Of a DNA stretch of 64,000 nucleotides, positions 1 to 64,000 are shown one piece after another. Origin of the DNA: a virus. The position numbers and the translations under genes were made by a program. The notes beneath the pieces were generated by a model, which saw only the letters and a list, made by a program, of their open reading frames with translations, did no database searches and was not told the origin of the DNA. Numbering within the stretch: position 1 is the stretch's first letter; every line of letters begins with the position of its first letter. The DNA lies in the IMG/VR virus record IMGVR_UViG_3300036760_000193, positions 91,395 through 155,394 of that record. One strand, given 5' to 3'.

Positions 1-163
1 CAACTCTGATGGTAGCTCTCCACGGGGAATTCAGAGAGTCACGAAACACCACTTGAATGTGGTTTACGTTTACATCTTTGAATTTACCAGGGAACCACGA
101 CATAACTCTGCTGATCGTTTCTTCTACACTACTTACATTTCCGAGGGAATGTTCACTGCTCAT
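1..163 (-). CDS. Unknown protein, N-terminal part only
   Basis: An open frame starts at ATG 163-161 and runs off the left edge, giving 54 visible codons. It begins MSSEHSLGNVSSVEE and continues with VMSWFPGKFKDVNV. The upstream bases read AAGGAG followed by TATCAA, a strong ribosome binding site. The ATG overlaps the TGA stop of the MgtC gene as ATGA, so the two are probably translationally coupled. I do not recognise the family, and no transmembrane or catalytic motif is visible in this portion. Confidence 0.7.
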   Translation of the reverse strand, partial: MSSEHSLGNVSSVEETISRVMSWFPGKFKDVNVNHIQVVFRDSLNSPWRATIRV

Positions 164-624
164 TTGATACTCCTTGCTTTGCTTAATTTTTCGACTTTTG
201 CAACAAATTGGCGTTCCAGAACCCCTATTACAACCATGATAATCACTGTCAGGATGGTAGTTTGCAGGGCTAGGAGAAGCTTTCCGAAGCCCACGGCCAT
301 CCCAATAGCGGCCACTACCCAAATAGCGGCGGCTGTTGTTAATCCAATGACTTTATCGCGGGTAGTTATAATTGATCCAGCACCCAGGAACCCGATGCCT
401 TGGACGATATTTGACGCGATACGGGCGGGGTCTGAACCTGTAACAGAAAGGGATAGGATTGTGTAAAGGGCGGAACCCAAACAAACAAGGGCGCATGTAC
501 GAATGCCAGCGGGTTTGTGGTTTATCTCCCGCTCAACGCCCACCAACATGCCCAAGATCATTGCATAGAGTAATGTAATGAAGGGGTTAGTGTGCAGGTA
601 TGTAAGAATCTGAGAGTAAGTCAT
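160..624 (-). CDS. MgtC/SapB family membrane protein
   Basis: This 154-residue protein has the family signature in order: GMLVGVEREINHKPAGIRT (about 25-43), GIGFLGAGSIITT (76-88) and GLTTAAAIWVVAAIGMAVG (94-112), with four to five hydrophobic segments. It matches the membrane part of MgtC and lacks the C-terminal cytoplasmic ACT-like domain of long MgtC proteins. Family members are inner-membrane proteins linked to growth under low magnesium and, in Salmonella, to inhibition of F1Fo ATP synthase. The start overlaps the transglycosylase end by 38 bases. Its role in a phage is unknown; altering host membrane energetics is inference. Family assignment is firm. Confidence 0.9.
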   Translation of the reverse strand: MTYSQILTYLHTNPFITLLYAMILGMLVGVEREINHKPAGIRTCALVCLGSALYTILSLSVTGSDPARIASNIVQGIGFLGAGSIITTRDKVIGLTTAAAIWVVAAIGMAVGFGKLLLALQTTILTVIIMVVIGVLERQFVAKVEKLSKARSIK

Positions 625-1198
625 CGACTGCTTTCCGTGCCTTTATGAACTTCTTCCAATATATTTCTGATAGCTTGCCGCCTTTCTTGACGAGTCCATT
701 ATAAGCTATCATACCGATTTTGTAATCAGGATGCTCTTGATATTTCCATGACAGGACTATAAGTGCCAATTCCGTGTTCACTTTGATATCAAACTGGTTC
801 TTGTTAACCCCAGCGTCTTTGCAAGCTTCTGGCATGATCTGGAAGATTCCGAACTCTTTACGAGTCCCGACCAAATACTGGTCAAATCCAGATTCCACCA
901 TTGCCATCGCTATCAAGTCATTCCTGGTATAGGGGCCATTAGGGAAATACTTTGGTAGGTAGGTATCAATCGCTTGAAGCGTTTCGCGGATGACGACCAC
1001 TCTGGCGGTTATGTCATTCCTAGAGTAATACTCGTCAATGCGCTCCGCTTCCTGATAGTATTGGAGTTTCTTGGATATCTTAACCGAACTCTCAGCCCGT
1101 TCAACTACCGATTTCCATTCAACGACCTTTTTGGTAGCGAAGACGACCAAGATCAAGATGAGGACTGATATGGTTGAGTAGACGATTTTGTTTTTCAT
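587..1198 (-). CDS. Membrane-anchored lytic transglycosylase (SLT fold)
   Basis: The 203-residue product starts MKNKIVYS and is followed at once by a hydrophobic anchor (about 8-24, STISVLILILVVFA). The soluble-lytic-transglycosylase domain follows: AMAMVESGFDQ with the catalytic Glu, then EFGIFQIMP, then IAYNG. It should cleave the glycan strand of peptidoglycan. The frame stays open upstream into the AAA+ gene, but I choose the ATG at 1198 because the anchor follows directly and a strong promoter ends just before it. No Shine-Dalgarno is visible, so the message may be leaderless. It lies downstream of the AAA+ gene and overlaps the MgtC gene. Confidence 0.85.
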   Translation of the reverse strand: MKNKIVYSTISVLILILVVFATKKVVEWKSVVERAESSVKISKKLQYYQEAERIDEYYSRNDITARVVVIRETLQAIDTYLPKYFPNGPYTRNDLIAMAMVESGFDQYLVGTRKEFGIFQIMPEACKDAGVNKNQFDIKVNTELALIVLSWKYQEHPDYKIGMIAYNGLVKKGGKLSEIYWKKFIKARKAVDDLLSDSYIPAH

Positions 1199-1204
1199 AC
1201 TTAC

Positions 1205-1233
1205 ATTATACCATGAAAACAGCAATTTGTCAA
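1205..1233 (-). promoter_or_regulatory. Consensus sigma-70 promoter
   Basis: On the minus strand TTGACA (1233-1228) is followed by exactly 17 bases and then TATAAT (1210-1205), preceded by TG one base upstream (extended -10). The expected start of transcription, counted from the -10 box, is base 1198, which is the A of the transglycosylase ATG. The site lies in the 58-bp gap after the AAA+ gene and would drive the transglycosylase, MgtC and the genes beyond. Confidence 0.85.
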
Positions 1234-1256
1234 GAGAAAAGATCATTTGAAAACCC

Positions 1257-2618
1257 TTAAAGGCAAGGTCTTTCCGTGGGGTCATCATAGTCTGGCGGGA
1301 ACCCGTCATCATCATCTTCATCATTACGGGAAGTGAACCCGACGGACTTAAAGTCTTTCTTCTTAACGGATGGTAGGGCTTGTTCAAAATGTGCTGTCTT
1401 TACAGATAGAATCTTATTCTCGTCATAGGACTTCCCGTCGATAGCGTACAGGATCGCTAAATTGACCAATTCCTTCACCTGGGCACCCGTCAATCCATTT
1501 AAGCCTTTAGCCAGCGTATCAAAATCCACATCAGGGTCTAAGCGCACCCCATTGGAAAAGAGCTTCAACATTTTAATGATGTTCTCCCCTCGCGGTTCCC
1601 CGAACTCGATAACTCGGTCAAATCGCCCAGGACGCTTGAGAAGAGCCTTTTCCAGTACCTCAACATTGTTGGTTGTGGCAATGGTAATAATGTTGCGGTT
1701 CTCTTGGATGCCGTCCAACTGATTCATTAGCTCTCCAAGCACCCCGACGTTTGAATTCTGATGCCTATTGCCGCCGAACAAATCTATATCTTCCAGAAAC
1801 AAAATAGTTGGGGCTAAATCACGACACATTGACACAATTCTTGTCACATCTCTAGCGTCTTGTAAATGGCGTGGTGTTACCCAAACAAACGTCCAGTCGA
1901 TTAAATTACAGAGAATTTTGCCAAGCAACGTTTTACCTGTTCCAGGAGACCCGTGGAAAATCAATCCCCGTTTAATCGTCAATCCATTTTTCTCGTATAC
2001 ATCACTATGGTCAATAATGTTCGCTAGGTTTTGACGCACTTCGTCTTTTCGTTTGTCATCTAAAACTAAATCATCCCAAGTGTATGCCCTATCGAAGGAA
2101 ATGAATTTGCATTTGGCGTCCATTTTTTGCCCTTTCAAGAAGTTGTTCTTTCTTGAATAAGCTAAAAGGTCTGTGAGAATGTTCTGTCCAGTTATAGGTG
2201 AGTCCTTGCGGCTTGACACACGAAATACGGTGTAATCAGGTCCGTGGTCAATATCTAGAATGTATCGAATCCCGTCTTTCTTTAGAAAGAAGCATCCCAC
2301 ATACAAACAACTTTTGTATTTTTGATATTCGTATTCGATATTGGCGTAAGAAGGTGGGTAATCTCCTTCATGCCCCAGGTCAGCGGCTTTCTCAATCTCA
2401 AATTCACGCTCTTTCAGAAAGTCTTCCAAAGAAAATCGGACGTACAAGCCGTCCACTACGGAAACTCGTTCCTGAGCAAATACCATACCTCTATAGTCTT
2501 CTACTTCAAGGTATTGTATGATTGCTTGCTGTTCGTAATTTGTATGCCAACTGCCCTTGCGTCTAATGTCTATCCAATCTTCCTTCTCGAAGTCTGGAGT
2601 CTTTTTTTCATCGGCCAC
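1257..2618 (-). CDS. AAA+ ATPase with unknown N-terminal domain
   Basis: A 453-residue AAA+ protein. Walker A is GSPGTGKT (about 223-230), Walker B is ILFLEDID (about 272-279), sensor 1 is TIATTN (about 312) and the arginine-finger region is RPGRFDRVIEF (about 329). The set fits the FtsH/proteasomal-ATPase/Bcs1 type of AAA+ domain. The first 200 residues match nothing I know, and no protease motif (HEXXH) follows, so this is not FtsH itself. The C-terminus is acidic (NDEDDDDGF). The start is GTG, chosen for GGAG five bases upstream. It sits behind the metallophosphoesterase and RecA, which suggests but does not prove a role in DNA metabolism or protein remodelling. Confidence 0.85.
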   Translation of the reverse strand: MADEKKTPDFEKEDWIDIRRKGSWHTNYEQQAIIQYLEVEDYRGMVFAQERVSVVDGLYVRFSLEDFLKEREFEIEKAADLGHEGDYPPSYANIEYEYQKYKSCLYVGCFFLKKDGIRYILDIDHGPDYTVFRVSSRKDSPITGQNILTDLLAYSRKNNFLKGQKMDAKCKFISFDRAYTWDDLVLDDKRKDEVRQNLANIIDHSDVYEKNGLTIKRGLIFHGSPGTGKTLLGKILCNLIDWTFVWVTPRHLQDARDVTRIVSMCRDLAPTILFLEDIDLFGGNRHQNSNVGVLGELMNQLDGIQENRNIITIATTNNVEVLEKALLKRPGRFDRVIEFGEPRGENIIKMLKLFSNGVRLDPDVDFDTLAKGLNGLTGAQVKELVNLAILYAIDGKSYDENKILSVKTAHFEQALPSVKKKDFKSVGFTSRNDEDDDDGFPPDYDDPTERPCL

Positions 2619-2635
2619 AATGTCTCCAATTTAGT

Positions 2636-4003
2636 TTATTTTGCGATTATTCTTCCACGGGGAGTCCACCAAACATGGACTTTTCCGTAAGTGGTGTCAT
2701 ATGGGGTAATAATTTTATTGAAACGTTTATGAGTTTCAGACGATGCACTATCGGCGCGTTTGCAATGAACTTGTCTCAAATCCCCCTGAGCGAAGTGAGT
2801 TGTTGTTTCCCACAATACTTGTGTTGGATTATTGTCATTGATCCCTACGGACAATGCAAACGGGTCTGTGCCGACCATACAGCCGTTTACTATAACTTGA
2901 ACATTCCCTACATGGTTTTCCATGTAGTGATGAACATGTCCTGTTAAGAACAATTCGTATCTAGGTTCATTCATATCCAAATTTGCATTTATGCTATTGA
3001 TCTGTTTTTCAATGGATGCAAGAGGAATGGATTTTCCTGGATTTCCAACATTAAACACCGTATCACCATGCGTTGCGTATATGCGATGACCTTGTACAAT
3101 AACATCTGAATATGGGGCTTTCGGGATATTAATTGTAACTCTTTTATCTTGTGCGAAATACGACATGATGTTAGATGCTATCATAGTTTCAAATGAATCG
3201 AACTTCGCAACCATAGCACGATCTTTAGATTTCTTGTGCATCACACGACCATGATTTCCAGTCTGACATTCAATACGAATTTTTGGAAATATGTTCAGAA
3301 GATACGAAATGGCTTGAATGTAATACCCCGAAGTCCCCCATACCTGCTCTGCACTCAAGTCAATATGTCCACCTTCTTGATCGTGAATGACGCCAGCGAT
3401 ATTGTCACCAAGAAGAAAAATAACAAGTTCTTCATGTACCATCCGTCGTTCGATTTTGAATGTGGCAATTTGTTCACAGAGCAATGCAAGCCTGTGGGCA
3501 GCAATGTCCCAATTATACGCATTTAAGCCTTTGGTATGGTCTTTCGTGAAATTCGTTCCGAAATGTTGATCTGACCAAATCGTACAAATAGACCGTTTAC
3601 TATTATCTGATGGGGGAGACGCAATCTCTTTAAGATAGCGTTTGGTTGCAGTTTTATCAAGAATTAACGGCCTTATCACAGAAGTTCTTGTTACTATTTC
3701 ACTCAATACTTGAGGAAATTTTCTCATTCTTAATTCTACTTCGCCAATTTCTTTTTCGAGTTTTTTAACATAGCTATTCTTGTTTTTGTTATCAACAACA
3801 CTTGCCAAGTCTTTATCTTCAAAAGGAAAATAGGCTGTCTGCAAAGAAGTCAAGCCTCCTACTTTTCTTAAATCCCACTCTTTGAATCCTTCTAATTCTG
3901 AAATAACTTGGGATTTGGTAAGAGAAGCTGGGTGAACGTTCAGCTTTTCCGCTATTCTCTTAATTTCAGCAACCAATGCCTCTACAAGTTTAGGACTTTT
4001 CAT
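2636..4003 (-). CDS. Calcineurin-like metallophosphoesterase
   Basis: The 455-residue product has the metallophosphoesterase motif series: SDQHFG (about 144), LLGDN (about 197), TGNHGR (about 250), ATHGD and TGHVHH (about 357). All expected metal ligands are present. The first 130 residues are charged and partly helical and may bind a partner. The same fold contains Mre11/SbcD nucleases and many other phosphoesterases, and the neighbouring RecA and SSB-like genes make a nucleic-acid substrate plausible, but that is inference. The start overlaps the recA end by 14 bases, with GGAGGAAAAAG just upstream. Confidence 0.8.
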   Translation of the reverse strand: MKSPKLVEALVAEIKRIAEKLNVHPASLTKSQVISELEGFKEWDLRKVGGLTSLQTAYFPFEDKDLASVVDNKNKNSYVKKLEKEIGEVELRMRKFPQVLSEIVTRTSVIRPLILDKTATKRYLKEIASPPSDNSKRSICTIWSDQHFGTNFTKDHTKGLNAYNWDIAAHRLALLCEQIATFKIERRMVHEELVIFLLGDNIAGVIHDQEGGHIDLSAEQVWGTSGYYIQAISYLLNIFPKIRIECQTGNHGRVMHKKSKDRAMVAKFDSFETMIASNIMSYFAQDKRVTINIPKAPYSDVIVQGHRIYATHGDTVFNVGNPGKSIPLASIEKQINSINANLDMNEPRYELFLTGHVHHYMENHVGNVQVIVNGCMVGTDPFALSVGINDNNPTQVLWETTTHFAQGDLRQVHCKRADSASSETHKRFNKIITPYDTTYGKVHVWWTPRGRIIAK

Positions 4004-4994
4004 CTACTTTTTCCTCCGTACCTTTATGAATTGCGGCCAATAATTCTTCTTGGAGTTTTTTATCGCCTTTAACAGCTTCAAAGGCAGCATCTTGACCTTT
4101 CCAAGAAAGAGTCTTGAACTTATACATGGGGCCATTCTGTTCAATCACTTGCCGCTTGAGACCCATCAAAAATAACTCCCTTACTCGGTCTACACCTGTA
4201 AAGTAGTTTACATCCAATTCTGCTTCACCATATCCTGGCCCCACTTTGCTTTTGGTAACACGGAATTTTATTGTATGACCAACCTTTCTCTTTTCTCCAT
4301 TGATTTCACCTTCAACAAATGATTGACTTTTGATACTTACATTCAATCTTATAGATGAATAGAAAGGCAACGCTTTACCACCAGAAGTTGTTTCTGGATT
4401 TCCGTAAGCAACTAGAGAGGAACGAATTTGGTTAATGAAAATGACTACTGTCTTTTTACCAACCAAGTCATTATTAAGAACCTTTAGGGCTTGACTCAAC
4501 ATTCTTGCTTGAACAGCCATATGGTTATCTTCCATACTGGCTTCTCGTTCTTTCTCTGTGGAGAGTGACGCAATGCTATCTAGAACAACGATATCAAACA
4601 AGTCACTTTGAACCAACTTTCTCAATACGTCTAGAGCTTTTTCTCCACCATCAGGCTGTGTAATTGTAAGCCTCTTTGTGTCCACTCCCAATTTACGTGC
4701 CCAATCAGGATCAAACGTATGTTCTGCGTCGATGAAAGCGGCCTCCCCACCAGTACGTTGCGCTTCCGCAACCGCCAGCAAAGACATCAAGGTTTTTCCA
4801 CCTCCAGCTGGGCCGAATATTTCGATGATACGTCCTTTAGGATAACCACCTGTTCCAAGAGCAAAATTCAATGTCTCAGAACCACTATGAAGTGACTCAA
4901 TTTTAACAGAAGGCATGTCCTCTAAGCGTCCAATATGAACACCTAAAGCATCTTGGATATCACCCAAGAGTTTATCTACAGCATTTTTAGCCAT
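3990..4994 (-). CDS. recA: RecA-type recombinase
   Basis: A 334-residue RecA homologue for strand exchange. Walker A is GPAGGGKT (61-68), where cellular RecA normally has GPESSGKT. Also visible are AAFIDAEHTFDPDWARKLGV, DIVVLDSIASL (Walker B), VIFINQIRSS (loop L1 region) and TTSGGKALPFYSSIRLNVS. These are bacterial-RecA rather than T4 UvsX hallmarks. It follows the SSB-like gene by 11 bases and overlaps the metallophosphoesterase gene. The ATG has AGGAGAAATACA upstream. The Walker A variant keeps the essential GKT. Confidence 0.93.
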   Translation of the reverse strand: MAKNAVDKLLGDIQDALGVHIGRLEDMPSVKIESLHSGSETLNFALGTGGYPKGRIIEIFGPAGGGKTLMSLLAVAEAQRTGGEAAFIDAEHTFDPDWARKLGVDTKRLTITQPDGGEKALDVLRKLVQSDLFDIVVLDSIASLSTEKEREASMEDNHMAVQARMLSQALKVLNNDLVGKKTVVIFINQIRSSLVAYGNPETTSGGKALPFYSSIRLNVSIKSQSFVEGEINGEKRKVGHTIKFRVTKSKVGPGYGEAELDVNYFTGVDRVRELFLMGLKRQVIEQNGPMYKFKTLSWKGQDAAFEAVKGDKKLQEELLAAIHKGTEEKVDEKS

Positions 4995-5005
4995 TGTATT
5001 TCTCC

Positions 5006-5602
5006 TTAGAACGGTATGGTGTCGTCTTTCGTGATTTCACCTTGAGGGACAGCTGAGGCAGGTGAAGATGTAATTTTGACTTGGGTAGACCCAGGGGTTG
5101 TCACCTGCGCGGCTGGTTGACTGACTTGAGGGGCTGCACTAGGCTGTGCTGCTGGCTTAGCGAAACTAGATTTCTTATGAGCATCTGGAGAAATTCTAGC
5201 CTTATCTCTGTCTGCCATTACGCCAAGATCGGTTACATTAGCGAACCCATCTTTACTGATAACAACAGTTGCCCGAACGATGGCTTTCTTAAGCTGATCG
5301 GATGACAATGAATCTCCGATATTAGCTCCTGATACTCCAAAGGCGGTCAACCACTTGTCTAGTTTGTTCCCAGGTGTCCAAATGGACGTTACCAAACCTG
5401 ATGCAAACCCACCCACGAACGGCTCTTCCAAAACTCGGAAAATGAATTTAATGGAAGGTGCCCAATCTGGATGCTGTTTGCTCTGGAACGGCTCTATTTT
5501 AACGACTTCTGCTACATATTCCCGCGATTCTCCAGGTGATCCTGTGATCTTGGGGGCTTCTGTTTTCTCGTATTGCGCTTCTTGTTTTCTGAACTCTATC
5601 AT
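5006..5602 (-). CDS. SSB-like single-stranded DNA-binding protein
   Basis: The 198-residue product has a beta-rich N-terminal half (about 1-130) of OB-fold character, then a long Ala/Pro/Gln/Ser linker (about 140-185), and ends in DDTIPF. That tail closely mimics the DDDIPF tip by which bacterial SSB recruits partner proteins. The architecture (core, disordered linker, acidic hydrophobic tip) and position directly ahead of recA support an SSB role. The core sequence itself does not obviously match cellular SSB, so the fold is inferred. The ribosome binding site is GAGGAGAATACA. Confidence 0.7.
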   Translation of the reverse strand: MIEFRKQEAQYEKTEAPKITGSPGESREYVAEVVKIEPFQSKQHPDWAPSIKFIFRVLEEPFVGGFASGLVTSIWTPGNKLDKWLTAFGVSGANIGDSLSSDQLKKAIVRATVVISKDGFANVTDLGVMADRDKARISPDAHKKSSFAKPAAQPSAAPQVSQPAAQVTTPGSTQVKITSSPASAVPQGEITKDDTIPF

Positions 5603-5618
5603 TGTATTCTCCTCTTAA

Positions 5619-6158
5619 TTATGTTATTGTGATTTGTTTGCCTTGTTGCGGTGTATATTTATTTGTTCCTAAATCGTCACGACGTATTTCTCCCAATTCC
5701 ACACCCATTTGAATAACTGTGATCTGTCTTGACAAACTTTCAAATGCGCTTTCAATGTTTTTGTAGACTTGTTGGGCAATGTTACAATAACTATCTGCCC
5801 GAATGAAATCCAATTCAGCATGGTGCTTCTTCAATTCCAAATCGGCGCATTTTGTACTCGCCAAGGCGGAACGAAGTTCTCCTGTTTTTTGGGCTTTCAC
5901 ATCATTGTCAGTTGCCAAAAGCGAATTGATCTGCATTTCCAACTCTGTATTGCGGCTCTCAAATACAATCTTTGCTTCCGCACGATTATGAATAGCTTCT
6001 ACAAACATGGAATTGACATTATCTTTCTGCGCTTGAGTTTCGGATATTTTAGCATTGAGGGATGCTAAACCAATTGATACTGGGTCTGGATCAAGGTGGA
6101 TTTTTATTTCTTTAATGCGGTCAAGCCGCACCTGGTAGTCTTGGTCGGTCAAAAGCAT
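5619..6158 (-). CDS. Unknown coiled-coil protein
   Basis: A 179-residue product with long heptad-like helices between about 25 and 140 (for example LNAKISETQAQKDNVNSMF and ELEMQINSLLATDNDVKAQ). It contains no catalytic or metal motif and no membrane segment. GGAGACACA precedes the ATG. It sits nine bases after the 62-residue gene and 16 bases before the SSB-like gene in the recombination group. I do not recognise the family. Confidence 0.65.
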   Translation of the reverse strand: MLLTDQDYQVRLDRIKEIKIHLDPDPVSIGLASLNAKISETQAQKDNVNSMFVEAIHNRAEAKIVFESRNTELEMQINSLLATDNDVKAQKTGELRSALASTKCADLELKKHHAELDFIRADSYCNIAQQVYKNIESAFESLSRQITVIQMGVELGEIRRDDLGTNKYTPQQGKQITIT

Positions 6159-6167
6159 TGTGTCTCC

Positions 6168-6356
6168 TTATCCTATGATCTTTGCGATATCACGCTCAGT
6201 AAGCATTTTCGCTTGGGCGAAAAGTTTATCACTTTCTTTCGTGAATTCCTCAGCAGACTTCACATCTACTGTTTTCATCAAGGTGGTCATGAACTTCTTG
6301 TAGCGTTGACCAGCAGACACCGTTTCGCTGTACATCTTTGTGATCGTGTACGTCAT
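6168..6356 (-). CDS. Unknown 62-residue protein
   Basis: A short helical, charged product beginning MTYTITKMYSETVSAGQRYK. No family is recognised. Support comes from a strong GGAGG ribosome binding site seven bases before the ATG, tight spacing to the next gene and an upstream promoter-like element. It is the first gene of the block carrying SSB-like protein and RecA. Confidence 0.65.
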   Translation of the reverse strand: MTYTITKMYSETVSAGQRYKKFMTTLMKTVDVKSAEEFTKESDKLFAQAKMLTERDIAKIIG

Positions 6357-6382
6357 TAGTTTTTTCCTCCGTAGTTATCTAG

Positions 6383-6398
6383 TTTATTATACGAAAAA
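6383..6398 (-). promoter_or_regulatory. Promoter-like element, pair member A
   Basis: In the 68-bp gap before the 62-residue gene the minus strand reads TTTTTCGTATAATAAA. It contains a perfect TATAAT (6391-6386) but no good -35 hexamer; the upstream DNA is AT-rich. The same element, differing at one base of 16, lies at 40270-40285 ahead of another gene block. The strong SD (GGAGG) follows about 20 bases downstream. Confidence 0.6.
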
Positions 6399-6424
6399 TG
6401 TTAAAAGAGAAATAGTAATTTTTA

Positions 6425-6922
6425 TTAAAGTTTTTGTAATTGTTGATTCAAATTGGTCAAAATCTGGGATACCCCTGTTGGAGATATGGGGTGTGAAAAC
6501 CTTACGTCCAAATCTCTTAAAATGGGGAGAATAGCATCCACCTTGCTTGGGTTATTTCGCAAAAATTCCCTTACTGTATGGCTCACTAAGATATTCAAAT
6601 CGGTGTTAAATTCAAGAGGTTCATCTTCTATACATATCCCGTTAATCTTCTCTTGCAACTCCTGTAAATCAACGTCTACCCCCTCTACCTTTCGTTTGGC
6701 AATCGCATAAGTGGTATTGTCCATCTTAGCTACAAAGGCCGTTACATCGCCGCCTTCTTTACATGCCCAACAATACCAGGAATTGGTGTCTTCATAAACT
6801 GTAAAGTTTGGACGCCCGTGGTCATCATGGAAAGGACAAAATGCCCGAAGTACGCTTCCTTCGTGCTTGATGTCGATTTCATACTCCGACAGGATGCTTA
6901 TGATGCCTTTTTTGACGCCCAT
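6425..6922 (-). CDS. Stand-alone primase zinc-binding (CHC2-type) protein
   Basis: The 165-residue product carries the DnaG-type zinc ribbon: AFCPFHDDHGRPNFTVYE then SWYCWACKEGGDV, giving a Cys-His-Cys-Cys ligand set near residues 28-55. This domain recognises the priming site. Cellular and T7 primases continue into a TOPRIM catalytic core, which is absent here, and the remaining 100 residues are unassigned. The gene overlaps the end of the sigma-factor gene by 25 bases and its SD is weak, so coupled translation is likely. The catalytic primase part must be elsewhere, or this is a regulator using the same zinc fold. Confidence 0.8.
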   Translation of the reverse strand: MGVKKGIISILSEYEIDIKHEGSVLRAFCPFHDDHGRPNFTVYEDTNSWYCWACKEGGDVTAFVAKMDNTTYAIAKRKVEGVDVDLQELQEKINGICIEDEPLEFNTDLNILVSHTVREFLRNNPSKVDAILPILRDLDVRFSHPISPTGVSQILTNLNQQLQKL

Positions 6923-7647
6923 AGTTCTTGCTTTATATCCTCAAACTTCTTAGAAATTCTTTTCAATCGGTACTTGATTCCTGGTGTCGTCAGTTCTAGA
7001 CGTTTAGCAATGTCGCTAAGGTTGTATCCGTCCATGATGGACTGTAACATGTACCTATCATTGCTAGATAGCTTGTCCATCAATTGTTGTACTAATAGCT
7101 TGTGGGTAATCTGAGAATCCAACACGTCTTCTTTTTCTTCAATAAATTTGAACAATGGGGCAATAAATTGTCTATCTCGACTTCTATTTTCTGCTTCATA
7201 ATCTTGCTGAGAAGCTCCCAGAATAGTGTCGAGGCTTACATATAAAGAAGATGGGATTCTACCCATTTTCCGTTGCTTTCGTGTCAACCCTTTCCCAGCA
7301 TACCTAATGTGATTTTTTCTCGCATAGTCCATTGCAAGATTTTTCAAAACATTGGTCAAATATGTAATGAATTTCGTAATACGATTCCTGCTTTTGTACG
7401 CTGTCTTAAAATTTGATACTGAAGCCAATAAACCGTCATGAATAATGGATACACAGTCTTCTTCGGATAGGTGATGTCTACTTTTCCATTCCATCTTCAA
7501 CACCGAAAAATAATCTGATAGTTTGGTCAGGACTTCTGAGAAAATCAAGTCTCTATACTTGTAATACCCATCACTTTCGGGGATGTTCTTTTCTTTCTCT
7601 TCAAACCATTCCAACAACTGTTCTTCGTCTTTTGCAGATAGACTCAT
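6898..7647 (-). CDS. Sigma-70 family RNA polymerase sigma factor
   Basis: The 249-residue product has region-2-like sequence at about 60-115 (IIHDGLLASVSNFKTAY, then ITKFITYLTNVLKNLAMDYA) and a region-4 helix-turn-helix near 190-235 (LSSNDRYMLQSIMDGYNLS, then DIAKRLELTTPGIKYRLKRI). Region 1 and a clear region 3 are missing, as in small alternative sigma factors. It should redirect host RNA polymerase to phage promoters. It sits between the helicase and primase-finger genes, with AAGGAG before the ATG. The promoter it recognises is unknown; the repeated TATAAT-containing elements in this window are candidates. Confidence 0.8.
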   Translation of the reverse strand: MSLSAKDEEQLLEWFEEKEKNIPESDGYYKYRDLIFSEVLTKLSDYFSVLKMEWKSRHHLSEEDCVSIIHDGLLASVSNFKTAYKSRNRITKFITYLTNVLKNLAMDYARKNHIRYAGKGLTRKQRKMGRIPSSLYVSLDTILGASQQDYEAENRSRDRQFIAPLFKFIEEKEDVLDSQITHKLLVQQLMDKLSSNDRYMLQSIMDGYNLSDIAKRLELTTPGIKYRLKRISKKFEDIKQELWASKKAS

Positions 7648-7656
7648 AAATGCTCC

Positions 7657-8985
7657 TTAGTGTAGAATTCTATTCAAATCGTATTCGCTGATTTTCATGA
7701 TATTGGTATTCATATTGAGAGTGACTTTACCACTACCGCAAAACCTGGAGCCAGATAAAGTCAATACTCCTTGGCCTTGACGAGTCGTGTCTAGTTCTTC
7801 TTGGTCGTTGATCTTCCAGGACATAATCAAATCCACATGTTTTAACGGTTCTCTGGAAAGACCCATTTGGTGCATTTCAAACTGTGCAGTTTCACTCTTT
7901 AATCCGTCAGCATTGACGTGCATGATGGTTAAGATTGGAACATTGAGTTTTGCAGCTAAGTTTTTCAAATCCATCGCTACGGCTCCAATTTTTTCCCACC
8001 CTTGATTCAAGGTTTTATCATCAGGAGACATAATACTCATGTAATCTACAATTACCAAATCCACTGCGCCGTCAATTTCTAAATCCTTGACCTTTCTCTC
8101 GATGTAAGAAATGGAACTTAAAGATCGTGGAACGCTATCTATATAAATTTGCTTGGTCTTGCTAATAGATTCCAAGAATTGGGTGTATGTTTGAAATTCA
8201 GCATCAGATAGCTGCCGACGTTCAATCCTATCCATTATAAGTCCTGTAGCACGGCAAGCCAAACGATTTTCAACCATTTCCTTACCACCTTCATTGACAT
8301 GGTAGTAAATTCTCTTTTTCAACAAAAGATTGTGATAGGCAACATTCACCAAAAGAACGCTTTTGGCACTCTTAGGGGAACCCATGATGATTGTGACTGT
8401 GTTCTTTGGAAGACCATTGGTAATGTTATCAATGGTGCGGTATCCTAACTCGATGCCTTTATATTTTTCAGGATGATTCTTGGAATCCAAATACTTAAAA
8501 ATCATCTCTTTATGATTCTCTCCGAAATATCCGCTTTCCAATCCAGCGGTATTAATTGCCCGTTCTAAAGAGACGATATCAGACTTCAATCTATCTAATG
8601 CTTTATCGGGGTTTTTATCCGCCAAAAATGAAACGCTGGCTTCCAAAGAATTCTTAATACATGTGATCTTATAGTAATTTGTGAATTCATCAAGCAACAC
8701 ATTGAAATCAGAACAATCAGGTAGCAACTTAACTTCTTCCAATAGAATTGTAACTTGAGACTGATCTTCTGGGGTCATTCTTTGGCTCACCCGTAAAAGT
8801 GATTGTAAAGTATCCGTTCTCAAAACTTGACTATACCGATCAAAATTGTACTTAATAATACGGAACAAAAGTTTTGTCTCTGGATACTGAAAATAGGCTT
8901 CTGTAACGTGCCCATCAATAGCAAGTTTGACAATTTTTTCGTCTCTTGTAACTTCGTGAAGAAAACTTTTTTCTAATTCAATCAT
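7657..8985 (-). CDS. DnaB-like replicative DNA helicase
   Basis: A 442-residue RecA-fold helicase. Walker A is GSPKSAKS (about 202-209), preceded by IELGYRTIDNITNGLPKNT as in DnaB-type enzymes. Walker B is VDLVIVDYMSIM (about 304), and a DnaB-like motif near the end reads VDLIMSWKI. Residues 1-150 form a helical N-terminal part that fits the DnaB N-domain. It unwinds DNA at the fork as a hexamer. The ATG overlaps the stop of the loader gene (ATGA) and has AAGGAGAC upstream, so loader and helicase are translated together. Confidence 0.88.
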   Translation of the reverse strand: MIELEKSFLHEVTRDEKIVKLAIDGHVTEAYFQYPETKLLFRIIKYNFDRYSQVLRTDTLQSLLRVSQRMTPEDQSQVTILLEEVKLLPDCSDFNVLLDEFTNYYKITCIKNSLEASVSFLADKNPDKALDRLKSDIVSLERAINTAGLESGYFGENHKEMIFKYLDSKNHPEKYKGIELGYRTIDNITNGLPKNTVTIIMGSPKSAKSVLLVNVAYHNLLLKKRIYYHVNEGGKEMVENRLACRATGLIMDRIERRQLSDAEFQTYTQFLESISKTKQIYIDSVPRSLSSISYIERKVKDLEIDGAVDLVIVDYMSIMSPDDKTLNQGWEKIGAVAMDLKNLAAKLNVPILTIMHVNADGLKSETAQFEMHQMGLSREPLKHVDLIMSWKINDQEELDTTRQGQGVLTLSGSRFCGSGKVTLNMNTNIMKISEYDLNRILH

Positions 8986-9728
8986 TTCGCAAGTCTCCTT
9001 GGTATAATTTGATATTTTTGAGCATTGTTGGATTTCAGTTGTCGATAGTCAAATTGGGCGTCAATTTCTATGAAGTCTAACCGTTGCATCATCACAGAAT
9101 AAAGTCGAGGCCCATAGTTAGCTCGAAGAACATCAGGTTTTAGGTTGCTGGTAAGAATGGTGGGGCGTAGATTGCTGCCACGCTCTTTGAATAAGGTGGT
9201 AAAGGTACTGGTAATCAAGGCGTGATTACCTGGAGTGTGAATCTCTGTGCCTCCGATGTCATCTAACAAAAGCACTTTACTGTTCAAAATACGGTTTTCA
9301 AATTCTTCTTTCATGGCCTTATCTCTCCAACCGCCTGTCACTAGATTTACACAGTCTTCCAAACTAGCGAAGTACCCACTGTGTCCCGCTTTAATTGCCT
9401 CTTTCAAGACAATGCACCCAAAACTCGTTTTTCCAGTTCCGCAATCGCCGCATAACAGAAGACCTGTACCACTATTGATATTGGTATCCAAATTGTCTAT
9501 ATAGGTTTTGATTTTGGCTTTTACAGAAGAAAGTTCTGGCTGAACGATATCATCTAATGTCAGAACTAAATGCTCTAGGGGGATATCAGCTTTGACATAT
9601 GACCACTCAATATGCAACTCATCACGACATGGACAAGGAAGTCCGCTTCCATGACATAGTTCACACTTTGATCCGCAATACTCTTCTTGAAATTTTCTAA
9701 GATACTCAAATTTTTCTTCACTAAACAT
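8982..9728 (-). CDS. DnaC-like helicase loader ATPase
   Basis: A 248-residue AAA+ protein of the DnaC/IstB type. A Cys cluster near the N-terminus (CGSKCELCHGSGLPCPC, about 18-34) is followed by Walker A GDCGTGKT (about 94-101), Walker B VLLLDDIGG (about 153) and LTSNLKPDVLRANYG as sensor 1. The Cys-rich start resembles that of phage and Bacillus-type loaders. It is coupled to the helicase gene by an ATGA overlap, and together they assemble the fork helicase on DNA. Its start overlaps the preceding gene by eight bases, with TTGGAG before the ATG. Confidence 0.87.
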   Translation of the reverse strand: MFSEEKFEYLRKFQEEYCGSKCELCHGSGLPCPCRDELHIEWSYVKADIPLEHLVLTLDDIVQPELSSVKAKIKTYIDNLDTNINSGTGLLLCGDCGTGKTSFGCIVLKEAIKAGHSGYFASLEDCVNLVTGGWRDKAMKEEFENRILNSKVLLLDDIGGTEIHTPGNHALITSTFTTLFKERGSNLRPTILTSNLKPDVLRANYGPRLYSVMMQRLDFIEIDAQFDYRQLKSNNAQKYQIIPRRLAK

Positions 9729-10131
9729 TTGGTTTCTCCAATTTTTTCTTTTCTTCCTCTATCCAAGCTTGCATATCATCAGGAAGAACAACATCTGGAC
9801 GCTTTTTCTTTTTCTTCTTACCAACACGGGCTAATCCTAGATAGTCTCTAACTAAACAAGAAAGAAAGCTTATTGTAATAGGCAAGACGTATTGTGGGTT
9901 CTTCTGATAGAAGGTGAATGACCAATCCAGAAACGCCTTTACGTCTATTCGGTAGCGACCGTTCATTTCAAACAAATCTATAATTCTTTTAATTCTCATA
10001 CAATCAGCATCTACATCTTTTGTAACTTTATCGGCTCCATATGCTGTCTCACATTTACTGTAAAAGTATTTTACGAAATCAAAAGACATCCACTCATCAA
10101 CAGAAACCTTTTTAATACCCACTTTCGTCAT
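9721..10131 (-). CDS. Unknown protein of the replication block
   Basis: A 136-residue product starting MTKVGIKKVSVDEWMSFDF. It is mostly helical, with a lysine-rich patch (GKKKKKKRPD, about 106-115) and a charged tail. The start is the ATG that overlaps the helicase stop as TAATG with GGGAG upstream; the two codons before it belong to an upstream TTG. No catalytic motif is visible. Its position between the UvsW-like helicase and helicase-loader genes suggests an accessory replication role, which is inference only. Confidence 0.65.
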   Translation of the reverse strand: MTKVGIKKVSVDEWMSFDFVKYFYSKCETAYGADKVTKDVDADCMRIKRIIDLFEMNGRYRIDVKAFLDWSFTFYQKNPQYVLPITISFLSCLVRDYLGLARVGKKKKKKRPDVVLPDDMQAWIEEEKKKLEKPNV

Positions 10132-11633
10132 TACCAACTCCCATCATCAAAAATCAAATCATCAACAGAGTTTACATCTTGCATTTTATAACGAGATTCA
10201 GTTTTATATATTTTTTCACGATCATTTGCATGAGACTCTAAAAACTTACAATTTTGATCGAAGATGTCTACTATATATGCTTTGACTTTATTATACGGTT
10301 TACGCAAAACACGACCGATTAATTGAAACGCATCTACTGATGATGCTGCGGCTTTTGCGTTTATCAAAACATCTAAATTTGGAACGTCGATGCCTTCACC
10401 AAAAATTGTTGTGCAAATAACGATCTTTCTTTTTCTCTCATCAAGTTCTTTCAAAACATCTTGACGCAATTGTGATTCAGATTCTCCGAAAACAAAAATT
10501 GCAGTCGGATCAAATTGCTGAAGCATCGCTTCTAAAATCTTCCCGTGTTCAACTTTCGTAACTGCGATCAAAACAGTTTTCCCTGCGGAAATCGCCTTCA
10601 AAGCCGCCTGTGCGATGACTTTATTTCGCTCTGTATTGTGAACTACTTCAATGTCATAAATATCTGGGTATCTCATTTTGTCTCTACCCTTTCTTGGATG
10701 CTTAAACAAAAACATTTGGACTAAAGGAGGTACAAGGTATCCAGCATCAATCAATTTGGATGCTGATATATCAACAATGATTTTACCTTGCCATGCTTCA
10801 ATCAATAAGTCAGCATTATCTTCTCTCCACGGGCTTGCGGACATGCCAATTTTATAAAACGCATTTTCTGCTTTTTTATGAATCATGGAAAACGAATCCG
10901 AGGGCACATGATGACACTCATCTGTAATTAAGCAGTTAACGCTCTTCACGTAATCCTGTACTTTCTGCTTTTCTGCCACGGTCTCTGGTGCATCTGGAAG
11001 GAATATGGTTTTGGCATTTCCATTCTCGTCTTTTTCTTCCCGTTCACGACCAAAATTGTAACAGGCTGCAATAGACTGAACCATCCCCACTGTAATAGGT
11101 TGAATGTCTTTGACTTCATCCCCGATACGACCAATGTGAATTCCCAAAGCTGCTTCCAAGCGAGAAATGATCTGGTAGAACACATCTGTCTTATGAATAA
11201 GTATGAGTGTAGGCACGTTTAACTTGGCTACAACCCCGATAAACACGTTTGTCTTACCGCCGCCTGTCCCTATCTTTACAATGCCTCTTTGCTTCTTAAT
11301 CGCTTCATTAATCGCTTCATTCTGGTAGTCTCGAAATACAATTCCTTTGACCTTCATTTCAGAACCAATCTGAACTTGCGGCCTATTATCTCTCAAATGA
11401 CAGGAAATGCCAGCCTTCTTAAGGGCGTCCACCACATAATGAATCAGCCCCGTTGGAAATGATTGACTATAGGGGCTGAACAACTTCACAGTACCAGCAA
11501 AACGATTATATTTTCTAGCATAGAAGGCTCCTGGTATTTCATAAGACGTTGCCATGTCAATGCTCTTAAGAATCTCGTCTGGAACCTCTCCTATAATCTT
11601 TGACCTAACATTGTTGATCTCAATTTCTATCAT
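10131..11633 (-). CDS. Superfamily 2 DNA helicase, UvsW/RadD-like
   Basis: A 500-residue helicase. A Q-type lead-in FRDYQNEAINEAI is followed by motif I KIGTGGGKT (about 120-128), motif II LITDECHH, motif III GMSASPWR, a late motif TTIFGEGIDVPNLD and motif VI IGRVLRKP. This set matches the UvsW/ComFA-like SF2 group that remodels branched DNA in recombination-dependent replication. Residues 1-95 are a specific N-terminal domain. The start overlaps the nucleotidyltransferase stop as ATGA, and a longer TTG start is less likely. A role with RecA in recombination and repair follows from the family and context. Confidence 0.87.
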   Translation of the reverse strand: MIEIEINNVRSKIIGEVPDEILKSIDMATSYEIPGAFYARKYNRFAGTVKLFSPYSQSFPTGLIHYVVDALKKAGISCHLRDNRPQVQIGSEMKVKGIVFRDYQNEAINEAIKKQRGIVKIGTGGGKTNVFIGVVAKLNVPTLILIHKTDVFYQIISRLEAALGIHIGRIGDEVKDIQPITVGMVQSIAACYNFGREREEKDENGNAKTIFLPDAPETVAEKQKVQDYVKSVNCLITDECHHVPSDSFSMIHKKAENAFYKIGMSASPWREDNADLLIEAWQGKIIVDISASKLIDAGYLVPPLVQMFLFKHPRKGRDKMRYPDIYDIEVVHNTERNKVIAQAALKAISAGKTVLIAVTKVEHGKILEAMLQQFDPTAIFVFGESESQLRQDVLKELDERKRKIVICTTIFGEGIDVPNLDVLINAKAAASSVDAFQLIGRVLRKPYNKVKAYIVDIFDQNCKFLESHANDREKIYKTESRYKMQDVNSVDDLIFDDGSW

Positions 11634-12391
11634 GATACTACTTTTTGATCGTCCCAATATCGTTCAAGAAGCTGCATTTGCAAATCATTGATTTTGTCCA
11701 AATCAGGCCCATATGGTAGTTGACTTTTTACATACGCCTCTTCTATCAAAGATTCAAACTGGTCAGCCTTGGATAGAACTTCTTCAATCTTGAACTTGCC
11801 AATTTTTATATCTCGAACGAGCCTATTATGAGTGATAGGAAACGACAAACGGCCATCAACCAAAAGTTCAAGACCTTCGGTCAACAGCCGTATCAAATGG
11901 CTTGCGAATTTTACATCGTAGCCGAATTTCTCGTAATACTCAACCCGTCCGCCTTCTGCTTGTTTGAAAAGCAGTTTTTGCTTTTGGGAATGAGCATAAC
12001 CAAGAAATCTATGTTTTACTTTTTTGCTTATAAAAAGGGGAGCCGCCATTAAAAGTTCTGCGCCGTATGGATCACAATTAATGATGTGCTTTTTGTCTGC
12101 AAATAGAATTTCAACGATATTGGGGTTATTCTCAGCGCATAGTTTGATGAATTTAGGAAGAGAATATAAAGTGCAGTCAGTATCGCTCTTGTCATTGCGA
12201 TGCCCTGAGTCAGAAGGATTGGTTCTGATCTCAACTTGTTCACACGTCTTCAACCCCATGACATACTCTTTGTCAGGGATGAATACCCCGACGTAATCTT
12301 TGTCGGAGTTTTCCGTTTCGGTTCCGTATAGATGTGAACCAACCATAACCTTTAGGATAAGGTTACGTTCAGCCATTTCTCTTTCTTTCAT
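11630..12391 (-). CDS. Predicted nucleotidyltransferase, RlaP-like
   Basis: The 253-residue product has the polymerase-beta-type signature near the N-terminus: VMVGSHLYGTETENSDKDYV (about 15-34), with the GS motif and the DxD pair in SDKDYVGVFI. This layout fits the RlaP/YcgL-like family seen in many phages and in some RNA-repair operons. The nucleotide and target are not known. The start at 12391 overlaps the aminopeptidase stop (ATGA) and has GAGG nearby; the frame remains open 135 bases further upstream, but that part is a shadow of the neighbour. No RNA ligase is visible next to it. Confidence 0.75.
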   Translation of the reverse strand: MKEREMAERNLILKVMVGSHLYGTETENSDKDYVGVFIPDKEYVMGLKTCEQVEIRTNPSDSGHRNDKSDTDCTLYSLPKFIKLCAENNPNIVEILFADKKHIINCDPYGAELLMAAPLFISKKVKHRFLGYAHSQKQKLLFKQAEGGRVEYYEKFGYDVKFASHLIRLLTEGLELLVDGRLSFPITHNRLVRDIKIGKFKIEEVLSKADQFESLIEEAYVKSQLPYGPDLDKINDLQMQLLERYWDDQKVVS

Positions 12392-13176
12392 AGCTCGTCG
12401 TCCTCTAAGTCTGGGTGTACAATTTCTTCGTCTCGTAATGTTAAAATCGTTGGGCCATCGTCTTCTATGGCGATCATGTGTTCCCAATGGCAAGCAGGTT
12501 TTCCATCTGCTGTCACTATCTTCCATTCATTAGGTTCCACGATCTTCCCGTCAGGGTTCCATGTCAAAATCGGTTCAATACAAATCACCATGCCAGACAC
12601 TAACTCTGCGCCAGGGTCTTTCACCTCGACATTTGGGATGGAAGGCTTCTCATGGATGTTTCTACCAATCCCATGACCAACATAGCGTTCGACGGCTCCA
12701 TATCCTTGCTTTTTAATGTATTTGGCAATGGCATTGGAAATGTCAGCCACATGATTTCCAGGATAGGCTTTCTCAATACCTTCCAATAGGGCGAGATACC
12801 CGTGGAGCACAAAAGCTTCCACATCGGGGTTGACCTTTCCTATTATATAGGTCTTGGCTGTATCACCACAAAAGCCGTCTAAACTGGCTCCTAAATCTAG
12901 GGTGACAATATCGCCGTCTTTCAAAATGTAATTGGAAGGGGTACAGTGTATCACTTCTTCGTTGACACAAGCACAAAGAGTGTTTGGGAAGTTTCGATAG
13001 CCTTTGAACACAGGGATGCCGCCATTGGCGCGAATAAATTCTTCCGCTTTGGCGTCAAGTTCAAGGGTGGATATTCCAGGACGGATTATCCCTCCCAACA
13101 TATTATGAGTCTCAGCACAGAGTTTGCCTACAGCTTTCATCTTGGCAAGCTCTTCGCCTGTCTTTATCGTAATAAT
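12388..13176 (-). CDS. map: Methionine aminopeptidase, type I, probable AUU start
   Basis: The enzyme removes initiator Met from new proteins. All five metal ligands are visible: Asp in TLDLGAS, Asp in CGDTAKTY, His in GHGIGR, Glu in CIEPIL and Glu in HWEHMIAI; the catalytic His is in VIHCTPS. The first ATG (13140) would cut off the family N-terminus. Extending the frame 12 codons adds ITIKTGEELAK, matching bacterial Map starts such as MIICKTPREIE, and places ATT at 13176-13174 seven bases after GGAGAGG. No ATG, GTG or TTG exists in that stretch. I therefore call a 262-residue product starting at AUU. It is unusual in a phage. Confidence 0.88.
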   Translation of the reverse strand: MITIKTGEELAKMKAVGKLCAETHNMLGGIIRPGISTLELDAKAEEFIRANGGIPVFKGYRNFPNTLCACVNEEVIHCTPSNYILKDGDIVTLDLGASLDGFCGDTAKTYIIGKVNPDVEAFVLHGYLALLEGIEKAYPGNHVADISNAIAKYIKKQGYGAVERYVGHGIGRNIHEKPSIPNVEVKDPGAELVSGMVICIEPILTWNPDGKIVEPNEWKIVTADGKPACHWEHMIAIEDDGPTILTLRDEEIVHPDLEDDEL

Positions 13177-13183
13177 GGCCTTA

Positions 13184-13190
13184 CCTCTCC
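13184..13190 (-). promoter_or_regulatory. Ribosome binding site deciding an AUU start
   Basis: GGAGAGG on the minus strand lies seven bases before ATT at 13176-13174 and 43 bases before the first ATG of the aminopeptidase frame. The spacing to ATT is ideal and the spacing to ATG is not. It supports initiation at AUU, a codon known for tight control in infC and pcnB of Escherichia coli. Confidence 0.7.
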
Positions 13191-13209
13191 GTAATCGTTT
13201 TTCGTGAAT

Positions 13210-13551
13210 TTACAGCGTTTTTAATGATTTTAGCAAATCCGTAACTGTTTCTACATTTCTAATGGTATTCTTAAGTTTATGAAAATCTGTTATTGCATCC
13301 ACATCTTCTACAAATTGTTGGCTCTCATTTGGTTCTTTGTAAAATTGAGCCGATCCAGGTTTCACTGGGTTCAAATAAAATTGTTTGTGTCCATCTGGAG
13401 CAGTTCTGAAATTTCCGTACTCGTCAAGAACGGCGATCACTTCATATCGTGCCCCACAAATAGTACAGTACGCCCATTGCCAATCTGGGGTCACTTTACC
13501 ACAATCTCTCAAGGAGTTTTGACAGGTTATACAAGGCATAGAATCAATCAT
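13210..13551 (-). CDS. Unknown zinc-ribbon-like protein
   Basis: A 113-residue product. Two Cys pairs, CITCQNSLRDC and YCTICGARYE (about 7-36), suggest a small zinc ribbon. The remainder is acidic and helical and ends TDLLKSLKTL. The frame is open further upstream, but the ATG at 13551 is chosen because AAGGAGAAACAA precedes it and it overlaps the upstream TGA as ATGA. A promoter-like site ends 25 bases ahead. The function is not recognised. Confidence 0.65.
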   Translation of the reverse strand: MIDSMPCITCQNSLRDCGKVTPDWQWAYCTICGARYEVIAVLDEYGNFRTAPDGHKQFYLNPVKPGSAQFYKEPNESQQFVEDVDAITDFHKLKNTIRNVETVTDLLKSLKTL

Positions 13552-13988
13552 TTGTTTCTCCTTCTCTTCGTATTCATTATACGTACTTTCTTTTTGTTTG
13601 TAAAGAGTTCTTTGAAAAACACCTTGGGAATACGCTTTTGTAACACCGCCCGAACAACCTTCTCCACCTTGCAACAAACCAACTCTTCTTTGTATTGTTG
13701 ATGCTTGTGCCCCTTGCTGTTGTTATAAATTCGCCACTTATTCCGTAGGGTTTGGTCTCTTTTTATAACTTTCTGCTTGGCGTTGTCAATTTGGTATTGA
13801 GTAAACAGGTCAAATACAAAATGTGTCACTTCATGATAAATGGTCATACATTGCTCAAATGGCGGATCGTCTAGATTTACGTCGATCCTGCAAGACTTTC
13901 GTCCATCTATTGCACTGTAGTATCCACTGTCTTCATCTTCTTTAGGTCCATTGAATCTACGAAAATACAGGTTGAGTTTGACTTTCAT
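13548..13988 (-). CDS. Small zinc metallopeptidase candidate (HEVTH)
   Basis: The 146-residue product has IYHEVTHFVFD (about 51-61), the HEXXH zinc-peptidase motif set in a hydrophobic helix. A possible third ligand, Glu, lies in KEELVCCKVEKVV about 45 residues later. The C-terminus is very basic (KRRRNK). It has no signal peptide. The gene follows the endolysin by 19 bases, with AAGGGGG upstream of the ATG. The substrate is unknown; a minimal SprT/IrrE-like or gluzincin fold is possible. HEXXH can occur by chance, but the flanking hydrophobic pattern fits. Confidence 0.65.
   Translation of the reverse strand: MKVKLNLYFRRFNGPKEDEDSGYYSAIDGRKSCRIDVNLDDPPFEQCMTIYHEVTHFVFDLFTQYQIDNAKQKVIKRDQTLRNKWRIYNNSKGHKHQQYKEELVCCKVEKVVRAVLQKRIPKVFFKELFTNKKKVRIMNTKRRRNK
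13576..13604 (-). promoter_or_regulatory. Sigma-70-like promoter inside a coding region
   Basis: TTTACA (13604-13599) is followed by 17 bases and TATAAT (13581-13576) on the minus strand, a five-of-six -35 match and a perfect -10. It lies within the 3' end of the HEVTH gene. The predicted start near 13569 gives an 18-base leader with a good SD ahead of the zinc-ribbon gene, and the site could also drive the aminopeptidase and replication genes downstream. Confidence 0.65.
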
Positions 13989-14007
13989 ACCTGTTACCCC
14001 CTTAAAA

Positions 14008-14661
14008 TTATTTTTGCCTCACTAAAACCCAGAACAAATTCCAGTTGAACGGTTGGGGGTCTATTTTCCGCCCAGCAGGTACTGCAATGTCCTTGTGTCC
14101 TACGATACAGTTGTCTTCAATATTGTACTTCAATTTCATCATTTTTATAACCCATGCCAAAGCGTCATATTGTTCCCGTGGAAATTCTTCTACACCATCT
14201 CCAACAAGTTCGATTCCAATGGAAAAGGTATTGACATTTGTTTTCCCATGTAGAACACTATCTCCACAATGCCATGCCTTGTCTGCTTCTTTGACCATTT
14301 GATAGATGTCGCCGTTTCGGTCGATGACATAATGGGCTGATACTCCGCTTTCCTTACTTTGAAACCATGAAAGGGTTGACTTTGCAGTCATAGCCCCTGT
14401 GTGGTGTAATACTACGGCCTTAATTGTATCTTCATTTCGTGATGAAAAGTTAGGGGACTGTATAAACGTCACTTGGCGAGGGTTTGCCACTGGTACGTGT
14501 ATCACGGACACCTCTTGGGTCGGTTGCACCATATCTAGCACCGTCTGGTGCTTCTCTAACAGGCTTTTTACCAGCTTGGCGACGGCTCCCAGAACCACAT
14601 TCACCACGGCTTTCTTAATTGTGTCTTTGTTGTTACTTATAATTTCACTGAACGTACTCAT
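14008..14661 (-). CDS. Endolysin, N-acetylmuramoyl-L-alanine amidase
   Basis: A 217-residue Amidase_2/PGRP-fold enzyme that cuts the bond between muramic acid and the stem peptide. Visible are VVLHHTGAMT with a zinc His (about 85), HYVIDRNGDIYQMV, NTFSIGIELVG and VGHKDIAVPAGRKIDP with the second His and the Lys/Asp region. About 75 N-terminal residues precede the domain and include an amphipathic stretch (VVNVVLGAVAKLVKSLL). It follows the fibre genes, as lysis genes often do. TTAGGAGAAGACT precedes the ATG. No holin is obvious next to it. Confidence 0.92.
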   Translation of the reverse strand: MSTFSEIISNNKDTIKKAVVNVVLGAVAKLVKSLLEKHQTVLDMVQPTQEVSVIHVPVANPRQVTFIQSPNFSSRNEDTIKAVVLHHTGAMTAKSTLSWFQSKESGVSAHYVIDRNGDIYQMVKEADKAWHCGDSVLHGKTNVNTFSIGIELVGDGVEEFPREQYDALAWVIKMMKLKYNIEDNCIVGHKDIAVPAGRKIDPQPFNWNLFWVLVRQK

Positions 14662-14680
14662 AGTCTTCTCCTAATTGTAA

Positions 14681-16006
14681 TTATGGCAATTGAACCCATG
14701 AAACGCCATTGTAATATTCTAACTTATCCAAAGTCAAATTGTATCCAAAACTACCTCTAATGATCTCTGAACCTTGAGGCCGGCCAGCTGTATACCATCT
14801 TGCCAACCGTTGAATCGTACCAAATCGACGGTGATCTATTGTCGATGTAATATCAAGTGTTCCAGCGTTCCAAAGTACATCTGACAACCATAATTTTGTA
14901 CTATCACCAACAACAGAAATTGTACTCTTTCCAACTGTGCCACTTATCGAATCAAAATATATATGATAGGTTCCAGTTGGGTCTGTGTCAAAATGAATAT
15001 CTACAGGAGTAGGAAAATCGGCGTTATCAAATGCTAAACCATCTATAACGGCTAGTTCTCCACCAAGTAAAGGTTTAACAGTTACGTAATCTCCTATACC
15101 GTGTGGAAAAACATCAATCATTTGAACATAAAGACCGGAAGCAATTGGAGCCGGATTAGAAACATCTCCAGCTATGATTCCTGCTTGATGTTCACTACGT
15201 CTATGTGAACGAACAAGTTGTGATTCTGTTAACCCCAAATCATCAGCAGATAATCCATGTGGGTTAATCGGTGAAATAGTTCCTGTTCCTACTGATTTTA
15301 CATGATCGTCCAAAGACAAATCCAAATTCCCAGTTGAATAAACGGCGGGTCTATCAGTGATGCCAATATTATTCGTTTGAATACCAACTCGCAATTTAGT
15401 TGTTCTAAAATGTGAACGTGGTGCAATAGAAATATTAGAAGCGACAGCAGTGTTTATACCAGTCAGATTGACAGTTCCTAAAACAAGATATCGACCTGGA
15501 TCAGGATTTAATCCAGTTGTATTAACAAGAATTTCATAGCCATCTGTTCGTTTATAAAATTGTTTTGTACTTGTAATTTTATGTAATGTGAATACTGAAT
15601 CATCTGTTGTCTGAACATAGGCAATATAAATATAATTAATAAATCCAGTTGCTAGTGGTACATCAAAACTTCCAGTAGAACGTGGTGTGCTAAGAGGGAA
15701 TCCTGCTCCATTATCAGTGGTATGTGTTAAATTAGAGGTATCATATGTAATGAAAGCATTATCAAGTAAAATTCTCTCTCCATTTTTGTAGGCGGCACCT
15801 GTATTAACCTGGACATGAAAAAAGTCTGTTAAAGTTGGTTCCAAATCTTTTCCGACAATATTCAAATTGCTAAAAAGACCATCGACAACTCCATCACTAT
15901 ATACATCCGTAATTCGTTCTTCAATTGCGTCTGCTTTAGAAGTTTGCAACCAATCAAGAATTTGTTTTATTACTCTTTGGCCTGAAAATAAATCTGTAAA
16001 TTTCAT
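14681..16006 (-). CDS. Tail fibre/appendage protein
   Basis: A 441-residue beta-rich structural protein, paralogous to the next gene upstream. Both share SGQRVIKQILDWLQ at the N-terminus, then STPRSTGSFDV, VFTLHK, FYKRTDGYEI, DDHVKSVGTG and NPHGLS at similar spacing. The C-terminus (YNLTLDKLEYYNGVSWVQ) is a common fibre ending. It is the last structural gene before the endolysin. Receptor binding or baseplate attachment is inferred. AAAGGATAAATT precedes the ATG. Confidence 0.75.
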   Translation of the reverse strand: MKFTDLFSGQRVIKQILDWLQTSKADAIEERITDVYSDGVVDGLFSNLNIVGKDLEPTLTDFFHVQVNTGAAYKNGERILLDNAFITYDTSNLTHTTDNGAGFPLSTPRSTGSFDVPLATGFINYIYIAYVQTTDDSVFTLHKITSTKQFYKRTDGYEILVNTTGLNPDPGRYLVLGTVNLTGINTAVASNISIAPRSHFRTTKLRVGIQTNNIGITDRPAVYSTGNLDLSLDDHVKSVGTGTISPINPHGLSADDLGLTESQLVRSHRRSEHQAGIIAGDVSNPAPIASGLYVQMIDVFPHGIGDYVTVKPLLGGELAVIDGLAFDNADFPTPVDIHFDTDPTGTYHIYFDSISGTVGKSTISVVGDSTKLWLSDVLWNAGTLDITSTIDHRRFGTIQRLARWYTAGRPQGSEIIRGSFGYNLTLDKLEYYNGVSWVQLP

Positions 16007-16016
16007 AATTTATCCT

Positions 16017-18278
16017 TTATACTCTTTCATAAGAGACATAGGGCGTGTAACCCCATCGTCCATCAGAAGCAGATAGTGGTTGAACTTGAAGTGTAAAACC
16101 AGTGGTGAATCCAAAATAAAATTGAGAATGACTATCAACCCCAGAAACAATACCAATAGCACTGGCTGAGTTAATTGAATTTGCCACATACGCATAGTTA
16201 TTTACGGTTCCCCAACCTTGTCCTGCGTTAACACCAGTTCTTAAATCATTAAATGTATAGGTATGACCATCAATGGTGAGTTTGAAATTGAAAGATGCTC
16301 CACCGCTATTTGGGTTAGAAGTCAAAAGCCATGTAGCTCCCTTCAAAGCTCCCTTACCACTAAATGAATATACAGTTGTAAAAGTAGAAGTCGAAAAGTC
16401 AGTCCATTGAAAAGCAGTACCAGTATCAGCTACGTAGTGCATTGGTTTAATTAAATCTGTAGCAGAAACAGTGTCTCCAGTAATTGTTATATAAGTTCCG
16501 TCAACATTAACAGCTAAGGGTGATCCGCTACCACCAGACAGACCGTTACCAGCCGCAGATGATGAAATACGTAAAGCATCTGCTGATATTTCCAATCCTG
16601 AACTTACATTAACTGATAAAGGTGAACCACCACCACCTGCTAAACCATTGCCAGCTACAGAAATATTCAATTCATTGCCAGTAATACCGCTTGCTTTTAC
16701 TCTTAAAGTATCTGCATTAATTTCTATGGTGCTATTATCTACATTTACTGCCAATGGCGATCCCCCACCACCAGACAAACCATTGCCGGCTACGGAAGTA
16801 GCTAGTTGGGCGGATGTTATGCCACTTGCTTTTACTCTTAAAGTATCTGTATTGATTTCTATTGTGCTGTTGTCAACATTAACATCTATAACGCCAGATG
16901 AATATGCTAAACCATTGCCAGCAATTGTTGCGGCAACTCTAACATTGTCCGCAACTATTTCTAATCCGAATGATGTATTAACAGCCAATGGAGTGCCATT
17001 TCCACCAGATAATCCATTGCCAGCAACAGACGGGTCTATTTCAGATGATGTAACCGCATTTGCTTGAATATCTCTTGTGGCGATTGTTCCGAATTTACGC
17101 CGATCTATTAATCCGGATAGGTCTCCATCTCCTGCCCCCATATCTCCTGGATATAACCAGGTAATGGTCACTAAAAGAAATTTTGAAATATCTGGCGTAG
17201 CTATAAGATTAGTTTGTGTTTTCTGAATTGTTTTAGTGGTTCGATCTACATAAATGTACCATAATCCACTTGGGTCTAAAGCAGTGAATAAAACATCTAC
17301 ATCAGATGAAATATCAGAAGAAACAATTACATCACCTCCAACATGTACTCTTTCAGTTCCCGTTAAGGCTTTGAAAGTGATGTAGTCCAATCCTGGATCA
17401 AGTAATGTTACAATGGGGAATAAAGCAGATGTCGTACTAACTTCATTTGGTACAATGAGTCCGTTGGAATGGAAAAATTCTTGATGTTCTTGAATCGTAC
17501 TTGCAGGACTTAATCCAATATCAGTTGGGGACAATCCATGTGGATTATTGAAACCAACGACACCTGTCCCAACTGCACGTACATGGTCATCGGCATAGAT
17601 TTCTTGATTTGGTGTATAAACAAGAGTTCTATCACTCTTGTCTGCTAATGTAGTATGAATTTTTACACGATAATGAGAGATTCCTCCCAAAACTCTATTC
17701 GCCTTACTTATTGTCGTTGTGGAGACTACACCTCCCGCAGTTAAATCGACATTACCCAATTTTAAGGCAACAACGGATGGGGGCGTATTTACTGAAGTGA
17801 CAGTTATCTTATATCCGTCAGTTTGTTTATAAAAAATCTTTGTGTTTAATAATTTATGCAAAGTAAAAACGGCATCCTCTGTAGCTTGTAAATATTCAAT
17901 CCAAATATAATTGTTTATATTTGTTGTTAAGGAAACATTAAAACTCCCAGTAGAACGTGGTGTGCTGACAAAACTTCCTGAACCATCGTCTGTTGTATGT
18001 GTAGCATTAGCTCCGTTGTATGAAATAGACTCGTTATCTATATTTATTCGTTGCCCATTAGTATCGTAAGCTACTCCAGTTCGAACGGTTATTTTGGGTG
18101 TTGCTGGTGTATTAAGAGACCCCACAATAATATCAAATTCATTTAACAGATTCTTAACAATTCCATAATCTGTTAAGTCAGCTTTTCTTTCCAGAATAGA
18201 ATTATCTCCCGCATCTTGAAGCCAATCAAGAATTTGTTTGATAACTCTTTGTCCAGATTTCCAAAATACTTTCTTCAT
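16017..18278 (-). CDS. Tail fibre with five AGNGL repeats
   Basis: A 753-residue fibre. Residues 1-410 parallel the 441-residue neighbour (SGQRVIKQILDWLQ, STPRSTGSFNV, DDHVRAVGTG, NPHGLSPTDIGL). Residues about 415-615 hold five imperfect repeats of roughly 40 residues, each built as VAGNGLSGGGGSPLAVNV followed by TIEINADTLRV or a variant. The last 140 residues form a distinct C-terminal domain, the likely receptor-binding tip. The shared N-terminus suggests attachment to the same baseplate site as its paralogue. TAATGGAGAATTT precedes the ATG. Confidence 0.8.
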   Translation of the reverse strand: MKKVFWKSGQRVIKQILDWLQDAGDNSILERKADLTDYGIVKNLLNEFDIIVGSLNTPATPKITVRTGVAYDTNGQRINIDNESISYNGANATHTTDDGSGSFVSTPRSTGSFNVSLTTNINNYIWIEYLQATEDAVFTLHKLLNTKIFYKQTDGYKITVTSVNTPPSVVALKLGNVDLTAGGVVSTTTISKANRVLGGISHYRVKIHTTLADKSDRTLVYTPNQEIYADDHVRAVGTGVVGFNNPHGLSPTDIGLSPASTIQEHQEFFHSNGLIVPNEVSTTSALFPIVTLLDPGLDYITFKALTGTERVHVGGDVIVSSDISSDVDVLFTALDPSGLWYIYVDRTTKTIQKTQTNLIATPDISKFLLVTITWLYPGDMGAGDGDLSGLIDRRKFGTIATRDIQANAVTSSEIDPSVAGNGLSGGNGTPLAVNTSFGLEIVADNVRVAATIAGNGLAYSSGVIDVNVDNSTIEINTDTLRVKASGITSAQLATSVAGNGLSGGGGSPLAVNVDNSTIEINADTLRVKASGITGNELNISVAGNGLAGGGGSPLSVNVSSGLEISADALRISSSAAGNGLSGGSGSPLAVNVDGTYITITGDTVSATDLIKPMHYVADTGTAFQWTDFSTSTFTTVYSFSGKGALKGATWLLTSNPNSGGASFNFKLTIDGHTYTFNDLRTGVNAGQGWGTVNNYAYVANSINSASAIGIVSGVDSHSQFYFGFTTGFTLQVQPLSASDGRWGYTPYVSYERV
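16440..17035 (-). repeat. Five in-frame fibre repeats
   Basis: Five degenerate tandem units encode AGNGLSGG-type segments, most followed by LAVNV and an EI(N/S)AD(T/A)LR segment. Two adjacent copies are nearly identical in protein sequence, suggesting recent unit duplication. Confidence 0.85.
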
Positions 18279-18288
18279 AAATTCTCCA

Positions 18289-20082
18289 TTATGTTACATA
18301 CTCAAAAAATACTAATACATGTGTTGGTATTAAAAGTTTTACCAACATTTCTAAAATAGATTTGGGCAAAACAAATTCACCTGGATTCAAAATTCTTATA
18401 ATCAACCCATCTGCTAAACTTGATTTACTCCATAATGTCATATCTTCATAAATTAATTTTCTAGTATGAACATTCGGATATGGAGTAGTCGTCAATGGGT
18501 AATAGATAGGAACAAAAGGATGACTACCTGTCCACGGTGCCGTTAAAACTAAATTCGTTGAATCTGTAATAGATAGTATTTTACCAGTTACTCCATAATC
18601 ATCCATTATGGTGTCTCCTGGAACCAATTCGTCACCAAAATTTGTCGATGATCCGGTAACTGCCGTACTACCATTTTGAAAAGTAATAATTCCGCTTAAA
18701 TGTACAGCACTATTATAGTTTAATTTGTATCCTGTTCCAGTTCCAGTATCTCCTATCCACGGGCGTTTTAATGTCAAATTGATATTACTGTTTACTACAT
18801 CTACCAATCCAAGAACTAAACCAGCTGCATCAGTTATTAAGTCTCCAATATGAAGTGCTGATAGAAATGATGTTCCAACTCCAATAATTTCGGTATCTCC
18901 ATGTGTGAAAGTAATGACGCCAGCGAGCATCAATGAATTCGTCAGATCAAATATAACTGGGGTAGGATCGGTTCTTTCTCCGATATCAAAAACTACTGTT
19001 AATACATCTAAAGCTCCAGGAGCCGTTGTCATTTTGAAACCTGGAAGAGGAACAGCGAACCTATCTTCTACATAAGCATCTCTGGTTCCAGTATTTGCTG
19101 GATTATTTGGAGATAATGGGGACTCATATACCGTGTAATATCCTGGGTCTTGTGCAACTCCATTTTTTAATACTACCAACGTTCCAGGAGAAAAAATACT
19201 GCTAGTGGAGAAAAATTTTCTTGTTCCATTTGGAGCTTCTGGTGGTATTTCTAAAATTGTATTGAGAAAAAAGTCTTCTCTATCTTTAATAAGCAATAAA
19301 TCTGGTGTGACTCCTGTGAATGACCGCACTACTCGTTGTATAGAATCTAAAGTGCCCCCATCTAATGAAGCCAAAACTAAATTCTCTAAAATTCCTCTAT
19401 AATCAACAAATTGTAATGTTTGCGGTTTAGAAAAATTAAATAGAGTTCCAAAATTATCAAAAAGTTGTTCATCACGACAAAGAGAAATATAATTATTGGT
19501 TACAGTTAAAGTATTTTCTAATGTGACTTGATCTAACTCTTTTCCATACATATCAGCAATTTTATAAAGTTTTGAACTTCGTTGCAGAACGGGTTTCAAT
19601 AAGTCCTCTTTACCATAAACATGATAATCTGGAAGATTATTTATAATATTTTCCGCTTCTTGAACCTCAGTTTTTTGTAAAATCATCCAAATTAAAGGAA
19701 GAGACCAAGCTGATGAAGTTAACCCAAATTTTGTACGAATTCTTGCATACCATACTTGTGTTGATCCATCTATTCGGGGTGCTACTTCAATAGCAAATCC
19801 CTTTCTAACATTTCCATTAAAATACTGTAATGCTGTAAGTGTATTGAAAGTAACTAGATTTGGAGACCCAAAAGAGGGGGTATTATCTAGTTGAAGGTCG
19901 AAGTCAGCTGTCGCTAAACCAGGACTGATAAAAGCTTCTTGGAATCCCCAATGAAAAACATAAACATTATCTACATTGGTTCTGTAAAAAGCAAGATTTA
20001 CTGGAACGTCTCTATCAGACGCTCCATAGAATCCGCCTTCGTCTCCACCGCCGTAAAAAATGCTGTCAAAAAATGAAGCCAT
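18289..20082 (-). CDS. Baseplate/tail protein, possibly gpI-like
   Basis: A 597-residue product in three parts: a beta-rich start, a helical middle (about 145-275) in which LPDYHVYGKEDLLKPVLQ and LENLVLASLDGGTLDSIQRV recall P2 gpI-type baseplate-wedge proteins, and a C-terminal part with two tandem beta units (GVITFTHGDTEIIGVGTSF and GIITFQNGSTAVTGSSTNF, each followed by a GD(L/T)I motif). The helical C-terminal end LEMLVKLLIPTHVLVFFEY is also typical of such wedge proteins. The gpI assignment is supported by the J-like and gp25-like genes upstream but is tentative. Confidence 0.6.
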   Translation of the reverse strand: MASFFDSIFYGGGDEGGFYGASDRDVPVNLAFYRTNVDNVYVFHWGFQEAFISPGLATADFDLQLDNTPSFGSPNLVTFNTLTALQYFNGNVRKGFAIEVAPRIDGSTQVWYARIRTKFGLTSSAWSLPLIWMILQKTEVQEAENIINNLPDYHVYGKEDLLKPVLQRSSKLYKIADMYGKELDQVTLENTLTVTNNYISLCRDEQLFDNFGTLFNFSKPQTLQFVDYRGILENLVLASLDGGTLDSIQRVVRSFTGVTPDLLLIKDREDFFLNTILEIPPEAPNGTRKFFSTSSIFSPGTLVVLKNGVAQDPGYYTVYESPLSPNNPANTGTRDAYVEDRFAVPLPGFKMTTAPGALDVLTVVFDIGERTDPTPVIFDLTNSLMLAGVITFTHGDTEIIGVGTSFLSALHIGDLITDAAGLVLGLVDVVNSNINLTLKRPWIGDTGTGTGYKLNYNSAVHLSGIITFQNGSTAVTGSSTNFGDELVPGDTIMDDYGVTGKILSITDSTNLVLTAPWTGSHPFVPIYYPLTTTPYPNVHTRKLIYEDMTLWSKSSLADGLIIRILNPGEFVLPKSILEMLVKLLIPTHVLVFFEYVT

Positions 20083-20091
20083 ATTATATCC

Positions 20092-22359
20092 TTACCAATG
20101 TAATGTGTACTGAACTCTCAATGATTGGGTATTTGATTTTGTAATGATAACTGGTAGTGTGGCATAAGTAAAATAATTTCCTCTAGCAAATTCAAAAAAT
20201 GATCCATAATATGTTGATTCACCAGTATCAACAGCGTATGCTCCAATTATTTTATCAACTGTTTGGTGCATTATGAATGTTTTCCAAGCATTGGTGTTTA
20301 GATACTGATTATTTAGCCACGCCGCTACCATAGCAGGTTGATCCAAAGTTGTTATAGATGGAAATTCCATAATATAAGATTGACCATATATGGTCATTAA
20401 TTTCCCCGTGACTGGGCAAATATTCCATGCTTGTGAATCCCCTATGCTCAATCCAAAAGAGATTGGACTTGGGACAAGAGATACTGCTGCGCTAGTCACA
20501 GGATTAATCGTAAGAACTGCTGCTCTATTGCTCGATTCATTATACATGAGACCATAAATATTAGTTCCATCTGAACACCAATCATAAGGGTATACTTGCG
20601 ACCAGTTATTAGGTTTTGTATAAGAAATATTGAATCTTCCATCAGTTAAACTGGTTGTGTTATTGAGATTAAGAGTAGTAGCATCTGGGATACTTGAGAT
20701 AGTTTTGGAATTTATACCTTGAACAATCGTATCTCCGGGGTGCATACCCGCTGTATTAGGAACACGAATTTGGGTACTATTCAGAACTTCCACAATAAAA
20801 AATGGAATGGATTGTGTGGTATTATTTGCTAGGTCTCCAAAAGTAATCGAATTCCATCCTTTTGTAGTTCCAACAATTAAATGTGTAGCGTCCACTACTA
20901 TCGTGATTGTTGTAGTATAGGTAACACCTTGAATTATTTGATGTATGGTATCCCCACCAGTCATCCCTGTTGTACTATCTACAACTAAATGATGTAAGTC
21001 TGTTACAGAAATAACTTTGAATGTGCTATTAGCATTGGTTACATCTACAGCTAATGGTACATCTGTAACCTTCTGGAATGTAGTTCGTGGTACATTAGGA
21101 TCATAAGTAATTACTATCCAATATTCATTGCCACTCGCACCATTTGGCGTGAAAATAATATCTTTCTGTGATGCACTCCAAGAACCTTGTCCATTACGAG
21201 TTGAATTGATTGTTTTTTGTTGAACCAAAGAAAAATCATCATGATTTATAACAGCTAATAAGTTTGGTTTGGTTGTACTATCAATATTCGCAATTCTAGA
21301 AACAAAATGCAATTGATGGCGTCCAAGAACTGTTTGGAAACCAGCATAAGTATAATGGTCAGCATTTCTCATTTCTGGTACTTGTGCTATCTGCATCATA
21401 CTATTTCCGTTATTACTATTTGGGACAAGTCCAGAAGGAAAAAATCCTACTGCTGCAATCTGTCCATTTCCTTGTGTTGTCCCCCATTCATATACCCATT
21501 GAATTGAACGGTTACGTTGATAACCACTGTCTGGATAATTTGGTAAATAAATTCCACCACCAGTTCCACTAATTGTAATAGCATTTTGATAATTGAAACC
21601 ACTAAGTCTTCTATTAACACTCGTTGAACCATAATTACCATTTCCATCATATGTAATCCAATCCGTCGTATCTGCTACAACAAGATTATTTGCATCTGTT
21701 ACAATACTTATAGTTGTCGTTCTAAGGCTGGCTACCCAACCAGTAGTGCTTCCAACTGTAATATGTGTCCCGTCATCTACACTGGTGATCGTTGTTATAT
21801 TGGTACTTTGTTGAATTGTGTCTCCGTTTTGAAGACCAACTGTTGACATCAATATTAGATGTTGCCCATCAGTAACTGTTCTAACACAAAATGGAATATT
21901 TCGTGTTGTATCAGAAGCGTCTGAGACTAATTGAGAAATTGTATCCCCAGAAATCATTCCAGTAGTATTTGGATACACATATAAATGTGTTAGGTCTATT
22001 ACTTGTCCTACATAAAAAGGAAAATTATGTGTAACATTAGTTGCTTCTCCAAATCCATTCCATCTATACACTCCAGCATAAGCTCCATCCGCAGAAATAC
22101 CATAATCTCCGCTAAATAATGCGATAGCCATGTCACCACCACCTATTAATGGCAAACTATAAGTGCCAGCGTATCTACCATTATTTGCAAATTCTTTATA
22201 GGCATGATTGGCTTTTTGTTCAAATACCAAACCTACAGAATTCTTAAACTCTAATTCTTGGTCAATGTGACCAGTTGCTTCGTCAATAAGTGTAAATTTG
22301 AAAATATTTTCTGGTTGTCTTATCTCCAAATCTTTGAATGATTCTTCTGGGTGGTTCAT
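20092..22359 (-). CDS. Tail/appendage protein with GDTI repeats
   Basis: A 755-residue beta-rich protein. Two clusters (nt about 21660-22010 and 20640-21010) contain repeated units of the form HLVVDSTTGMTGGDTIHQ followed by TTITIVVDATHLIVG. A long unique segment lies between them (about 235-440), and the C-terminal 180 residues are again unique. The same unit ends the neighbouring 213-residue protein. No enzyme motif is visible. A peripheral baseplate or fibre role is inferred from context. TAAGGAGAATTAAA precedes the ATG. Confidence 0.7.
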   Translation of the reverse strand: MNHPEESFKDLEIRQPENIFKFTLIDEATGHIDQELEFKNSVGLVFEQKANHAYKEFANNGRYAGTYSLPLIGGGDMAIALFSGDYGISADGAYAGVYRWNGFGEATNVTHNFPFYVGQVIDLTHLYVYPNTTGMISGDTISQLVSDASDTTRNIPFCVRTVTDGQHLILMSTVGLQNGDTIQQSTNITTITSVDDGTHITVGSTTGWVASLRTTTISIVTDANNLVVADTTDWITYDGNGNYGSTSVNRRLSGFNYQNAITISGTGGGIYLPNYPDSGYQRNRSIQWVYEWGTTQGNGQIAAVGFFPSGLVPNSNNGNSMMQIAQVPEMRNADHYTYAGFQTVLGRHQLHFVSRIANIDSTTKPNLLAVINHDDFSLVQQKTINSTRNGQGSWSASQKDIIFTPNGASGNEYWIVITYDPNVPRTTFQKVTDVPLAVDVTNANSTFKVISVTDLHHLVVDSTTGMTGGDTIHQIIQGVTYTTTITIVVDATHLIVGTTKGWNSITFGDLANNTTQSIPFFIVEVLNSTQIRVPNTAGMHPGDTIVQGINSKTISSIPDATTLNLNNTTSLTDGRFNISYTKPNNWSQVYPYDWCSDGTNIYGLMYNESSNRAAVLTINPVTSAAVSLVPSPISFGLSIGDSQAWNICPVTGKLMTIYGQSYIMEFPSITTLDQPAMVAAWLNNQYLNTNAWKTFIMHQTVDKIIGAYAVDTGESTYYGSFFEFARGNYFTYATLPVIITKSNTQSLRVQYTLHW

Positions 22360-22370
22360 TTTAATTCTCC

Positions 22371-23012
22371 TTAGAATGTCGATATTAATGCACTTGCTAC
22401 AAAACCTGTTGTATCTACAACAACTAGATGATTCCCGTCTAAAATGCCTCCAAGACTAATAGTTGTTGAGGCAAATCCTTGTACAAGTTCATCTCCTGTT
22501 TGCATTCCAGTTGTTGAATCTACTGTCATAAGCATTGTGTCATATGGGTCTATGAACACGATAGTAAAATGTTTCGGATGTGTTGTATCATCAGCATCTC
22601 CACCTGAATAAAATTCTCCTGTTGACTCTGATGGAGTCGCTATAAAATCTCCAAATGAATCATCTAAATTTTCTGATGTCTCTGGCGCAGATAATGAGAT
22701 AATATCTGCACTTGTATTTGTCATAGTTGTGGTTACTGGATCAGTAGCAAAAAAATCAGATGCGGGTTCAATAAAATTAACTGATAATGGAATCGTTTTA
22801 TTAATTAATTCCACCAAAGAATCACTTGGTGAAGCTACTACTCCAAAGGTATTCAAAGCATTAGATAGAATAGTTTTGTCGAATGTAATTGCATTAACAA
22901 TATCAGCGTAACTCGTTGCAGAATCTAATTCACTTCCAACAGCATTAGCTACTCCATTACCGTCCAGAATTAACATGTTCCCAATATAAACTTTACCTAA
23001 TAAAATTGACAT
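22371..23012 (-). CDS. Structural protein sharing the GDTI repeat
   Basis: A 213-residue product. The N-terminal third is helical (ANAVGSELDSATSYADIVNA) and the middle is acidic. The C-terminal 70 residues carry one copy of the unit seen in the 755-residue neighbour: TMLMTVDSTTGMQTGDELVQ then NHLVVVDTTGF. It probably joins the same appendage. The start has only a weak GTGG site, and the gene follows its neighbour with a two-base gap, so it may depend on coupled translation. Confidence 0.65.
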   Translation of the reverse strand: MSILLGKVYIGNMLILDGNGVANAVGSELDSATSYADIVNAITFDKTILSNALNTFGVVASPSDSLVELINKTIPLSVNFIEPASDFFATDPVTTTMTNTSADIISLSAPETSENLDDSFGDFIATPSESTGEFYSGGDADDTTHPKHFTIVFIDPYDTMLMTVDSTTGMQTGDELVQGFASTTISLGGILDGNHLVVVDTTGFVASALISTF

Positions 23013-23014
23013 AA

Positions 23015-24016
23015 TTAAACCACAATATACACGGTATGAGGGTCATGCGGCGTTATGGCTGCGTACTCTGTTGCCGATCCAGTCCATATTTTGTCCCGTG
23101 TATGTTTTGTTTCAAATTTCCAATTAGCATTATCAGAAAAAATGACTGCCCCTTCATCTAAAGTGTTTATAATATAGTTACTATTACCATCAATTGTTTC
23201 TGCACCAAATGGTTGTATGGTTACTATAAAAGAATTTAATTCTGGCGAACCTCCGGTTACAATCCGTTTAATTTCATAACGTTGTCCATTATTTCCAATA
23301 GCAGTTGGCAAAGTAACTACAATAGAATTTGCTGTAACATTTGCAAGTACATAAGAATCGGTTAATGCAAGAGTTGTATTGGCAGTGATATAAATTGGAT
23401 TCGCATTGATACCACCTGGAATTGATATTTGTGTCTTAAATCCAGTATCAGTAGCGATTACTCCGGAACCCACAAAATCTAAAGTTGAACGTTGAACTAA
23501 TGGCGTACCTTCATCTTGTATGGTATGCCCCCCACCACCACCGCTTGAATTGATTGTTATATTATTGCCACTTTGATTCAAAGTCACATTTGTACCAGAT
23601 ACTAAATGCACACTTCCAACAATATCTGGGTTAAGATCGGCATGAACGCCAGTAACTGTACCAGCATTGGTATTTACGCCGTCTTGAAGTTCATCAATAT
23701 CTTCTGCATCGACAATTGATCCGCGTCCTTTATAAGAAACAAGTACAATTAAACCGTTTTTTGACGGGTCAAATAAAATTCTTCCATTTATATAATCTAC
23801 TTTGAATTTATTAGTCGTTGGTGGATTAGTTGTCTCTACATATCCTGGTATACTAATAGAAGAAGGAGCCTCTAATAATGGAACTTCAATTAAACGAATA
23901 TAATTTGGTGATGAAGTCGAAACTGCTGTAACCCCAATCGTATGTTGCTCATTGAAAATTAAAGTTTCTTGACCTAAAGTTCTTTGGTTTATTTTTGGCT
24001 TAAATGGTATAGACAT
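23015..24016 (-). CDS. Tail fibre/appendage protein
   Basis: A 333-residue protein. Its first 110 residues are paralogous to the next gene upstream (RLIEVPL, SISIPGY, FKVDYINGRILFDPSKNG, VSYKGRGS, DAEDIDELQ). A glycine run (SSGGGGGHTIQDEG) links to a C-terminal domain with TLALTDSYVLANVTANSIVV and TIQPFGAETIDGN, a fold-type often found at fibre ends for trimer capping. AAGGGGGCAGGA precedes the ATG. Receptor binding is inferred. Confidence 0.7.
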   Translation of the reverse strand: MSIPFKPKINQRTLGQETLIFNEQHTIGVTAVSTSSPNYIRLIEVPLLEAPSSISIPGYVETTNPPTTNKFKVDYINGRILFDPSKNGLIVLVSYKGRGSIVDAEDIDELQDGVNTNAGTVTGVHADLNPDIVGSVHLVSGTNVTLNQSGNNITINSSGGGGGHTIQDEGTPLVQRSTLDFVGSGVIATDTGFKTQISIPGGINANPIYITANTTLALTDSYVLANVTANSIVVTLPTAIGNNGQRYEIKRIVTGGSPELNSFIVTIQPFGAETIDGNSNYIINTLDEGAVIFSDNANWKFETKHTRDKIWTGSATEYAAITPHDPHTVYIVV

Positions 24017-24026
24017 TCCTGCCCCC

Positions 24027-26372
24027 TTATCCTAAAATCACAATACTGGTTCCATTGTATCCCTTAAATTGAAAGTCTGTTGTATTAAACCAAACTTGTC
24101 CGGTAAATGGGGAACCTGGGTCGGATGAAACTGTTGTAAAAGATGCTGCAACATTAGTATTAGAAAATTGTGTCCAATTAATAGTGTCTGTTCCAACTAC
24201 TATATTACCGTCCCATACAACAACCCATCCCGTACTGACATTAAGAGTGCCTGTCTCTACAAATGTGTAATTTCCACCCGAAACCTCATTAGATGGTGTT
24301 CCGTCAAAATCTGTAGCGCGTGTCCAAGCTCCAGAATGTGCATTATAGATACCATTGTTTATGGCTGAAGTTTGATTCTTAACAAGAACTCTGTCACCAT
24401 CAATAACAGTAGTACCGTCTACAGTTAATAGACCGCTTAGAACGATGTTGGCCGTTGTTGCAGCACGTACAGACTGTTTTGGATCAAGGCCAGCGGAAAT
24501 CCCATCGACATATCTCTTATTGGCGGCGTCTGTAGCAACGGTTGGATCAGCAACGGAAGTAATTTTACTGCTTGCCACATCAACGGTTGTACTACTAACT
24601 GTCATCTTAACTACATCATCAATTGTCACTTTCAATGGTAAAGAATTCTTAGTATCAATTGTTGATGCAATTATATCTGTTCCATCTGCTTGATAGCCCA
24701 ACCCTAATGGAAAATCAATAAGTGCTGTACCTGTTGGAAAAAACTTAAGGAGTCTATGAAATCCGTTAGAGAATCCTTGAGAAATATTCAAATAGAAAGA
24801 ACGATCTGCGGCAAGACCTTGATTAGAATTATAAATATGTACAGAACCATCCTGTGGCATTGAAATATTAGGTTCCCCACTACCAACAATAGCATGTGAG
24901 AATAAAATGGTGTCTTGGGCTGACCCCAGTTTGAATGTTCCTAAATTATCTGTTTGTCCATAAAAAGAATTCGATGGTGTGTAACTTAAAAATACATCCC
25001 CAATGCCATCAAATATAACTTTCTCCCCTTCCAAGATTTGAAAATCACCATTGGGAGTAAATCTTGCTACTTCAAACCCTGCAATTGAAAATCCTAATGT
25101 ATTAGAAAATGGTTTTGAGATACCTAATGAGGTATCAGTTAAAAAACTGATTCCAGGCAATGAAAATGATCCGTCTCCAAATTGTGCTTGACCACTTTTC
25201 AATCTGGCAATTTCAGTAGATGCTACTGTAAATTTGAAAAAATTACTACTATTTATATCCAATGCTAATACGTTCAAAGCTGGATGTTCAATACGAAGTG
25301 CACTATTGGTATTATCTGAAAATGTAGCACTTGTTCCACCGACTGATCCCAATACATTGATAGGAATCTGAGTTGAAATTAAAGACGTAGTGATGTCTAA
25401 TTGTAGAAGACTGTTCGTTATGAATCCTAAATGATTAGAACCAATGCGGTACATACCAAGACCGCCTTGGGTAGCAAAACCATAAGCTGGTAGAGCCAAT
25501 ACACCGTCATTCGCTTGTACAACAGTATTTGGAAATGCTGTATCTGCAAACCAAATACCACTAGAGGTAACTTCCCATTTGAGACTACCATTTGTGGAAA
25601 AACCAAGTCTATCTGTCCCGCTATTATAAATTCCCGTATCCGGATCTAAAGCAAAAGAATAACTTGGGAGTAAAGCTGTTCCCGTTCCTACTTGTAATTG
25701 CCCATTAAAAACAATATGAGAATCATCAAAAATCTGTAAATTAGCTGTTCCAGTTGAACTTACAAATTCCCAAGCATCTACACTTTCATTCCACCGTAAA
25801 CTTGTTGTAGGAGACGAACCTCTAGCTGCTGTAAATAAAGCATTTAAGGTTGGAGAGCCTATTTCTCCAGCATTTATGGTTAATATTGATCCGTCGATAA
25901 TTAAATTTCTAGTTGCCGTGACATCGCGTGGAAATATGAAATCATCTAATGGGAATGAGAGTGCTGTACTGATATTATTTGGGTGTACAATTTCATTTAC
26001 TAAAGAACCATTGGCATTCAAAGCTACACCAACGGGAATTTGTAATTCATTAACATCCTCTGAATCTACTTCTGATCCTAAACCTTTATATGAAACAAAA
26101 ATTGTATTACCATTTCGTGCAGGATCAAAAAAGATATGTCCTACAGAATAATCTACAGCGAATTGAAACCCAGTTGGTGCTGGGCCATTAATATCAACTT
26201 CGCTATATCCAGGTATGAAAACCGAAGAAATTAATTCTTTTAATGGGACTTCAATCAACCTGATTCTATCAGGAGTTGAAGTAAATACACCAGATATTCC
26301 TATAACATGTTGTTCACTACTAATAGGAGTCGCTGGACGTTTATTAACTTTAGGTCTATATGCAATTGACAT
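24027..26372 (-). CDS. Tail fibre protein
   Basis: A 781-residue fibre. The N-terminal 120 residues are shared with the 333-residue neighbour and probably attach it to the baseplate. FPLDDFIFPRDVTATRNL then matches the anchor motif of the large fibres near 44 and 50 kb. The body holds GIYNSGTDRLGFSTNG-type units and TDAANKRYVDG. The C-terminal 140 residues (AATTANIVLSGLLTVDG, DRVLVKNQTSAINNGIY, GGNYTFVETG, NWTQF) are a module that occurs twice more in the 2,111-residue fibre. Confidence 0.8.
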   Translation of the reverse strand: MSIAYRPKVNKRPATPISSEQHVIGISGVFTSTPDRIRLIEVPLKELISSVFIPGYSEVDINGPAPTGFQFAVDYSVGHIFFDPARNGNTIFVSYKGLGSEVDSEDVNELQIPVGVALNANGSLVNEIVHPNNISTALSFPLDDFIFPRDVTATRNLIIDGSILTINAGEIGSPTLNALFTAARGSSPTTSLRWNESVDAWEFVSSTGTANLQIFDDSHIVFNGQLQVGTGTALLPSYSFALDPDTGIYNSGTDRLGFSTNGSLKWEVTSSGIWFADTAFPNTVVQANDGVLALPAYGFATQGGLGMYRIGSNHLGFITNSLLQLDITTSLISTQIPINVLGSVGGTSATFSDNTNSALRIEHPALNVLALDINSSNFFKFTVASTEIARLKSGQAQFGDGSFSLPGISFLTDTSLGISKPFSNTLGFSIAGFEVARFTPNGDFQILEGEKVIFDGIGDVFLSYTPSNSFYGQTDNLGTFKLGSAQDTILFSHAIVGSGEPNISMPQDGSVHIYNSNQGLAADRSFYLNISQGFSNGFHRLLKFFPTGTALIDFPLGLGYQADGTDIIASTIDTKNSLPLKVTIDDVVKMTVSSTTVDVASSKITSVADPTVATDAANKRYVDGISAGLDPKQSVRAATTANIVLSGLLTVDGTTVIDGDRVLVKNQTSAINNGIYNAHSGAWTRATDFDGTPSNEVSGGNYTFVETGTLNVSTGWVVVWDGNIVVGTDTINWTQFSNTNVAASFTTVSSDPGSPFTGQVWFNTTDFQFKGYNGTSIVILG

Positions 26373-26382
26373 TTTTTAATCC

Positions 26383-27834
26383 TTAAACGGACGTTATGAG
26401 CAATATCTTGGCACGGGGGTATTCGACTTTTGTAACTAGCAATCTTTGCTGTATATCTGGTATTGGTATCCCATTTTTAGACAGGATTAAAGTATTTACA
26501 TTCACTGAATCTACCCCAGAAACTGATTCTATGATTGAAATAATATCAGAACGATCAATACTGTCTCCAAGACCAAGCACATTTATATTTTGTGTTAAAG
26601 ATGTTTGAATTTCAGAAATTGTGTCTGCAACAATATACCCAGGTAGTAGGGACACATCAGCTTCAATATCTATTGTAGCCAATGAAGCTTCCTTGACAAG
26701 AATATCTGTTGTTACAATATGAGCGTCTAATTGATCGTATTGAAATTGTAAATCTTCTATAAGAGAATCATACGCATAATTTATAGTGACTGCGGTTCCA
26801 TCATCTGGGTTATCACCACCAATATTAAAAACAATCTTATTTTGGAGTCTTGTACTACCATTCAATAATGTTGTTGGGTCTTCGACAAATTGATAATCAG
26901 TATTTTGAATAAATGTATGTGGGACTGCGCCAAAAATACCAGTAACTCCATTTGGGTCGTCAATAGCTATGGCAGGTTGGTGTGAAAGAATAAATTCTTG
27001 AGACCCACTAATAGTATATAAAACTAGGTCAACGGTATGAGATAATACTTCTCCAATTATATAAACATCTACTTCTCCGCCAAACTCATCTCTTAGCATC
27101 TCTGGATCATTAGGAGAAACAACTATTGCATCTATAACATTAGCGTTTTCCCGTGCTTTTGATTCAATACCCGTAGGAGTACCAACATTATTTCCAGAAA
27201 GTTTAATTTTAATACGATCAGCAAAATCTATGTTAGATTCTACATCAGTCCCGCCTGTTGAAGCAGTAGTATTTGTGATGCGTGTAATTCCAGTTATCAA
27301 TGATACAAGAGTCCGGATTGTTCCAGCACCTACATTGGTAATTGCTCCAATAGATTGTGCTTGAATTGTGGCCGTTTGTTCATAAAAACCTGTTGTTGGG
27401 TTAAAATAGGCTGGAGCTAAGCTAGAATCAAAGAAGAGTGATTGGGTAGTGACAAATGTTACTTGTGGAGTTGTATTACCACCAATAGTTGAAACAACAG
27501 TGCCTGTGGCAATTGTAACATCGCTACTTGTTGTTGAAAAATTAGAAATTTGGAATGTTACTGTTCCCGTAGAAGCACGTCCTGCTGAACGAGTTAAATT
27601 AAAATTTGCACCTAAAGCGTCCAATTCATCTGTAGTCATTTCATCAGCATAAATAAGACTTTGCAACTTCTGTGTGTGTGATAATTCTGTGTATACTTGA
27701 TCGAATTCCTCTGCGGGGGATTCAATAACAAGGTCTCTTACTACGGAACCGACGAATGTGGCAATATTGGGGATTGCCGATGCTATAAACGAAATTGCAT
27801 CTGCGATTATTTGTGATTTAGTTCTAATAGCCAT
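26383..27834 (-). CDS. Baseplate J-like protein
   Basis: A 483-residue baseplate wedge protein of the P2 gpJ/Mu gp47 family. Family features seen: the helical start RTKSQIIADAISFIASAIPN, the beta-rich FQISNFSTTSSDVTIATGTVV, the ITNTTASTGGTDVESNIDFA signature and RIKIKLSGNNVGTPTGIES. It joins the gp25-like ring to the tail fibres. Its position after the gp25-like gene and ahead of fibre genes is canonical. AAGAGGATAAATC precedes the ATG. Confidence 0.9.
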   Translation of the reverse strand: MAIRTKSQIIADAISFIASAIPNIATFVGSVVRDLVIESPAEEFDQVYTELSHTQKLQSLIYADEMTTDELDALGANFNLTRSAGRASTGTVTFQISNFSTTSSDVTIATGTVVSTIGGNTTPQVTFVTTQSLFFDSSLAPAYFNPTTGFYEQTATIQAQSIGAITNVGAGTIRTLVSLITGITRITNTTASTGGTDVESNIDFADRIKIKLSGNNVGTPTGIESKARENANVIDAIVVSPNDPEMLRDEFGGEVDVYIIGEVLSHTVDLVLYTISGSQEFILSHQPAIAIDDPNGVTGIFGAVPHTFIQNTDYQFVEDPTTLLNGSTRLQNKIVFNIGGDNPDDGTAVTINYAYDSLIEDLQFQYDQLDAHIVTTDILVKEASLATIDIEADVSLLPGYIVADTISEIQTSLTQNINVLGLGDSIDRSDIISIIESVSGVDSVNVNTLILSKNGIPIPDIQQRLLVTKVEYPRAKILLITSV

Positions 27835-27845
27835 GATTTATCCTC

Positions 27846-28319
27846 TTATGAAAGCACTATGGTATCTGTTATAGCTCTTTTGCCTGATCGTGATATAACT
27901 GATACGCGAATTTCAAATTTACCAAGAGCGATTTGCTCCACTGATAGAGATTCAAAAATATTTGGTACTTCATCATCATTTGTATTGTCTGCGTTAACCA
28001 ACAAAAGAGTTGCTAAGGCGGTTTCTACTTGATCTTTCAAATGTGCCTTGATTTCTTCGATGTTTACTTTATTTCCAACCAATGTCTGCAAATCAGTTCC
28101 ATAAATTTCAAAATTAATATTTTTACCTACTTCTGTCAAAAAAATCTTGTTCAAATCTTGTCGCAATTTATCAATACCAGATAAAGTCGCAAGATCATTA
28201 ATATTATCCAATTGTAAATCATTAGATTGTTCCCCAAAATATTCAGAAGGCTCACCAGGTTGAGGTGGTCTAGGATGTTCAATATAATTTGTCTCTGTAA
28301 TTATTTTTAGGTCTGACAT
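27846..28319 (-). CDS. gp25-like baseplate wedge protein
   Basis: A 157-residue product. LRQDLNKIFLTEVGKNINFE, YGTDLQTLVG and EEIKAHLKDQVETALATLL, followed by the strand-rich KFEIRVSVISRSGKRAITD, follow the layout of T4 gp25/P2 gpW-like wedge proteins, the first ring that nucleates the sheath. It lies directly before the J-like gene, as in most contractile tails. The call rests on pattern and context. AAGGAGTCAAA precedes the ATG. Confidence 0.75.
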   Translation of the reverse strand: MSDLKIITETNYIEHPRPPQPGEPSEYFGEQSNDLQLDNINDLATLSGIDKLRQDLNKIFLTEVGKNINFEIYGTDLQTLVGNKVNIEEIKAHLKDQVETALATLLLVNADNTNDDEVPNIFESLSVEQIALGKFEIRVSVISRSGKRAITDTIVLS

Positions 28320-28328
28320 TTTGACTCC

Positions 28329-28793
28329 TTATGGGCAAAGACTTGCGATTGCGTCCACCATGTCCTGCAATCTACGTATTTCTTCTTCTTTTTTCTGTTT
28401 AATAGCATCCTGTACTCGTATTAAATTTGTAATTCTATTGATATCATACAATTTCTTATATACAGCTGTTAAATTTCTCCCCACTGCACTATCTTGCACT
28501 GTTTCATTAAGTCTGGCAAGTGCGGAACAATCTGCTGCTTGCTGAAGAGGCCCAAGTAACAAGTTCAAATCTGTTTTTACTTGATTGATAAGACCATTCA
28601 AAGCACTGATTCCCAAACTGGTTATCTGATTAACTATATTCAATCTCTCAATCTGCAAAGTCAACAAATCTATCTCCAAGGACAATCTAGCAATGATCGT
28701 GTTCAATAATGTTACAAAAGCTCCTTTAAGAATTGGGTTTCCACATAGAAAAAATAATATGAATGTCTTTACGCAAGGTGCTACATCAGCCAT
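28329..28793 (-). CDS. Unknown helical baseplate-region protein
   Basis: A 154-residue, mostly helical protein with Cys at the N-terminal part (PCVKTFILFFLCG) and at the end (ASLCP). The coiled-coil-like middle contains IIARLSLEIDLLTLQIERLN, and the end is basic (AIKQKKEEEIRRLQDM). No known family is recognised. It lies between the spike candidate and the gp25-like gene, so a small baseplate-hub or chaperone role is likely by position only. CCGGAGGATAAT precedes the ATG. Confidence 0.65.
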   Translation of the reverse strand: MADVAPCVKTFILFFLCGNPILKGAFVTLLNTIIARLSLEIDLLTLQIERLNIVNQITSLGISALNGLINQVKTDLNLLLGPLQQAADCSALARLNETVQDSAVGRNLTAVYKKLYDINRITNLIRVQDAIKQKKEEEIRRLQDMVDAIASLCP

Positions 28794-28794
28794 A

Positions 28795-29799
28795 TTATCC
28801 TCCGGCCTTTACTGTAGTGCTGGCTGTTGAAATTCTTCCCGTGATCGACTGTGGATACATTGCTGTTAAAGTAATTAACGCCGCCTTCAACGCATTTGCT
28901 AAAGCTGTCGTACTCCCTGGGTCGGTTGCTGGTGGTAATGCTGTAAAAATTGCATTTTGAGTTGTCCAAAACTGCCAATATAGAGGGTCAGTTGTTGGAT
29001 TAGCTACTGTGCTATCATTTAATCTAGCAACTCCAAAGGTGCCACTATTCAAATTTATCAACGATGAGTCCGCTGTTATTTGTCCAACTGAATTCAATAC
29101 TAAAAATCCAGATGGCTGCAAAGTTATTAAAGATTGACTTAATCCTATCACATTATCACTTTCTATAGTGATCGTTCCCATAGCATCTATAGTTATATGT
29201 CCTATGGGTATTTCTGTTATAGAACCTGTGCTTGGAACTGTCGTGCGAAAGTTCCCAATCTCTATGTTATTATCTTCATCAAATTTATAGGAACTTCTGG
29301 TACTCGTTAAATGATTAATGTTAGACTCGAAAAACCCGTTATCTCCTGTTAAGATGACTTCTCCATCATCATCCGTGTCTTCGCCGCCCAAAATCAAAAA
29401 TTCTTTCTGTTTTCCTGATTTCAGAGCTACAGTTCCATCATTACCTAAAAAAAACGTTCCCCCTGTTCCTGAAAAAGAGTCTTTGGGGTTTTGCGTTCCA
29501 GCAGCCTCAAAAAAAACCTCTCCAGCTTGCAAAAAGTTTTCTGTATCATCGGTACTGCCTCGTATACCAACCCCATTCTCTAAAAACCCTTGTGGATCAC
29601 GTAAAGAAGTCAATAAAAATGATTTATAATCGTCCGTAGCGACAACTAAAACAATACTTCCTTTTAATGGTTTTCCTTGGTTAAAGAGAGTGTGAGGCAC
29701 CCGCACATCTGTGAGCAAATAATTATCGGGGACTTGTATCACGTTACAAGTTCTTGGACCAGTATATGTTTGCAAAATACCCTGTTCTATACGAAGCAT
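28795..29799 (-). CDS. Baseplate spike candidate (gpV/gp5-type)
   Basis: A 334-residue protein. The first 110 residues are beta-rich and fit an OB-fold (TDVRVPHTLFNQGKPLKGSI, VLVVATDDYKSFLLTS). Later strands such as ITIDAMGTITIESDNVIG and FLVLNSVGQITADSSLINL look like a short beta-helix, and the C-terminal helix has YWQFWTTQNAIFTALPPA. OB-fold plus beta-helix is the plan of the P2 gpV and T4 gp5 spikes. The position after the hub candidate agrees. No lysozyme domain is present. Confidence 0.6.
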   Translation of the reverse strand: MLRIEQGILQTYTGPRTCNVIQVPDNYLLTDVRVPHTLFNQGKPLKGSIVLVVATDDYKSFLLTSLRDPQGFLENGVGIRGSTDDTENFLQAGEVFFEAAGTQNPKDSFSGTGGTFFLGNDGTVALKSGKQKEFLILGGEDTDDDGEVILTGDNGFFESNINHLTSTRSSYKFDEDNNIEIGNFRTTVPSTGSITEIPIGHITIDAMGTITIESDNVIGLSQSLITLQPSGFLVLNSVGQITADSSLINLNSGTFGVARLNDSTVANPTTDPLYWQFWTTQNAIFTALPPATDPGSTTALANALKAALITLTAMYPQSITGRISTASTTVKAGG

Positions 29800-29811
29800 T
29801 TATTATCCCTC

Positions 29812-31944
29812 TTAAATTTCACTTTCTTGAAATTGCTGTGCCAATTCTGTTAATGTGTCGAGGTGTTCAAAATTAAAAGCCGATACTCCTGCTGGAACTT
29901 TGTTGTTAAAATAACAATCACGCACATATGATAAATTAACTGTAATTGTCGCGGTTCCACCAGTATTGATTGCCTTACTAACACCAGTGATGTACCCAAA
30001 TTTATTGTTTTTTGCATCAAAAAATGTCTTTCCTACTATCACTCGTTGGTCATATCCCATGACTACAGTTCCAGTCCTCAAAGAAGCATTATGAAGTCTT
30101 AAAAGATATTGTGCATACCGGATCAATCCAGACCGTCTCTGTTGTGTAAACTCATCTCTTGTAGTTTTATTATTTGCAGCATTAGGGTTTGAATCCGCAG
30201 CGGCTTCTATGAATCCATACTGCAAAAAGAGTTTACCATCCATGAATGAATAGAATGAGTTTTCAAAAACCTCGTTAATTATATCTGCTACATATGCTAC
30301 TTTTTGAAGCGTTACTAAATTTGTTGATGTCTCTATATAATTCGTATTTATTATATTCAAAGTCAAACTATTCAGTGTTGATTCTGTATTATTATATTGA
30401 GGTGCGCGAATCTGAAATTCTCCATTTGGCTGTTCAAAAAATTCTATGAAAGATTTTTCTTTAATCTCATCTATAATCTCAAATGGCGTCTTCAAATCTG
30501 GGGCATATCCCTTTAATACATCTGCAAAAAATAGAAAATATCCTCTTAAAGTATTTATTTCTTCTGAAAAATTTATTGGATGTCTAGTCCCACGAACTGT
30601 TTGTAAACTTAAGTTATCTGCTATGGTGGTGTCTATAAAATTCTGATCCAAAACAGTTGCCGATCCAGATTTTTCTATTTGATTGGTAACAATTTGATTT
30701 GTAACTGGGTCAATATGAAACTTAGATACCAAAACTGTTGGGTTTTTTTGCTCTGTACGAATTTGATCTGTCAATGTAGCTAATGATGTTTGATCTAAAG
30801 GTGCTCTGTATGCAAACCCATGTCTTTTCATGACCAATGATAATAAAAATGGTGGAATGGTAAATAGATTAGTAGTAAATTGATTACCAAGCATAATTAC
30901 AGAGATGTCATAAAAGCTCGAATCTGGCACAACGGTTTCGAAAATCTTTGCTGCTGATGAATTACCAGTATCTATTTCTACGGCAAACCTAATTCCATAT
31001 ATTGACTTAAAAAAATCTAAGAAAACTCTGACCATCGTTTTATCAGCATAGTTGGTGGTATATGCTGTGTATTCTTCTGGTGTATCTGACAAAGCGATAT
31101 CATAAAGAGATGATTGTAATACACCCTGTTTCACAACCCGTCTTGTAGCTCCAAAAAGTCTGCTTATTCCATTTCCAGAAATATTGACGGTTTCTACTGA
31201 CCCCACTTCTGATGAAACTGATTTCACCATAATAAATCCATTAAATTCATTAGAAAAAAGAGTGATGTCTTCATCATCTGGATCGGGACTAAGAAGAACT
31301 GATTCCAAACGTAAATCCCCTGCCGTCAAATGATACAATCCAGATTGATCTATATTAAAAGTGATCCGGCCAGTAGCTGGGTCTTTTATTCTAGTACCTG
31401 TTAATTCTGTGATTGGGGCTTTGCCTCTATATAAAAATACAGATATCACATCATAAGGCTGTATTAAATCCGATATTTTCAACCCCTTTTTGACTGGTAA
31501 AATAGCTCCTGCTTGAATCGACATCGAATCTGGCGTTGTCCCACGATTTTTCTTTGCTTGAACGATTATATTTGTAACATTCGTGATATCATTAGAAGAA
31601 GCTTCATACTGTGCTAAGTTTGTAAGATTATTGGAGCCAAGTCTTTGCCCCTCTACCAAAAAATTTGTATTCAATTCATTAAACGTCAAAAAAACATTCT
31701 GCATTATTACAGACCATGAATACGTGTTTTCGCTTAAGTCTTGAGAAAATGAATATGATGATATGAGATCGGTAATATCGTATTTACTAAAATATTTTGA
31801 TTCATTTAACTCTACAACAAATTTATCAACTTGCGGAAAAGAAGCAGTCGTGGGAGATGAATTCCCCACTTTTGTGAAGGTTGGTGTGTATTTATACAGA
31901 AACACCTTCATTTTATAATTATCTATAGTTTGATTCTCTGACAT
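29812..31944 (-). CDS. Baseplate hub candidate (gpD/gp27-like)
   Basis: A 710-residue structural protein. Its DVISVFLYRGK and NISGNGISRLFG stretches recall the first beta domain of hub proteins of the P2 gpD/T4 gp27 type, and FEIIDEIKEKSFIEFFEQPN followed by GEFQIRAPQYN fits a second hub domain. It stands between the tape-measure block and the spike candidate, the usual hub position. Length exceeds gpD (about 390 residues), so extra domains are present. The start overlaps the previous stop as TAATG. The assignment is mainly contextual. Confidence 0.6.
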   Translation of the reverse strand: MSENQTIDNYKMKVFLYKYTPTFTKVGNSSPTTASFPQVDKFVVELNESKYFSKYDITDLISSYSFSQDLSENTYSWSVIMQNVFLTFNELNTNFLVEGQRLGSNNLTNLAQYEASSNDITNVTNIIVQAKKNRGTTPDSMSIQAGAILPVKKGLKISDLIQPYDVISVFLYRGKAPITELTGTRIKDPATGRITFNIDQSGLYHLTAGDLRLESVLLSPDPDDEDITLFSNEFNGFIMVKSVSSEVGSVETVNISGNGISRLFGATRRVVKQGVLQSSLYDIALSDTPEEYTAYTTNYADKTMVRVFLDFFKSIYGIRFAVEIDTGNSSAAKIFETVVPDSSFYDISVIMLGNQFTTNLFTIPPFLLSLVMKRHGFAYRAPLDQTSLATLTDQIRTEQKNPTVLVSKFHIDPVTNQIVTNQIEKSGSATVLDQNFIDTTIADNLSLQTVRGTRHPINFSEEINTLRGYFLFFADVLKGYAPDLKTPFEIIDEIKEKSFIEFFEQPNGEFQIRAPQYNNTESTLNSLTLNIINTNYIETSTNLVTLQKVAYVADIINEVFENSFYSFMDGKLFLQYGFIEAAADSNPNAANNKTTRDEFTQQRRSGLIRYAQYLLRLHNASLRTGTVVMGYDQRVIVGKTFFDAKNNKFGYITGVSKAINTGGTATITVNLSYVRDCYFNNKVPAGVSAFNFEHLDTLTELAQQFQESEI

Positions 31945-32450
31945 TAAAGTTTCCTAAAGAAATTGTCAACTGTAGACTGAACTTTCGTGATATCTATTTG
32001 CTTGTTAATGAAGTCTTCTAGTTTATTGATCTGACCATTCAAAAATCCGGTACTGGAACGAGTCAATGCGAAGTCCTCTATGGCAAATTTCTCCCCAAAT
32101 AGTAACTGGAATGTAATGGTATAGGCAAATCTGTTGGGGTGTCCTGTGATATTATGGTCAACTTGTAAATTCTGTATGAATCCCTTGTACAAACGAGTCT
32201 TATAGAATAATTGACTAACTTTATTGGTCTTCTCAAAGTTGTTCTTCAAAAATAACAATTCATTATATGCCGTGTTGCCAGCAGAGTCGCCAGTAATAGT
32301 CAAGATTTCAGGAGCATCATACCAAACTTGGTATTTGACTCCACCCTGTGTATTCAAAGGAGCAAAAACTACTCCCTTTTGGATATTAAGTCCTGTTGGA
32401 TTAACTGAAAATCGTAGATTATTTATTTGTATGACGTAGCGTGATGCCAT
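31944..32450 (-). CDS. Tail/baseplate hub-associated protein
   Basis: A 168-residue beta-rich protein. The sequence around FSVNPTGLNIQKGVVFAPLN, ILTITGDSAGN and YTITFQLLFGEKF is typical of small proteins lying between tape measure and hub in contractile tails, which join hub and tube. It lacks an obvious LysM domain. Its stop overlaps the hub gene start. GGGGCTGTAATAT precedes the ATG. Family not named with certainty. Confidence 0.6.
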   Translation of the reverse strand: MASRYVIQINNLRFSVNPTGLNIQKGVVFAPLNTQGGVKYQVWYDAPEILTITGDSAGNTAYNELLFLKNNFEKTNKVSQLFYKTRLYKGFIQNLQVDHNITGHPNRFAYTITFQLLFGEKFAIEDFALTRSSTGFLNGQINKLEDFINKQIDITKVQSTVDNFFRKL

Positions 32451-32453
32451 ATA

Positions 32454-34322
32454 TTACAGCCCCTTAAATTGTTCAGCTAATGCCGCAGGTCTACTGTGAG
32501 CCTGGGCACGTCTTCGAGCACGTACACTTTGGGTCATGTTTCTTTCTATCGAAGAACGATATTTCACACCCATTGATTCATCCATTCCGGCTTCATAAGC
32601 TACTGTTCCTGGACTTTTATTTTTCGTAAGAGAATCAAACGTCATTATTTTTACAAATTTATCAAAATTATTTGCGAAACTTGAAAATTGAGGCATAAAT
32701 GTATCAACAAAATCTACTGCGAATGTACCCATTGCTGTAGCTAATTTATTCAACGGCGGAACCATCTGTTTTTGAGCCGCAAACCCTTCCTCTTGGGCTT
32801 TCTTAAATGCCGCAGCAGCTTTTCTAGCTTGCTCTTCTCTGGCTTTCATTTCTTTTTCCAAAGATTCTTTAGTTACTTTCTCCGTCTCTGTTCCAACGCT
32901 TGCTTTCCATTTTGTTAGAACCAATTGCATCTCTTTAGCGGCCATTACAGGGTTGTCCCCCATATTGATACCAAGAGTTTCCATTCCTTTTGCTATCTTG
33001 TTCATGGCTGATGAGTCTTTGCTTGTAAAAGTCCCGCCCATAATTTTATCAAAGAACTTCATTACATCATTGAATCCAAGCCCCTCTGCTAATTCGTCCT
33101 CAGAAGGCATACGCCCTTTTACAAAAGAAAGTATACCCGTAAGTTTTTCAATGGTCATTGAACCGAGAGCACTTGAAAAACTTGCAGCAAATTTTTGTGC
33201 ATCAGCGGCTGAAAATTTTGTGTCTCCTAATTTTCTAAGACTTATATATGTTGAAGTGAAAATTTTTCTTGCTTCGTCTGTATTGAATGTCAAATTACGC
33301 ATTTCAGCATTGATGTTAATTAAGCCATTGAAAGCATCTTTGAAATTTATACGAGCTTCCGTAGCTACATCCGAAGCACTCATAAACATCTTCCCGACTT
33401 CTTCCATAGACATGTTTTGCGTCTTTGAAGCGTTAGTTACCATGTCTGCTACAGTGCTGGCATCTATTCCAAACTTAGACATTGCATCTCTGATAGCTTT
33501 CCAAGCTTCAGGGCCACCTTCTTTCGTGAGTTCTCTCAACGCATCAGGAGCTTTAGATAGTTCTGAGACCAATTTATTAACATCATCGGCACTTTGCCCC
33601 AAAACTTGTCTATCTTGACCTAGAGCATGAAATGCTTTTTGCGCGGCCTCTACACTACGGGCAGATTCACCCAATCCCTGTCCACCTGCGCGTAATTGAG
33701 CTTGTAACTTAGTTAAATCAGCCAAACGTTCTGTGCCCAATTTGAAAACAGCTAGAAGACCAGTTACAATTCCAGACATAGCTCCCATTGCCGTACCCAA
33801 TTTAGGTAGAAGTTCAATGAACCCTGCCAATTTTCCGGCCATTCCACCCAAAACTCCGCTACCTTCTGAAGCCAATGCTCGTAAACTCTGTGCTGCGAGT
33901 TGTGGTTTGTATGCTGTTTCTACTTTTTGAACTTTTTCAGCGTGTTGTTTTTCTAGTCCTTCATGGATACCACGCGCTTCTCTCTTGGTTAACCCTTCCG
34001 TCTGAATTTTCTTTTGAAGCTTTAATTCTTCATCCAACATCTTAATCAGGTCTTTCTTCTCTTTCAAAAGAACAGTATGCTTATGACGTTCAGCGGTCTG
34101 GATGACTTTGAGATATTTTAGGTGGATTTCAGCGGCTTTCTTTTCGTTCTCTTCCACAATCATTGGAGAAATACGAAATACGCGCTTCATTTGGTCTTGT
34201 ATTTGGGCAACGTCAAAAACGTCCTCAAATCGAAGTTTATCTACTTGAAGTTTCGGTAGGGGTTGGTTCGCAGGATTTTGTCCTGGGTTCTGTGGCGGTT
34301 GATTTGGGTCGATTGGGGGCAT
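32454..34322 (-). CDS. Tail tape measure protein
   Basis: A 622-residue protein setting tail length. A proline-rich start (PPIDPNQPPQNPGQNP) is followed by long charged helices (about 60-150), hydrophobic segments at about 155-195 (LGTAMGAMSGIVTGLLAVF), a helical body with ALGQDRQVLGQSADDVNKL, and a basic Arg-rich end (RARRRAQAHSRP). It directly follows the frameshifted chaperone pair, which is diagnostic. It is short for a myovirus, implying a tail of roughly 90 nm at 1.5 angstrom per residue. Its ATG overlaps the chaperone stop as TAATG. Confidence 0.88.
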   Translation of the reverse strand: MPPIDPNQPPQNPGQNPANQPLPKLQVDKLRFEDVFDVAQIQDQMKRVFRISPMIVEENEKKAAEIHLKYLKVIQTAERHKHTVLLKEKKDLIKMLDEELKLQKKIQTEGLTKREARGIHEGLEKQHAEKVQKVETAYKPQLAAQSLRALASEGSGVLGGMAGKLAGFIELLPKLGTAMGAMSGIVTGLLAVFKLGTERLADLTKLQAQLRAGGQGLGESARSVEAAQKAFHALGQDRQVLGQSADDVNKLVSELSKAPDALRELTKEGGPEAWKAIRDAMSKFGIDASTVADMVTNASKTQNMSMEEVGKMFMSASDVATEARINFKDAFNGLININAEMRNLTFNTDEARKIFTSTYISLRKLGDTKFSAADAQKFAASFSSALGSMTIEKLTGILSFVKGRMPSEDELAEGLGFNDVMKFFDKIMGGTFTSKDSSAMNKIAKGMETLGINMGDNPVMAAKEMQLVLTKWKASVGTETEKVTKESLEKEMKAREEQARKAAAAFKKAQEEGFAAQKQMVPPLNKLATAMGTFAVDFVDTFMPQFSSFANNFDKFVKIMTFDSLTKNKSPGTVAYEAGMDESMGVKYRSSIERNMTQSVRARRRAQAHSRPAALAEQFKGL

Positions 34323-35043
34323 TAACTTACTACCTCTATGGTATCAAGATCGTCTTCTGGTTTACTGTATTCTTCTGGGTGTTGTACGCGCTTCTTAAGC
34401 TCAGAAGGTGAAATGCCCGACTTGCTATGGGCAAGTATCTCTTTCCAGATTTCGTCGTTATTTTCGTCAGAAACTGCTTCTGATACAGTCTTTTCGTCCC
34501 AAATTTCGGCTGCTGCTTGAGGATTTATGAACCTGCAAATAAGCTTGAACTTTTCTAGGTCTTCTTCTTGGTCTTTGTAATAATTGGCGATGGCCCACAT
34601 TACTTGTGATTCGGAGAGGGATTCAAAGGAACTGCTAAATGGAGAAATATTAAGGGCTTTTGCGGCTACCCATAACGTTCTGAAAGGGAGGTCGTTATCA
34701 GTTACTTTTTTTTTAACTCTTCCATGACTTTCGTCTGTTCTCCAGCCACATCAGAATAAGCGGTAAAGATTTCTGACAAAATATTATACTGCACATTGTC
34801 ATAGAGTTCTTTGGCTTGCTCTTTTGTAACTGATTCACCATTGACGGCATCTGTGGCCTGTATCAATACAGCAACTTGCAGATAAGTGAAACGTGCTGTT
34901 ACATTTTCAACGGCTTCTGGAACGGAAGAGAGAGCGATCTGTTGTTCAATTGTAGATAACGTATGCAATTTAACACGAAGCTCTTTGTTTACTTCTACTT
35001 CTTTTTCGATTCTACCCAATTGGGCGAGACTTTTCAAGTCCAT
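34322..35043 (-). CDS. Tail assembly chaperone, long form by -1 frameshift
   Basis: Slipping back one base on the A9 run (34714-34706) joins the 113-residue upstream frame to an open -1 frame that continues VTDNDLPFRTLWVAAKALNI and SESQVMWAIANYYKDQEEDL, ending at 34322. The fused product is about 240 residues. The -1 frame has no start with an SD (ATG at 34600 lacks one) and no stop between the slip and 34600. It corresponds to lambda gpG/gpGT and equivalents in myoviruses, which load the tape measure for tube assembly. The tape measure starts at its stop codon. Frameshifting is inferred, not shown. Confidence 0.8.
34702..35043 (-). CDS. Tail assembly chaperone, short form
   Basis: The 113-residue product (MDLKSLAQLGRIEKEVEVNK, ending VMEELKKK) comes from normal decoding past the A9 run to the TAA at 34704-34702. 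In the usual system most ribosomes make this form and a minority shift to the long form. The protein is helical and acidic-basic mixed, as expected. AAAGGAG precedes the ATG, at the end of a row of TAGCAA repeats. Confidence 0.8.
   Translation of the reverse strand: MDLKSLAQLGRIEKEVEVNKELRVKLHTLSTIEQQIALSSVPEAVENVTARFTYLQVAVLIQATDAVNGESVTKEQAKELYDNVQYNILSEIFTAYSDVAGEQTKVMEELKKK
34706..34714 (-). other. A9 slippery site for -1 frameshift
   Basis: On the minus strand TTAAAAAAAAAGTAAC holds nine A residues ending one base before the G of the last sense codon. An SD-like GGAAGAG lies just upstream and could stimulate slippage, as in dnaX. The zero frame ends in TAA at once and the -1 frame stays open to the tape measure. 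Confidence 0.78.
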
Positions 35044-35250
35044 TGCTAATCTCCTTTGCTAATCTTTTGCTACACTTTGCTAATTGTAAATCTTTGGTCA
35101 ACCGACAGTTATCACCGAGCGTCCAATTAACTATGAGACCATTACGCAACGTCAGTGGCAGGGTCGCACCCTACTTGATGTGTCATGTTACATAAATGTC
35201 TCCTTCTTTTGCTTCAGGTCTACTTGTAGGGCTAAGAAACCACCCGTACC
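35044..35250 (-). other. 207-bp non-coding gap with mini-ORFs and hairpin
   Basis: This gap between tail tube and chaperone contains no long frame. The minus strand shows AAGGAGA then, five bases on, ATGTAA (a start-stop pair, 35193-35188). ATG at 35186 then opens a 14-codon frame ending TAA at 35142. Inside that frame is a hairpin AGGGT-GCG-ACCCT (about 35160-35172). Just before the chaperone ATG are four TAGCAA units with 10-13-base spacing (35045-35084). It looks like a translated leader or structured RNA, but nothing identifies it. Confidence 0.5.
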
Positions 35251-35766
35251 TTAGCTAATGACTTTCTTGGTGTAACCGACTTCAACGTTCTGCATAACCC
35301 GAAGGTCGCCCGTGATGTCGTATACTTTAGGAAGGTTGTGAAACCAGCATCCTTCATAGATTGTAGTTTTGAAAGGAACATTTGATCCTTCAGGTGTTCT
35401 TTCTTCTTTCACAATAATGAATGGGATATTCTGGTCTATGATGCTCTGTGCATCGGTAAATCCAAATGCTTCCAGCATGTCAGACTCAAAAAGAACAACG
35501 CGATTCAAAGTAAGAGTGCTATCGGCAAGTCCTGGGGTTCTTTCCACCATTTCTCCGGCTTTAGCTGCGTCCAACTCGTATCGTGGGGTTGTACCTCTTG
35601 GGTTTTCCTCACTGAATGAGATAACAGCACCTATGACTTGAGCCTTCGCTGCCAATGCTTGAATTGCAGCTGCGTCTCCACTCGATGCGGTTGCAAGGTC
35701 TCCCTTGATTGCGCGAATTGTAATTGATGTACTTAGCCGCGCTGTTGTTACTGGTATCTTTGCCAT
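35251..35766 (-). CDS. Tail tube protein
   Basis: A 171-residue beta-rich protein. TTARLSTSITIRAIKGDL opens it, TLTLNRVVLFESDMLEAF fits the tube-fold helix-strand pattern, and it ends DLRVMQNVEVGYTKKVIS. It directly follows the sheath gene, which is where contractile phages encode the tube that is driven through the envelope. No known motif can prove the fold. GGAGAATTTAAC precedes the ATG. Confidence 0.75.
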   Translation of the reverse strand: MAKIPVTTARLSTSITIRAIKGDLATASSGDAAAIQALAAKAQVIGAVISFSEENPRGTTPRYELDAAKAGEMVERTPGLADSTLTLNRVVLFESDMLEAFGFTDAQSIIDQNIPFIIVKEERTPEGSNVPFKTTIYEGCWFHNLPKVYDITGDLRVMQNVEVGYTKKVIS

Positions 35767-35790
35767 GTTAAATTCTCCTTATTTCAATTC

Positions 35791-37470
35791 TTACGCCGTT
35801 GGACTCAACGAGAAGGTTATCAAGATGAAGTTCAAAGGAAATACAGGTGCTATTGCAAATGAAACATCTATCTGTGTTGGGTCTAGATTGTTAACTGCTG
35901 CTGTGATATCTTGGAATGCCACGATAATTTCACTCGTAACCATGCTCGACAGAATTGAACTTTGTGTTGACTTCACCTGTGAAGGTGTTCCTGCTAGAAT
36001 CTTCTGTCCAATAAAGATATTCTCCAAGATGCTCCGCGAATTTGAAGCAACAAAGTCGATAATCTCAACAACAGAATACTCGTTGTTCTCTCTGGTCGAA
36101 ACATCGGTTGTTACCTGTTGTAATACGCGAATGACACCGCTGATATTCTCGATAACCATAACACCTTTACTCAAAAGTTGAATTTTCTCTTGGCGAAGAA
36201 GTGTGTCTGGCATATCAGAAAATCCTGCTAACGTTTTATGTGTCAAAGGATCAGCAACATCAAATGAGCGGCTGGTTCTTACACCGGCAACAGCGGCTGC
36301 AACATATGAACCATCAAGAAGAGTAGCTTCATCATCATTTCCAACGAAATATGAAACTTCTGATGCACTAACAAGAACCATTCTCTTATGTACAAGAGCT
36401 TGTGCCTGTGCAGACAATCCAGCAACTGTTGTGGGGGCTGGCATTGATACAATGGCCGTTCGCTCTTTACGTTCTGTAATGGAACTTGCAGCAATAACAT
36501 GACTCTTTAGATAAGCGTGAAGTGTTGTATTATTTGAGAGAGGAACAATAATATTGATTCCATTAACTGGAGCTAATTTGTCGATAGCTTGCTTGAATTG
36601 ATTTAGAATTGATCCATCGGCGGGGTCTATTTGAATCAAAGCAATTGCACTGGCTCCTTGAGCAAATACAATTTCTGATCCCAATGATAGAGTATTTGTC
36701 GTACTTACATCACCATAATCTGCAATGACATCTGCCATGCTGAAATAAAACTTAGGAGTGTAATCAGCTGATACTTTATCATATTCATAACTGACTGTAT
36801 ATTTCTTTGCGGCAGCTGGTTCTTTAGAACTTTCTTGAAATGATCCAACTACGAAACCAATTAATGAATTCGATGTTCCATCACCAATCAACAGGGAGGT
36901 GTTGTTGGTAGCGGTTGTCGCAACCTTAACTTGATTTGAGACCGCAGTTACTAGAACAGTGGCATCAAACGCTGCTTCTAATGCTGTAGCTACTTCTGCT
37001 GCTGTTGCATTAACACCAGAAAAGTCACCACCTACAAAAGTATAGGATTGTTCACTTCCACTTCCTATAGTAACCTTAAAAGTTTTTCCAGAGAGACTTG
37101 CAGCTGTAACAACAGTGATATTAAAATTCGTTGTCCCCGTGAGAGAAGCAACAACCGCTGGAGTCCAAGCTACATTTCCACTACTTAGAACATAATCGGT
37201 CGTAAGATTGTAGACTTTCAAGTCTTCATCTGTGATTGTATCGCCCAAAGAAACAGCGGGATGTGCTAATGCTGTAGAACCATTATTACCATCGTCTACG
37301 CCATTCGCAATAGTTCCCCTTGTTACTTCTTCCGCTGCGACAACGTTAGTTGTTCGTCCAGCACCAACCAAAGCGGCAACACGAACACCACCAGGTAGCA
37401 CAGGAAATGTGCGAACTGGTTTGAATTGTGAAAATACGCCTGGTTCTGTGAAAACATTATTAATAGCCAT
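35791..37470 (-). CDS. Tail sheath protein
   Basis: A 559-residue sheath protein. The N-terminal FTEPGVFSQFKPVRTFPVLP and GGVRVAALVG are typical, as is the C-terminal domain with GVMVIENISGVIRVLQQVTT and NNEYSVVEIIDFVASNSR then LENIFIGQKILAG. A middle insertion rich in Thr/Ala (about 95-230) is probably surface-exposed. Subunits contract around the tube during infection. GGGAGGACGTATAA precedes the ATG; the tube gene follows 24 bases later. Confidence 0.9.
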   Translation of the reverse strand: MAINNVFTEPGVFSQFKPVRTFPVLPGGVRVAALVGAGRTTNVVAAEEVTRGTIANGVDDGNNGSTALAHPAVSLGDTITDEDLKVYNLTTDYVLSSGNVAWTPAVVASLTGTTNFNITVVTAASLSGKTFKVTIGSGSEQSYTFVGGDFSGVNATAAEVATALEAAFDATVLVTAVSNQVKVATTATNNTSLLIGDGTSNSLIGFVVGSFQESSKEPAAAKKYTVSYEYDKVSADYTPKFYFSMADVIADYGDVSTTNTLSLGSEIVFAQGASAIALIQIDPADGSILNQFKQAIDKLAPVNGINIIVPLSNNTTLHAYLKSHVIAASSITERKERTAIVSMPAPTTVAGLSAQAQALVHKRMVLVSASEVSYFVGNDDEATLLDGSYVAAAVAGVRTSRSFDVADPLTHKTLAGFSDMPDTLLRQEKIQLLSKGVMVIENISGVIRVLQQVTTDVSTRENNEYSVVEIIDFVASNSRSILENIFIGQKILAGTPSQVKSTQSSILSSMVTSEIIVAFQDITAAVNNLDPTQIDVSFAIAPVFPLNFILITFSLSPTA

Positions 37471-37499
37471 TTATACGTCCTCCCTAAAAATTTTCCTTC

Positions 37500-37781
37500 T
37501 TAAATATATTTTCGAAGTCCAGTGTCTGGATCGAACTTTGTTCCTTTCTGATTTTCTTTTGCGATCTCTTCTAAAAGTCTCATCACCTGATTGACTTTGT
37601 AGTTGACAAGAAACGGTGTCAACAAATTTACAATGTTTTGAAACTTCGGATCGTTTATCAAATCACCAAGCCCACCAACTTTTGTCATAGAGTTTAGAAG
37701 CGTCTTTGCTTCATTGATCGCTTCATCTTTTAACTCTACTTCATTAAGAATCCTTTGTGCTTGTGATAAATATACAGACAT
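37500..37781 (-). CDS. Unknown small tail protein
   Basis: A 93-residue helical protein starting MSVYLSQAQRILNEVELKDE and ending DPDTGLRKYI. An earlier ATG (37814) is in frame, but I prefer 37781, which has ACGAGG eight bases ahead; 37814 has no SD. It lies just before the sheath gene and just after a promoter-like element. Tail completion or a sheath-associated role is possible by position only. Confidence 0.6.
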   Translation of the reverse strand: MSVYLSQAQRILNEVELKDEAINEAKTLLNSMTKVGGLGDLINDPKFQNIVNLLTPFLVNYKVNQVMRLLEEIAKENQKGTKFDPDTGLRKYI

Positions 37782-37818
37782 TTCCAATACCTCGTAATTA
37801 TAATTTTCGGACATAGGT

Positions 37819-37866
37819 CTATATAAACATTCGAAAATATTATACTTTTTACGGGATCAAAGACAA
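37819..37866 (-). promoter_or_regulatory. Promoter with conserved 27-bp element, copy 1
   Basis: TTGTCT (37866-37861), 16 bases, then TATAAT (37844-37839) on the minus strand. From the -10 onward the DNA reads GTATAATATTTTCGAAT, three variable bases, then TATATAG. The same 27-bp arrangement, 24 identical bases, occurs at 52774-52800. It lies in the gap before the 93-residue, sheath and tube genes and could start a tail-module transcript. Confidence 0.65.
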
Positions 37867-38430
37867 AGAGATAGGGATTTTAGCCAAGGTCGTTCCTGGC
37901 CCCGTATCATCATGCCATTCTGTGTAAATTTCGAGTGTCAAACCACCAGTTATAAACCACCTGTCCCCATTGAAAGACCTCTTGTCCTGGGATAGTGTGG
38001 TTCTCTTGACTTCTATCCCCCTATCCGCTAAATCATCGTTGATCGTCTTCAAATGGTCATAAATCCTGTCTACTATTTGGTCTTTGGTCTTAAGGTCATC
38101 AATTGTATGTACAGCTATCGTTACGTTCATGTCAAAGCTGGTGAACATCTCATCGCTGATCTGAACTTTGTTGTTGTCCAGCCTCGTTCTGTGAGAATCA
38201 GGCCCCAAATACCGCTGTTCTTGACCTGGTACAGTCTCTACCGTAATCGCGGGGAAGAATACAGGCTCCTGAGATAGGACGGCGGCAATTACAATTCTCG
38301 TATTGTCAAAATCGTATTCCCCATCAATCGTCTCAGCATAATTATAATCTGGGTCGCCTGTAAAGATACGTCGCAGGTTCAAAATAACGGCTTCCCGTAC
38401 CTTCTTTGATAGTTGAAATTGGTTGCTCAT
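37849..38430 (-). CDS. Neck or tail-terminator-type protein
   Basis: A 193-residue protein. Its order of elements (KKVREAVILNLRRIFTGD, FFPAITVETVPGQEQRYLGP, MFTSFDMNVTIAVHTID, DQIVDRIYDHLKTINDDLA) fits the alpha/beta fold of tail terminators and head-tail joining proteins that precede the sheath gene. There is no unique motif, so the role is inferred from context. Its ATG overlaps the previous stop as TAATG. Confidence 0.55.
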   Translation of the reverse strand: MSNQFQLSKKVREAVILNLRRIFTGDPDYNYAETIDGEYDFDNTRIVIAAVLSQEPVFFPAITVETVPGQEQRYLGPDSHRTRLDNNKVQISDEMFTSFDMNVTIAVHTIDDLKTKDQIVDRIYDHLKTINDDLADRGIEVKRTTLSQDKRSFNGDRWFITGGLTLEIYTEWHDDTGPGTTLAKIPISLSLIP

Positions 38431-38729
38431 TAGTCGCCCTCTGTGTAAAAATAATGAATGTCTGTTTCTGGGTCATAAAACCAGGCCAATTGCCCTTTTG
38501 CGTCATTTATCCCAAATGCAATGCCAGGCTTATTGATTAGTACCCGATGTTCTGGGGGTAGTATCACCATCCCTACGAATTGCCCCAAAGTAAGAGGTCT
38601 CCCTTCATCCACAATGCTCTGTAATTCTGAAGCGTCTGCGATATTGCAGTCCTCTTGATCTAAAATTGTTTGACAGGTATCCCAGAATCGCAAACGATCT
38701 GATGCCAAAAGTTCCCGTAGCCAGTTCAT
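38430..38729 (-). CDS. Unknown neck-region protein
   Basis: A 99-residue product beginning MNWLRELLASDRLRFWDT. It is acidic, with a hydrophobic centre (LGQFVGMVILPPEHRVLI), and ends FYDPETDIHYFYTEGD. No family is recognised. It lies between two proteins of neck type, so a virion completion role is likely by position. AAGG precedes the ATG; the stop overlaps the next start. Confidence 0.6.
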   Translation of the reverse strand: MNWLRELLASDRLRFWDTCQTILDQEDCNIADASELQSIVDEGRPLTLGQFVGMVILPPEHRVLINKPGIAFGINDAKGQLAWFYDPETDIHYFYTEGD

Positions 38730-38737
38730 GGGATGCC

Positions 38738-39256
38738 TTAAACCGGAATCTTATAAATTGGGGCGTTTCTCTCGACTTCAGTGGTCTCAAAATCTTGTCT
38801 TGTTACAAAATGCTTCCAACGCCGTTGATAGGTGGTCGTGATCCAGAGTCTTTGTCCATTTCGACGGACAATGAAATCACCATTCGACAAAACTGGCTCC
38901 CAAAGCGTCCAGGAACGAGGTGTATACACTCTACGTCGTCCCCACTCTTCTATAACAGCAGCTTCTTGCCCACCACTGATTAAACTGACTACGATCTCGA
39001 TAGGTTTGAAGTATCCACCAACATATCCTGTTCCGAAACAAATAGGTGGGTTTTCCTGTTCATGGTTTCCATCTTTCTTATAAACTTGGTCAAAATTTGG
39101 GCAGCGCGTACCAGTATGTTTCTTCTTATATAGAAGAACACGCTCTCCACCCATGTCCAAAAGCCATTTGTAACGATTTCTGATTTCCAGAAAAAGTCTT
39201 TCTTTGGAATGGGGACCTCTGTTAGAAGTTCCTGGCAATATTTGAAGATGTGACAT
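38738..39256 (-). CDS. Neck/head-completion-type protein with Cys motif
   Basis: A 172-residue product. It holds TRCPNFDQVYKKDGN followed by PPICFGTGYVGGYFKPIEI, a Cys/Gly pattern I associate with a conserved phage neck or baseplate-region protein that may bind metal, although only two Cys are clear. The start at 39256 is chosen because AGGAGAACAAA precedes it; an earlier TTG five codons up is unlikely. The homing endonuclease gene runs 35 bases into it. Confidence 0.6.
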   Translation of the reverse strand: MSHLQILPGTSNRGPHSKERLFLEIRNRYKWLLDMGGERVLLYKKKHTGTRCPNFDQVYKKDGNHEQENPPICFGTGYVGGYFKPIEIVVSLISGGQEAAVIEEWGRRRVYTPRSWTLWEPVLSNGDFIVRRNGQRLWITTTYQRRWKHFVTRQDFETTEVERNAPIYKIPV

Positions 39257-39869
39257 TTTGTTCTCCTGCAATCTTAAATCTTAATTTTTGGGCTATACTT
39301 TGTTTGTTTCGACTTTCTTGTGACCACTTTGTCCCAATTCTAGCTTTTGAAGCATTTTTTATATGTTCGGAAGTTTGCTTATATCCTAAATGCGCCAACT
39401 TCATTTTTAATTTCGTTTCTTCTGAATGTTTCTTACCACGCATTCTACTAGGATTACTTTTCCGAACACCATCACGTATTTTTCTGCGAATTTCATCTGT
39501 AAAAATCATTTTTGATCCAGAAATCTTTGCTTTTGCTTTGAATTCTTCGGTTCGTTTTATTCCAAAACTGTTTCCTGCTGTTGGGCTGATATTATATCCA
39601 TTTTCTCTATTATAACTTCCATATAAATCCAACCAATATTGTTCTCGGTCTAAAAGTTTTTCAGCGTCATATACTAACTCTAAAATTATAAATTCAAAGG
39701 CAGCAGCTTCATATTTATTCCAAGCTGCTTGTAAATGCGCCGAATGATGTTTGTTCTTACGGAGTCTATGCAAATGTATATTCCATCTGCGATTCAAAGA
39801 TATTGCCGAACCCACATAAATCTTTCCAGATATTTTATGTCGTATTCCGTAAATTCCAGACTTTATCAT
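39222..39869 (-). CDS. GIY-YIG homing endonuclease
   Basis: A 215-residue free-standing endonuclease. The catalytic GIY-YIG module is KSGIYGIRHKISGKIYVGSA (about 3-22), with the Arg/His region ISLNRRWNIHLHRLRKNKH and a later Glu/Asn stretch. The C-terminal half carries NUMOD3-type DNA-binding repeats (MRGKKHSEETKLKMKLAHL, RIGTKWSQESRNK). It cuts DNA to spread its own gene. No intron is visible around it, so it is an intergenic insertion between neck genes. The start lacks an SD; TTG 39890 is an alternative start. A strong hairpin lies just upstream. Confidence 0.88.
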   Translation of the reverse strand: MIKSGIYGIRHKISGKIYVGSAISLNRRWNIHLHRLRKNKHHSAHLQAAWNKYEAAAFEFIILELVYDAEKLLDREQYWLDLYGSYNRENGYNISPTAGNSFGIKRTEEFKAKAKISGSKMIFTDEIRRKIRDGVRKSNPSRMRGKKHSEETKLKMKLAHLGYKQTSEHIKNASKARIGTKWSQESRNKQSIAQKLRFKIAGEQNVTSSNIARNF

Positions 39870-39888
39870 AAAATCCAATAGAAAATAC

Positions 39889-39928
39889 AAAGCGCGGCAT
39901 CTACGGCATAACCGTAGACACCGGCTTT
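39889..39928 (-). other. Long hairpin ahead of the homing endonuclease
   Basis: On the minus strand AAAGC, CGGTG and TCTACGG pair with CCGTAGA, TGCCG and GCTTT around a TTATG loop: 17 pairs counting two G-U, plus one bulged C. It begins 25 bases after the stop of the 86-residue gene and ends beside the possible TTG start. A modest T-rich tract (TTTGTATTTTC) follows. It may be a terminator or may limit translation of the endonuclease. Confidence 0.65.
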
Positions 39929-39952
39929 GAGATTTTCAAACTTTCAAACTTC

Positions 39953-40213
39953 TTATTGTGCAGCGGGTGTTTCTGCGGGTGTACCTACGAGTTCAGAAAG
40001 AAGTCTCTCTTGCCCTTGTAGTTCTAGCCCTCTTGAGAGCAGCTTGTCTTTTGCAGCTTGCAACTGTTGCTGGTTCTTGACTTGTTGCTCTTCTACTTGA
40101 CGGATTTGCGCCTTGATCTGCGCTAACTCTGCACTAACAGCTTTCAGACGATCCGCAAGGCTCACTTCTTTAGTTGCCTCTGCGCCATTTGCTACGACTT
40201 CTGTGTCATTCAT
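39953..40213 (-). CDS. Small coiled-coil protein
   Basis: An 86-residue product with one long helix (about 18-72; SAELAQIKAQIRQVEEQQVK, LQAAKDKLLSRGLELQGQE) flanked by Ala/Thr-rich ends. Heptad spacing indicates an oligomeric coiled coil. The SD CGGAGGAG is very strong and a promoter-like element lies upstream, so abundant expression is expected. It could be a virion structural or scaffolding-like protein; the function is not recognised. Confidence 0.7.
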   Translation of the reverse strand: MNDTEVVANGAEATKEVSLADRLKAVSAELAQIKAQIRQVEEQQVKNQQQLQAAKDKLLSRGLELQGQERLLSELVGTPAETPAAQ

Positions 40214-40269
40214 TTTCTTTTCTCCTCCGGTGGATTTTACTTCTTGTATGGGTATACACCATACGTTAC

Positions 40270-40285
40270 TTTATTGTACGAAAAA
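40270..40285 (-). promoter_or_regulatory. Promoter-like element, pair member B
   Basis: The minus strand reads TTTTTCGTACAATAAA, 15 of 16 identical to the element at 6383-6398. The -10-like hexamer is TACAAT (40278-40273). Downstream in the leader a hairpin GTATGG-(7 nt)-CCATAC precedes the strong SD of the 86-residue gene. No clear -35 is present. Confidence 0.55.
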
Positions 40286-40289
40286 ATTT

Positions 40290-40317
40290 CAATTATAAAA
40301 AGAGTTATAATTACTCT
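40290..40317 (-). terminator. Weak rho-independent terminator candidate
   Basis: Overlapping the stop of the 104-residue gene, AGAGT and ACTCT pair around a 7-base loop, followed by TTTTATAATT. The five-pair stem is short. Its position between a fibre operon end and the element at 40270 makes termination plausible. Confidence 0.35.
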
Positions 40318-40625
40318 GGTTTAGGATATTTTAGCTTTACTGCGTTACAGGCGGCGACATATGCTTCCCAAACTGAAGGGTCGCCATTTTCCTTATGTAC
40401 CAAAGCGTCTAAACCATCACCAATTGGTGGATATTCAGGTGCTCTCAATTCTCTATAGGATGTAGAATCCATTAAAGCTTCACCTGCTACAAATTCATCA
40501 TTCGTTGGTAAAGTTTGAACTTCATCTATCCATTCTAAATCTTCAAGTCGATCTCCACGAAGAGTCCATTCCGCATTTGGGCGTATCAAACTCAAAATTT
40601 TTGTAATTTTTTCATGGTTATCCAT
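40311..40625 (-). CDS. XkdW-like small fibre-associated protein
   Basis: A 104-residue product. The start MDNHEKITKILSLIRPNAEW continues TLRGDRLEDLEWIDE, and the end has EYPPIGDGLDALVH and ACNAVKLKYPKPE. This is the pattern of short XkdW-type proteins found next to many phage fibre genes. The ATG at 40625 is chosen for AGAGGAAATT ahead of it; the open frame upstream is a shadow of the fibre gene. Its role is probably in fibre assembly. Confidence 0.75.
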   Translation of the reverse strand: MDNHEKITKILSLIRPNAEWTLRGDRLEDLEWIDEVQTLPTNDEFVAGEALMDSTSYRELRAPEYPPIGDGLDALVHKENGDPSVWEAYVAACNAVKLKYPKPE

Positions 40626-40635
40626 AATTTCCTCT

Positions 40636-41385
40636 TTACTGGCCGTATTCAATAGCGGTGATGACAGCGGCTGGTGTAAATGCACCGGCTGTTACTGGAT
40701 ATCTCGCAAATCCACCACCACCATTAGTTCTAATTCTCACTCTGTAAGTTTGAGCAGCAACAGAACCTGGGGAATTGTATGTGTGCATACAAATATAGTA
40801 ATTGTTATTCTGTCTTGTTCCGTGAAATCCACCGTTATCTGGCGCGAGATTAGTACCATTTCTAGCAATAGTAGCGAATGAAATATCACCAGCTTCTTGT
40901 GTCATATTTCCAGAAGCAATGACAAAAATTATACTTGTTGAAAATTTAGGAGTGATAGTTACAAAAGATGTTGTGTCAGTAAATGCTGTAGCTGTAGTAC
41001 TGGTTTGAGTATTTGTAGTGCCTGTAACAACTTGAACAACGGGGCGTATAACATTTCCGCCAAGTTGCATTCCTGTTGGGGAATTAAAATTATGAGTTCC
41101 ATTGGATGTAATTAAACCAGCGGAAGATATTGTTAATGGATTAGCATGGCCGCTTGTACGAAAAGTCAATGTTGGAGAAATATACTGCATTCCAGTATTT
41201 CCGTCAGCTAGAAATGAATAAAATTGCTGTACTTGTTCTCCACCATTAAAAAATCTAGCGACTTGAGTTCCACCAGAAGAAAGATTAATTATATTAGATA
41301 CAGTAAAATAAAAACCTGTATTGGTAGAGCTATTCCAATGAAGTGCGGGAGTTCCAACTGCACCATCTTCTAGTTTTACAGCCAT
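40636..41385 (-). CDS. Short tail fibre protein
   Basis: A 249-residue fibre. The N-terminal half carries the usual fibre units (GAVGTPALHWNSSTNTGFYF, FLADGNTGMQYISPTLTF). The C-terminal 130 residues (QVVTGTTNTQTSTTATAF, then TPKFSTSIIFVIASG) form a compact domain like those ending many phage fibres. It ends immediately ahead of the XkdW-like gene. GAGGTAGAATAAC precedes the ATG. Confidence 0.75.
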   Translation of the reverse strand: MAVKLEDGAVGTPALHWNSSTNTGFYFTVSNIINLSSGGTQVARFFNGGEQVQQFYSFLADGNTGMQYISPTLTFRTSGHANPLTISSAGLITSNGTHNFNSPTGMQLGGNVIRPVVQVVTGTTNTQTSTTATAFTDTTSFVTITPKFSTSIIFVIASGNMTQEAGDISFATIARNGTNLAPDNGGFHGTRQNNNYYICMHTYNSPGSVAAQTYRVRIRTNGGGGFARYPVTAGAFTPAAVITAIEYGQ

Positions 41386-41386
41386 G

Positions 41387-42688
41387 TTATTCTACCTCTT
41401 CTGTTAAAAATCTGAACTTTTTACCTTCTGGTGAAATTAAGAGAACTTCATTTTTATCTCTCCCAACTTTATCACCTTCTGTGATTTTCCATCCATTATC
41501 TAATGCGATATCACCAGAATGGATCGTTTGTGCCCAAAGATTCAACCATCTATGTGTTGAATTACCATTATCATTTGTAATATCTGTAGTAGGTGAGTGA
41601 TCTACACTAAATACAAGAGCCGTATTGGTTAGGTGCAATCTTTGAATGCCATTAGTTGCGAAACCTATATCATTAGAAGCAGCTAAGAAAAGTCCTGTCG
41701 TTGTGCTTGAATTGAAATATAATCCAGGAGCCGCTGCGGTTCCACTTTGAATACCAAAAACTGTTTCAATAAAACTATTCGTATTAGAAACAGTAAAAGT
41801 TCTAGTTCCATTTGTTGCGAATGAAATTGCTTCTGGCCCATTCCAATACATACCAGTATTTGTATCACCAGAAAAAGATAACGATGGACTTCCTGCAAGA
41901 CCATTTGCTAAAAATACTGTTCCACTGAATGTAGAATTATTACCAAAAGTAGTTGTGCCATTTATTGTACGTGATCCTTCAGTCAAAACAAAACTGGCTG
42001 AAGCACCAGCATCAGGTATGGTATAAGTTCTAGCACCTGCCTGAGACGCATTAGTTATTAAAGTTGTAGTATTACCCGCGTTATTAACAGATGAAATTCT
42101 TAATTTACCAAGATTTAATCCAGAAGGGTAAACATCAAATGTTGCTGCTTCACCATTAATGCCAGCTGAAAGAGAACTTCGTCCAGCTAAATTAAAAATA
42201 TAACTGCTGGTATTGAAATTTGCATAAATCCCGCCAGTTACAATATACAAAAGACTGTCGCCAGATGAATATAACCCAGTATTAGATGACGCTCCCTGAA
42301 AATGTATACCTGGGTTTGACCCCAATCCTTCATAAGAATGAAGTGTTGAACTAATTGTCAATTGCCCCGAAAGTCCTAAACTTCCAGACCCGATTCTATA
42401 TAATCCCGTACTTGGTTCAGACGAAAATGAATATGAAGGAAAACTTAATGTTCCATCAGGAGCTAAAAGAGGAAATGAAGTACCACCAGTCGCGCTTATT
42501 AATTTCCAAGTAGACCCAGTATAAACATAAAGTTCATCTGTATCTGATTTCCAATAAACTTGCCCCTCAATACCACTTCCTGGTAATGTGGCAGAATTTT
42601 CAAAAACCAGATTGGCAGTACCTTTCTGTTTGAAGTCTACTTTTCCTTCGCTTCCACCGCTTCCTGTTACTTCAAAATAATTTCCCAT
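41387..42688 (-). CDS. Tail fibre protein
   Basis: A 433-residue fibre made of repeated units such as FPSYSFSSEPSTGLYRIGSG, SLSFSGDTNTGMYWNG and ARTYTIPDAGASASFVLTEG. The last unit also occurs in the 2,111-residue fibre. The N-terminus includes EGQVYWKSDTDELYVYTGST. The C-terminal part (GNSTHRWLNLWAQTIHSGD, EKKF-type end) differs from its neighbours. It lies within a run of fibre genes with a two-base gap to the next. Confidence 0.75.
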   Translation of the reverse strand: MGNYFEVTGSGGSEGKVDFKQKGTANLVFENSATLPGSGIEGQVYWKSDTDELYVYTGSTWKLISATGGTSFPLLAPDGTLSFPSYSFSSEPSTGLYRIGSGSLGLSGQLTISSTLHSYEGLGSNPGIHFQGASSNTGLYSSGDSLLYIVTGGIYANFNTSSYIFNLAGRSSLSAGINGEAATFDVYPSGLNLGKLRISSVNNAGNTTTLITNASQAGARTYTIPDAGASASFVLTEGSRTINGTTTFGNNSTFSGTVFLANGLAGSPSLSFSGDTNTGMYWNGPEAISFATNGTRTFTVSNTNSFIETVFGIQSGTAAAPGLYFNSSTTTGLFLAASNDIGFATNGIQRLHLTNTALVFSVDHSPTTDITNDNGNSTHRWLNLWAQTIHSGDIALDNGWKITEGDKVGRDKNEVLLISPEGKKFRFLTEEVE

Positions 42689-42710
42689 CTCATTTTACTC
42701 CGCTTTACTC

Positions 42711-44150
42711 TTAAATTATGAACCAATTTGATCCATCACAAACAATTGTAATAGATTCATCTTGTGTTGTTATAACTAATGTTGTGAATGTATCTATCAT
42801 TTCACTACCATCTGGGTCTACTGTTACTGTATTTACAGAACTGTCTATTTTTTTGATGACATATTGAAGGCCGCTATTTCCAGAAGCTGCTGGCAAGTTT
42901 ACAGTAATGGCATTGCTTGTTGCATCTGCTAAAATTATTCCATCGGATGCCGCCGTATAAGACGCCGATGTGATAGTAACCACTGATGGTGCGCTACTAG
43001 AATTCGTGTCTACATAAGATTTTGTAGCGGCATCTTGTGGGTCTGTTGGATCAGTTAATCCTGTTATAAATCCACTATTCAATTCAATAGTTAAATTGCT
43101 TCCACGAATTCTTGAACCAGTTCGTACTGATCCGTCAGCATCGTAACCAAGTTGCAAATAAATATCTGCCGCTGGATTGCCTTTTGAAATTCTTACGGCA
43201 GGATGAAATCCACTAGATATTCCTTGTTCAAAACCAGTATCAAGCATACGATCAGCATCAGCACCAAAATTAACTGAGTAAAGTTGGATTCTTCCACTAC
43301 CGTCTGTTCCAAGTCCAAAAAATGGTTCATATTCAGTAGAAGCATTTGCAGCTAAACCAAATCCCCCATTCGATACTAATTCTGCATTTGTTCCATCTAA
43401 AGAAACTAAAACAGAACCAATTGTGGAGTCATAACTAATCCAAGCATCGTCGCCATTTCCAAGAATGACTTTATGATTATTTGGAATTTTGAAAGCATTG
43501 GTGGTCATTCTTGCCATTTCTGTTTGAGCTAGATACCCACTTATAAAAATAAGTTCTGAATTGCTTTCTAAAGTGTTAATAATAGTTGCTGGGGTATTTG
43601 TTCCATCAGCATGATAACCAAAACGAAGTGTACCTGCATTTCCATTATTTCCAAAAGATTGTCGTCCAACGTGCATGACATAGTGATCGCCTATATCAAC
43701 CCCATGATTCCAAGTAACTTCCAAAACATTGAAGACATCATCTATTGTACCTTGAAATACATTATCATTAGTAATTTGAACTTGTCCACTATCTTCCCGA
43801 AGATAAATACCAGGATTGTATGTTCCACTGCCATCTGATTCAGTATTTGAATAAAGATACAAACCCTTTCTTGAAGCTAATGTGTTTTCTGTACCACTTG
43901 CATCTGATGATAACTCAATACTTCCAATATCTGTATTATATTTCAAAAATGCCTGATTGCTTAATCCAAAAATCAGTTTATTGTTATTGGTTATTCTCAA
44001 ATCTCTGTTTGTAGAGATATCCCGTGGGAAGGTAAAATCATCTGTTACCACAGCACTTATCTTGGAAGGTATAATAGACCCGTTAGCTAAGTCAGCTGAT
44101 GTGAGGTTAGCATCTAAAATTTGATCTCCTGGTATTTGTGTTCGTCCCAT
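42711..44150 (-). CDS. Tail fibre protein
   Basis: A 479-residue fibre. The N-terminal IIPSKISAVVTDDFTFPRDI then STNRDLRITNNNKLIFG matches the N-terminus of the 2,111-residue fibre. The body has the GYDADGSVRTGSRIRGSNL unit. After DAATKSYVDTNS, the C-terminal 110 residues (ITSASYTAASDGIILADATS, NSGLQYVIKKIDSS) are nearly the same as the end of the fibre at 62753. Shared ends point to modular exchange within this genome. TTGGAGAATCTATA precedes the ATG. Confidence 0.8.
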   Translation of the reverse strand: MGRTQIPGDQILDANLTSADLANGSIIPSKISAVVTDDFTFPRDISTNRDLRITNNNKLIFGLSNQAFLKYNTDIGSIELSSDASGTENTLASRKGLYLYSNTESDGSGTYNPGIYLREDSGQVQITNDNVFQGTIDDVFNVLEVTWNHGVDIGDHYVMHVGRQSFGNNGNAGTLRFGYHADGTNTPATIINTLESNSELIFISGYLAQTEMARMTTNAFKIPNNHKVILGNGDDAWISYDSTIGSVLVSLDGTNAELVSNGGFGLAANASTEYEPFFGLGTDGSGRIQLYSVNFGADADRMLDTGFEQGISSGFHPAVRISKGNPAADIYLQLGYDADGSVRTGSRIRGSNLTIELNSGFITGLTDPTDPQDAATKSYVDTNSSSAPSVVTITSASYTAASDGIILADATSNAITVNLPAASGNSGLQYVIKKIDSSVNTVTVDPDGSEMIDTFTTLVITTQDESITIVCDGSNWFII

Positions 44151-44401
44151 TATAGATTCTCCAATAAATTTTCTCTTGCTACAATTTCATCTGCCATTTT
44201 AGATACTTCTGGTGGTATAATACCATCAGAATCATCATGCCGGAATGTTCCATACAGTGGCGTTCGATTAAAATTCTTTATCTTACTTCCTTTAATCAAA
44301 ACAATGTAATACATCGTATCTTCCACTGCGAATGCTCTTAAAATTCGCATAGGTACAGAAATTTTCAACTCTAAGTCTTGACCAACCCTATAAATAGCCA
44401 C
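44150..44401 (-). CDS. Unknown 83-residue protein
   Basis: A small product beginning MAIYRVGQDLELKISVPMRI. It looks like a compact alpha/beta protein. The start is GTG at 44401, with GGAAAG ahead in the end of the giant fibre gene. It is squeezed between two fibre genes, so a fibre chaperone or connector is possible. No family is recognised. Confidence 0.6.
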   Translation of the reverse strand: MAIYRVGQDLELKISVPMRILRAFAVEDTMYYIVLIKGSKIKNFNRTPLYGTFRHDDSDGIIPPEVSKMADEIVARENLLENL

Positions 44402-44404
44402 GGG

Positions 44405-47400
44405 TTACGCTTTCCAATAAGAGACACGTACCTTTGATCCAGTGATAGGAGCCATATTAAATGTAATTATAGCTCCAGAGATTGTGTAGTCATTGCTACC
44501 ACCTTCATCTTGCAAAATACCATTTAAGTATACATGTTCAGACCCTACAGCGGTAGAAAAGGCCAATATGAATGTAACATTTGAACTATCTACTGCACCC
44601 AATGGGGTTTCACGGGTTACAATGTTTGTCATTGCATAGGTGATGCCAGCGGTGTTAACTTTTACTCCAGCACCACTTTCAAAGAGAGACGTTCCATCTA
44701 ATTTTACACTAATGACACCAAATGAAATATCAATACCATCTCCCGCAACAAGCGCGGTAGATGCAGAGAATTGTGTCCAATTAACATTATCTGTGTCTAA
44801 TACAATATTTCCATCCCAGACAACTACCCAACCAGTACCAGGTTGTGAACCAGATTCAACCAATGTGAAGTTTCCGCCAGATACTTCATTCGCTGGTGTT
44901 CCATCCATGTCAGTTGATCTAGTTAGAACTGCGTCAGTGACGCCTTGATCTCCTTCATTTACAACAGAATAAATACCATTTTGTTTAGCATCTGTTTGGT
45001 CTTTGACAAGAATTCTATCTCCAGCCACAACTGTTACGCCATCAATAGAGGCGGCTCCAGGGGCAGGAAAGTATGTAGCATCATTTTTATCAATTGTTAT
45101 CGTACCAGTAACATAACCAGGAATATCTAACAAGGTAGCTGCACGAACTGATTGTTTAGGATCAAGTCCAGCTGATACACTATCTACATATCTCTTGTTT
45201 GCGGCATCGGTGTCGCTCGTTGGGTCTCCAAGAGAAGTAATCTTATTATTGTTAAGATCAATTGTTGAAGAACCTTGCATTTCGATACCACTATTGGTGA
45301 ATCGAAGACGCTCTGTACCACCAGTTGCTATACCGATTTTTTGTGTATCGACTCTAAAGAAACCAGTACCTTGTTGAGCACCAGTGATGTTAATAGAAGG
45401 ATTTGTAGCATCACCTTGATAAACTTGAATTTGTGCATTTTGTCCCATTACTAAGTCTATTTCATCACCCAATAGAAGGGCACCAACATTTCCGGGCTTA
45501 GCACTTGCATTGGTATCTGTTGTAAGCCATTGAATTGTATTACCTTCAACAGAAAAGGCTAAGTATTGTGAACCGTCGCGGAACATACCCATCATGGGGT
45601 CACTTAAGAAGGCATAGCCTGGATAAGTAGAAGTTCCATCTAGAACTTGTAGTCCTTCTTGGGTGAATCGTCCCGATGCTGTACCATGAGCCGCGAATGA
45701 AACAGTAGAATTGAAATATCCAGTAATTGCATCTTGTTCTGAATAGATACCATTTGATCCAACTCCAGTTCCACCCATTCTAATTGCTGGGAATCCCAAT
45801 GATCCATAATTATCTCCACCAAGACGATCTAGAACTATGAATGTTTCATCCCAATTTATATTTGCGGGGTCTCCATGCAAGAAAAGAGGATTATAAACAC
45901 TGGTTTCCATTGTGAAGAATCCACCACAATTAAAATCAAACCCAGGATCACTTGCATCAAAGAAAATATTTGTATTTACATCAGATGCTAAAGAAACATA
46001 TGTGTTGTCCGCCATTCTGATATTAGAAGCAAATGATACTTCACCACTATCAGCAATAGAAACGGCACTAGCTGAACTGGCGGTTCCTAAAATAAGAGGG
46101 TGACTATTTCTAGATTGAATCAATGCAGCTGTAACCGCAGAACCGTCCGCTCTATAACCAATAGATAAATGCTTTTGTGCTGCATCATTAATTGGGGTAT
46201 TTGTTCGAGAAATCCAAATTTGATCGTAGTCTCCAGCGGTCAAATCTTGCTCGAATATCAATTCTAAGTGATGATCTGCGGAAGTTGCGCCTTGCGCTGT
46301 ATTGGCATTTCTAATTTTAACTGTTCCATTTGTTCCCATTTCAATACTAGGTTGATACGTTCCACCACCATCTGCATTTACATTAGAGAATAATTCCATA
46401 CTACCTTCGGAAGCAAAATAGAAATCTCCTCCAGAACCAGTAGATGTTTGTCCTACAATCCCACCAACATCAGTGCTGTATTTGAACCACGCTTGGTCAG
46501 AGTTTCCTAGAATTAATTTATTTCCTTCTGCTAATTTAAGACTTGTATCATTAATTCTAGCTCTCTCTATTCCACCTGTAGCAAAACCAACAAATGTGTA
46601 ACCTGATCCAAATACTCCAGTATCAACTGTAGCCGCATCAGGGCCACCGATAGCGATGTCATCAGTATAATAAGTGTTGGCACCTCCCGTGATGGTTAAA
46701 TCTGTTGCGCTGAAAGTAGCAACTCCTAAACCATTAACCATGATGTTAACACCAGTATCTAATACATCACTGGTAATACCAGTTGTGGGATGAGATGAGA
46801 ATCCATAAGCAGGAATGGTTTGATTTGAAGTATCACCCTGAGTTTGACCAGTAAATATATGTGTTGTAGCAACAAAGTTAAGAGGACTCAAAGATTCAAC
46901 AGTTAGATTTTCTCCACGGATTCTTGAACCTGTACCAACTGATCCATCAGAATCATAACCAATCCAAACTTGTGAATTTCCTACATTCCAATCAAAATGA
47001 ACAGCTGGATTAAACCCAACCGTTGCAGTTCCACGGGCTATTTCTACAAGTAATTCCTCAGTACCAGAAGCAAGATTTGATTCTATATGTACAGAACCAT
47101 TAGTATTAAGATGAAATGCAGGAAGAAAATCTCCGCCTGAAAAACCAGCCCCAGCATTACTATAAAGAACAAGATTATTTTGTGCTCCTAAATAGAAATG
47201 ACCAGCAGCTACAGTTTGTCCACCAATAACAGTACCAGCGGCAGCATACTCTAACCAAGCATTATCAGAATTTCCAAAAATTACTTTTTTATCATTTGTT
47301 AAACGAACATTCTGTGAAAAATCAACATCGCCGGAAGTTTGAACGATTATTGCCTCTGTTGAGAAAGGTTTAATATGTAGAGGAACATCCGTTACATTGT

Positions 47401-50400
47401 CTTGACCACCACGAATCCAGGAATAAGAGATACCTGTTCCACCACCATTCATCATATAACCGATGTCTAGTAATTCGCCGGCAGATTCATTTGCTACATC
47501 AAGTACAACATGGCTAGAATTTGCTGCGTAGCCATTATTCATTGAAATAGAAACGTATCTATTATCTACTGATCCCTGAGAACCATCATTTTCAATTAAT
47601 ACAAGTCCAGATGATTGCATAGAAACAAGAGGAAATCCACTCGTAAATGAAAGAGTTAAATCTCCGGTACGTCCTATAACAGTATCCGTTTTTATTTGCC
47701 CATCTACGATTAAATCATTTGTAACTGTAACATCAGTTCCATCGGTTGTTAAAGAAGTTGTATCATCTAAGACATTTCCAGTCGCTGGATAATATGCGAA
47801 TCGTCCAATTTGACCACCATTAACAGTACCTGTTCCTTGTGATGAGAATTGTGTCCAGTTAACATTGTCTGTTCCAAGAATAATAGTACCGTCCCAGACA
47901 ACTACCCAACCAGTTCCTGACTGTGAACCAGATTCAATAAATGTAAAGTTTCCACCAGATACTTCATTCGCTGGTGTTCCATCCATGTCAGTTGATCTCG
48001 TCCATGCTCCAGAATGTGCAATGTAAATACCGTTTTGTTTAGCATCGGTTTGGTCTTTGACAAGAATACGATTTCCGTCAACTAATACAATTGTATCTAT
48101 TGTTAGAAGACCACTGAGAGCAGTATTGGCTGTTGTTGCGGCACGAACGGATTCTTTGGGGTCTAAACCTGCGGCGACACCATCTACATAATATTTTGTG
48201 GCAGCATCTTGAGGGTTTGTTGGGTCTACGACATTTATAACCTTATGGGTATTCATGTCTAATTGACCAGTTGTTGTGTTAATAACGATTAAACTTGTTC
48301 CTGCTGCATTGGCGAATTTAATACCACTTGAAGAATCTGCGAACGGATGAATTTGAATATCACCAGTACGGCCTTTCAATTCATTAGTAGAAATTTTTCC
48401 ATTGACTGTAGCATCGCCTGTCAATGTAGAATTTCCAGAAGCGTCAATACTGTATCTTAAAGTACCTGCTGTAGAAAAACCAAGTTGATCTGCACCAATT
48501 CTATACATACCCATTCCAGCACTATTAAAGAATGAATGTGTTGGGGCTGCTGCTGTACCATCTCTACCTTGCAATTGCCCGGCACTTACGATTCCAAGTT
48601 GTGTTGTTCCACCAGTAGAGAAGAATAAATTTCCACTGACTTTATACATACCCATCGTTGTATCAGTAGAGAATGTGAATCCAGGTGCTCCTGCTGAACC
48701 ATCTTGGGCATTTAAGTGATTAGCGTAGATATTTCCTTTTGCTGGTGAACCAGGACTTCCATCTGCTCCTGTACCAGTCAATACAATACTTCCACCATTA
48801 GCAGCGGTATCGGATGTTAAAGTAATGTTTCCACCAAGATCATCACCAGATATAGGACAATCACCAGACGTTAATGTTATACTTCCACCACGGGTCTGAT
48901 TTGCTGCACCCGATCCGAAAGTCATCGTAACATCCCCGCTTGTTAATGTGATGCTACCACCAAAAGTTTCACCACTAGCTCCACCGACTCTAACATCAGC
49001 ATTTCCAGACGTTAATGTGATACCACCACCCGATGAATGCGAAGGAGAACCATTTTGAGAACCCCCCGTCGTTAAAGTTATACTTCCACCAGTTTGCGAA
49101 GCAGTTCCATTTGAGCCTGGATAATCTCCAGATGATAATGTTAAATTTCCTCCTTGACCAGAAGCGGCATTACCAATTTTACTTGTAATAAATACGTTAG
49201 CATCAGATACATTTGCTTGTTTAGCAACATAAAAATTTTCTGTAACTGTTTTGCTACCATTGATTATTTGAGGACTTTCTGTCATTACGAAAGTAGCATT
49301 TGCACCCGCATCAGGAATTGTATAAGTACGAGAAGCTACAGGGGCAGGAGACGTAATAGTTGTGGTGTTTGTTGTACCCAAAACTATTTGATTGGTTGTT
49401 GAAGTAATTGTAACAGGAAGTTGTGCCGTTACATTGGCAGTGTCTACACGCAATTTCTCTGTGCTATTTGTTGTAACTGCCCAAATATTTGCGCCAGGAG
49501 AGAATGTACCAGTATCTGGATCACCAGTAAAACCTTGAGAAGCTACGCCAGCTGTACCTGAAATGAATCGAACGGGACTAAAAGATTCCCATTGGACACC
49601 ATTATGAGACCATCTTTCAGAACTTCCTACAGTAATACGAAAATCAGACCCACCTGTACTATTAAAGATACCAGTTGTTGCTGATCCTATTTCTATATCA
49701 GGAGCAACTGCGCTACCCCCACTTTTTGTTCTTAAAGCATTGAATGCAGTCGTTCTTGCAGTTGCAACACGAAAATATTCTGTACCGCCAGCAGCAACAC
49801 CAACAGAATCTGGAGCTTGACTAAATATACCTGAATTTGAATTGCTAGTAAATGAATATGAAGGAAGTGCATTGGTGCCGTCTGCATTTAATATTTTATT
49901 ACCAACATTCAAAGCACTTGTAACTGTAACATTTATATTATCAGTTGTTAAAGCAATTGTGTCATCAACAGTTGTTCCAGTTGATGGATAATAAGCAAAA
50001 TTACCTGCAAGACCTGAATTTACAGTTCCACCGGCAGTATCAGCAGCATCTACATATGACTTAGTGGTAGCATCTTGAGCAGATGTTGGATCAGAAATAT
50101 TAGTTATTTTATGGCTAGTCATATCTAATACATTATTATTTATTGCGACTATACCATTCGTTGCTATGCTTACGGCATTTGGAGTAGTTTCAGAACCCAA
50201 AGATAATGGATAAGAAACGCTATGAACATAAGCTGCCGTAACAAGGGCACCATCAGCAACATATCCCATTCTTAAATAGGAATCAACGCCATTTTTTCCA
50301 ATTTTTAAGGCCATATGTGACCCGATGTCTACTCCATTTTCCATTTGTATGTAGACAAAACGCGAATCATCTGATCCTTGGAATATATTTTGAAGAGTTA

Positions 50401-50740
50401 TATTTCCTGAAGTTCCTAATTCAAAATAAGGTTCGTAATTTCCTGAACCATCAAAAGCTGAATTAGAACTGATTGCCACTCTACCACCCGCAGCAATATT
50501 AAAATCTGTTGATGCCTGATCTTGAGCATATAATGATCCATGATCTGTTGAATATTTTACAAACGCATTATCAAAATTTCCAAGAACCAATTTATTATCA
50601 TCAGTAATATGTAAATCTCTAGCAGCAGAGATATCTCTAGGGAATAAAAAGTCATCCGTAGGACTCGTACTAATCTTGCTAGGTATTAAAGTGGCGTCCA
50701 TCGCCTGTGTATCTAATCTGATTTCTGTTATTGTTGACAT
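44405..50740 (-). CDS. Giant modular tail fibre, 2,111 residues
   Basis: The largest gene here. The N-terminus (TLIPSKISTSPTDDFLFPRD) is the anchor shared with the 479-residue fibre. Then come beta units ending in G(I/M)(F/Y), a glycine-rich GGSITLTSGD region (about 525-690), two copies of the GLDPK(E/Q)SVRAATT module, several units of the form KLILGNSDQAWFKYSTD followed by a GYRADGSAVTAALIQS segment, and the end SEHVYLNGILQDEGGSNDYT. That end resembles the last domains of the two genes upstream. It is probably a trimeric, very long side fibre. It contains no enzyme motif that I can see. Confidence 0.85.
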   Translation of the reverse strand: MSTITEIRLDTQAMDATLIPSKISTSPTDDFLFPRDISAARDLHITDDNKLVLGNFDNAFVKYSTDHGSLYAQDQASTDFNIAAGGRVAISSNSAFDGSGNYEPYFELGTSGNITLQNIFQGSDDSRFVYIQMENGVDIGSHMALKIGKNGVDSYLRMGYVADGALVTAAYVHSVSYPLSLGSETTPNAVSIATNGIVAINNNVLDMTSHKITNISDPTSAQDATTKSYVDAADTAGGTVNSGLAGNFAYYPSTGTTVDDTIALTTDNINVTVTSALNVGNKILNADGTNALPSYSFTSNSNSGIFSQAPDSVGVAAGGTEYFRVATARTTAFNALRTKSGGSAVAPDIEIGSATTGIFNSTGGSDFRITVGSSERWSHNGVQWESFSPVRFISGTAGVASQGFTGDPDTGTFSPGANIWAVTTNSTEKLRVDTANVTAQLPVTITSTTNQIVLGTTNTTTITSPAPVASRTYTIPDAGANATFVMTESPQIINGSKTVTENFYVAKQANVSDANVFITSKIGNAASGQGGNLTLSSGDYPGSNGTASQTGGSITLTTGGSQNGSPSHSSGGGITLTSGNADVRVGGASGETFGGSITLTSGDVTMTFGSGAANQTRGGSITLTSGDCPISGDDLGGNITLTSDTAANGGSIVLTGTGADGSPGSPAKGNIYANHLNAQDGSAGAPGFTFSTDTTMGMYKVSGNLFFSTGGTTQLGIVSAGQLQGRDGTAAAPTHSFFNSAGMGMYRIGADQLGFSTAGTLRYSIDASGNSTLTGDATVNGKISTNELKGRTGDIQIHPFADSSSGIKFANAAGTSLIVINTTTGQLDMNTHKVINVVDPTNPQDAATKYYVDGVAAGLDPKESVRAATTANTALSGLLTIDTIVLVDGNRILVKDQTDAKQNGIYIAHSGAWTRSTDMDGTPANEVSGGNFTFIESGSQSGTGWVVVWDGTIILGTDNVNWTQFSSQGTGTVNGGQIGRFAYYPATGNVLDDTTSLTTDGTDVTVTNDLIVDGQIKTDTVIGRTGDLTLSFTSGFPLVSMQSSGLVLIENDGSQGSVDNRYVSISMNNGYAANSSHVVLDVANESAGELLDIGYMMNGGGTGISYSWIRGGQDNVTDVPLHIKPFSTEAIIVQTSGDVDFSQNVRLTNDKKVIFGNSDNAWLEYAAAGTVIGGQTVAAGHFYLGAQNNLVLYSNAGAGFSGGDFLPAFHLNTNGSVHIESNLASGTEELLVEIARGTATVGFNPAVHFDWNVGNSQVWIGYDSDGSVGTGSRIRGENLTVESLSPLNFVATTHIFTGQTQGDTSNQTIPAYGFSSHPTTGITSDVLDTGVNIMVNGLGVATFSATDLTITGGANTYYTDDIAIGGPDAATVDTGVFGSGYTFVGFATGGIERARINDTSLKLAEGNKLILGNSDQAWFKYSTDVGGIVGQTSTGSGGDFYFASEGSMELFSNVNADGGGTYQPSIEMGTNGTVKIRNANTAQGATSADHHLELIFEQDLTAGDYDQIWISRTNTPINDAAQKHLSIGYRADGSAVTAALIQSRNSHPLILGTASSASAVSIADSGEVSFASNIRMADNTYVSLASDVNTNIFFDASDPGFDFNCGGFFTMETSVYNPLFLHGDPANINWDETFIVLDRLGGDNYGSLGFPAIRMGGTGVGSNGIYSEQDAITGYFNSTVSFAAHGTASGRFTQEGLQVLDGTSTYPGYAFLSDPMMGMFRDGSQYLAFSVEGNTIQWLTTDTNASAKPGNVGALLLGDEIDLVMGQNAQIQVYQGDATNPSINITGAQQGTGFFRVDTQKIGIATGGTERLRFTNSGIEMQGSSTIDLNNNKITSLGDPTSDTDAANKRYVDSVSAGLDPKQSVRAATLLDIPGYVTGTITIDKNDATYFPAPGAASIDGVTVVAGDRILVKDQTDAKQNGIYSVVNEGDQGVTDAVLTRSTDMDGTPANEVSGGNFTLVESGSQPGTGWVVVWDGNIVLDTDNVNWTQFSASTALVAGDGIDISFGVISVKLDGTSLFESGAGVKVNTAGITYAMTNIVTRETPLGAVDSSNVTFILAFSTAVGSEHVYLNGILQDEGGSNDYTISGAIITFNMAPITGSKVRVSYWKA
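44760..45220 (-). repeat. Fibre module copy at the end of the giant fibre
   Basis: This encodes ANKRYVDSVSAGLDPKQSVR through NEVSGGNFTLVESGS to NWTQFSAST, with a 25-residue insertion. A 44-base stretch around 44880-44920 is identical to the second copy at 47830-48220, indicating recent duplication. A third copy ends the gene at 24027. Confidence 0.8.
47830..48220 (-). repeat. Internal fibre module copy
   Basis: This encodes AATKYYVDGVAAGLDPKESV through NEVSGGNFTFIESGS to NWTQFSSQG in the middle of the giant fibre. It is close to the copy at 44760-45220 at DNA level and more distant from that at 24150-24520. Confidence 0.8.
48673..49170 (-). repeat. Glycine-rich GGSITLTSGD repeats
   Basis: About eight degenerate units of the form GG(S/N)(I/L)TLTSGD, with variable Gly/Ser/Asn-rich spacers of 6-20 residues. 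Regular spacing of GG and TLTSG suggests a stacked, possibly polyglycine-type or beta-helical shaft. Confidence 0.8.
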
Positions 50741-50760
50741 TTTATTGGTTCTCCATTAAA

Positions 50761-51576
50761 TTAAGATGGGTATACAATTTGCAATCCATCCCCTACTGTT
50801 AATATGATCCCTGGGTCTAGAGTGATAATATTTCCTGAAATTGTGTAATCAAAAGATGCTCCCAGTCTAAGAACTATTCCATTCCATGAAACTATTGTTG
50901 AATTTGGAATTGGCGTTTGTGATAAAACTATTGTATGATCTGTAATTGTATTTGAAACTGTTACTTCGTCTACAAAATACGTACCTACACTGCTTGGAAT
51001 ATCAACTTGGGTCTTACCCCCGCTATCTGTTACCGTTACACCCGCTCCAATGAAATTGATTGTTGGTCTTTGTGTAAGTGATATACCTTCATCTTCAATA
51101 AGATGCCCATTAAGTGATGATAATGGAATAAATGATACTCCATTATCTACAAGTATCTCATTTAAGTCAGTTCTCCAAATCAATCGTCCTGAATTACCAG
51201 GTGCTGGATTGGAAACAAGATTTTCAAGTCTAAAATTTAGAGATTGATTATTGTGAAAGTCCAAATCTGCATCAATATCTAGATGAATAGTATGAACACC
51301 ACCAGGTTTTATTTCTAGCATGTCTGCGGTGATTTCTAAATTAGCAAGATCAATATTTACGTCTATAGCATTGGTAAAAGAGTTATAAACAAGACCTTCT
51401 CCAAACACAGCTGAAGCAAACTTACTTGCCGTTATAGTTCCATCTAAAATAGAAATATTTGTAACAGCATCAGTTGCCAATTTTTCTGATGTAACTGCAC
51501 CATCAGCCAAAATTTCTGTTGTGCAAGACCCTACTCTAGCTTGTTCTTCTAAATTTACTATTCTAGGTTGCGCCAT
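50761..51576 (-). CDS. Fibre/appendage protein
   Basis: A 271-residue protein. It starts MAQPRIVNLEEQARVGSCTT and has repeated VTNISILDGTI-like stretches, then GHLIEDEGISLTQRPTINFI, which also occurs in the 333-residue protein at 23015. The C-terminal 75 residues (TIVSWNGIVLRLGASFDYTI, then TLDPGIILTVGDGLQIVY) are a small beta domain also ending the neighbouring giant fibre and the fibronectin-like protein. The SD is weak; it follows the previous stop by two bases. Confidence 0.7.
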   Translation of the reverse strand: MAQPRIVNLEEQARVGSCTTEILADGAVTSEKLATDAVTNISILDGTITASKFASAVFGEGLVYNSFTNAIDVNIDLANLEITADMLEIKPGGVHTIHLDIDADLDFHNNQSLNFRLENLVSNPAPGNSGRLIWRTDLNEILVDNGVSFIPLSSLNGHLIEDEGISLTQRPTINFIGAGVTVTDSGGKTQVDIPSSVGTYFVDEVTVSNTITDHTIVLSQTPIPNSTIVSWNGIVLRLGASFDYTISGNIITLDPGIILTVGDGLQIVYPS

Positions 51577-51578
51577 AA

Positions 51579-52745
51579 TTAAATACCAAACTTTTTATAG
51601 TTCACTCTGATAAAACCACCTAAGTCAGGTGGATCGGTGAACGTAATTTGTTGTGAAAGAGGGCCTTCATTAAAATGTACTCCTGGCAACATCTTTACAC
51701 CGTTCAAATATACTTCAACTGATCCTTTTCTATACGGAGCTAGAGTAATAAACAATGTGTTCACCGTATCAATAACCCCAATCGGCGTCTCATCGGTTAC
51801 AAAATCCAATGGACTGATCGAATTAGGGAATGGCTGCTCTTCAAAGCTGTGATATGTATTCTCATGAACAGGTGTTGTCAGTAACAATGAACTTTCATTG
51901 CCTCCGTCATCAACTGCTGTCACGGAATAATAAAAAACGATACCAAAAGTGAATGGAACCCGGTCAAGAACAGATAAAACTGGTGTCGCTGTCTCCCCAA
52001 TCTTTTGAAAATTTACAATATCTGTTGGTGACTCACTACGATACACCCTATAGTTGGCGATGTTTGTCTCTTGGTTTGGTTGCCAGGTAATCAAATAACC
52101 TCTTTCTGCCAAAAGATTGAAAACTCTGATCGCTTTCACTGTATCAGGGCCTGTCGCTGTGTTAACTGACCCTAAAGATGTTAAACTTGTTACAGCCAAA
52201 ACAGAATTTCTAGCTTTTACACGTCCGTAATAGGTTATGGATGGTATTAAATTTGTAAAAACATATCCAACTGTGGTTACGAATCCAGAAGTAACTACAC
52301 CTGTGAGAAAACTTGGGTCTGTTGCAAGTTCCACTTCATATTCAGTACCAGTGGGATTTGCATTGGCAAGCCAATTCGCCATTACAGTCGTTGAAAAAAC
52401 ATTTGCAAAACTTGCTGTTATAGGTTGTGCTGCTAAAGTAGTCGCGGTTATGACAGGCCCGTTGACTGATTCATTGGTTCCTATAGCATCGTCCGCTGCC
52501 GTCAAAGAAATTGTATGCAATGTGTTGGGAACCGCATTTATAACGGTGATACTCAAAACGGGGAGAAATACTTTGGTCGCTTGCAATACACCCAAAGCAT
52601 TGACGTAAAAAATTCCCAGACCTGTTATCACTCTAAAAGTGTAATAGGTTAAAGGTGGAGCGGGATTTCCGTCGGGGTTAACCGAAATTGTAAATCCATT
52701 GGCTGTAAGTGCTGAAATTGATGGAGCTACCGGTGTTAAGGCCAT
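51579..52745 (-). CDS. Fibronectin type III-like appendage protein
   Basis: A 388-residue protein. Three Ig/FnIII-like beta domains are suggested by TPVAPSISALTANGFTISVN, ASFANVFSTTVMANWLANAN and LAERGYLITWQPNQETNIAN then YRVYRSESP. The last 75 residues (GSVEVYLNGVKMLPGVHF) are the small end domain shared with the two next genes. FnIII domains on phage virions bind surface polymers weakly. The ATG overlaps the previous gene's end and has CGGAGGAAGACGATAAATT ahead. Confidence 0.75.
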   Translation of the reverse strand: MALTPVAPSISALTANGFTISVNPDGNPAPPLTYYTFRVITGLGIFYVNALGVLQATKVFLPVLSITVINAVPNTLHTISLTAADDAIGTNESVNGPVITATTLAAQPITASFANVFSTTVMANWLANANPTGTEYEVELATDPSFLTGVVTSGFVTTVGYVFTNLIPSITYYGRVKARNSVLAVTSLTSLGSVNTATGPDTVKAIRVFNLLAERGYLITWQPNQETNIANYRVYRSESPTDIVNFQKIGETATPVLSVLDRVPFTFGIVFYYSVTAVDDGGNESSLLLTTPVHENTYHSFEEQPFPNSISPLDFVTDETPIGVIDTVNTLFITLAPYRKGSVEVYLNGVKMLPGVHFNEGPLSQQITFTDPPDLGGFIRVNYKKFGI

Positions 52746-53302
52746 AATTTATCGTCTTCCTCCGTAACAGGAGCTATATACTTATTCGAAAATATTATAC
52801 TGTCGATATTGACGGAAACGTCACTAATTTCGCTTGTTTCAGCATTTTGTAACGATGCAGACACAGTTCCCTCGAAATCAATCAGTTCTACGTTGTTTTC
52901 TTCAATCTTGTTGATCCGAGCCTTGGAACCCGCAGGAACGATCAAAATTCCGTCGCCAACTGCTTCTGTGACAAGGTTTTTTGCGCCTACAATGAGACGC
53001 CCGTTGTAGTCTTCGACTTTGGCGGTCACTTCTACGTCTTCAGTTACAATTACCATGTCACCGACTTTGAAGGCTCCCATCGTTGGAATGGCTTGCCCAG
53101 CTTTATCAGTTTTTTCAAGGTCAAGGCGGGAGATTTTGTTGAGGACTGGATCACCTTCGACACTGTATGCAATAGACTGGCGGAGGTCATCTATTGACAT
53201 CTGATCGTCGTCAGAAATATCCACTAAGAAAGTCACCTTGTAGGTGCCTTTCAAATTCTTTTCGCCTGATAGTTCGTCCCACGGAATTTTGTAATCATTC
53301 AT
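52736..53302 (-). CDS. Unknown beta-rich virion-type protein
   Basis: A 188-residue acidic product (MNDYKIPWDELSGEKNLKGT) with strand-rich sequence (FKVGDMVIVTEDVEVTAKVE). It resembles no family I can name; a decoration or assembly role is possible. Its last 25 codons coincide with the conserved element at 52774-52800, and its stop overlaps the next start. AGAGGACAAAACT precedes the ATG. Confidence 0.65.
   Translation of the reverse strand: MNDYKIPWDELSGEKNLKGTYKVTFLVDISDDDQMSIDDLRQSIAYSVEGDPVLNKISRLDLEKTDKAGQAIPTMGAFKVGDMVIVTEDVEVTAKVEDYNGRLIVGAKNLVTEAVGDGILIVPAGSKARINKIEENNVELIDFEGTVSASLQNAETSEISDVSVNIDSIIFSNKYIAPVTEEDDKLWP
52774..52800 (-). promoter_or_regulatory. Conserved 27-bp element, copy 2
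   Basis: The minus strand reads GTATAATATTTTCGAAT, three bases, then TATATAG, matching 37819-37845 at 24 of 27 positions. Here it lies inside the 3' coding end of the 188-residue gene, 29 bases before the next ATG. A good -35 is not visible. It may start transcription of the FnIII and giant fibre genes. Confidence 0.55.
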
Positions 53303-53336
53303 AGTTTTGTCCTCTTCTCCTTAGAGTGTCTTCACG

Positions 53337-53819
53337 TTATGATACGGAATTCCAAGTAAACGAAGAACCCAAAGCAATTTTCAAGAACTGACCAATCTGG
53401 CTTTGGAATCTTGGAGTACCTAGACCTTTTCCACCAATTCTGATGATTTCTGTCTTCTTAAAGTTCATGACCATATTCTTGTAGATGTTCAACATGTTCT
53501 GATAACTTGTATTGATCTTCTCTACTTGGTTTACACGAACACTGAGACCGTTGTCATTGTAATCAAAATCCTCTAAGGTCGCCCGGCATTGTAGGAATAA
53601 CTCTGAGAACAAGGTAATTCCAAAATAAAGAACGGGCAATAAATTTTCAGGTAATGTTTCTGTTGTGAATCCTCCCAATGGTGGGAAAAGATTAATGTCA
53701 GCCACAAGAACTTCAGAGAATGCCAAAATCTTCTCATCTGTTGTATTAGATGAGAAGTTGTCAGGCATAAGTTGCCGTGATTTCGTTATAATCAATTGCT
53801 GTCTAGCTGTGAATGCCAT
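53337..53819 (-). CDS. Unknown virion-type helical protein
   Basis: A 160-residue product that starts MAFTARQQLIITKSRQLMPD. The middle has EDFDYNDNGLSVRVNQVEKI and the end is Gly/Phe-rich (GKGLGTPRFQSQIGQFLKIA). The helical layout and wording recall small structural or connector proteins of large myoviruses, but I cannot name the family. The start overlaps the previous stop; AAAAAGGATCGTATA precedes the ATG. Confidence 0.6.
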   Translation of the reverse strand: MAFTARQQLIITKSRQLMPDNFSSNTTDEKILAFSEVLVADINLFPPLGGFTTETLPENLLPVLYFGITLFSELFLQCRATLEDFDYNDNGLSVRVNQVEKINTSYQNMLNIYKNMVMNFKKTEIIRIGGKGLGTPRFQSQIGQFLKIALGSSFTWNSVS

Positions 53820-54331
53820 TATACGATCCTTTTTATCAAATCGGTGTTGCCAGCTATTTCATCTGGCGTTATCAATGTTCCCACCCCTATCTTTTTGATC
53901 TGCTTAAATTCGATTCCTGCATTTGCCCAAGCTTTTGACACAAATGTTGAACATACTTCTTCATGTTTCGTATCAATCCAGCCCCATATAAATAATCCAA
54001 GATCATACCATTGACCAACATTTTCATGCGCCCATTCCAAAGCTTTGTCAATCTGATCTTGTGTTACTTTTTTCACTCTCCAAAGTTCTATTTTATATTC
54101 TTTATCTAATTTCTTCCAATCTATAGGTATGCAATGTGACTTAGGCCATCTTGACTCCAACATGTTGTCGGTATTCTCATCCACTATTGCTACATGGCAA
54201 TAAGTGACATTATGCGGAGTTTTACCAGTCACATTTTGCGCCCATGCTATGAACCATGCAGACACATGAAAAACAGATTTTGGTCTGTACAGCAAAATGT
54301 CTCCAGGACGTAAAATCTCTTTCTTAATCAT
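53819..54331 (-). CDS. YiiX-like papain-fold peptidase/amidase candidate
   Basis: A 170-residue product from the ATG at 54331 (a slightly longer start at 54340 is possible). LRPGDILLYRP opens it, TYCHVAIVDENTDNMLES gives the candidate His and an acidic partner, and EEVCSTFVSKAWANAGIEF gives the candidate Cys, followed by TPDEIAG. His before Cys is the permuted order of YiiX/YaeF-type NlpC/P60 relatives. It has no signal peptide. It could be a wall-degrading or processing enzyme of the virion. The start overlaps the previous stop as TAATG. Confidence 0.72.
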   Translation of the reverse strand: MIKKEILRPGDILLYRPKSVFHVSAWFIAWAQNVTGKTPHNVTYCHVAIVDENTDNMLESRWPKSHCIPIDWKKLDKEYKIELWRVKKVTQDQIDKALEWAHENVGQWYDLGLFIWGWIDTKHEEVCSTFVSKAWANAGIEFKQIKKIGVGTLITPDEIAGNTDLIKRIV

Positions 54332-54984
54332 TACTTCCATCCAACAATATTCAATGCTACTTGAGAATCTTGTGAACCAACATTAACAAATTTTGCTCTT
54401 ATATAAATATCAACTATTACACCGGGGGCTATTGTAATGCTTGATGGAATGACTTTAACAGTTGGCACATCAAAGAGTCTATTCCCACTTCCAAGAATTT
54501 TATATTTATTTCCAAATTTATTTAATGAAGTAAATGTCGCTTCATTATTAACATCAGAATAAAATCCTACTTCAAAATCTACATAATCACCTGGATTGGC
54601 ATTAGTCCATTGAAGATCAACACCTGCAAGTGTAAATGGCACAGAATAATGGGTTCTTGCATAAACTGTTGAACCATCACCTATAGATACTGACCCATTT
54701 TCTCCATCAACATACAAATTCAAAGCTTCAACAAATTTTGCAGAAGCTACTTTGGGGAGACCATCTGAACTACGATACTCCAATGGCATATTACAAGTTG
54801 CCTTTAGATTTGCTTCAAAATCTGTACCTTCACTACTATTTTTTAGTATGCAAGTTTCCCAAGAAACATTAGCTTCCACTGCAAACAATTCATATTTGTC
54901 ATCCAGTTCTTTATATTGACCAAGAAGAACTTTTGAACTTACAATAGATTTGAATTGTGCATAATCAAGATCAACTATTTTCAT
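54331..54984 (-). CDS. Unknown appendage/virion protein
   Basis: A 217-residue product. The helical N-terminus (MKIVDLDYAQFKSIVSSKVL) is followed by a beta-rich body (ARTHYSVPFTLAGVDLQWTN, SSITIAPGVIVDIYIRAKF). It is likely a small virion protein attached near the fibres. No family is recognised. GTAGAGGTATAAA precedes the ATG, and the stop overlaps the peptidase start. Confidence 0.6.
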   Translation of the reverse strand: MKIVDLDYAQFKSIVSSKVLLGQYKELDDKYELFAVEANVSWETCILKNSSEGTDFEANLKATCNMPLEYRSSDGLPKVASAKFVEALNLYVDGENGSVSIGDGSTVYARTHYSVPFTLAGVDLQWTNANPGDYVDFEVGFYSDVNNEATFTSLNKFGNKYKILGSGNRLFDVPTVKVIPSSITIAPGVIVDIYIRAKFVNVGSQDSQVALNIVGWK

Positions 54985-54985
54985 T

Positions 54986-56200
54986 TTATACCTCTACCCA
55001 AACAATAGTTAATGCTGCGTCTCTATTATTTGATCCTGGATTTCCTGTAATCAAAAGTGCGTGATTGGCTGCAACGTGAATTGAAAAATCTTCAACAAAA
55101 CTTCCAGAATTATTATTTGATCCTGCTTCATATGATTCTATTTCAGCCCCATTAGCAGTGATCGTAGGTGTAGATGTTGACAATACAGAAGCTGCTGGAG
55201 CACCACCCCCAATGTTCAAAGAAGTTGCTGCTTGCGATGTACCATTTGCAGTTACTGTTGGATCGGAAAATACCTTAAAAACTGCGGAAACGTTTGCTAC
55301 AGTTGAACCAAATCCAAGTTTATAAACATAAAGTGTCTTTCCACTGCCCGTAGGATTTCTTACTAAAAGTAAAGGATTATCAGTACCTGATGTTGGCATG
55401 TTAACATTGAACGCCGTAACATATACCTTATTAGCGGAGGTGTATGCTGAAATCGTAGCGGCAGTAGGTGGAGTTGTTCCTGTGGTAGATGAAGTAACAT
55501 TAACAAGTAAATTTCCCGATGAGTCCACTTGCAAAGATGCTTGTTGCGTATTTGTTAATGTTGGGGCTGTTGAGTTGTATTGTCCACCAACTAATTGAGA
55601 CTTAGTTGCTGCTGTTCCTGGAGATACTGGGCCATCAGATGTATCAAGAACTCGTAATTCTCCAGAAGTCGTTAATGATAAAGGACTTGTTTGTGCTGTT
55701 GTATATGATGGGGCGGCTGTTGTCACTGCGCCCAGAGTTAATGCTCCCTGTTGTCCAGAAGTTGTAGACCCTTGTGAAACTTGTAATCCAGTAACAGATG
55801 TATTCAATGCTAGACCGTTAGTCGTTCCAATATTAGCTGTGACCGTTCCTGATACTGGCTGAATGACACCCGAACCATCTACTAAAAGCCGGGTAGCTGC
55901 GAATGTCAATTTATCTGTCTGAGTCTTTACTGACGCTAAAGTAGTTTCCGTTGAAGCACCAGTTGGCAAAGAAATCGTCCCACTGATATTATTTATATTC
56001 CAAGTACCACTTTGTGTAACAGCTAAAGTGGCATTCGTAACATTAACATTCAAAGATGACCCAGTAACAGTTAATGCCGTTCCACTAGCTACCAGATTAG
56101 TACCGATTCGTCCAGATGAATCAATTACTAATTGGAAGCCAGAGGTCTCGTCAAATAATGATACAGGCTGTGAACCCTGTGCGCCAGATAGATCAGGCAT
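54986..56200 (-). CDS. Beta-rich virion/appendage protein
   Basis: A 404-residue Ser/Thr/Val/Gly-rich protein. The segment with TNGLALNTSVTGLQVSQGST, TSGQQGALTLGAVTTAAPSY and TTAQTSPLSLTTSGELRV is a widespread phage structural sequence of unknown function. The C-terminal 180 residues (VYVTAFNVNMPTSGTDNPLL) form a jelly-roll-like domain ending HALLITGNPGSNNRDAALTI. An exterior virion role is likely. TAGGAGACTACA precedes the ATG. Confidence 0.7.
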   Translation of the reverse strand: MPDLSGAQGSQPVSLFDETSGFQLVIDSSGRIGTNLVASGTALTVTGSSLNVNVTNATLAVTQSGTWNINNISGTISLPTGASTETTLASVKTQTDKLTFAATRLLVDGSGVIQPVSGTVTANIGTTNGLALNTSVTGLQVSQGSTTSGQQGALTLGAVTTAAPSYTTAQTSPLSLTTSGELRVLDTSDGPVSPGTAATKSQLVGGQYNSTAPTLTNTQQASLQVDSSGNLLVNVTSSTTGTTPPTAATISAYTSANKVYVTAFNVNMPTSGTDNPLLLVRNPTGSGKTLYVYKLGFGSTVANVSAVFKVFSDPTVTANGTSQAATSLNIGGGAPAASVLSTSTPTITANGAEIESYEAGSNNNSGSFVEDFSIHVAANHALLITGNPGSNNRDAALTIVWVEV

Positions 56201-56217
56201 TGTAGTCTCCTACTTTA

Positions 56218-57144
56218 TTATACTTCGTAACCTTGAACTGTGCTATACAACGGCTGTGCCTGGTTATCCAGGTTTGTACGAATAATTTTTACACTATCAG
56301 TTGTTGCAACTAATAGTGGTTCTGTCAAATGCCAAGGAGCTTGTCTTTCTGATTGTGTGAAAAGAACAACTCTTGTTACTTCACTGCCCGTTACACCTGT
56401 TTTAATTTCAACTTTGAATTTACCAGAAGCCGAAGTAATAACATCTGTTAAATAAAAGTCTGCTGCTGGTGTATATGTATGTGTTGAAGTGGCATTGGTT
56501 GCAATATCACCAGAAGTGTTTTGATCGAATACATTAACCTTATCGCCTGTTCCGCTAACTGCTACATTGATACTACCGTCAGCGTTAATTGCTAAGAAGT
56601 CTGTCCCATCTCCAATTTTAACTGAATCTGAAACATGTGTCAAATCACGAATATCAAGATTAAGTGCATCAACTGTTAATGACCCACCATTATCTGTAAT
56701 ATTTATGCTGCCATCGGCATTGATTGCTAAAAAGTCTGTGCCATCTCCGAGTTTAATTGAATCAGAAACGTGAGTAAGGTCACGAATGTCTAAATCTGTT
56801 GATTGAACTGCTAATGCCCCAGAAATAGAGGTTAAACGTTCCCAACTTGTGCCGTTGTGAGCATATGATAGATTGATATTTAATGGCAGTGTTTGGCTAT
56901 CCGCAATATCATCATCATCTACATCTGTAACCGATCCGGTTACATCTACATCAATAGCGGCTTGGTCAGAAGCCAGAGTGACTCTCTGTGTACCAGCATC
57001 CGCTGTTCCTGTGTTAACGGAAACGGTTGTACCGTTGACCCGCTTTAAGTCTGTACTTAAGTTAGTACCAACCTTCGTCTGAACTTGTAATTCTTCGACG
57101 GAAACGGTTCGTACTGGTAGTGAACTGTCAAAATCTCCAGCCAT
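56218..57144 (-). CDS. Repeat-containing virion/appendage protein
   Basis: A 308-residue protein. The N-terminal part (MAGDFDSSLPVRTVSVEELQ) leads into tandem copies of LDIRDLTHVSDSVKIGDGTD plus FLAINADGSINV. The C-terminal 100 residues (ADFYLTDVITSASGKFKVEI) look like the end domain seen in the 404-residue neighbour, suggesting paralogous appendage proteins. AAGGGGATAAATAATC precedes the ATG. Confidence 0.7.
   Translation of the reverse strand: MAGDFDSSLPVRTVSVEELQVQTKVGTNLSTDLKRVNGTTVSVNTGTADAGTQRVTLASDQAAIDVDVTGSVTDVDDDDIADSQTLPLNINLSYAHNGTSWERLTSISGALAVQSTDLDIRDLTHVSDSIKLGDGTDFLAINADGSINITDNGGSLTVDALNLDIRDLTHVSDSVKIGDGTDFLAINADGSINVAVSGTGDKVNVFDQNTSGDIATNATSTHTYTPAADFYLTDVITSASGKFKVEIKTGVTGSEVTRVVLFTQSERQAPWHLTEPLLVATTDSVKIIRTNLDNQAQPLYSTVQGYEV
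56575..56800 (-). repeat. Two tandem copies of a 45-residue unit
   Basis: Two units encode DIRDLTHVSDS(V/I)K(I/L)GDGTD followed by FLAINADGSIN. At DNA level they differ mainly at third codon positions, so they are duplicated but not very recent. Confidence 0.8.
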
Positions 57145-57146
57145 GA

Positions 57147-57350
57147 TTATTTATCCCCTTGTTGTTTAAGTTGTGCATCAATTTCAGAAATCTCTTTCTG
57201 TGAAGCCTTCATATTATCATCTATCTTTCGTAACTCTTCTTCTATTTCCATTTTTCGTAGCTCTAGTCTTTGTACAGAAAGAAGCATTTCACTTTTATGT
57301 ACTGTCAACCGTTTCTTATTTAATTCTAAATTAGGTTTGATGTCTGCCAT
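57147..57350 (-). CDS. Small coiled-coil protein
   Basis: A 67-residue product that is almost one helix: LTVHKSEMLLSVQRLELRKM then EIEEELRKIDDNMKASQKE. Heptads and many charges indicate a coiled coil. TAGGAGAGACGAT precedes the ATG. It sits two bases ahead of the 308-residue protein and may help its assembly. Confidence 0.65.
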   Translation of the reverse strand: MADIKPNLELNKKRLTVHKSEMLLSVQRLELRKMEIEEELRKIDDNMKASQKEISEIDAQLKQQGDK

Positions 57351-57365
57351 ATCGTCTCTCCTATC

Positions 57366-58229
57366 TTAGGTCAAGTCGCCTATCAAATTTGTTTTGAACA
57401 TCTCTGAAGAAGCTTTGAAATGTACCACAGAAATTGTAATTGCTGATCCAGAAGCAACTTCAATAGGTGTCTGATATGGCAAAATGATGGTTCTGTCTGC
57501 TTCGCTTGTTCTACCACCACCTACCTGAGTTCCATCCACCCTAATAAAAAATTCTCCAGCTACATCTCCCCAAGCAATGACTTGTGACACCAAAAGGGTA
57601 CTGGCGGGTATATAACTCAAAATTGTAGTTTCTACATTGTATGGAACTGAATCTTCATCAAACTGATTGACACCATTTAATGGTGTTTCTGAAACGACAT
57701 TGACGTTAAGAGCCGACCCAGTAGAACTTAACGCGATTCCAGTTGAAGAAAAAAGCCGTGTATGAACTTGACCGCTTGTGGAATTTACCCGTTGCCAGTC
57801 AATTCCGTCATATCCATACAATAAATTTGTTGTTGTGAGCCGCGACAATCCAGCAGGAACTGAATCGTCTTCGTCGTCCAAACTGTTTGTTAAATAGACA
57901 TCAAGTCCTTGCTTCCCAGCTGTTAAAGTTGATGTCAGTGCGGTTCCTGCTGCGTCATAAAGTCTTGATTGAACCAAAAGCTCATGATCTGGAGAAATAT
58001 ATGCCCGATCATCTGTATTGTAATTTTTTAACTCTACTGCGCCAATTTGAACATCATTCATGTCCAAAGTAATCGTGGAACCAATAATTAATGATCCATC
58101 ATCCGTTACTTTTACAGGAATCCACTTACTGTCTGGGGTGACACCATACAATACTGACGCTGGGTCTTGCGACGTTAGCGTTAATTCGTCTTTTTTCACT
58201 CCATATAATGGTGGTCTAATGTTTGACAT
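57366..58229 (-). CDS. Beta-rich virion/appendage protein
   Basis: A 287-residue product. It starts MSNIRPPLYGVKKDELTLTS with PASVLYGVTPDSKWIPVKVT, a pattern seen in phage structural proteins next to fibres. The C-terminal 100 residues (PYNVETTILSYIPASTLLVS, QVIAWGDVAGEFFIRVDG) fit the same end domain as in the 308-residue protein. GACGAGGTAAGTC precedes the ATG. Confidence 0.65.
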   Translation of the reverse strand: MSNIRPPLYGVKKDELTLTSQDPASVLYGVTPDSKWIPVKVTDDGSLIIGSTITLDMNDVQIGAVELKNYNTDDRAYISPDHELLVQSRLYDAAGTALTSTLTAGKQGLDVYLTNSLDDEDDSVPAGLSRLTTTNLLYGYDGIDWQRVNSTSGQVHTRLFSSTGIALSSTGSALNVNVVSETPLNGVNQFDEDSVPYNVETTILSYIPASTLLVSQVIAWGDVAGEFFIRVDGTQVGGGRTSEADRTIILPYQTPIEVASGSAITISVVHFKASSEMFKTNLIGDLT

Positions 58230-58242
58230 GACTTACCTCGTC

Positions 58243-58509
58243 TTAAGCTATTGCTTTTGTAATTGCGTCATCTACTGAAACAACAAGTATTGCTGTTGGA
58301 ATGACATTTGCCTTAAAATCTACTGCGTTTGTATCTTCTGGTGTACGTGCTAATTCTACCAAAAATACATCCACAATTCCAGAAACCTGTTTAACCAAAA
58401 TTCCTATATAATGAAAATCGTGTTTCACATAATAGGTAGTTCCAGCCAAAGCAGTTCTTTCTGTTTTCCAATTATCATAAGTAGGTTGGAATACGTTGTA
58501 TGATGCCAT
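58243..58509 (-). CDS. Unknown small virion-type protein
   Basis: An 88-residue beta-rich product (MASYNVFQPTYDNWKTERTA, then YIGILVKQVSGIVDVFLVEL). No family is recognised. AACGGAGGATTCAC precedes the ATG. It lies in the appendage gene row with short gaps on each side. Confidence 0.6.
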   Translation of the reverse strand: MASYNVFQPTYDNWKTERTALAGTTYYVKHDFHYIGILVKQVSGIVDVFLVELARTPEDTNAVDFKANVIPTAILVVSVDDAITKAIA

Positions 58510-58521
58510 GTGAATCCTCCG

Positions 58522-59049
58522 TTAAAGATTTTCTAAGCGGTATTGAATATTATTCTTGAGTTGTGGGGAGTCTATTTTTGAGAGAAGTTCGGATAAAACG
58601 CCCTTATCAGTGCAATTCTGAATAAATTTCAATCTATTGAAAAAGCTTAGTTTGAAAAAGTCATCTACTGCTTTAACGTCTTTCAAATCTGCTGGTGCAT
58701 CTTGCACCTTCGGGGTCTCTTCCGGTTGTTGTTGAATGGGCTGAGCCACTTCAACGGAAGGTTGGGTCTGTTGTACTACTGGTACTTCTACTGGCCGTGG
58801 TTTACGTTTCTTATTATTTTTCTCTAGGTCGCTGAATTCTACTCGTACTGCTCCAGAACGAACATAGCTTCCTAGACTTCCTACGGCTAATGATTTCTTA
58901 ATGTCTAAAGGATCAAAAATTTCAATGGGCACCATATCGCCCTGTTTAACTCTTAGCGCAAATTTAACACCAGAGGAATAAAGTACGACTAAATCCTCAA
59001 AAAGTAAACCATCCATTCCGCCATAAACTGCGACTCTGTATTGTGGCAT
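58522..59049 (-). CDS. Unknown protein with Pro/Gln linker
   Basis: A 175-residue product: a beta-rich N-terminal domain (MPQYRVAVYGGMDGLLFEDL, about 1-75), a Pro/Gln/Val-rich linker (about 80-125, PVVQQTQPSVEVAQPIQQQP) and a helical C-terminal domain (VDDFFKLSFFNRLKFIQNCT). The two-domain plan suggests a tether protein of the virion. GAGGAGATATA precedes the ATG; a 44-bp gap follows the upstream gene. Confidence 0.6.
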   Translation of the reverse strand: MPQYRVAVYGGMDGLLFEDLVVLYSSGVKFALRVKQGDMVPIEIFDPLDIKKSLAVGSLGSYVRSGAVRVEFSDLEKNNKKRKPRPVEVPVVQQTQPSVEVAQPIQQQPEETPKVQDAPADLKDVKAVDDFFKLSFFNRLKFIQNCTDKGVLSELLSKIDSPQLKNNIQYRLENL

Positions 59050-59093
59050 TATATCTCCTCATTTCTTTTCTTTTGTGCAACTTCTTGTCTTAA

Positions 59094-60848
59094 TTAATTA
59101 GGTATTCTTAAAAGCTTAAATCCTGATCCACCAGAATTTGCACTACCAACTGTCACTCTTTGGAGTGCTCCACTATCTACATCCCAAAGAAAGAAACGAG
59201 TATTACCAGCAGTAGAATCTGAGTCTACTTTCATAGTAATCGCACTGCTTGTTGCAAATCTAATGTATGGATTACCACCTTCCACATTTCTGATATTACA
59301 AGTGGCACCAAATAGCTCGAAATTCCCGTCACTTATACCGCCGCTTACTATTAATCCAGAACCTTGAGTGGCATTACTATACAAAGCTGCCCCTTTAGTA
59401 TCTGGCCCTTGTAGAATAGAGTTATCTCCATCAAATAATATACCGCCAGTTGGTTGGTTAAAAAATGAAAAACTTGGGGCTGTAACTGTTCCGTCAGGAA
59501 GTTTAATTCCACTTGGGTCAAGTTCCATAAGGCGTTGGGCACCACCTGAGTAGTAGTCAATTCCTAATGAATTATTTGTTGCTCTAATTTCAAGTCCCCC
59601 ACTTGACCCCATATAAATTTGGTAAGTGTCATCGAAGGCTCCATCATAGTCAAATTCTAGATATGTTTCACCAGCAGCAGTGAATCTTATACCATCATTG
59701 GCAAATGTATAAATGTGTGTACCACCAGCCGCATATCCAAATCCAGGGTTTGATCCACTGAAATAAAAGAATCCATCTGTTGGGGCAGAAGAAAATGTAT
59801 AAGAAGGATCAGATGGAGACCCATCAATAAGTTTTATACCTGTATCTGTTATTTTAGCAACGGTTGTTACGGCTGTTGTTCCAAATACAAGAGGAAATCC
59901 ATTTCCATGAATAAATGCAGCTGTAACAGCTGAGCCGTTAGCTTGATAACCTAAAGTTAAATGTACTGAAGGTTGATTATGTTGACCAATCTTTATCTGG
60001 ATATGATCTCCAGAATCTACCTCTTCTGCGCCATAACTTGTAGTAAGTTGTACAAAGTTATTTGTAAAGTCAGATAATTTACCTGTTTGAAATTCTATTT
60101 CTCCACCATCTCTTAAATAAATAGAAGGTTCATATGGCCCAGAACCATCTATATTAGTATGTGATTCGATATTTAATCCTTTAATTGAATTAAGTGAATC
60201 TTCACCGGAAGATTGACTATTGAATACGAAACCGACAACATCTGAATTATATTGTATCCAAGCATCTCCGCTATTTCCAAAAATTACTTTTTTATTTTCT
60301 TGTATCGCCACATCACCAGCATCGGCAATTGTAATAGCACTTGGGGTTCCAGCTGTTCCCAACACTAAAGGAACGGTATTAGTTGATTGAACTAATGCAG
60401 CAGAAACTCCATCTCTATATCCCAATATTAAATGCGTTTTCGATGGGTCATTTGTTATACCATCAGACCCGCGACCTACCCAGAATTGTTGATGATCTCC
60501 AGCATCTGTACCTTGATCCATGAAAATTGCAAAATGACGATCTGCTTCTGATCCTTGAGGGCTACCGCAATTTCTTAGAACTGTTGTACCACTAGCGTCG
60601 AATTCTAATCCAGGTTCATAATTTCCAGAACCAGTTGGGCCACAATTTGGGTATATCCACAATGTACCTGATGAATTAATAGAATAGGTTCCGCTAGGAT
60701 CAGTTTGACCTACAATACCACTGAAATCATTACTATATTTTAACCACGTATTCTCAGAATTTCCAAGAATTAGTTTTCTATCATCAGTTAAATTAATATC
60801 TGAATCAATCAGTGATATAAAGCCATTTTCTCTGTCAATAGCACTCAT
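59094..60848 (-). CDS. Tail fibre protein
   Basis: A 584-residue fibre. It is made of the units seen in the giant fibre: RKLILGNSENTWLKYSNDFS, KKVIFGNSGDAWIQYNSDVV, ILGYRDGVSAALVQSTNTVP and LTLGYQANGSAVTAAFIHG, then PSYTFSSAPTDGFFYFSGS. The end (GSGFKLLRIPN) is not shared. Receptor binding or appendage formation is inferred. AGGAGAAAAAC precedes the ATG. Confidence 0.8.
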   Translation of the reverse strand: MSAIDRENGFISLIDSDINLTDDRKLILGNSENTWLKYSNDFSGIVGQTDPSGTYSINSSGTLWIYPNCGPTGSGNYEPGLEFDASGTTVLRNCGSPQGSEADRHFAIFMDQGTDAGDHQQFWVGRGSDGITNDPSKTHLILGYRDGVSAALVQSTNTVPLVLGTAGTPSAITIADAGDVAIQENKKVIFGNSGDAWIQYNSDVVGFVFNSQSSGEDSLNSIKGLNIESHTNIDGSGPYEPSIYLRDGGEIEFQTGKLSDFTNNFVQLTTSYGAEEVDSGDHIQIKIGQHNQPSVHLTLGYQANGSAVTAAFIHGNGFPLVFGTTAVTTVAKITDTGIKLIDGSPSDPSYTFSSAPTDGFFYFSGSNPGFGYAAGGTHIYTFANDGIRFTAAGETYLEFDYDGAFDDTYQIYMGSSGGLEIRATNNSLGIDYYSGGAQRLMELDPSGIKLPDGTVTAPSFSFFNQPTGGILFDGDNSILQGPDTKGAALYSNATQGSGLIVSGGISDGNFELFGATCNIRNVEGGNPYIRFATSSAITMKVDSDSTAGNTRFFLWDVDSGALQRVTVGSANSGGSGFKLLRIPN

Positions 60849-60860
60849 GTTTTTCTCCTA

Positions 60861-62738
60861 TTAAATATTCGTCCAAGGCAACCCATATTTGGTTGCTAAA
60901 TAATTTCCGACTTTATTCAAGTCAGTTGAAGACAATGGGGAATCATAAATAATTATCTCTGAAACTTTAGCGTTTGCTCCGTCTTGAACTCCGAATCTAC
61001 GATCTGCACCAATCGAAACTTGATTTGGGGAATAAACTCTTCCACCACCACCACCACGTCCACCAAAACTTCCAACAGAAACCCCACCTCTATAGAATGT
61101 TGCGGAGGTTGGGTCTGTCTCAACTGTAAAAATTTCAAAAGTATTTGCTACTAGATCAGCGGCAGATGATATAGCCCCACCATGACCTCCAGGAGCGTCA
61201 TCACTTTCTCGATAAACATATTCTGGTGTATCAGATACTGTAAATTGTTCATGAACAGTATTACTTGTGTTCCGAGTAGCAGAAAGAATGGTATAATTAA
61301 AATTATCCAAATCAAGATCGGTAAGCGCACTGACAACAAAAAATGTGAAATTTGACGGCGACCCAGCAAAAGTGGGAGCTATTCCAGCTATTGTAAGATA
61401 TTGATTATCTACAGATTTGTTAAACTCCACACAAGGTAATGAATTAGCTCCGCCTATTGCTCTAAAAACAGGTTGATTTACTGAAGTGACTTGGTTTGCG
61501 TCGTTCTCATTGCCAGATTCATCAGACCATGTAGAAACGGAGGCTCCGTCTGATACACCAATATTGCTACCTCTGAACCATCCTGTCAATCCTGGTAAAT
61601 CCGCAGGAGTAAACGGAACGATGGAAGGAGCTTTTGTGATTGTACCATTATTGGTTAAATTATTAGAACCAAAAGAATCCATTCTCGTTGTATTGTCGTC
61701 TTCATCTAATGCCCACCATGAAACTAAACCAATAGTTGTTTTCTCACCAGAAGTGACATCCAAAAATCTCTTGCCCATTCCACCATTATAAATAGATGAT
61801 TGAATTGTGCTAATAGCTGTCGCCATATCTGCTGGGTTCTTACAGAAGAACCACTCATCAAGAACTTCGTTTCCACCAATACCACCAGCACCATCGTCAT
61901 TTGCAAACATAACAAAATTTCCACCTGTCGGAGGATTTGTAGTTCTAATGTATGGATTACCACCTGTATTTACAGTTCCACCATTTATTTGAATATTTAT
62001 AGTTTGTGCTCCAGCATCTGCCCACGCTAAAACAAATGCAGGAACATCCACAGAAAGTGGTTCTGAATCTACGGTTACAGAGGTACTAGGAGCCGCGAGA
62101 TTCACATTAAATGTGATAACCCCACTTCCAGCACTGACATACATAGAATACTCATCATTTGTGGTATTGAAATCTTCTCCTTTCGTTAAAATGTATCCTT
62201 CATTGGTATCTTTCAACATAACCCATCCAGCTAAAATAAATGAATCATTTTGTACGGTTTGAAGACTTGCCGCATCTCCACCGAACAACCAGTTTGAATT
62301 ATTTCCACTGTTTCTAGCTGCAAATGCCATAGGTGGTGGTGGAGCTTCTTGACCAAATGCCAAAGAAAAGAATGATGCCTTAGCAGACCAGTCATAATCA
62401 TTATTTGTATCGCCAGTTACTTGGACATCTATTCTCGTTCCATCAATGACTAAATTAACATCACAATTAACATTATCTTTATCTACATATTTTTCAGGTG
62501 TTCCAAATGGAGTTACAACATCATTGACATTTTTATACTCAGATAAAAGTCTCGCAAAAATTATATCGTCAGGATTTCCTGCACTTCCGCCCTTTCTCGT
62601 ACCAATTACTTCCACCATAACCAATATCCCAGAATTTGTTGCGATTTCTACGGCAACAATGAAAGTTGGTGTATTATCAGTAGTAGAGACTGTGCCAGTT
62701 ACCTGACTCAAAATTTTATTTGTAGGAATAAATGCCAT
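60861..62738 (-). CDS. Two-domain concanavalin/LamG-like appendage protein
   Basis: A 625-residue protein. After a 130-residue N-terminal domain, residues about 140-355 form a LamG/concanavalin-type sandwich (SNWLFGGDAASLQTVQNDSF, ILAGWVMLKDTNEGYILTKG, GLVSWWALDEDDNTTRMDSF). Residues about 380-625 form a second one (GLTGWFRGSNIGVSDGASVS, TWSDESGNENDANQ, then KVSEIIIYDSPLSSTDLNKV). Such domains bind sugars, so contact with host surface glycans is likely. It is surrounded by fibre genes. AAGAGGTAATCAAAA precedes the ATG. Confidence 0.78.
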   Translation of the reverse strand: MAFIPTNKILSQVTGTVSTTDNTPTFIVAVEIATNSGILVMVEVIGTRKGGSAGNPDDIIFARLLSEYKNVNDVVTPFGTPEKYVDKDNVNCDVNLVIDGTRIDVQVTGDTNNDYDWSAKASFFSLAFGQEAPPPPMAFAARNSGNNSNWLFGGDAASLQTVQNDSFILAGWVMLKDTNEGYILTKGEDFNTTNDEYSMYVSAGSGVITFNVNLAAPSTSVTVDSEPLSVDVPAFVLAWADAGAQTINIQINGGTVNTGGNPYIRTTNPPTGGNFVMFANDDGAGGIGGNEVLDEWFFCKNPADMATAISTIQSSIYNGGMGKRFLDVTSGEKTTIGLVSWWALDEDDNTTRMDSFGSNNLTNNGTITKAPSIVPFTPADLPGLTGWFRGSNIGVSDGASVSTWSDESGNENDANQVTSVNQPVFRAIGGANSLPCVEFNKSVDNQYLTIAGIAPTFAGSPSNFTFFVVSALTDLDLDNFNYTILSATRNTSNTVHEQFTVSDTPEYVYRESDDAPGGHGGAISSAADLVANTFEIFTVETDPTSATFYRGGVSVGSFGGRGGGGGRVYSPNQVSIGADRRFGVQDGANAKVSEIIIYDSPLSSTDLNKVGNYLATKYGLPWTNI

Positions 62739-62752
62739 TTTTGATTACCTCT

Positions 62753-64000
62753 TTAGAATACAAACCAATTCGATCCATCACAAATAATTATGATTGATTC
62801 GTATTGTACTGTTAAAATATATGTCGTTTGACCGTCAACTGTTTCGCTTGCATTTGGGTCTATGGTTACTGTGTTTGCAGAACTATCTGTCTTTTTGATA
62901 AAATATTGAAGACCACTATTTCCAGAAGCCATTGGTAAATTTACTGTAATGGCATTGCTTGTGGCATCAGCCAATATAACGCCGTCTCCGGCAGCTGTAT
63001 ATGATGCGGATGTTACTGTAGCAACTGTTGGTGCTCCACCTGCATTAGCGTCTACATATGCTTTGGTTGCAGCATCTTGGTCACTTGTAGGATCGCCCAT
63101 ATTGGTGATCTTATTCGTGCCCATGTCGATTGTTGATGTGCTAAGCATGTTGATGCCAGTGCTTGAGAATTTTAATGTTTCTGTTCCACTGATTGATACT
63201 CCGATTCCGCTGTCATAATAGAAGCCCATACCAGAAGAATCACCATTGAAATTAATGTCTGGGTAATTTGCTCCACCACCGCCACTTAATTCTGCATTGA
63301 TCTGACCATAAACAATAAGATCAACATTGTCGAACATGTAAACTTCACCGATAGTGCCAGGGCGTCCACCACCGTCACCTGTTCTATTAGTAATATCCAT
63401 GAAATATTGACCGTCAAGACTTGTCAATAAATGTGTATTAGCATTTGTTAAAGACGAGAATCCTCTATCTGGTGCGCTTACAAATGAATAGGAAGGATTC
63501 GTCTGTGTTCCATCAGTATTAAGAATGATAGATGAATTTTTCATCTCAATACCACTGTTGGTAAAGCGAAGACGTTCTATACTGGTTGTAGCTACAGAAA
63601 ATGCTTGCGCTGCACTACCAAATAATCCGACACCTTCGTTTCCAAAAGCAATATCTGGGTAAGTAGGATTATTACTGTTGTTAGCAATAATTTGAAAATT
63701 ACTATCCATTTCTATATTTGAGTCAAATGCTGTGTGAGGACCACCATCTTTCAAATTTCCAGTATCTTCTGAGAAGAAAGTTCCTATTCCATTTACCGAG
63801 AATACAAGAGCACCACCACCTGCTCTTGACATTCCAGTTCCTGTACCACCTGTAAATGAATAAGATGGAACAGAGTCTGTGCCATCAGTATTATAAATTT
63901 TTGAAGTGCTTTGCATTTCAATACCAGATGTCGTAATTCTTGCTCTTTCTACTCCTGTAACTTTGAATAAAAAGGCAGACGCCCCACTATCAAGAATCAA
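62753..64000 (-). CDS. Tail fibre protein, C-terminal part
   Basis: The gene enters from beyond the right edge; 415 residues are visible. Fibre units PSYSFTGGTGTGMSRAGGG and IERLRFTNSGIEMKNSS occur, then DQDAATKAYVDANAGG and a C-terminal 110 residues (VTSASYTAAGDGVILADATS, NSGLQYFIKKTDSSANTV) nearly identical to the end of the fibre at 42711. The true start is not in the window. Confidence 0.8.
   Translation of the reverse strand: MILDSGASAFLFKVTGVERARITTSGIEMQSTSKIYNTDGTDSVPSYSFTGGTGTGMSRAGGGALVFSVNGIGTFFSEDTGNLKDGGPHTAFDSNIEMDSNFQIIANNSNNPTYPDIAFGNEGVGLFGSAAQAFSVATTSIERLRFTNSGIEMKNSSIILNTDGTQTNPSYSFVSAPDRGFSSLTNANTHLLTSLDGQYFMDITNRTGDGGGRPGTIGEVYMFDNVDLIVYGQINAELSGGGGANYPDINFNGDSSGMGFYYDSGIGVSISGTETLKFSSTGINMLSTSTIDMGTNKITNMGDPTSDQDAATKAYVDANAGGAPTVATVTSASYTAAGDGVILADATSNAITVNLPMASGNSGLQYFIKKTDSSANTVTIDPNASETVDGQTTYILTVQYESIIIICDGSNWFVF

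Follow-up and report, generated by a model that had tools for sequence, protein, structure and literature searches.

The locus examined here raises the question of where translation of a phage methionine aminopeptidase gene, map, begins when the part of its reading frame that matches the family N-terminus offers no canonical start codon. The gene lies in a window of 64,000 nucleotides (positions 91,395 to 155,394 of IMG/VR record IMGVR_UViG_3300036760_000193) that is part of a virus contig of 193,203 bases, and its features are collected in Table 1; single-number codon names give the position of the first base. The original prediction had put the gene at 12388-13176, with an ATT (13176-13174) as its apparent start and GGAGAGG seven bases before it, and all of these coordinates were right when checked against the sequence.

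Table 1. Features of the map locus, in window coordinates
Feature	Position	Strand	Remarks
map, type I methionine aminopeptidase	12388..13176	-	262 codons from ATT; PF00557, TIGR00500
ATT, proposed start codon	13174..13176	-	in the Met column of the homologues
GGAGAGG, Shine-Dalgarno (SD) sequence	13184..13190	-	7 nt (13183-13177) before ATT
ATG, first canonical in-frame start, rival	13138..13140	-	residue 13 from ATT
TAA stop of upstream gene, same frame as map	13210..13212	-	33 nt before ATT
Upstream gene, function not assigned; ORF from first TTG	13210..13677	-	no match in Pfam and PHROG searches
RlaP-like nucleotidyltransferase, downstream of map	11630..12391	-	PF10127 4.6e-24; PHROG 388

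Judged by its sequence, the map ORF is an intact type I methionine aminopeptidase gene. It matches PF00557 in a Pfam search (E=1.2e-45) and scores 263.3 bits against TIGR00500 (cut-off 171.35), covering positions 1-246 of the 247 in the profile. The metal-ligand and active-site residues H77, D94, D105, H168, H175, E201, and E232 are invariant in alignments of 20 and 26 members; among them, H77, D94, D105, H168, E201, and E232 make up the set of His, two Asp, His, and two Glu expected of the family. An AlphaFold2 model of the protein has a mean pLDDT of 95.6 and places helix 1 at residues 7-30. The gene is predicted to encode a functional phage enzyme of this type (Map).

The virus is a divergent contractile-tail phage that encodes a sheath, a UvsX-like RecA, a DnaB-like helicase, and a sigma factor. 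Elsewhere in the window, at 34322-35043 (minus strand), there is likely a tail-assembly-chaperone pair produced by a -1 frameshift: the ORF at 34702-35043 (minus strand) ends in GAA GAG TTA AAA AAA AAG TAA, and its -1 frame runs on as KKKVTDNDLPFRTLW... to 34322, the frameshift product ending just before a large ORF (32454-34322) that presumably encodes the tape measure protein. The RlaP-like nucleotidyltransferase that follows map is also found within ~6 kb of map in a related phage (G003). The gene upstream of map probably has its real start further in than the first TTG. A small ORF adjoining map (13548-13988, minus strand) carries a HEVTH metalloprotease-like motif and gave no hit in Pfam and PHROG searches; in G003 and in another relative, G049, an ORF beside map has a comparable HE-A-H motif (SprT-like).

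Read on the minus strand from TAA 13212-13210, the map frame gives IHEKRLRRGKA-IITIKTGEELAK-M. As originally predicted, this frame has no ATG, GTG, or TTG between the stop and ATG 13140, and a second ATT (13173-13171) directly follows the first. When a profile HMM built from 19 homologues is aligned to the frame, the match begins with model position 2 on the codon directly after ATT 13176, so that model position 1, the Met, corresponds to ATT 13176 itself. Scored against the family N-terminus, the 11 residues behind this ATT reach 14 bits, a value equalled only by the locus itself among the 69,625 open 12-codon windows of the 64 kb, which bears out the claim that the family N-terminus is encoded upstream of the first ATG. 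Codon usage over the 15 codons upstream of ATG 13140 is gene-like and among the highest of 184 predicted genes, and Lys5, which also lies upstream of ATG 13140, is invariant in the clade alignments. From these homology and compositional signals, the stretch upstream of ATG 13140 is coding. Map and its upstream neighbour share one reading frame, and readthrough of TAA 13212-13210 could in principle fuse Map to the upstream protein, or the gene could be a decaying remnant. We regard either as extremely improbable, as each homologue stands as a gene by itself with a start of its own, an SD lies between this TAA and ATT 13176, and the ORF is undamaged in other respects, keeping every metal ligand and a confidently modelled fold (pLDDT 95.6).

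The initiation signals also bear on the choice of codon. The SD duplex energy at ATT 13176 is -7.9 kcal/mol, which equals the median of the 182 predicted phage genes; an SD this good is found in 47% of the genes of the phage but at only 3% of 1,486 internal ATT codons. The anti-SD register of ATT 13176 is 3, the mode of the phage's ATG genes being 0-4, and the start region shows no unusual degree of structure (z 0.5). In three of the 182 genes, the SD of a near-cognate codon outdoes that of every canonical start within 25 codons. Of these, map alone (1/182) also has clearly positive upstream codon usage, and it alone has homology support as well.

The best explanation, which we consider probable from these signals, is that translation of map starts at AUU 13176, placed by the GGAGAGG SD; the original prediction that this ATT is the likely start is upheld by its place in the homologous Met column and by a normally spaced SD. 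Three other near-cognate codons (ATT 13173, ATA 13167, and AAG 13182) are within reach of the same SD, and one clade member, L210, also has AAG at -2, the alignment position of AAG 13182. However, the SD register would be 6 for ATT 13173, a less usual value (5/82 genes), and -3 for AAG 13182, which is wrong, as against 3 for ATT 13176, and the Met position of the HMM falls at 13176; use of one of these codons is very unlikely.

Initiation at ATG 13140, the first canonical start codon in frame, would give a Map shorter by 12 residues. A Map shortened in this way still scores 252 bits against TIGR00500, and a few phage Maps (L028, L035, L036, and L054) have somewhat late starts, at +4 to +6. However, the SD at ATG 13140 is weak (-4.5 kcal/mol), and the homologues speak for an earlier start. 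A canonical start falls between -12 and +6 of the ATT column in 65 of 66 Map homologues from IMG/VR, with ATG exactly at column 0 in 18 and at -1 in 16. ATG is present at +12 in 26 of the 66, in each case behind an earlier start, yet none of the 66 starts only at or beyond +12, so the case named beforehand as refuting the ATT start, homologues beginning at the internal ATG, did not arise. Beginning at ATG 13140 would cost the protein residues 1-12, the conserved Lys5 among them, and, because helix 1 spans residues 7-30 in the structural model, would cut away the first turns of that helix. The good SD and the 11 codons that match the family would then have no explanation. We consider this shorter product unlikely. 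Gene finders that accept only ATG, GTG, and TTG would call Map 12 residues short or misread its start.

Several records in the collection of phage Maps are probably bacterial contamination; the Map of one of them, L007, equals the bacterial MetAP chain 3tb5 in a PDB alignment. L044 and L075, taken up as further non-canonical Maps, were ruled out, upstream canonical starts being present in both.

Single-protein scans of viral contigs with Map, the helicase, and RlaP returned no close relatives, and a sheath scan of viral contigs gave weak matches only; genome contigs scanned with Map yielded only cellular Maps, at no more than 42% identity. Neither these scans nor the clade searches found a second copy or a relative closer than 46% identity. 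Phages of the same group were reached through sheath, RecA, and clade alignments. One tail sheath homologue (G009:C1:17639-19207) reads with one internal TAA. The Map encoded in the window is the deepest branch of a supported clade, sister to the Maps of related phages (support 100/96 and 99/97), and by this placement map belongs to the phage's own lineage. Within the clade, ATG is found at column 0 in L192, L194, and L196, at -1 in L193 and L195, and at -2 in L208 and L218. Conservation of ATT, which had been suggested as a check on the original prediction, was not found: syntenic phages start map with ATG at -2, -1, or 0. Since most clade Maps start with ATG, the ATT would be a lineage-specific loss of a canonical start and not a conserved device. 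In the favoured explanation, the ancestor had a start codon at the position of ATT 13176 or beside it, and this lineage lost it but preserved the SD and the coding sequence, the simplest route being one G-to-T change from ATG to ATT.

The ATT is known here from the sequence of one metagenomic contig, and a single base call carries the AUU claim. The T of the ATT might be an error in the consensus, or the assembled strain might be atypical of a population that has ATG, given that the two codons differ by one base, that three clade Maps (L192, L194, and L196) have ATG exactly at this column, and that the sequence comes from a single assembled contig. This conjecture is a principal rival, but it is an improbable one, as no other predicted gene of the contig presents a comparable anomaly and the expected ATG is also absent from two other clade Maps (L210 and L216).

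These two genes suggest that weak starts may recur in the clade. L210 (IMGVR_UViG_3300037184_000121, 1495-1580) comes from a contig of 107,602 bases that belongs to the same phage group by sheath and RecA. Its Map ORF is intact and has no ATG, GTG, or TTG before a TTG at +26, the start region reading TGA-GAT-AAG-ACA-ATC-ATA-ACC-CTG with ATC in the column of the window's ATT; it is the only orthologue that lacks any nearby canonical start. There is no good SD in L210, and the TAA of its upstream gene overlaps the expected start region, so a frameshift or reinitiation is possible there. L216 (IMGVR_UViG_3300032770_000571, 1435-1515) has ACG where its sister genes have ATG at -2, with a GTG at -20 that is still a possible alternative start, and L215 starts map with TTG. 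The upstream gene overlaps the start of map in L208 and L216, and the loss of ATG is accompanied by a change in a Tyr codon of the upstream gene from TAT to TAC (L216) or TAA (L210); in L216, the change to TAC at the end of the overlapping gene is what turns ATG into ACG.

Weak starts were counted in 2/11 clade Maps versus 1/66 others (p=0.05), or 1/11 versus 0/66 under a stricter definition (p=0.14), in a comparison that omits the window as the ascertained case and includes L209, a duplicate of L208, among the 11. The numbers are too small for an enrichment in the clade to be established. A more far-reaching proposal is that in this group of large phages map repeatedly loses its canonical start and persists on weak ones (the window's ATT, ATC or AAG in L210, ACG in L216, and TTG in L215), so that the dose of phage Map stays small and depends on host IF3, alongside a phage deformylase; this appears doubtful to us. 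If weak starts do recur in phage map genes, they would offer a testable case of start-codon dosage control in a phage.

For an AUU start at 13176, the SD would bring in the 30S subunit with AUU in the P site, where the initiator fMet-tRNA would begin translation, by analogy with other such starts. Because IF3 discriminates against codons like AUU, output well below that from AUG would be expected; by the same analogy, map output is likely reduced relative to AUG and would respond to host IF3. Translated from this codon, the protein would open with Met-Ile-Thr-Ile, and Met before Ile is retained under the specificity of methionine aminopeptidases. Map presumably removes Met from phage proteins jointly with the phage's own peptide deformylase. 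A gene for this enzyme was noted outside the window (L214; G000:C1:192485-192922, minus strand), and the relatives G003, G049, and G058 encode one as well, which equips these phages with the two enzymes needed for N-terminal Met excision. As the host has its own Map, a low dose of phage Map may suffice, and this tolerance may be the reason the weak start survives. The suggestion that an AUU start is a striking arrangement in an enzyme acting on initiator Met was not supported: AUU is still read by initiator fMet-tRNA, hence there is no obvious feedback of Map on its own start, and an IF3-like gene was sought in the phage and not found.

A literature search turned up no natural AUU start in phages, and we know of none; papers on phage Map yielded nothing informative. 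Homology-supported natural AUU starts are few, and the present case is well supported but isolated. The closest comparisons are the Maps of G003, G049, G052, G054, and G058 (L193-L196 and L192), which represent the same gene and clade at 39-46% identity; unlike the window's gene, these syntenic Maps have ATG as their start codon, at column 0 or -1. The Map of G077 (L210) shares an intact ORF and a near-cognate codon in the ATT column but, as described, differs from the window in its SD.

A weak start codon is a recognised if uncommon means of limiting how much protein is made. Natural AUU starts are used in bacteria (PMC5472188, PMC13009471), and phage map would add one more case to those already known elsewhere. 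As in other genes with AUU starts, a putatively functional SD lies at a working distance from the near-cognate ATT, and no canonical in-frame start is present at the homologous N-terminus; conservation of the non-canonical start in orthologues is not shared, the orthologues mostly having ATG. The Escherichia coli gene infC, which encodes IF3, has a natural AUU start, and IF3 discriminates against poor start codons such as this one (PMC5472188). However, infC forms an autoregulatory loop, whereas the product of phage map is not IF3, and the non-canonical start of infC is kept across bacteria (ATT in E. coli, ATC in Streptomyces, AUA in S. aureus), whereas the ATT of map is found in one phage. 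In S. aureus, cvfC1 (AUU) and ccpN (AUA) resemble map, as read here, in having a near-cognate start behind a good SD, and in a reporter the AUU of cvfC1 gives ~10% of AUG output (PMC13009471). Their SDs are extended and their odd starts are conserved in the genus, while the SD of map is average for the phage and its ATT is not conserved.

Follow-up and report, generated by a model that had tools for sequence, protein, structure and literature searches.

A repeated element at the heads of late modules in a large uncultured phage is probably a lineage-specific late promoter

Why does this phage DNA carry the same 27-bp element twice on one strand, each time just ahead of tail genes? In the window, meaning the whole 64,000-nucleotide stretch analyzed here, the minus-strand sites 37819–37845 (GTATAATATTTTCGAATGTTTATATAG, copy A) and 52774–52800 (GTATAATATTTTCGAATAAGTATATAG, copy B) are identical at 24 of 27 bases. 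Copy A lies between ORFs 37500–37814 and 37849–38430, while copy B overlaps the 3′ end of ORF 52736–53302, just before the next ORF (51579–52745). The first-pass annotation had described a same-strand pair with one intergenic copy and one in a coding end, and both parts of that description are correct. When the window was scanned with up to three mismatches allowed, the element occurred at these two sites only, and at the same tolerance it occurred in none of 100 dinucleotide shuffles of the window. The two sites and the genes that follow them are listed below.

37846–37850, minus strand: copy A, A-run AAAAA directly upstream of the core, kept in most copies and in relatives
37829–37845, minus strand: copy A, putative upstream recognition block GTATAATATTTTCGAAT, an exact 17-mer and one of seven in the genome, predicted to span −31 to −15
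37820–37825, minus strand: copy A, right block TATATA, a −10-like box by alignment with the TATTAT/TATAAT blocks of relatives
37500–37814, minus strand: first ORF after copy A, 104 aa, without a family match
35791–37470, minus strand: tail sheath gene, the main late gene after copy A (phrog_2839, E = 1.3e-43)
52784–52800, minus strand: copy B, putative upstream recognition block GTATAATATTTTCGAAT, an exact 17-mer in the 3′ end of ORF 52736–53302
52775–52780, minus strand: copy B, right block TATATA, −10-like box
51579–52745, minus strand: first gene after copy B, 388 aa, head of a tail-fibre-like module, with a weak minor-tail match (phrog_6977, E = 6.5e-5)

Judged from the positions of these blocks, transcription would start near 37814 at copy A and near 52768 at copy B. 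In ORF 37500–37814, translation may begin internally at the second ATG, which has the better ribosome site (GAGG).

The complete phage record is 193,203 bp long and is apparently complete, because it ends in an exact 127-bp terminal repeat. The first-pass annotation had made its promoter reading depend on further copies in the complete genome; there are seven in total, all on the minus strand, which is the gene strand, and a reversed control pattern had no match in the whole record. The 17-bp core GTATAATATTTTCGAAT is exact in all seven copies, no site has one to three mismatches and background matches begin at four. A box, usually TATATA, follows the core 3 bp downstream. As had been claimed for the two copies in the window, the genomic copies precede structural blocks: they stand at the start of modules for packaging, capsid, tail sheath and tail fibre, and one is found ahead of about 33 clustered tRNA genes. 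The right half of copy 1 (20150) is degraded. At copy 7 (192148), the start codon falls inside the right block, so that its gene would have to be transcribed from a start located further upstream. Copies are missing from several late intergenic gaps. A TTGACA-like −35 sequence located 16–18 bp before TATAAT is not conserved among the seven copies; standard TTGACA/TATAAT promoters do exist in the genome, mostly outside the structural region.

Is the element shared by related phages? An exact scan of public viral contigs for this genome's version with its TATATA half returned no match, while the 17-mer alone gave 5 viral and 40 genome matches, all single, which is about the number expected by chance according to our own estimate. 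We found relatives by searching with the portal protein; relatives of the tail-sheath protein were too distant to be of use. Local repeats in the first relatives inspected (L067–L070) gave no clear motif, and the motif emerged when intergenic gaps were read directly. Related phages carry lineage-specific versions, with two to seven copies per genome, at orthologous operon heads: gene 164276 in five genomes, the tail sheath in three, gene 172366 in three, gene 188387 in two and the tail-fibre gene 142155 in one. Across nine genomes, 36 of 37 copies lie on the main gene strand, only one lies inside a gene (random expectation, 84%) and 32 are located at most 150 bp before an ORF start (random expectation, 19%), mostly 20–90 bp before it. 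The only copy in the opposite orientation precedes, by 38 bp, an HNH-type gene that is itself reversed. Mobile endonuclease genes in this phage group carry the same putative promoter, even in reverse orientation.

These comparisons establish the copies, their positions and polarity, their conservation across lineages and their coordinated change within genomes. Copies within a genome share an identity of 0.88, whereas two orthologous positions reach 0.68 and 0.67; this difference points to co-evolution with a reader acting in trans. The flanks within a genome are dissimilar (identity 0.29), a finding that speaks against cassette duplication. In at least five lineages, every copy has been rewritten in concert, yielding a natural series of promoter variants from which the specificity-determining bases can be mapped by comparison. 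The −10-like box is TATATA here and TATTATTAGG or TATAATAGG in relatives, and the spacing between blocks is 2 bp longer in this genome than in most of them. The first-pass annotation had pointed to TATAAT in both copies. The hexamer is present, as part of TATAATA in the upstream recognition block, but it is probably not the −10 box; the −10-like position in relatives is the right block (TATATA/TATTAT), which disfavors that assignment.

The late-module copies and the orthologous operon heads in relatives best support the first-pass proposal of a dedicated late promoter or activator site. We consider it very likely, on sequence comparisons, that the element is a lineage-specific class of late-gene promoters, and only slightly less so that the best overall explanation is a late promoter class used by a host RNA polymerase that phage factors re-program. 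Its activity as a promoter, the position of the start, the late timing and the identity of the reader are inferred. The class would be specific to a group of large phages that have contractile tails and are distant relatives of Bacillus phage G. Its first part would be an upstream recognition block composed of an A-run, [G/A]TATAATA and a lineage-specific stretch, represented in this genome by the invariant GTATAATATTTTCGAAT at about −31 to −15. Its second part would be the −10-like box, with a start 6–7 bp downstream of the box. The host RNA polymerase, re-programmed by one or more phage proteins, would initiate at the element, and its transcripts would cover the packaging, capsid, tail and fibre modules. 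For this group of large phages, which is known from environmental sequence alone, the element would be the probable signal controlling late genes.

The strongest alternative, to which we assign a real but clearly smaller chance, is a promoter resembling the middle promoters of T4, where a MotA box is combined with a sigma-70 −10 element through sigma appropriation (PMC2988021). The host sigma factor would read the −10-like box and a phage activator on the upstream block would replace the −35 contact. Both readings make the element a promoter and differ in whether the host sigma factor stays. The right block does resemble TATAAT and begins 12 bp after GTATAATA in this genome, the same gap as between the MotA box and the −10 element (12 ± 1 bp; PMC2988021); the upstream block is located near −30, in place of a −35 element, and no TTGACA is conserved. 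However, the gap is shorter in relatives, TATATA and TATTATTAG match TATAAT worse than T4 middle promoters require and no MotA or AsiA homologue came to light, albeit without a dedicated search. Unlike T4 middle promoters, the element has no MotA box sequence, is conserved much more strictly and serves genes that look late.

Which protein could read the promoter? Two sigma-like gene products of this genome come into consideration.

6898–7647, minus strand: sigA, sigma-factor-like, 249 aa (phrog_351, E = 1.7e-9; TIGR02937, E = 1.8e-10, just below the cut-off)
74835–75317 of the genome, outside the window: free-standing sigma-region-4-like protein (TIGR02937 positions 65–164, E = 4.5e-6, below the curated cut-off)

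The first-pass annotation had linked the element to a sigma factor encoded nearby. The gene sigA is indeed sigma-related: its product matches sigma-70/ECF models, and it sits among replication genes of the same genome, consistent with the element being read together with it. However, neither its syntenic place nor a profile search revealed a homologue in G001, G002, G003, G007 or G009, all of which bear the element, whereas G005 pairs a weak homologue with no recognizable element. We therefore regard sigA as an unlikely shared reader. A phage sigma factor with regions 2 and 4, as in phage 7-11, was not found in every element carrier.

The sigma-4-like protein is the better candidate, and the chance that it forms part of the reader is approaching even. 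It has no Pfam match, but its predicted structure has a pLDDT of 91–96 over the domain, and the top matches to this model in the PDB are mostly sigma region 4 (TMt up to 0.81; best Foldseek E = 0.013). Together, the sequence match and the model identify a predicted sigma-4 helix-turn-helix fold. The gene is present in all contigs of relatives that span this region, and a NusG-like (NusG/KOW) gene adjoins it and is conserved with it. Element and gene occur together in four genomes including this one, the G003 and G007 contigs not covering the gene; in G005, the gene is present and the element is not recognizable. The small protein would read the upstream block at the normal seat of sigma region 4. 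More tentatively, such a stand-alone region 4 may switch on late genes across this uncultured phage group as a "half-sigma", acting with host sigma region 2 or an unrecognized partner and coupled to the neighboring NusG-like antiterminator for long late operons, while its promoters are rewritten in step, lineage by lineage.

Searches for other components returned no match. A region 2 partner for the sigma-4-like protein was not found in the phage group. PF00940 matched no T7-like single-subunit polymerase, the control being likewise silent, and a weak search that included the large unassigned late proteins found no phage polymerase, T7-like or multisubunit. A T4 gp55 homologue matched in no genome, and no control genome matched either.

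Known systems share parts of this arrangement. The late promoters of phage 7-11 (GTAAtg-(16)-aCTA), read by the phage sigma factor SaPh711_gp47, are a tested precedent, and phiEco32 has comparable ones (tAATGTAtA; phi32_gp36) (PMC8948821). There too, a handful of class-specific promoters stand at late-module heads, their consensus varies between related phages at similar genome positions and host polymerase works with a phage factor, as it would here. Sequence and layout differ, with the upstream block reaching close to the −10-like box in our element; here, the ECF-like sigma factor is not conserved with the element, and the candidate that is conserved has sigma region 4 only. T4 late promoters, which employ gp55, gp45 and the beta-flap-binding coactivator gp33 (PMC7892883), likewise have an AT-rich −10-like box, late genes and no −35 element, but their signal is a single −10-like element, in contrast to the long conserved upstream block here. 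A precedent for splitting region 4 and region 2 functions over two proteins is the two-protein sigma factor SigO-RsoA of Bacillus subtilis (PMC10141391), although this is a bacterial stress system. Among named phages, Bacillus phage G came out closest (32% identity in the portal, 28% in the terminase); it encodes several sigma-like proteins, and its 497-kb genome has no element above background when scanned with the relatives' pattern.

The conserved NusG/KOW neighbor also bears on a very unlikely reading, in which the element is an RNA-level leader signal, either a 5′ hairpin or a NusG-like recruitment site for read-through of long late operons. Sequence 3′ of the right block folds in many relatives (mean z −1.1 vs −0.05 upstream), but this genome's copies fold weakly, the most conserved part is AT-rich, unstructured and upstream of the predicted start, and such a signal could only supplement a promoter role. 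Least probable of all is a non-transcriptional DNA site, such as a replication origin, a packaging or partition site, or a target of recombination or homing that has spread through the genome, since copies lie mostly 20–90 bp before ORFs with a polarity that tracks the downstream gene even when reversed, and occupy orthologous operon heads across diverged phages, even though seven sites in 193 kb could be marked by less than 17 bp of exact identity and mobile endonuclease genes adjoin several copies in relatives.

The two-site repeat proposed in the first-pass annotation was borne out: copies A and B, at window positions 37819–37845 and 52774–52800, agree at 24 of 27 bases and both lie on the minus strand. 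The element pattern has no third site in the window and did not occur in 100 shuffles. The virus record that contains the window is 193,203 bp long and apparently a complete genome, judging by its exact 127-bp terminal repeat; its minus strand carries nearly all genes. Across this record, where the annotation proposed looking for further copies, the 17-mer core of the upstream block, GTATAATATTTTCGAAT, occurs exactly seven times, always (7/7) on the minus strand.

Exact copies of the 17-mer (genome position, strand, context)
20150, minus: lies upstream of a tRNA cluster (about 33 predicted genes); right half degraded
129213, minus: window copy A, precedes the tail sheath
144168, minus: window copy B, precedes a tail-fibre-like module
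164600, minus: precedes small gene 164276 and a protease/capsid module
174202, minus: precedes an endonuclease-VII-like gene, then a terminase and portal module
190578, minus: precedes a 58-aa ORF, then a 659-aa gene (188387–190366)
192148, minus: precedes an ORF with Cys-X2-Cys pairs; right block contains a start codon

These copies occupy gene ends or gaps between genes, and several late gaps carry none. Allowing 1–3 mismatches yielded no other 17-mer in the whole record, and 4 mismatches yielded background only. TATATA or TATATG follows the 17-mer after 3 bp in six of the seven copies.

The element recurs in related phages, as the annotation had suggested checking. Among the named phages found, Bacillus phage G is the closest (28% for terminase, 32% for portal). 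From four portal sequences we gathered 44 related viral loci, and in many of them an element of this kind is present in a lineage-specific form. Their shared layout runs from an A-run through [A/G]TATAA[T/C][A/T] and a stretch peculiar to the lineage to a -10-like block that ends in TAG(G); between the halves, this genome and L073, the relative nearest to it, have 2 bp more than the others.

Versions of the element in related genomes (G) and loci (L)
G002: AAAAAGTATAATATTTTCCTATATTAATAGGAG
L080: AAAGTATAATATTTCTGCGTTATTATAGGAG
G003 and G007: CCCTTAAAAATATAATAAAATCAGGTATTATTAGGG
G009: TGTAAAAATATAACTAAAAGTGGTGTATATAGGG

Copies in relatives were gathered by motif patterns that made no use of gene positions. 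In nine genomes, the main gene strand holds 36/37 copies, an ORF follows within 150 bp in 32/37 (random expectation 0.19) and 1/37 is intragenic (random expectation 0.84), statistics that cover the copies found and not all true copies. The element precedes orthologues of gene 164276 (G001, G002, G003, G007, G009), the tail sheath (G001, G003, G009), gene 172366 (G003, G007, G009), gene 188387 (G002, G009) and tail-fibre gene 142155 (G009). The sole reversed copy (G007 115797) is 38 bp ahead of a reversed HNH-type gene, a cassette inserted against the main direction with its own element copy (G007:115096–115734, minus strand). Several further copies in G003 and G007, outside the structural region, precede similar endonuclease-like genes, which recalls the homing endonucleases of T4 and their use of middle and late promoters (PMC2988022). 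HNH and endonuclease-VII-like genes interspersed in these contigs bring their own late-element copy. Separately, the tail region of this phage holds a GIY-YIG homing endonuclease-like gene (window 39222–39890; phrog_314, E 2.1e-36).

Identity of the element's 23-nt block is 0.88 between different positions within one genome, compared to 0.68 and 0.67 between lineages at two orthologous positions and 0.29 for upstream flanks of the same genome. Consequently, all copies of a genome have changed together, a pattern that would be expected if one trans-acting protein reads them all.

The annotation had also pointed to a phage sigma factor encoded nearby. That gene, sigA (window 6898–7647, minus strand), matches sigma-70/ECF models just under the curated cut-off, but it was not found in element-bearing relatives, neither at the syntenic place nor by profile search; its sigma-like character held, and its absence there counts against a role at the element. 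A second protein (160 aa; genome 74835–75317) has likeness to sigma region 4 only. It is conserved in G001, G002, G009 and G005, the last with no recognisable element, and its region falls outside the G003 and G007 contigs. Its predicted structure, confident at about residues 60–125, resembles sigma region 4 structures (TMt about 0.8 and Foldseek E 0.1 against E. coli sigma-E region 4 on -35 DNA). Its gene belongs to a conserved neighbourhood (L011:14835–16560, a piece of this genome; genome 74835–76560): beside it lies the gene of a NusG/KOW protein resembling antiterminators (PF02357, E 2.5e-8), and next comes that of a DnaG-type primase core. Weak tests found no phage RNA polymerase. The same piece encodes a nicotinate phosphoribosyltransferase (L011:8867–10255, genome 68867–70255; E 1.2e-194), possibly for NAD salvage during infection.

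Most likely, the phage re-programs the host RNA polymerase to read the element. A factor, for which the sigma-4-like protein is the best candidate, would contact the upstream block at about -31 to -15, while the -10-like box would be opened by host sigma region 2 or by another partner. Transcription, presumably late, would start 6–7 bp past this box, near the A of TATG in this genome, where many relatives have ACTACG. Sigma appropriation as in T4 middle promoters is a live variant, since the gap here is 12 bp, the same as between MotA box and -10 in T4 (PMC2988021). The element would work like the late promoters of phages 7-11 and phiEco32; there, the sigma encoded by the phage determines a consensus specific to the lineage, and the promoters lie at similar places in the genome (PMC8948821). 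Unlike in those phages, an ECF-like sigma conserved alongside the element was looked for and not found, and we therefore do not assign it to their type. A standard sigma-70 promoter is ruled out because a conserved -35 is absent. The literature searched, which leaves out most subscription journals, yielded no description of the motif.

The gene strand carries about 15 standard TTGACA/TATAAT promoters; by strand the count is 17 versus one. They are near-perfect (TTGACA, 16–17 bp spacing, often TG before TATAAT), lie mostly at genome 13–93 kb, outside the structural region, and reach into the window near 1213–1235; they are likely early promoters. Besides the upstream element copy, the tRNA cluster (10936–19820 of L008, another piece of this genome) has a sigma-70-like promoter of its own, at 19836, and one of its predicted tRNAs has an odd four-base anticodon call. 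A second motif, TTTTTCGTATAATA, searched with TTCGTANAATA, occurs seven times on the gene strand and never on the other, without TTGACA and frequently directly ahead of ORFs.

Sites of TTTTTCGTATAATA
window 6394 (genome 97788), gene strand
window 40282 (genome 131676), gene strand
genome 7155, gene strand
genome 45128, gene strand
genome 85489, gene strand
genome 184496, gene strand

These sites may represent one more phage-specific promoter class, of the extended -10 kind, and perhaps the target of sigA.

One lineage group (L074, L076, L080, L085, L110; G001, G002, G010, G013) conserves a box, GTA[AG]ATAA[GC]AAT, about 20–30 bp upstream of the element. At 0–30 bp past the right block, leaders in relatives tend toward small hairpins (mean z -1.1; GGACGT-ACTAT-ACGTCC in G003 is one example), a tendency that is weak in this genome. 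The portal of one relative (L067:5168–7879) has a ~350-residue insertion after GEGPSF, intein-like in appearance, and its terminase ORF (2425–4911) is likewise much longer than expected.
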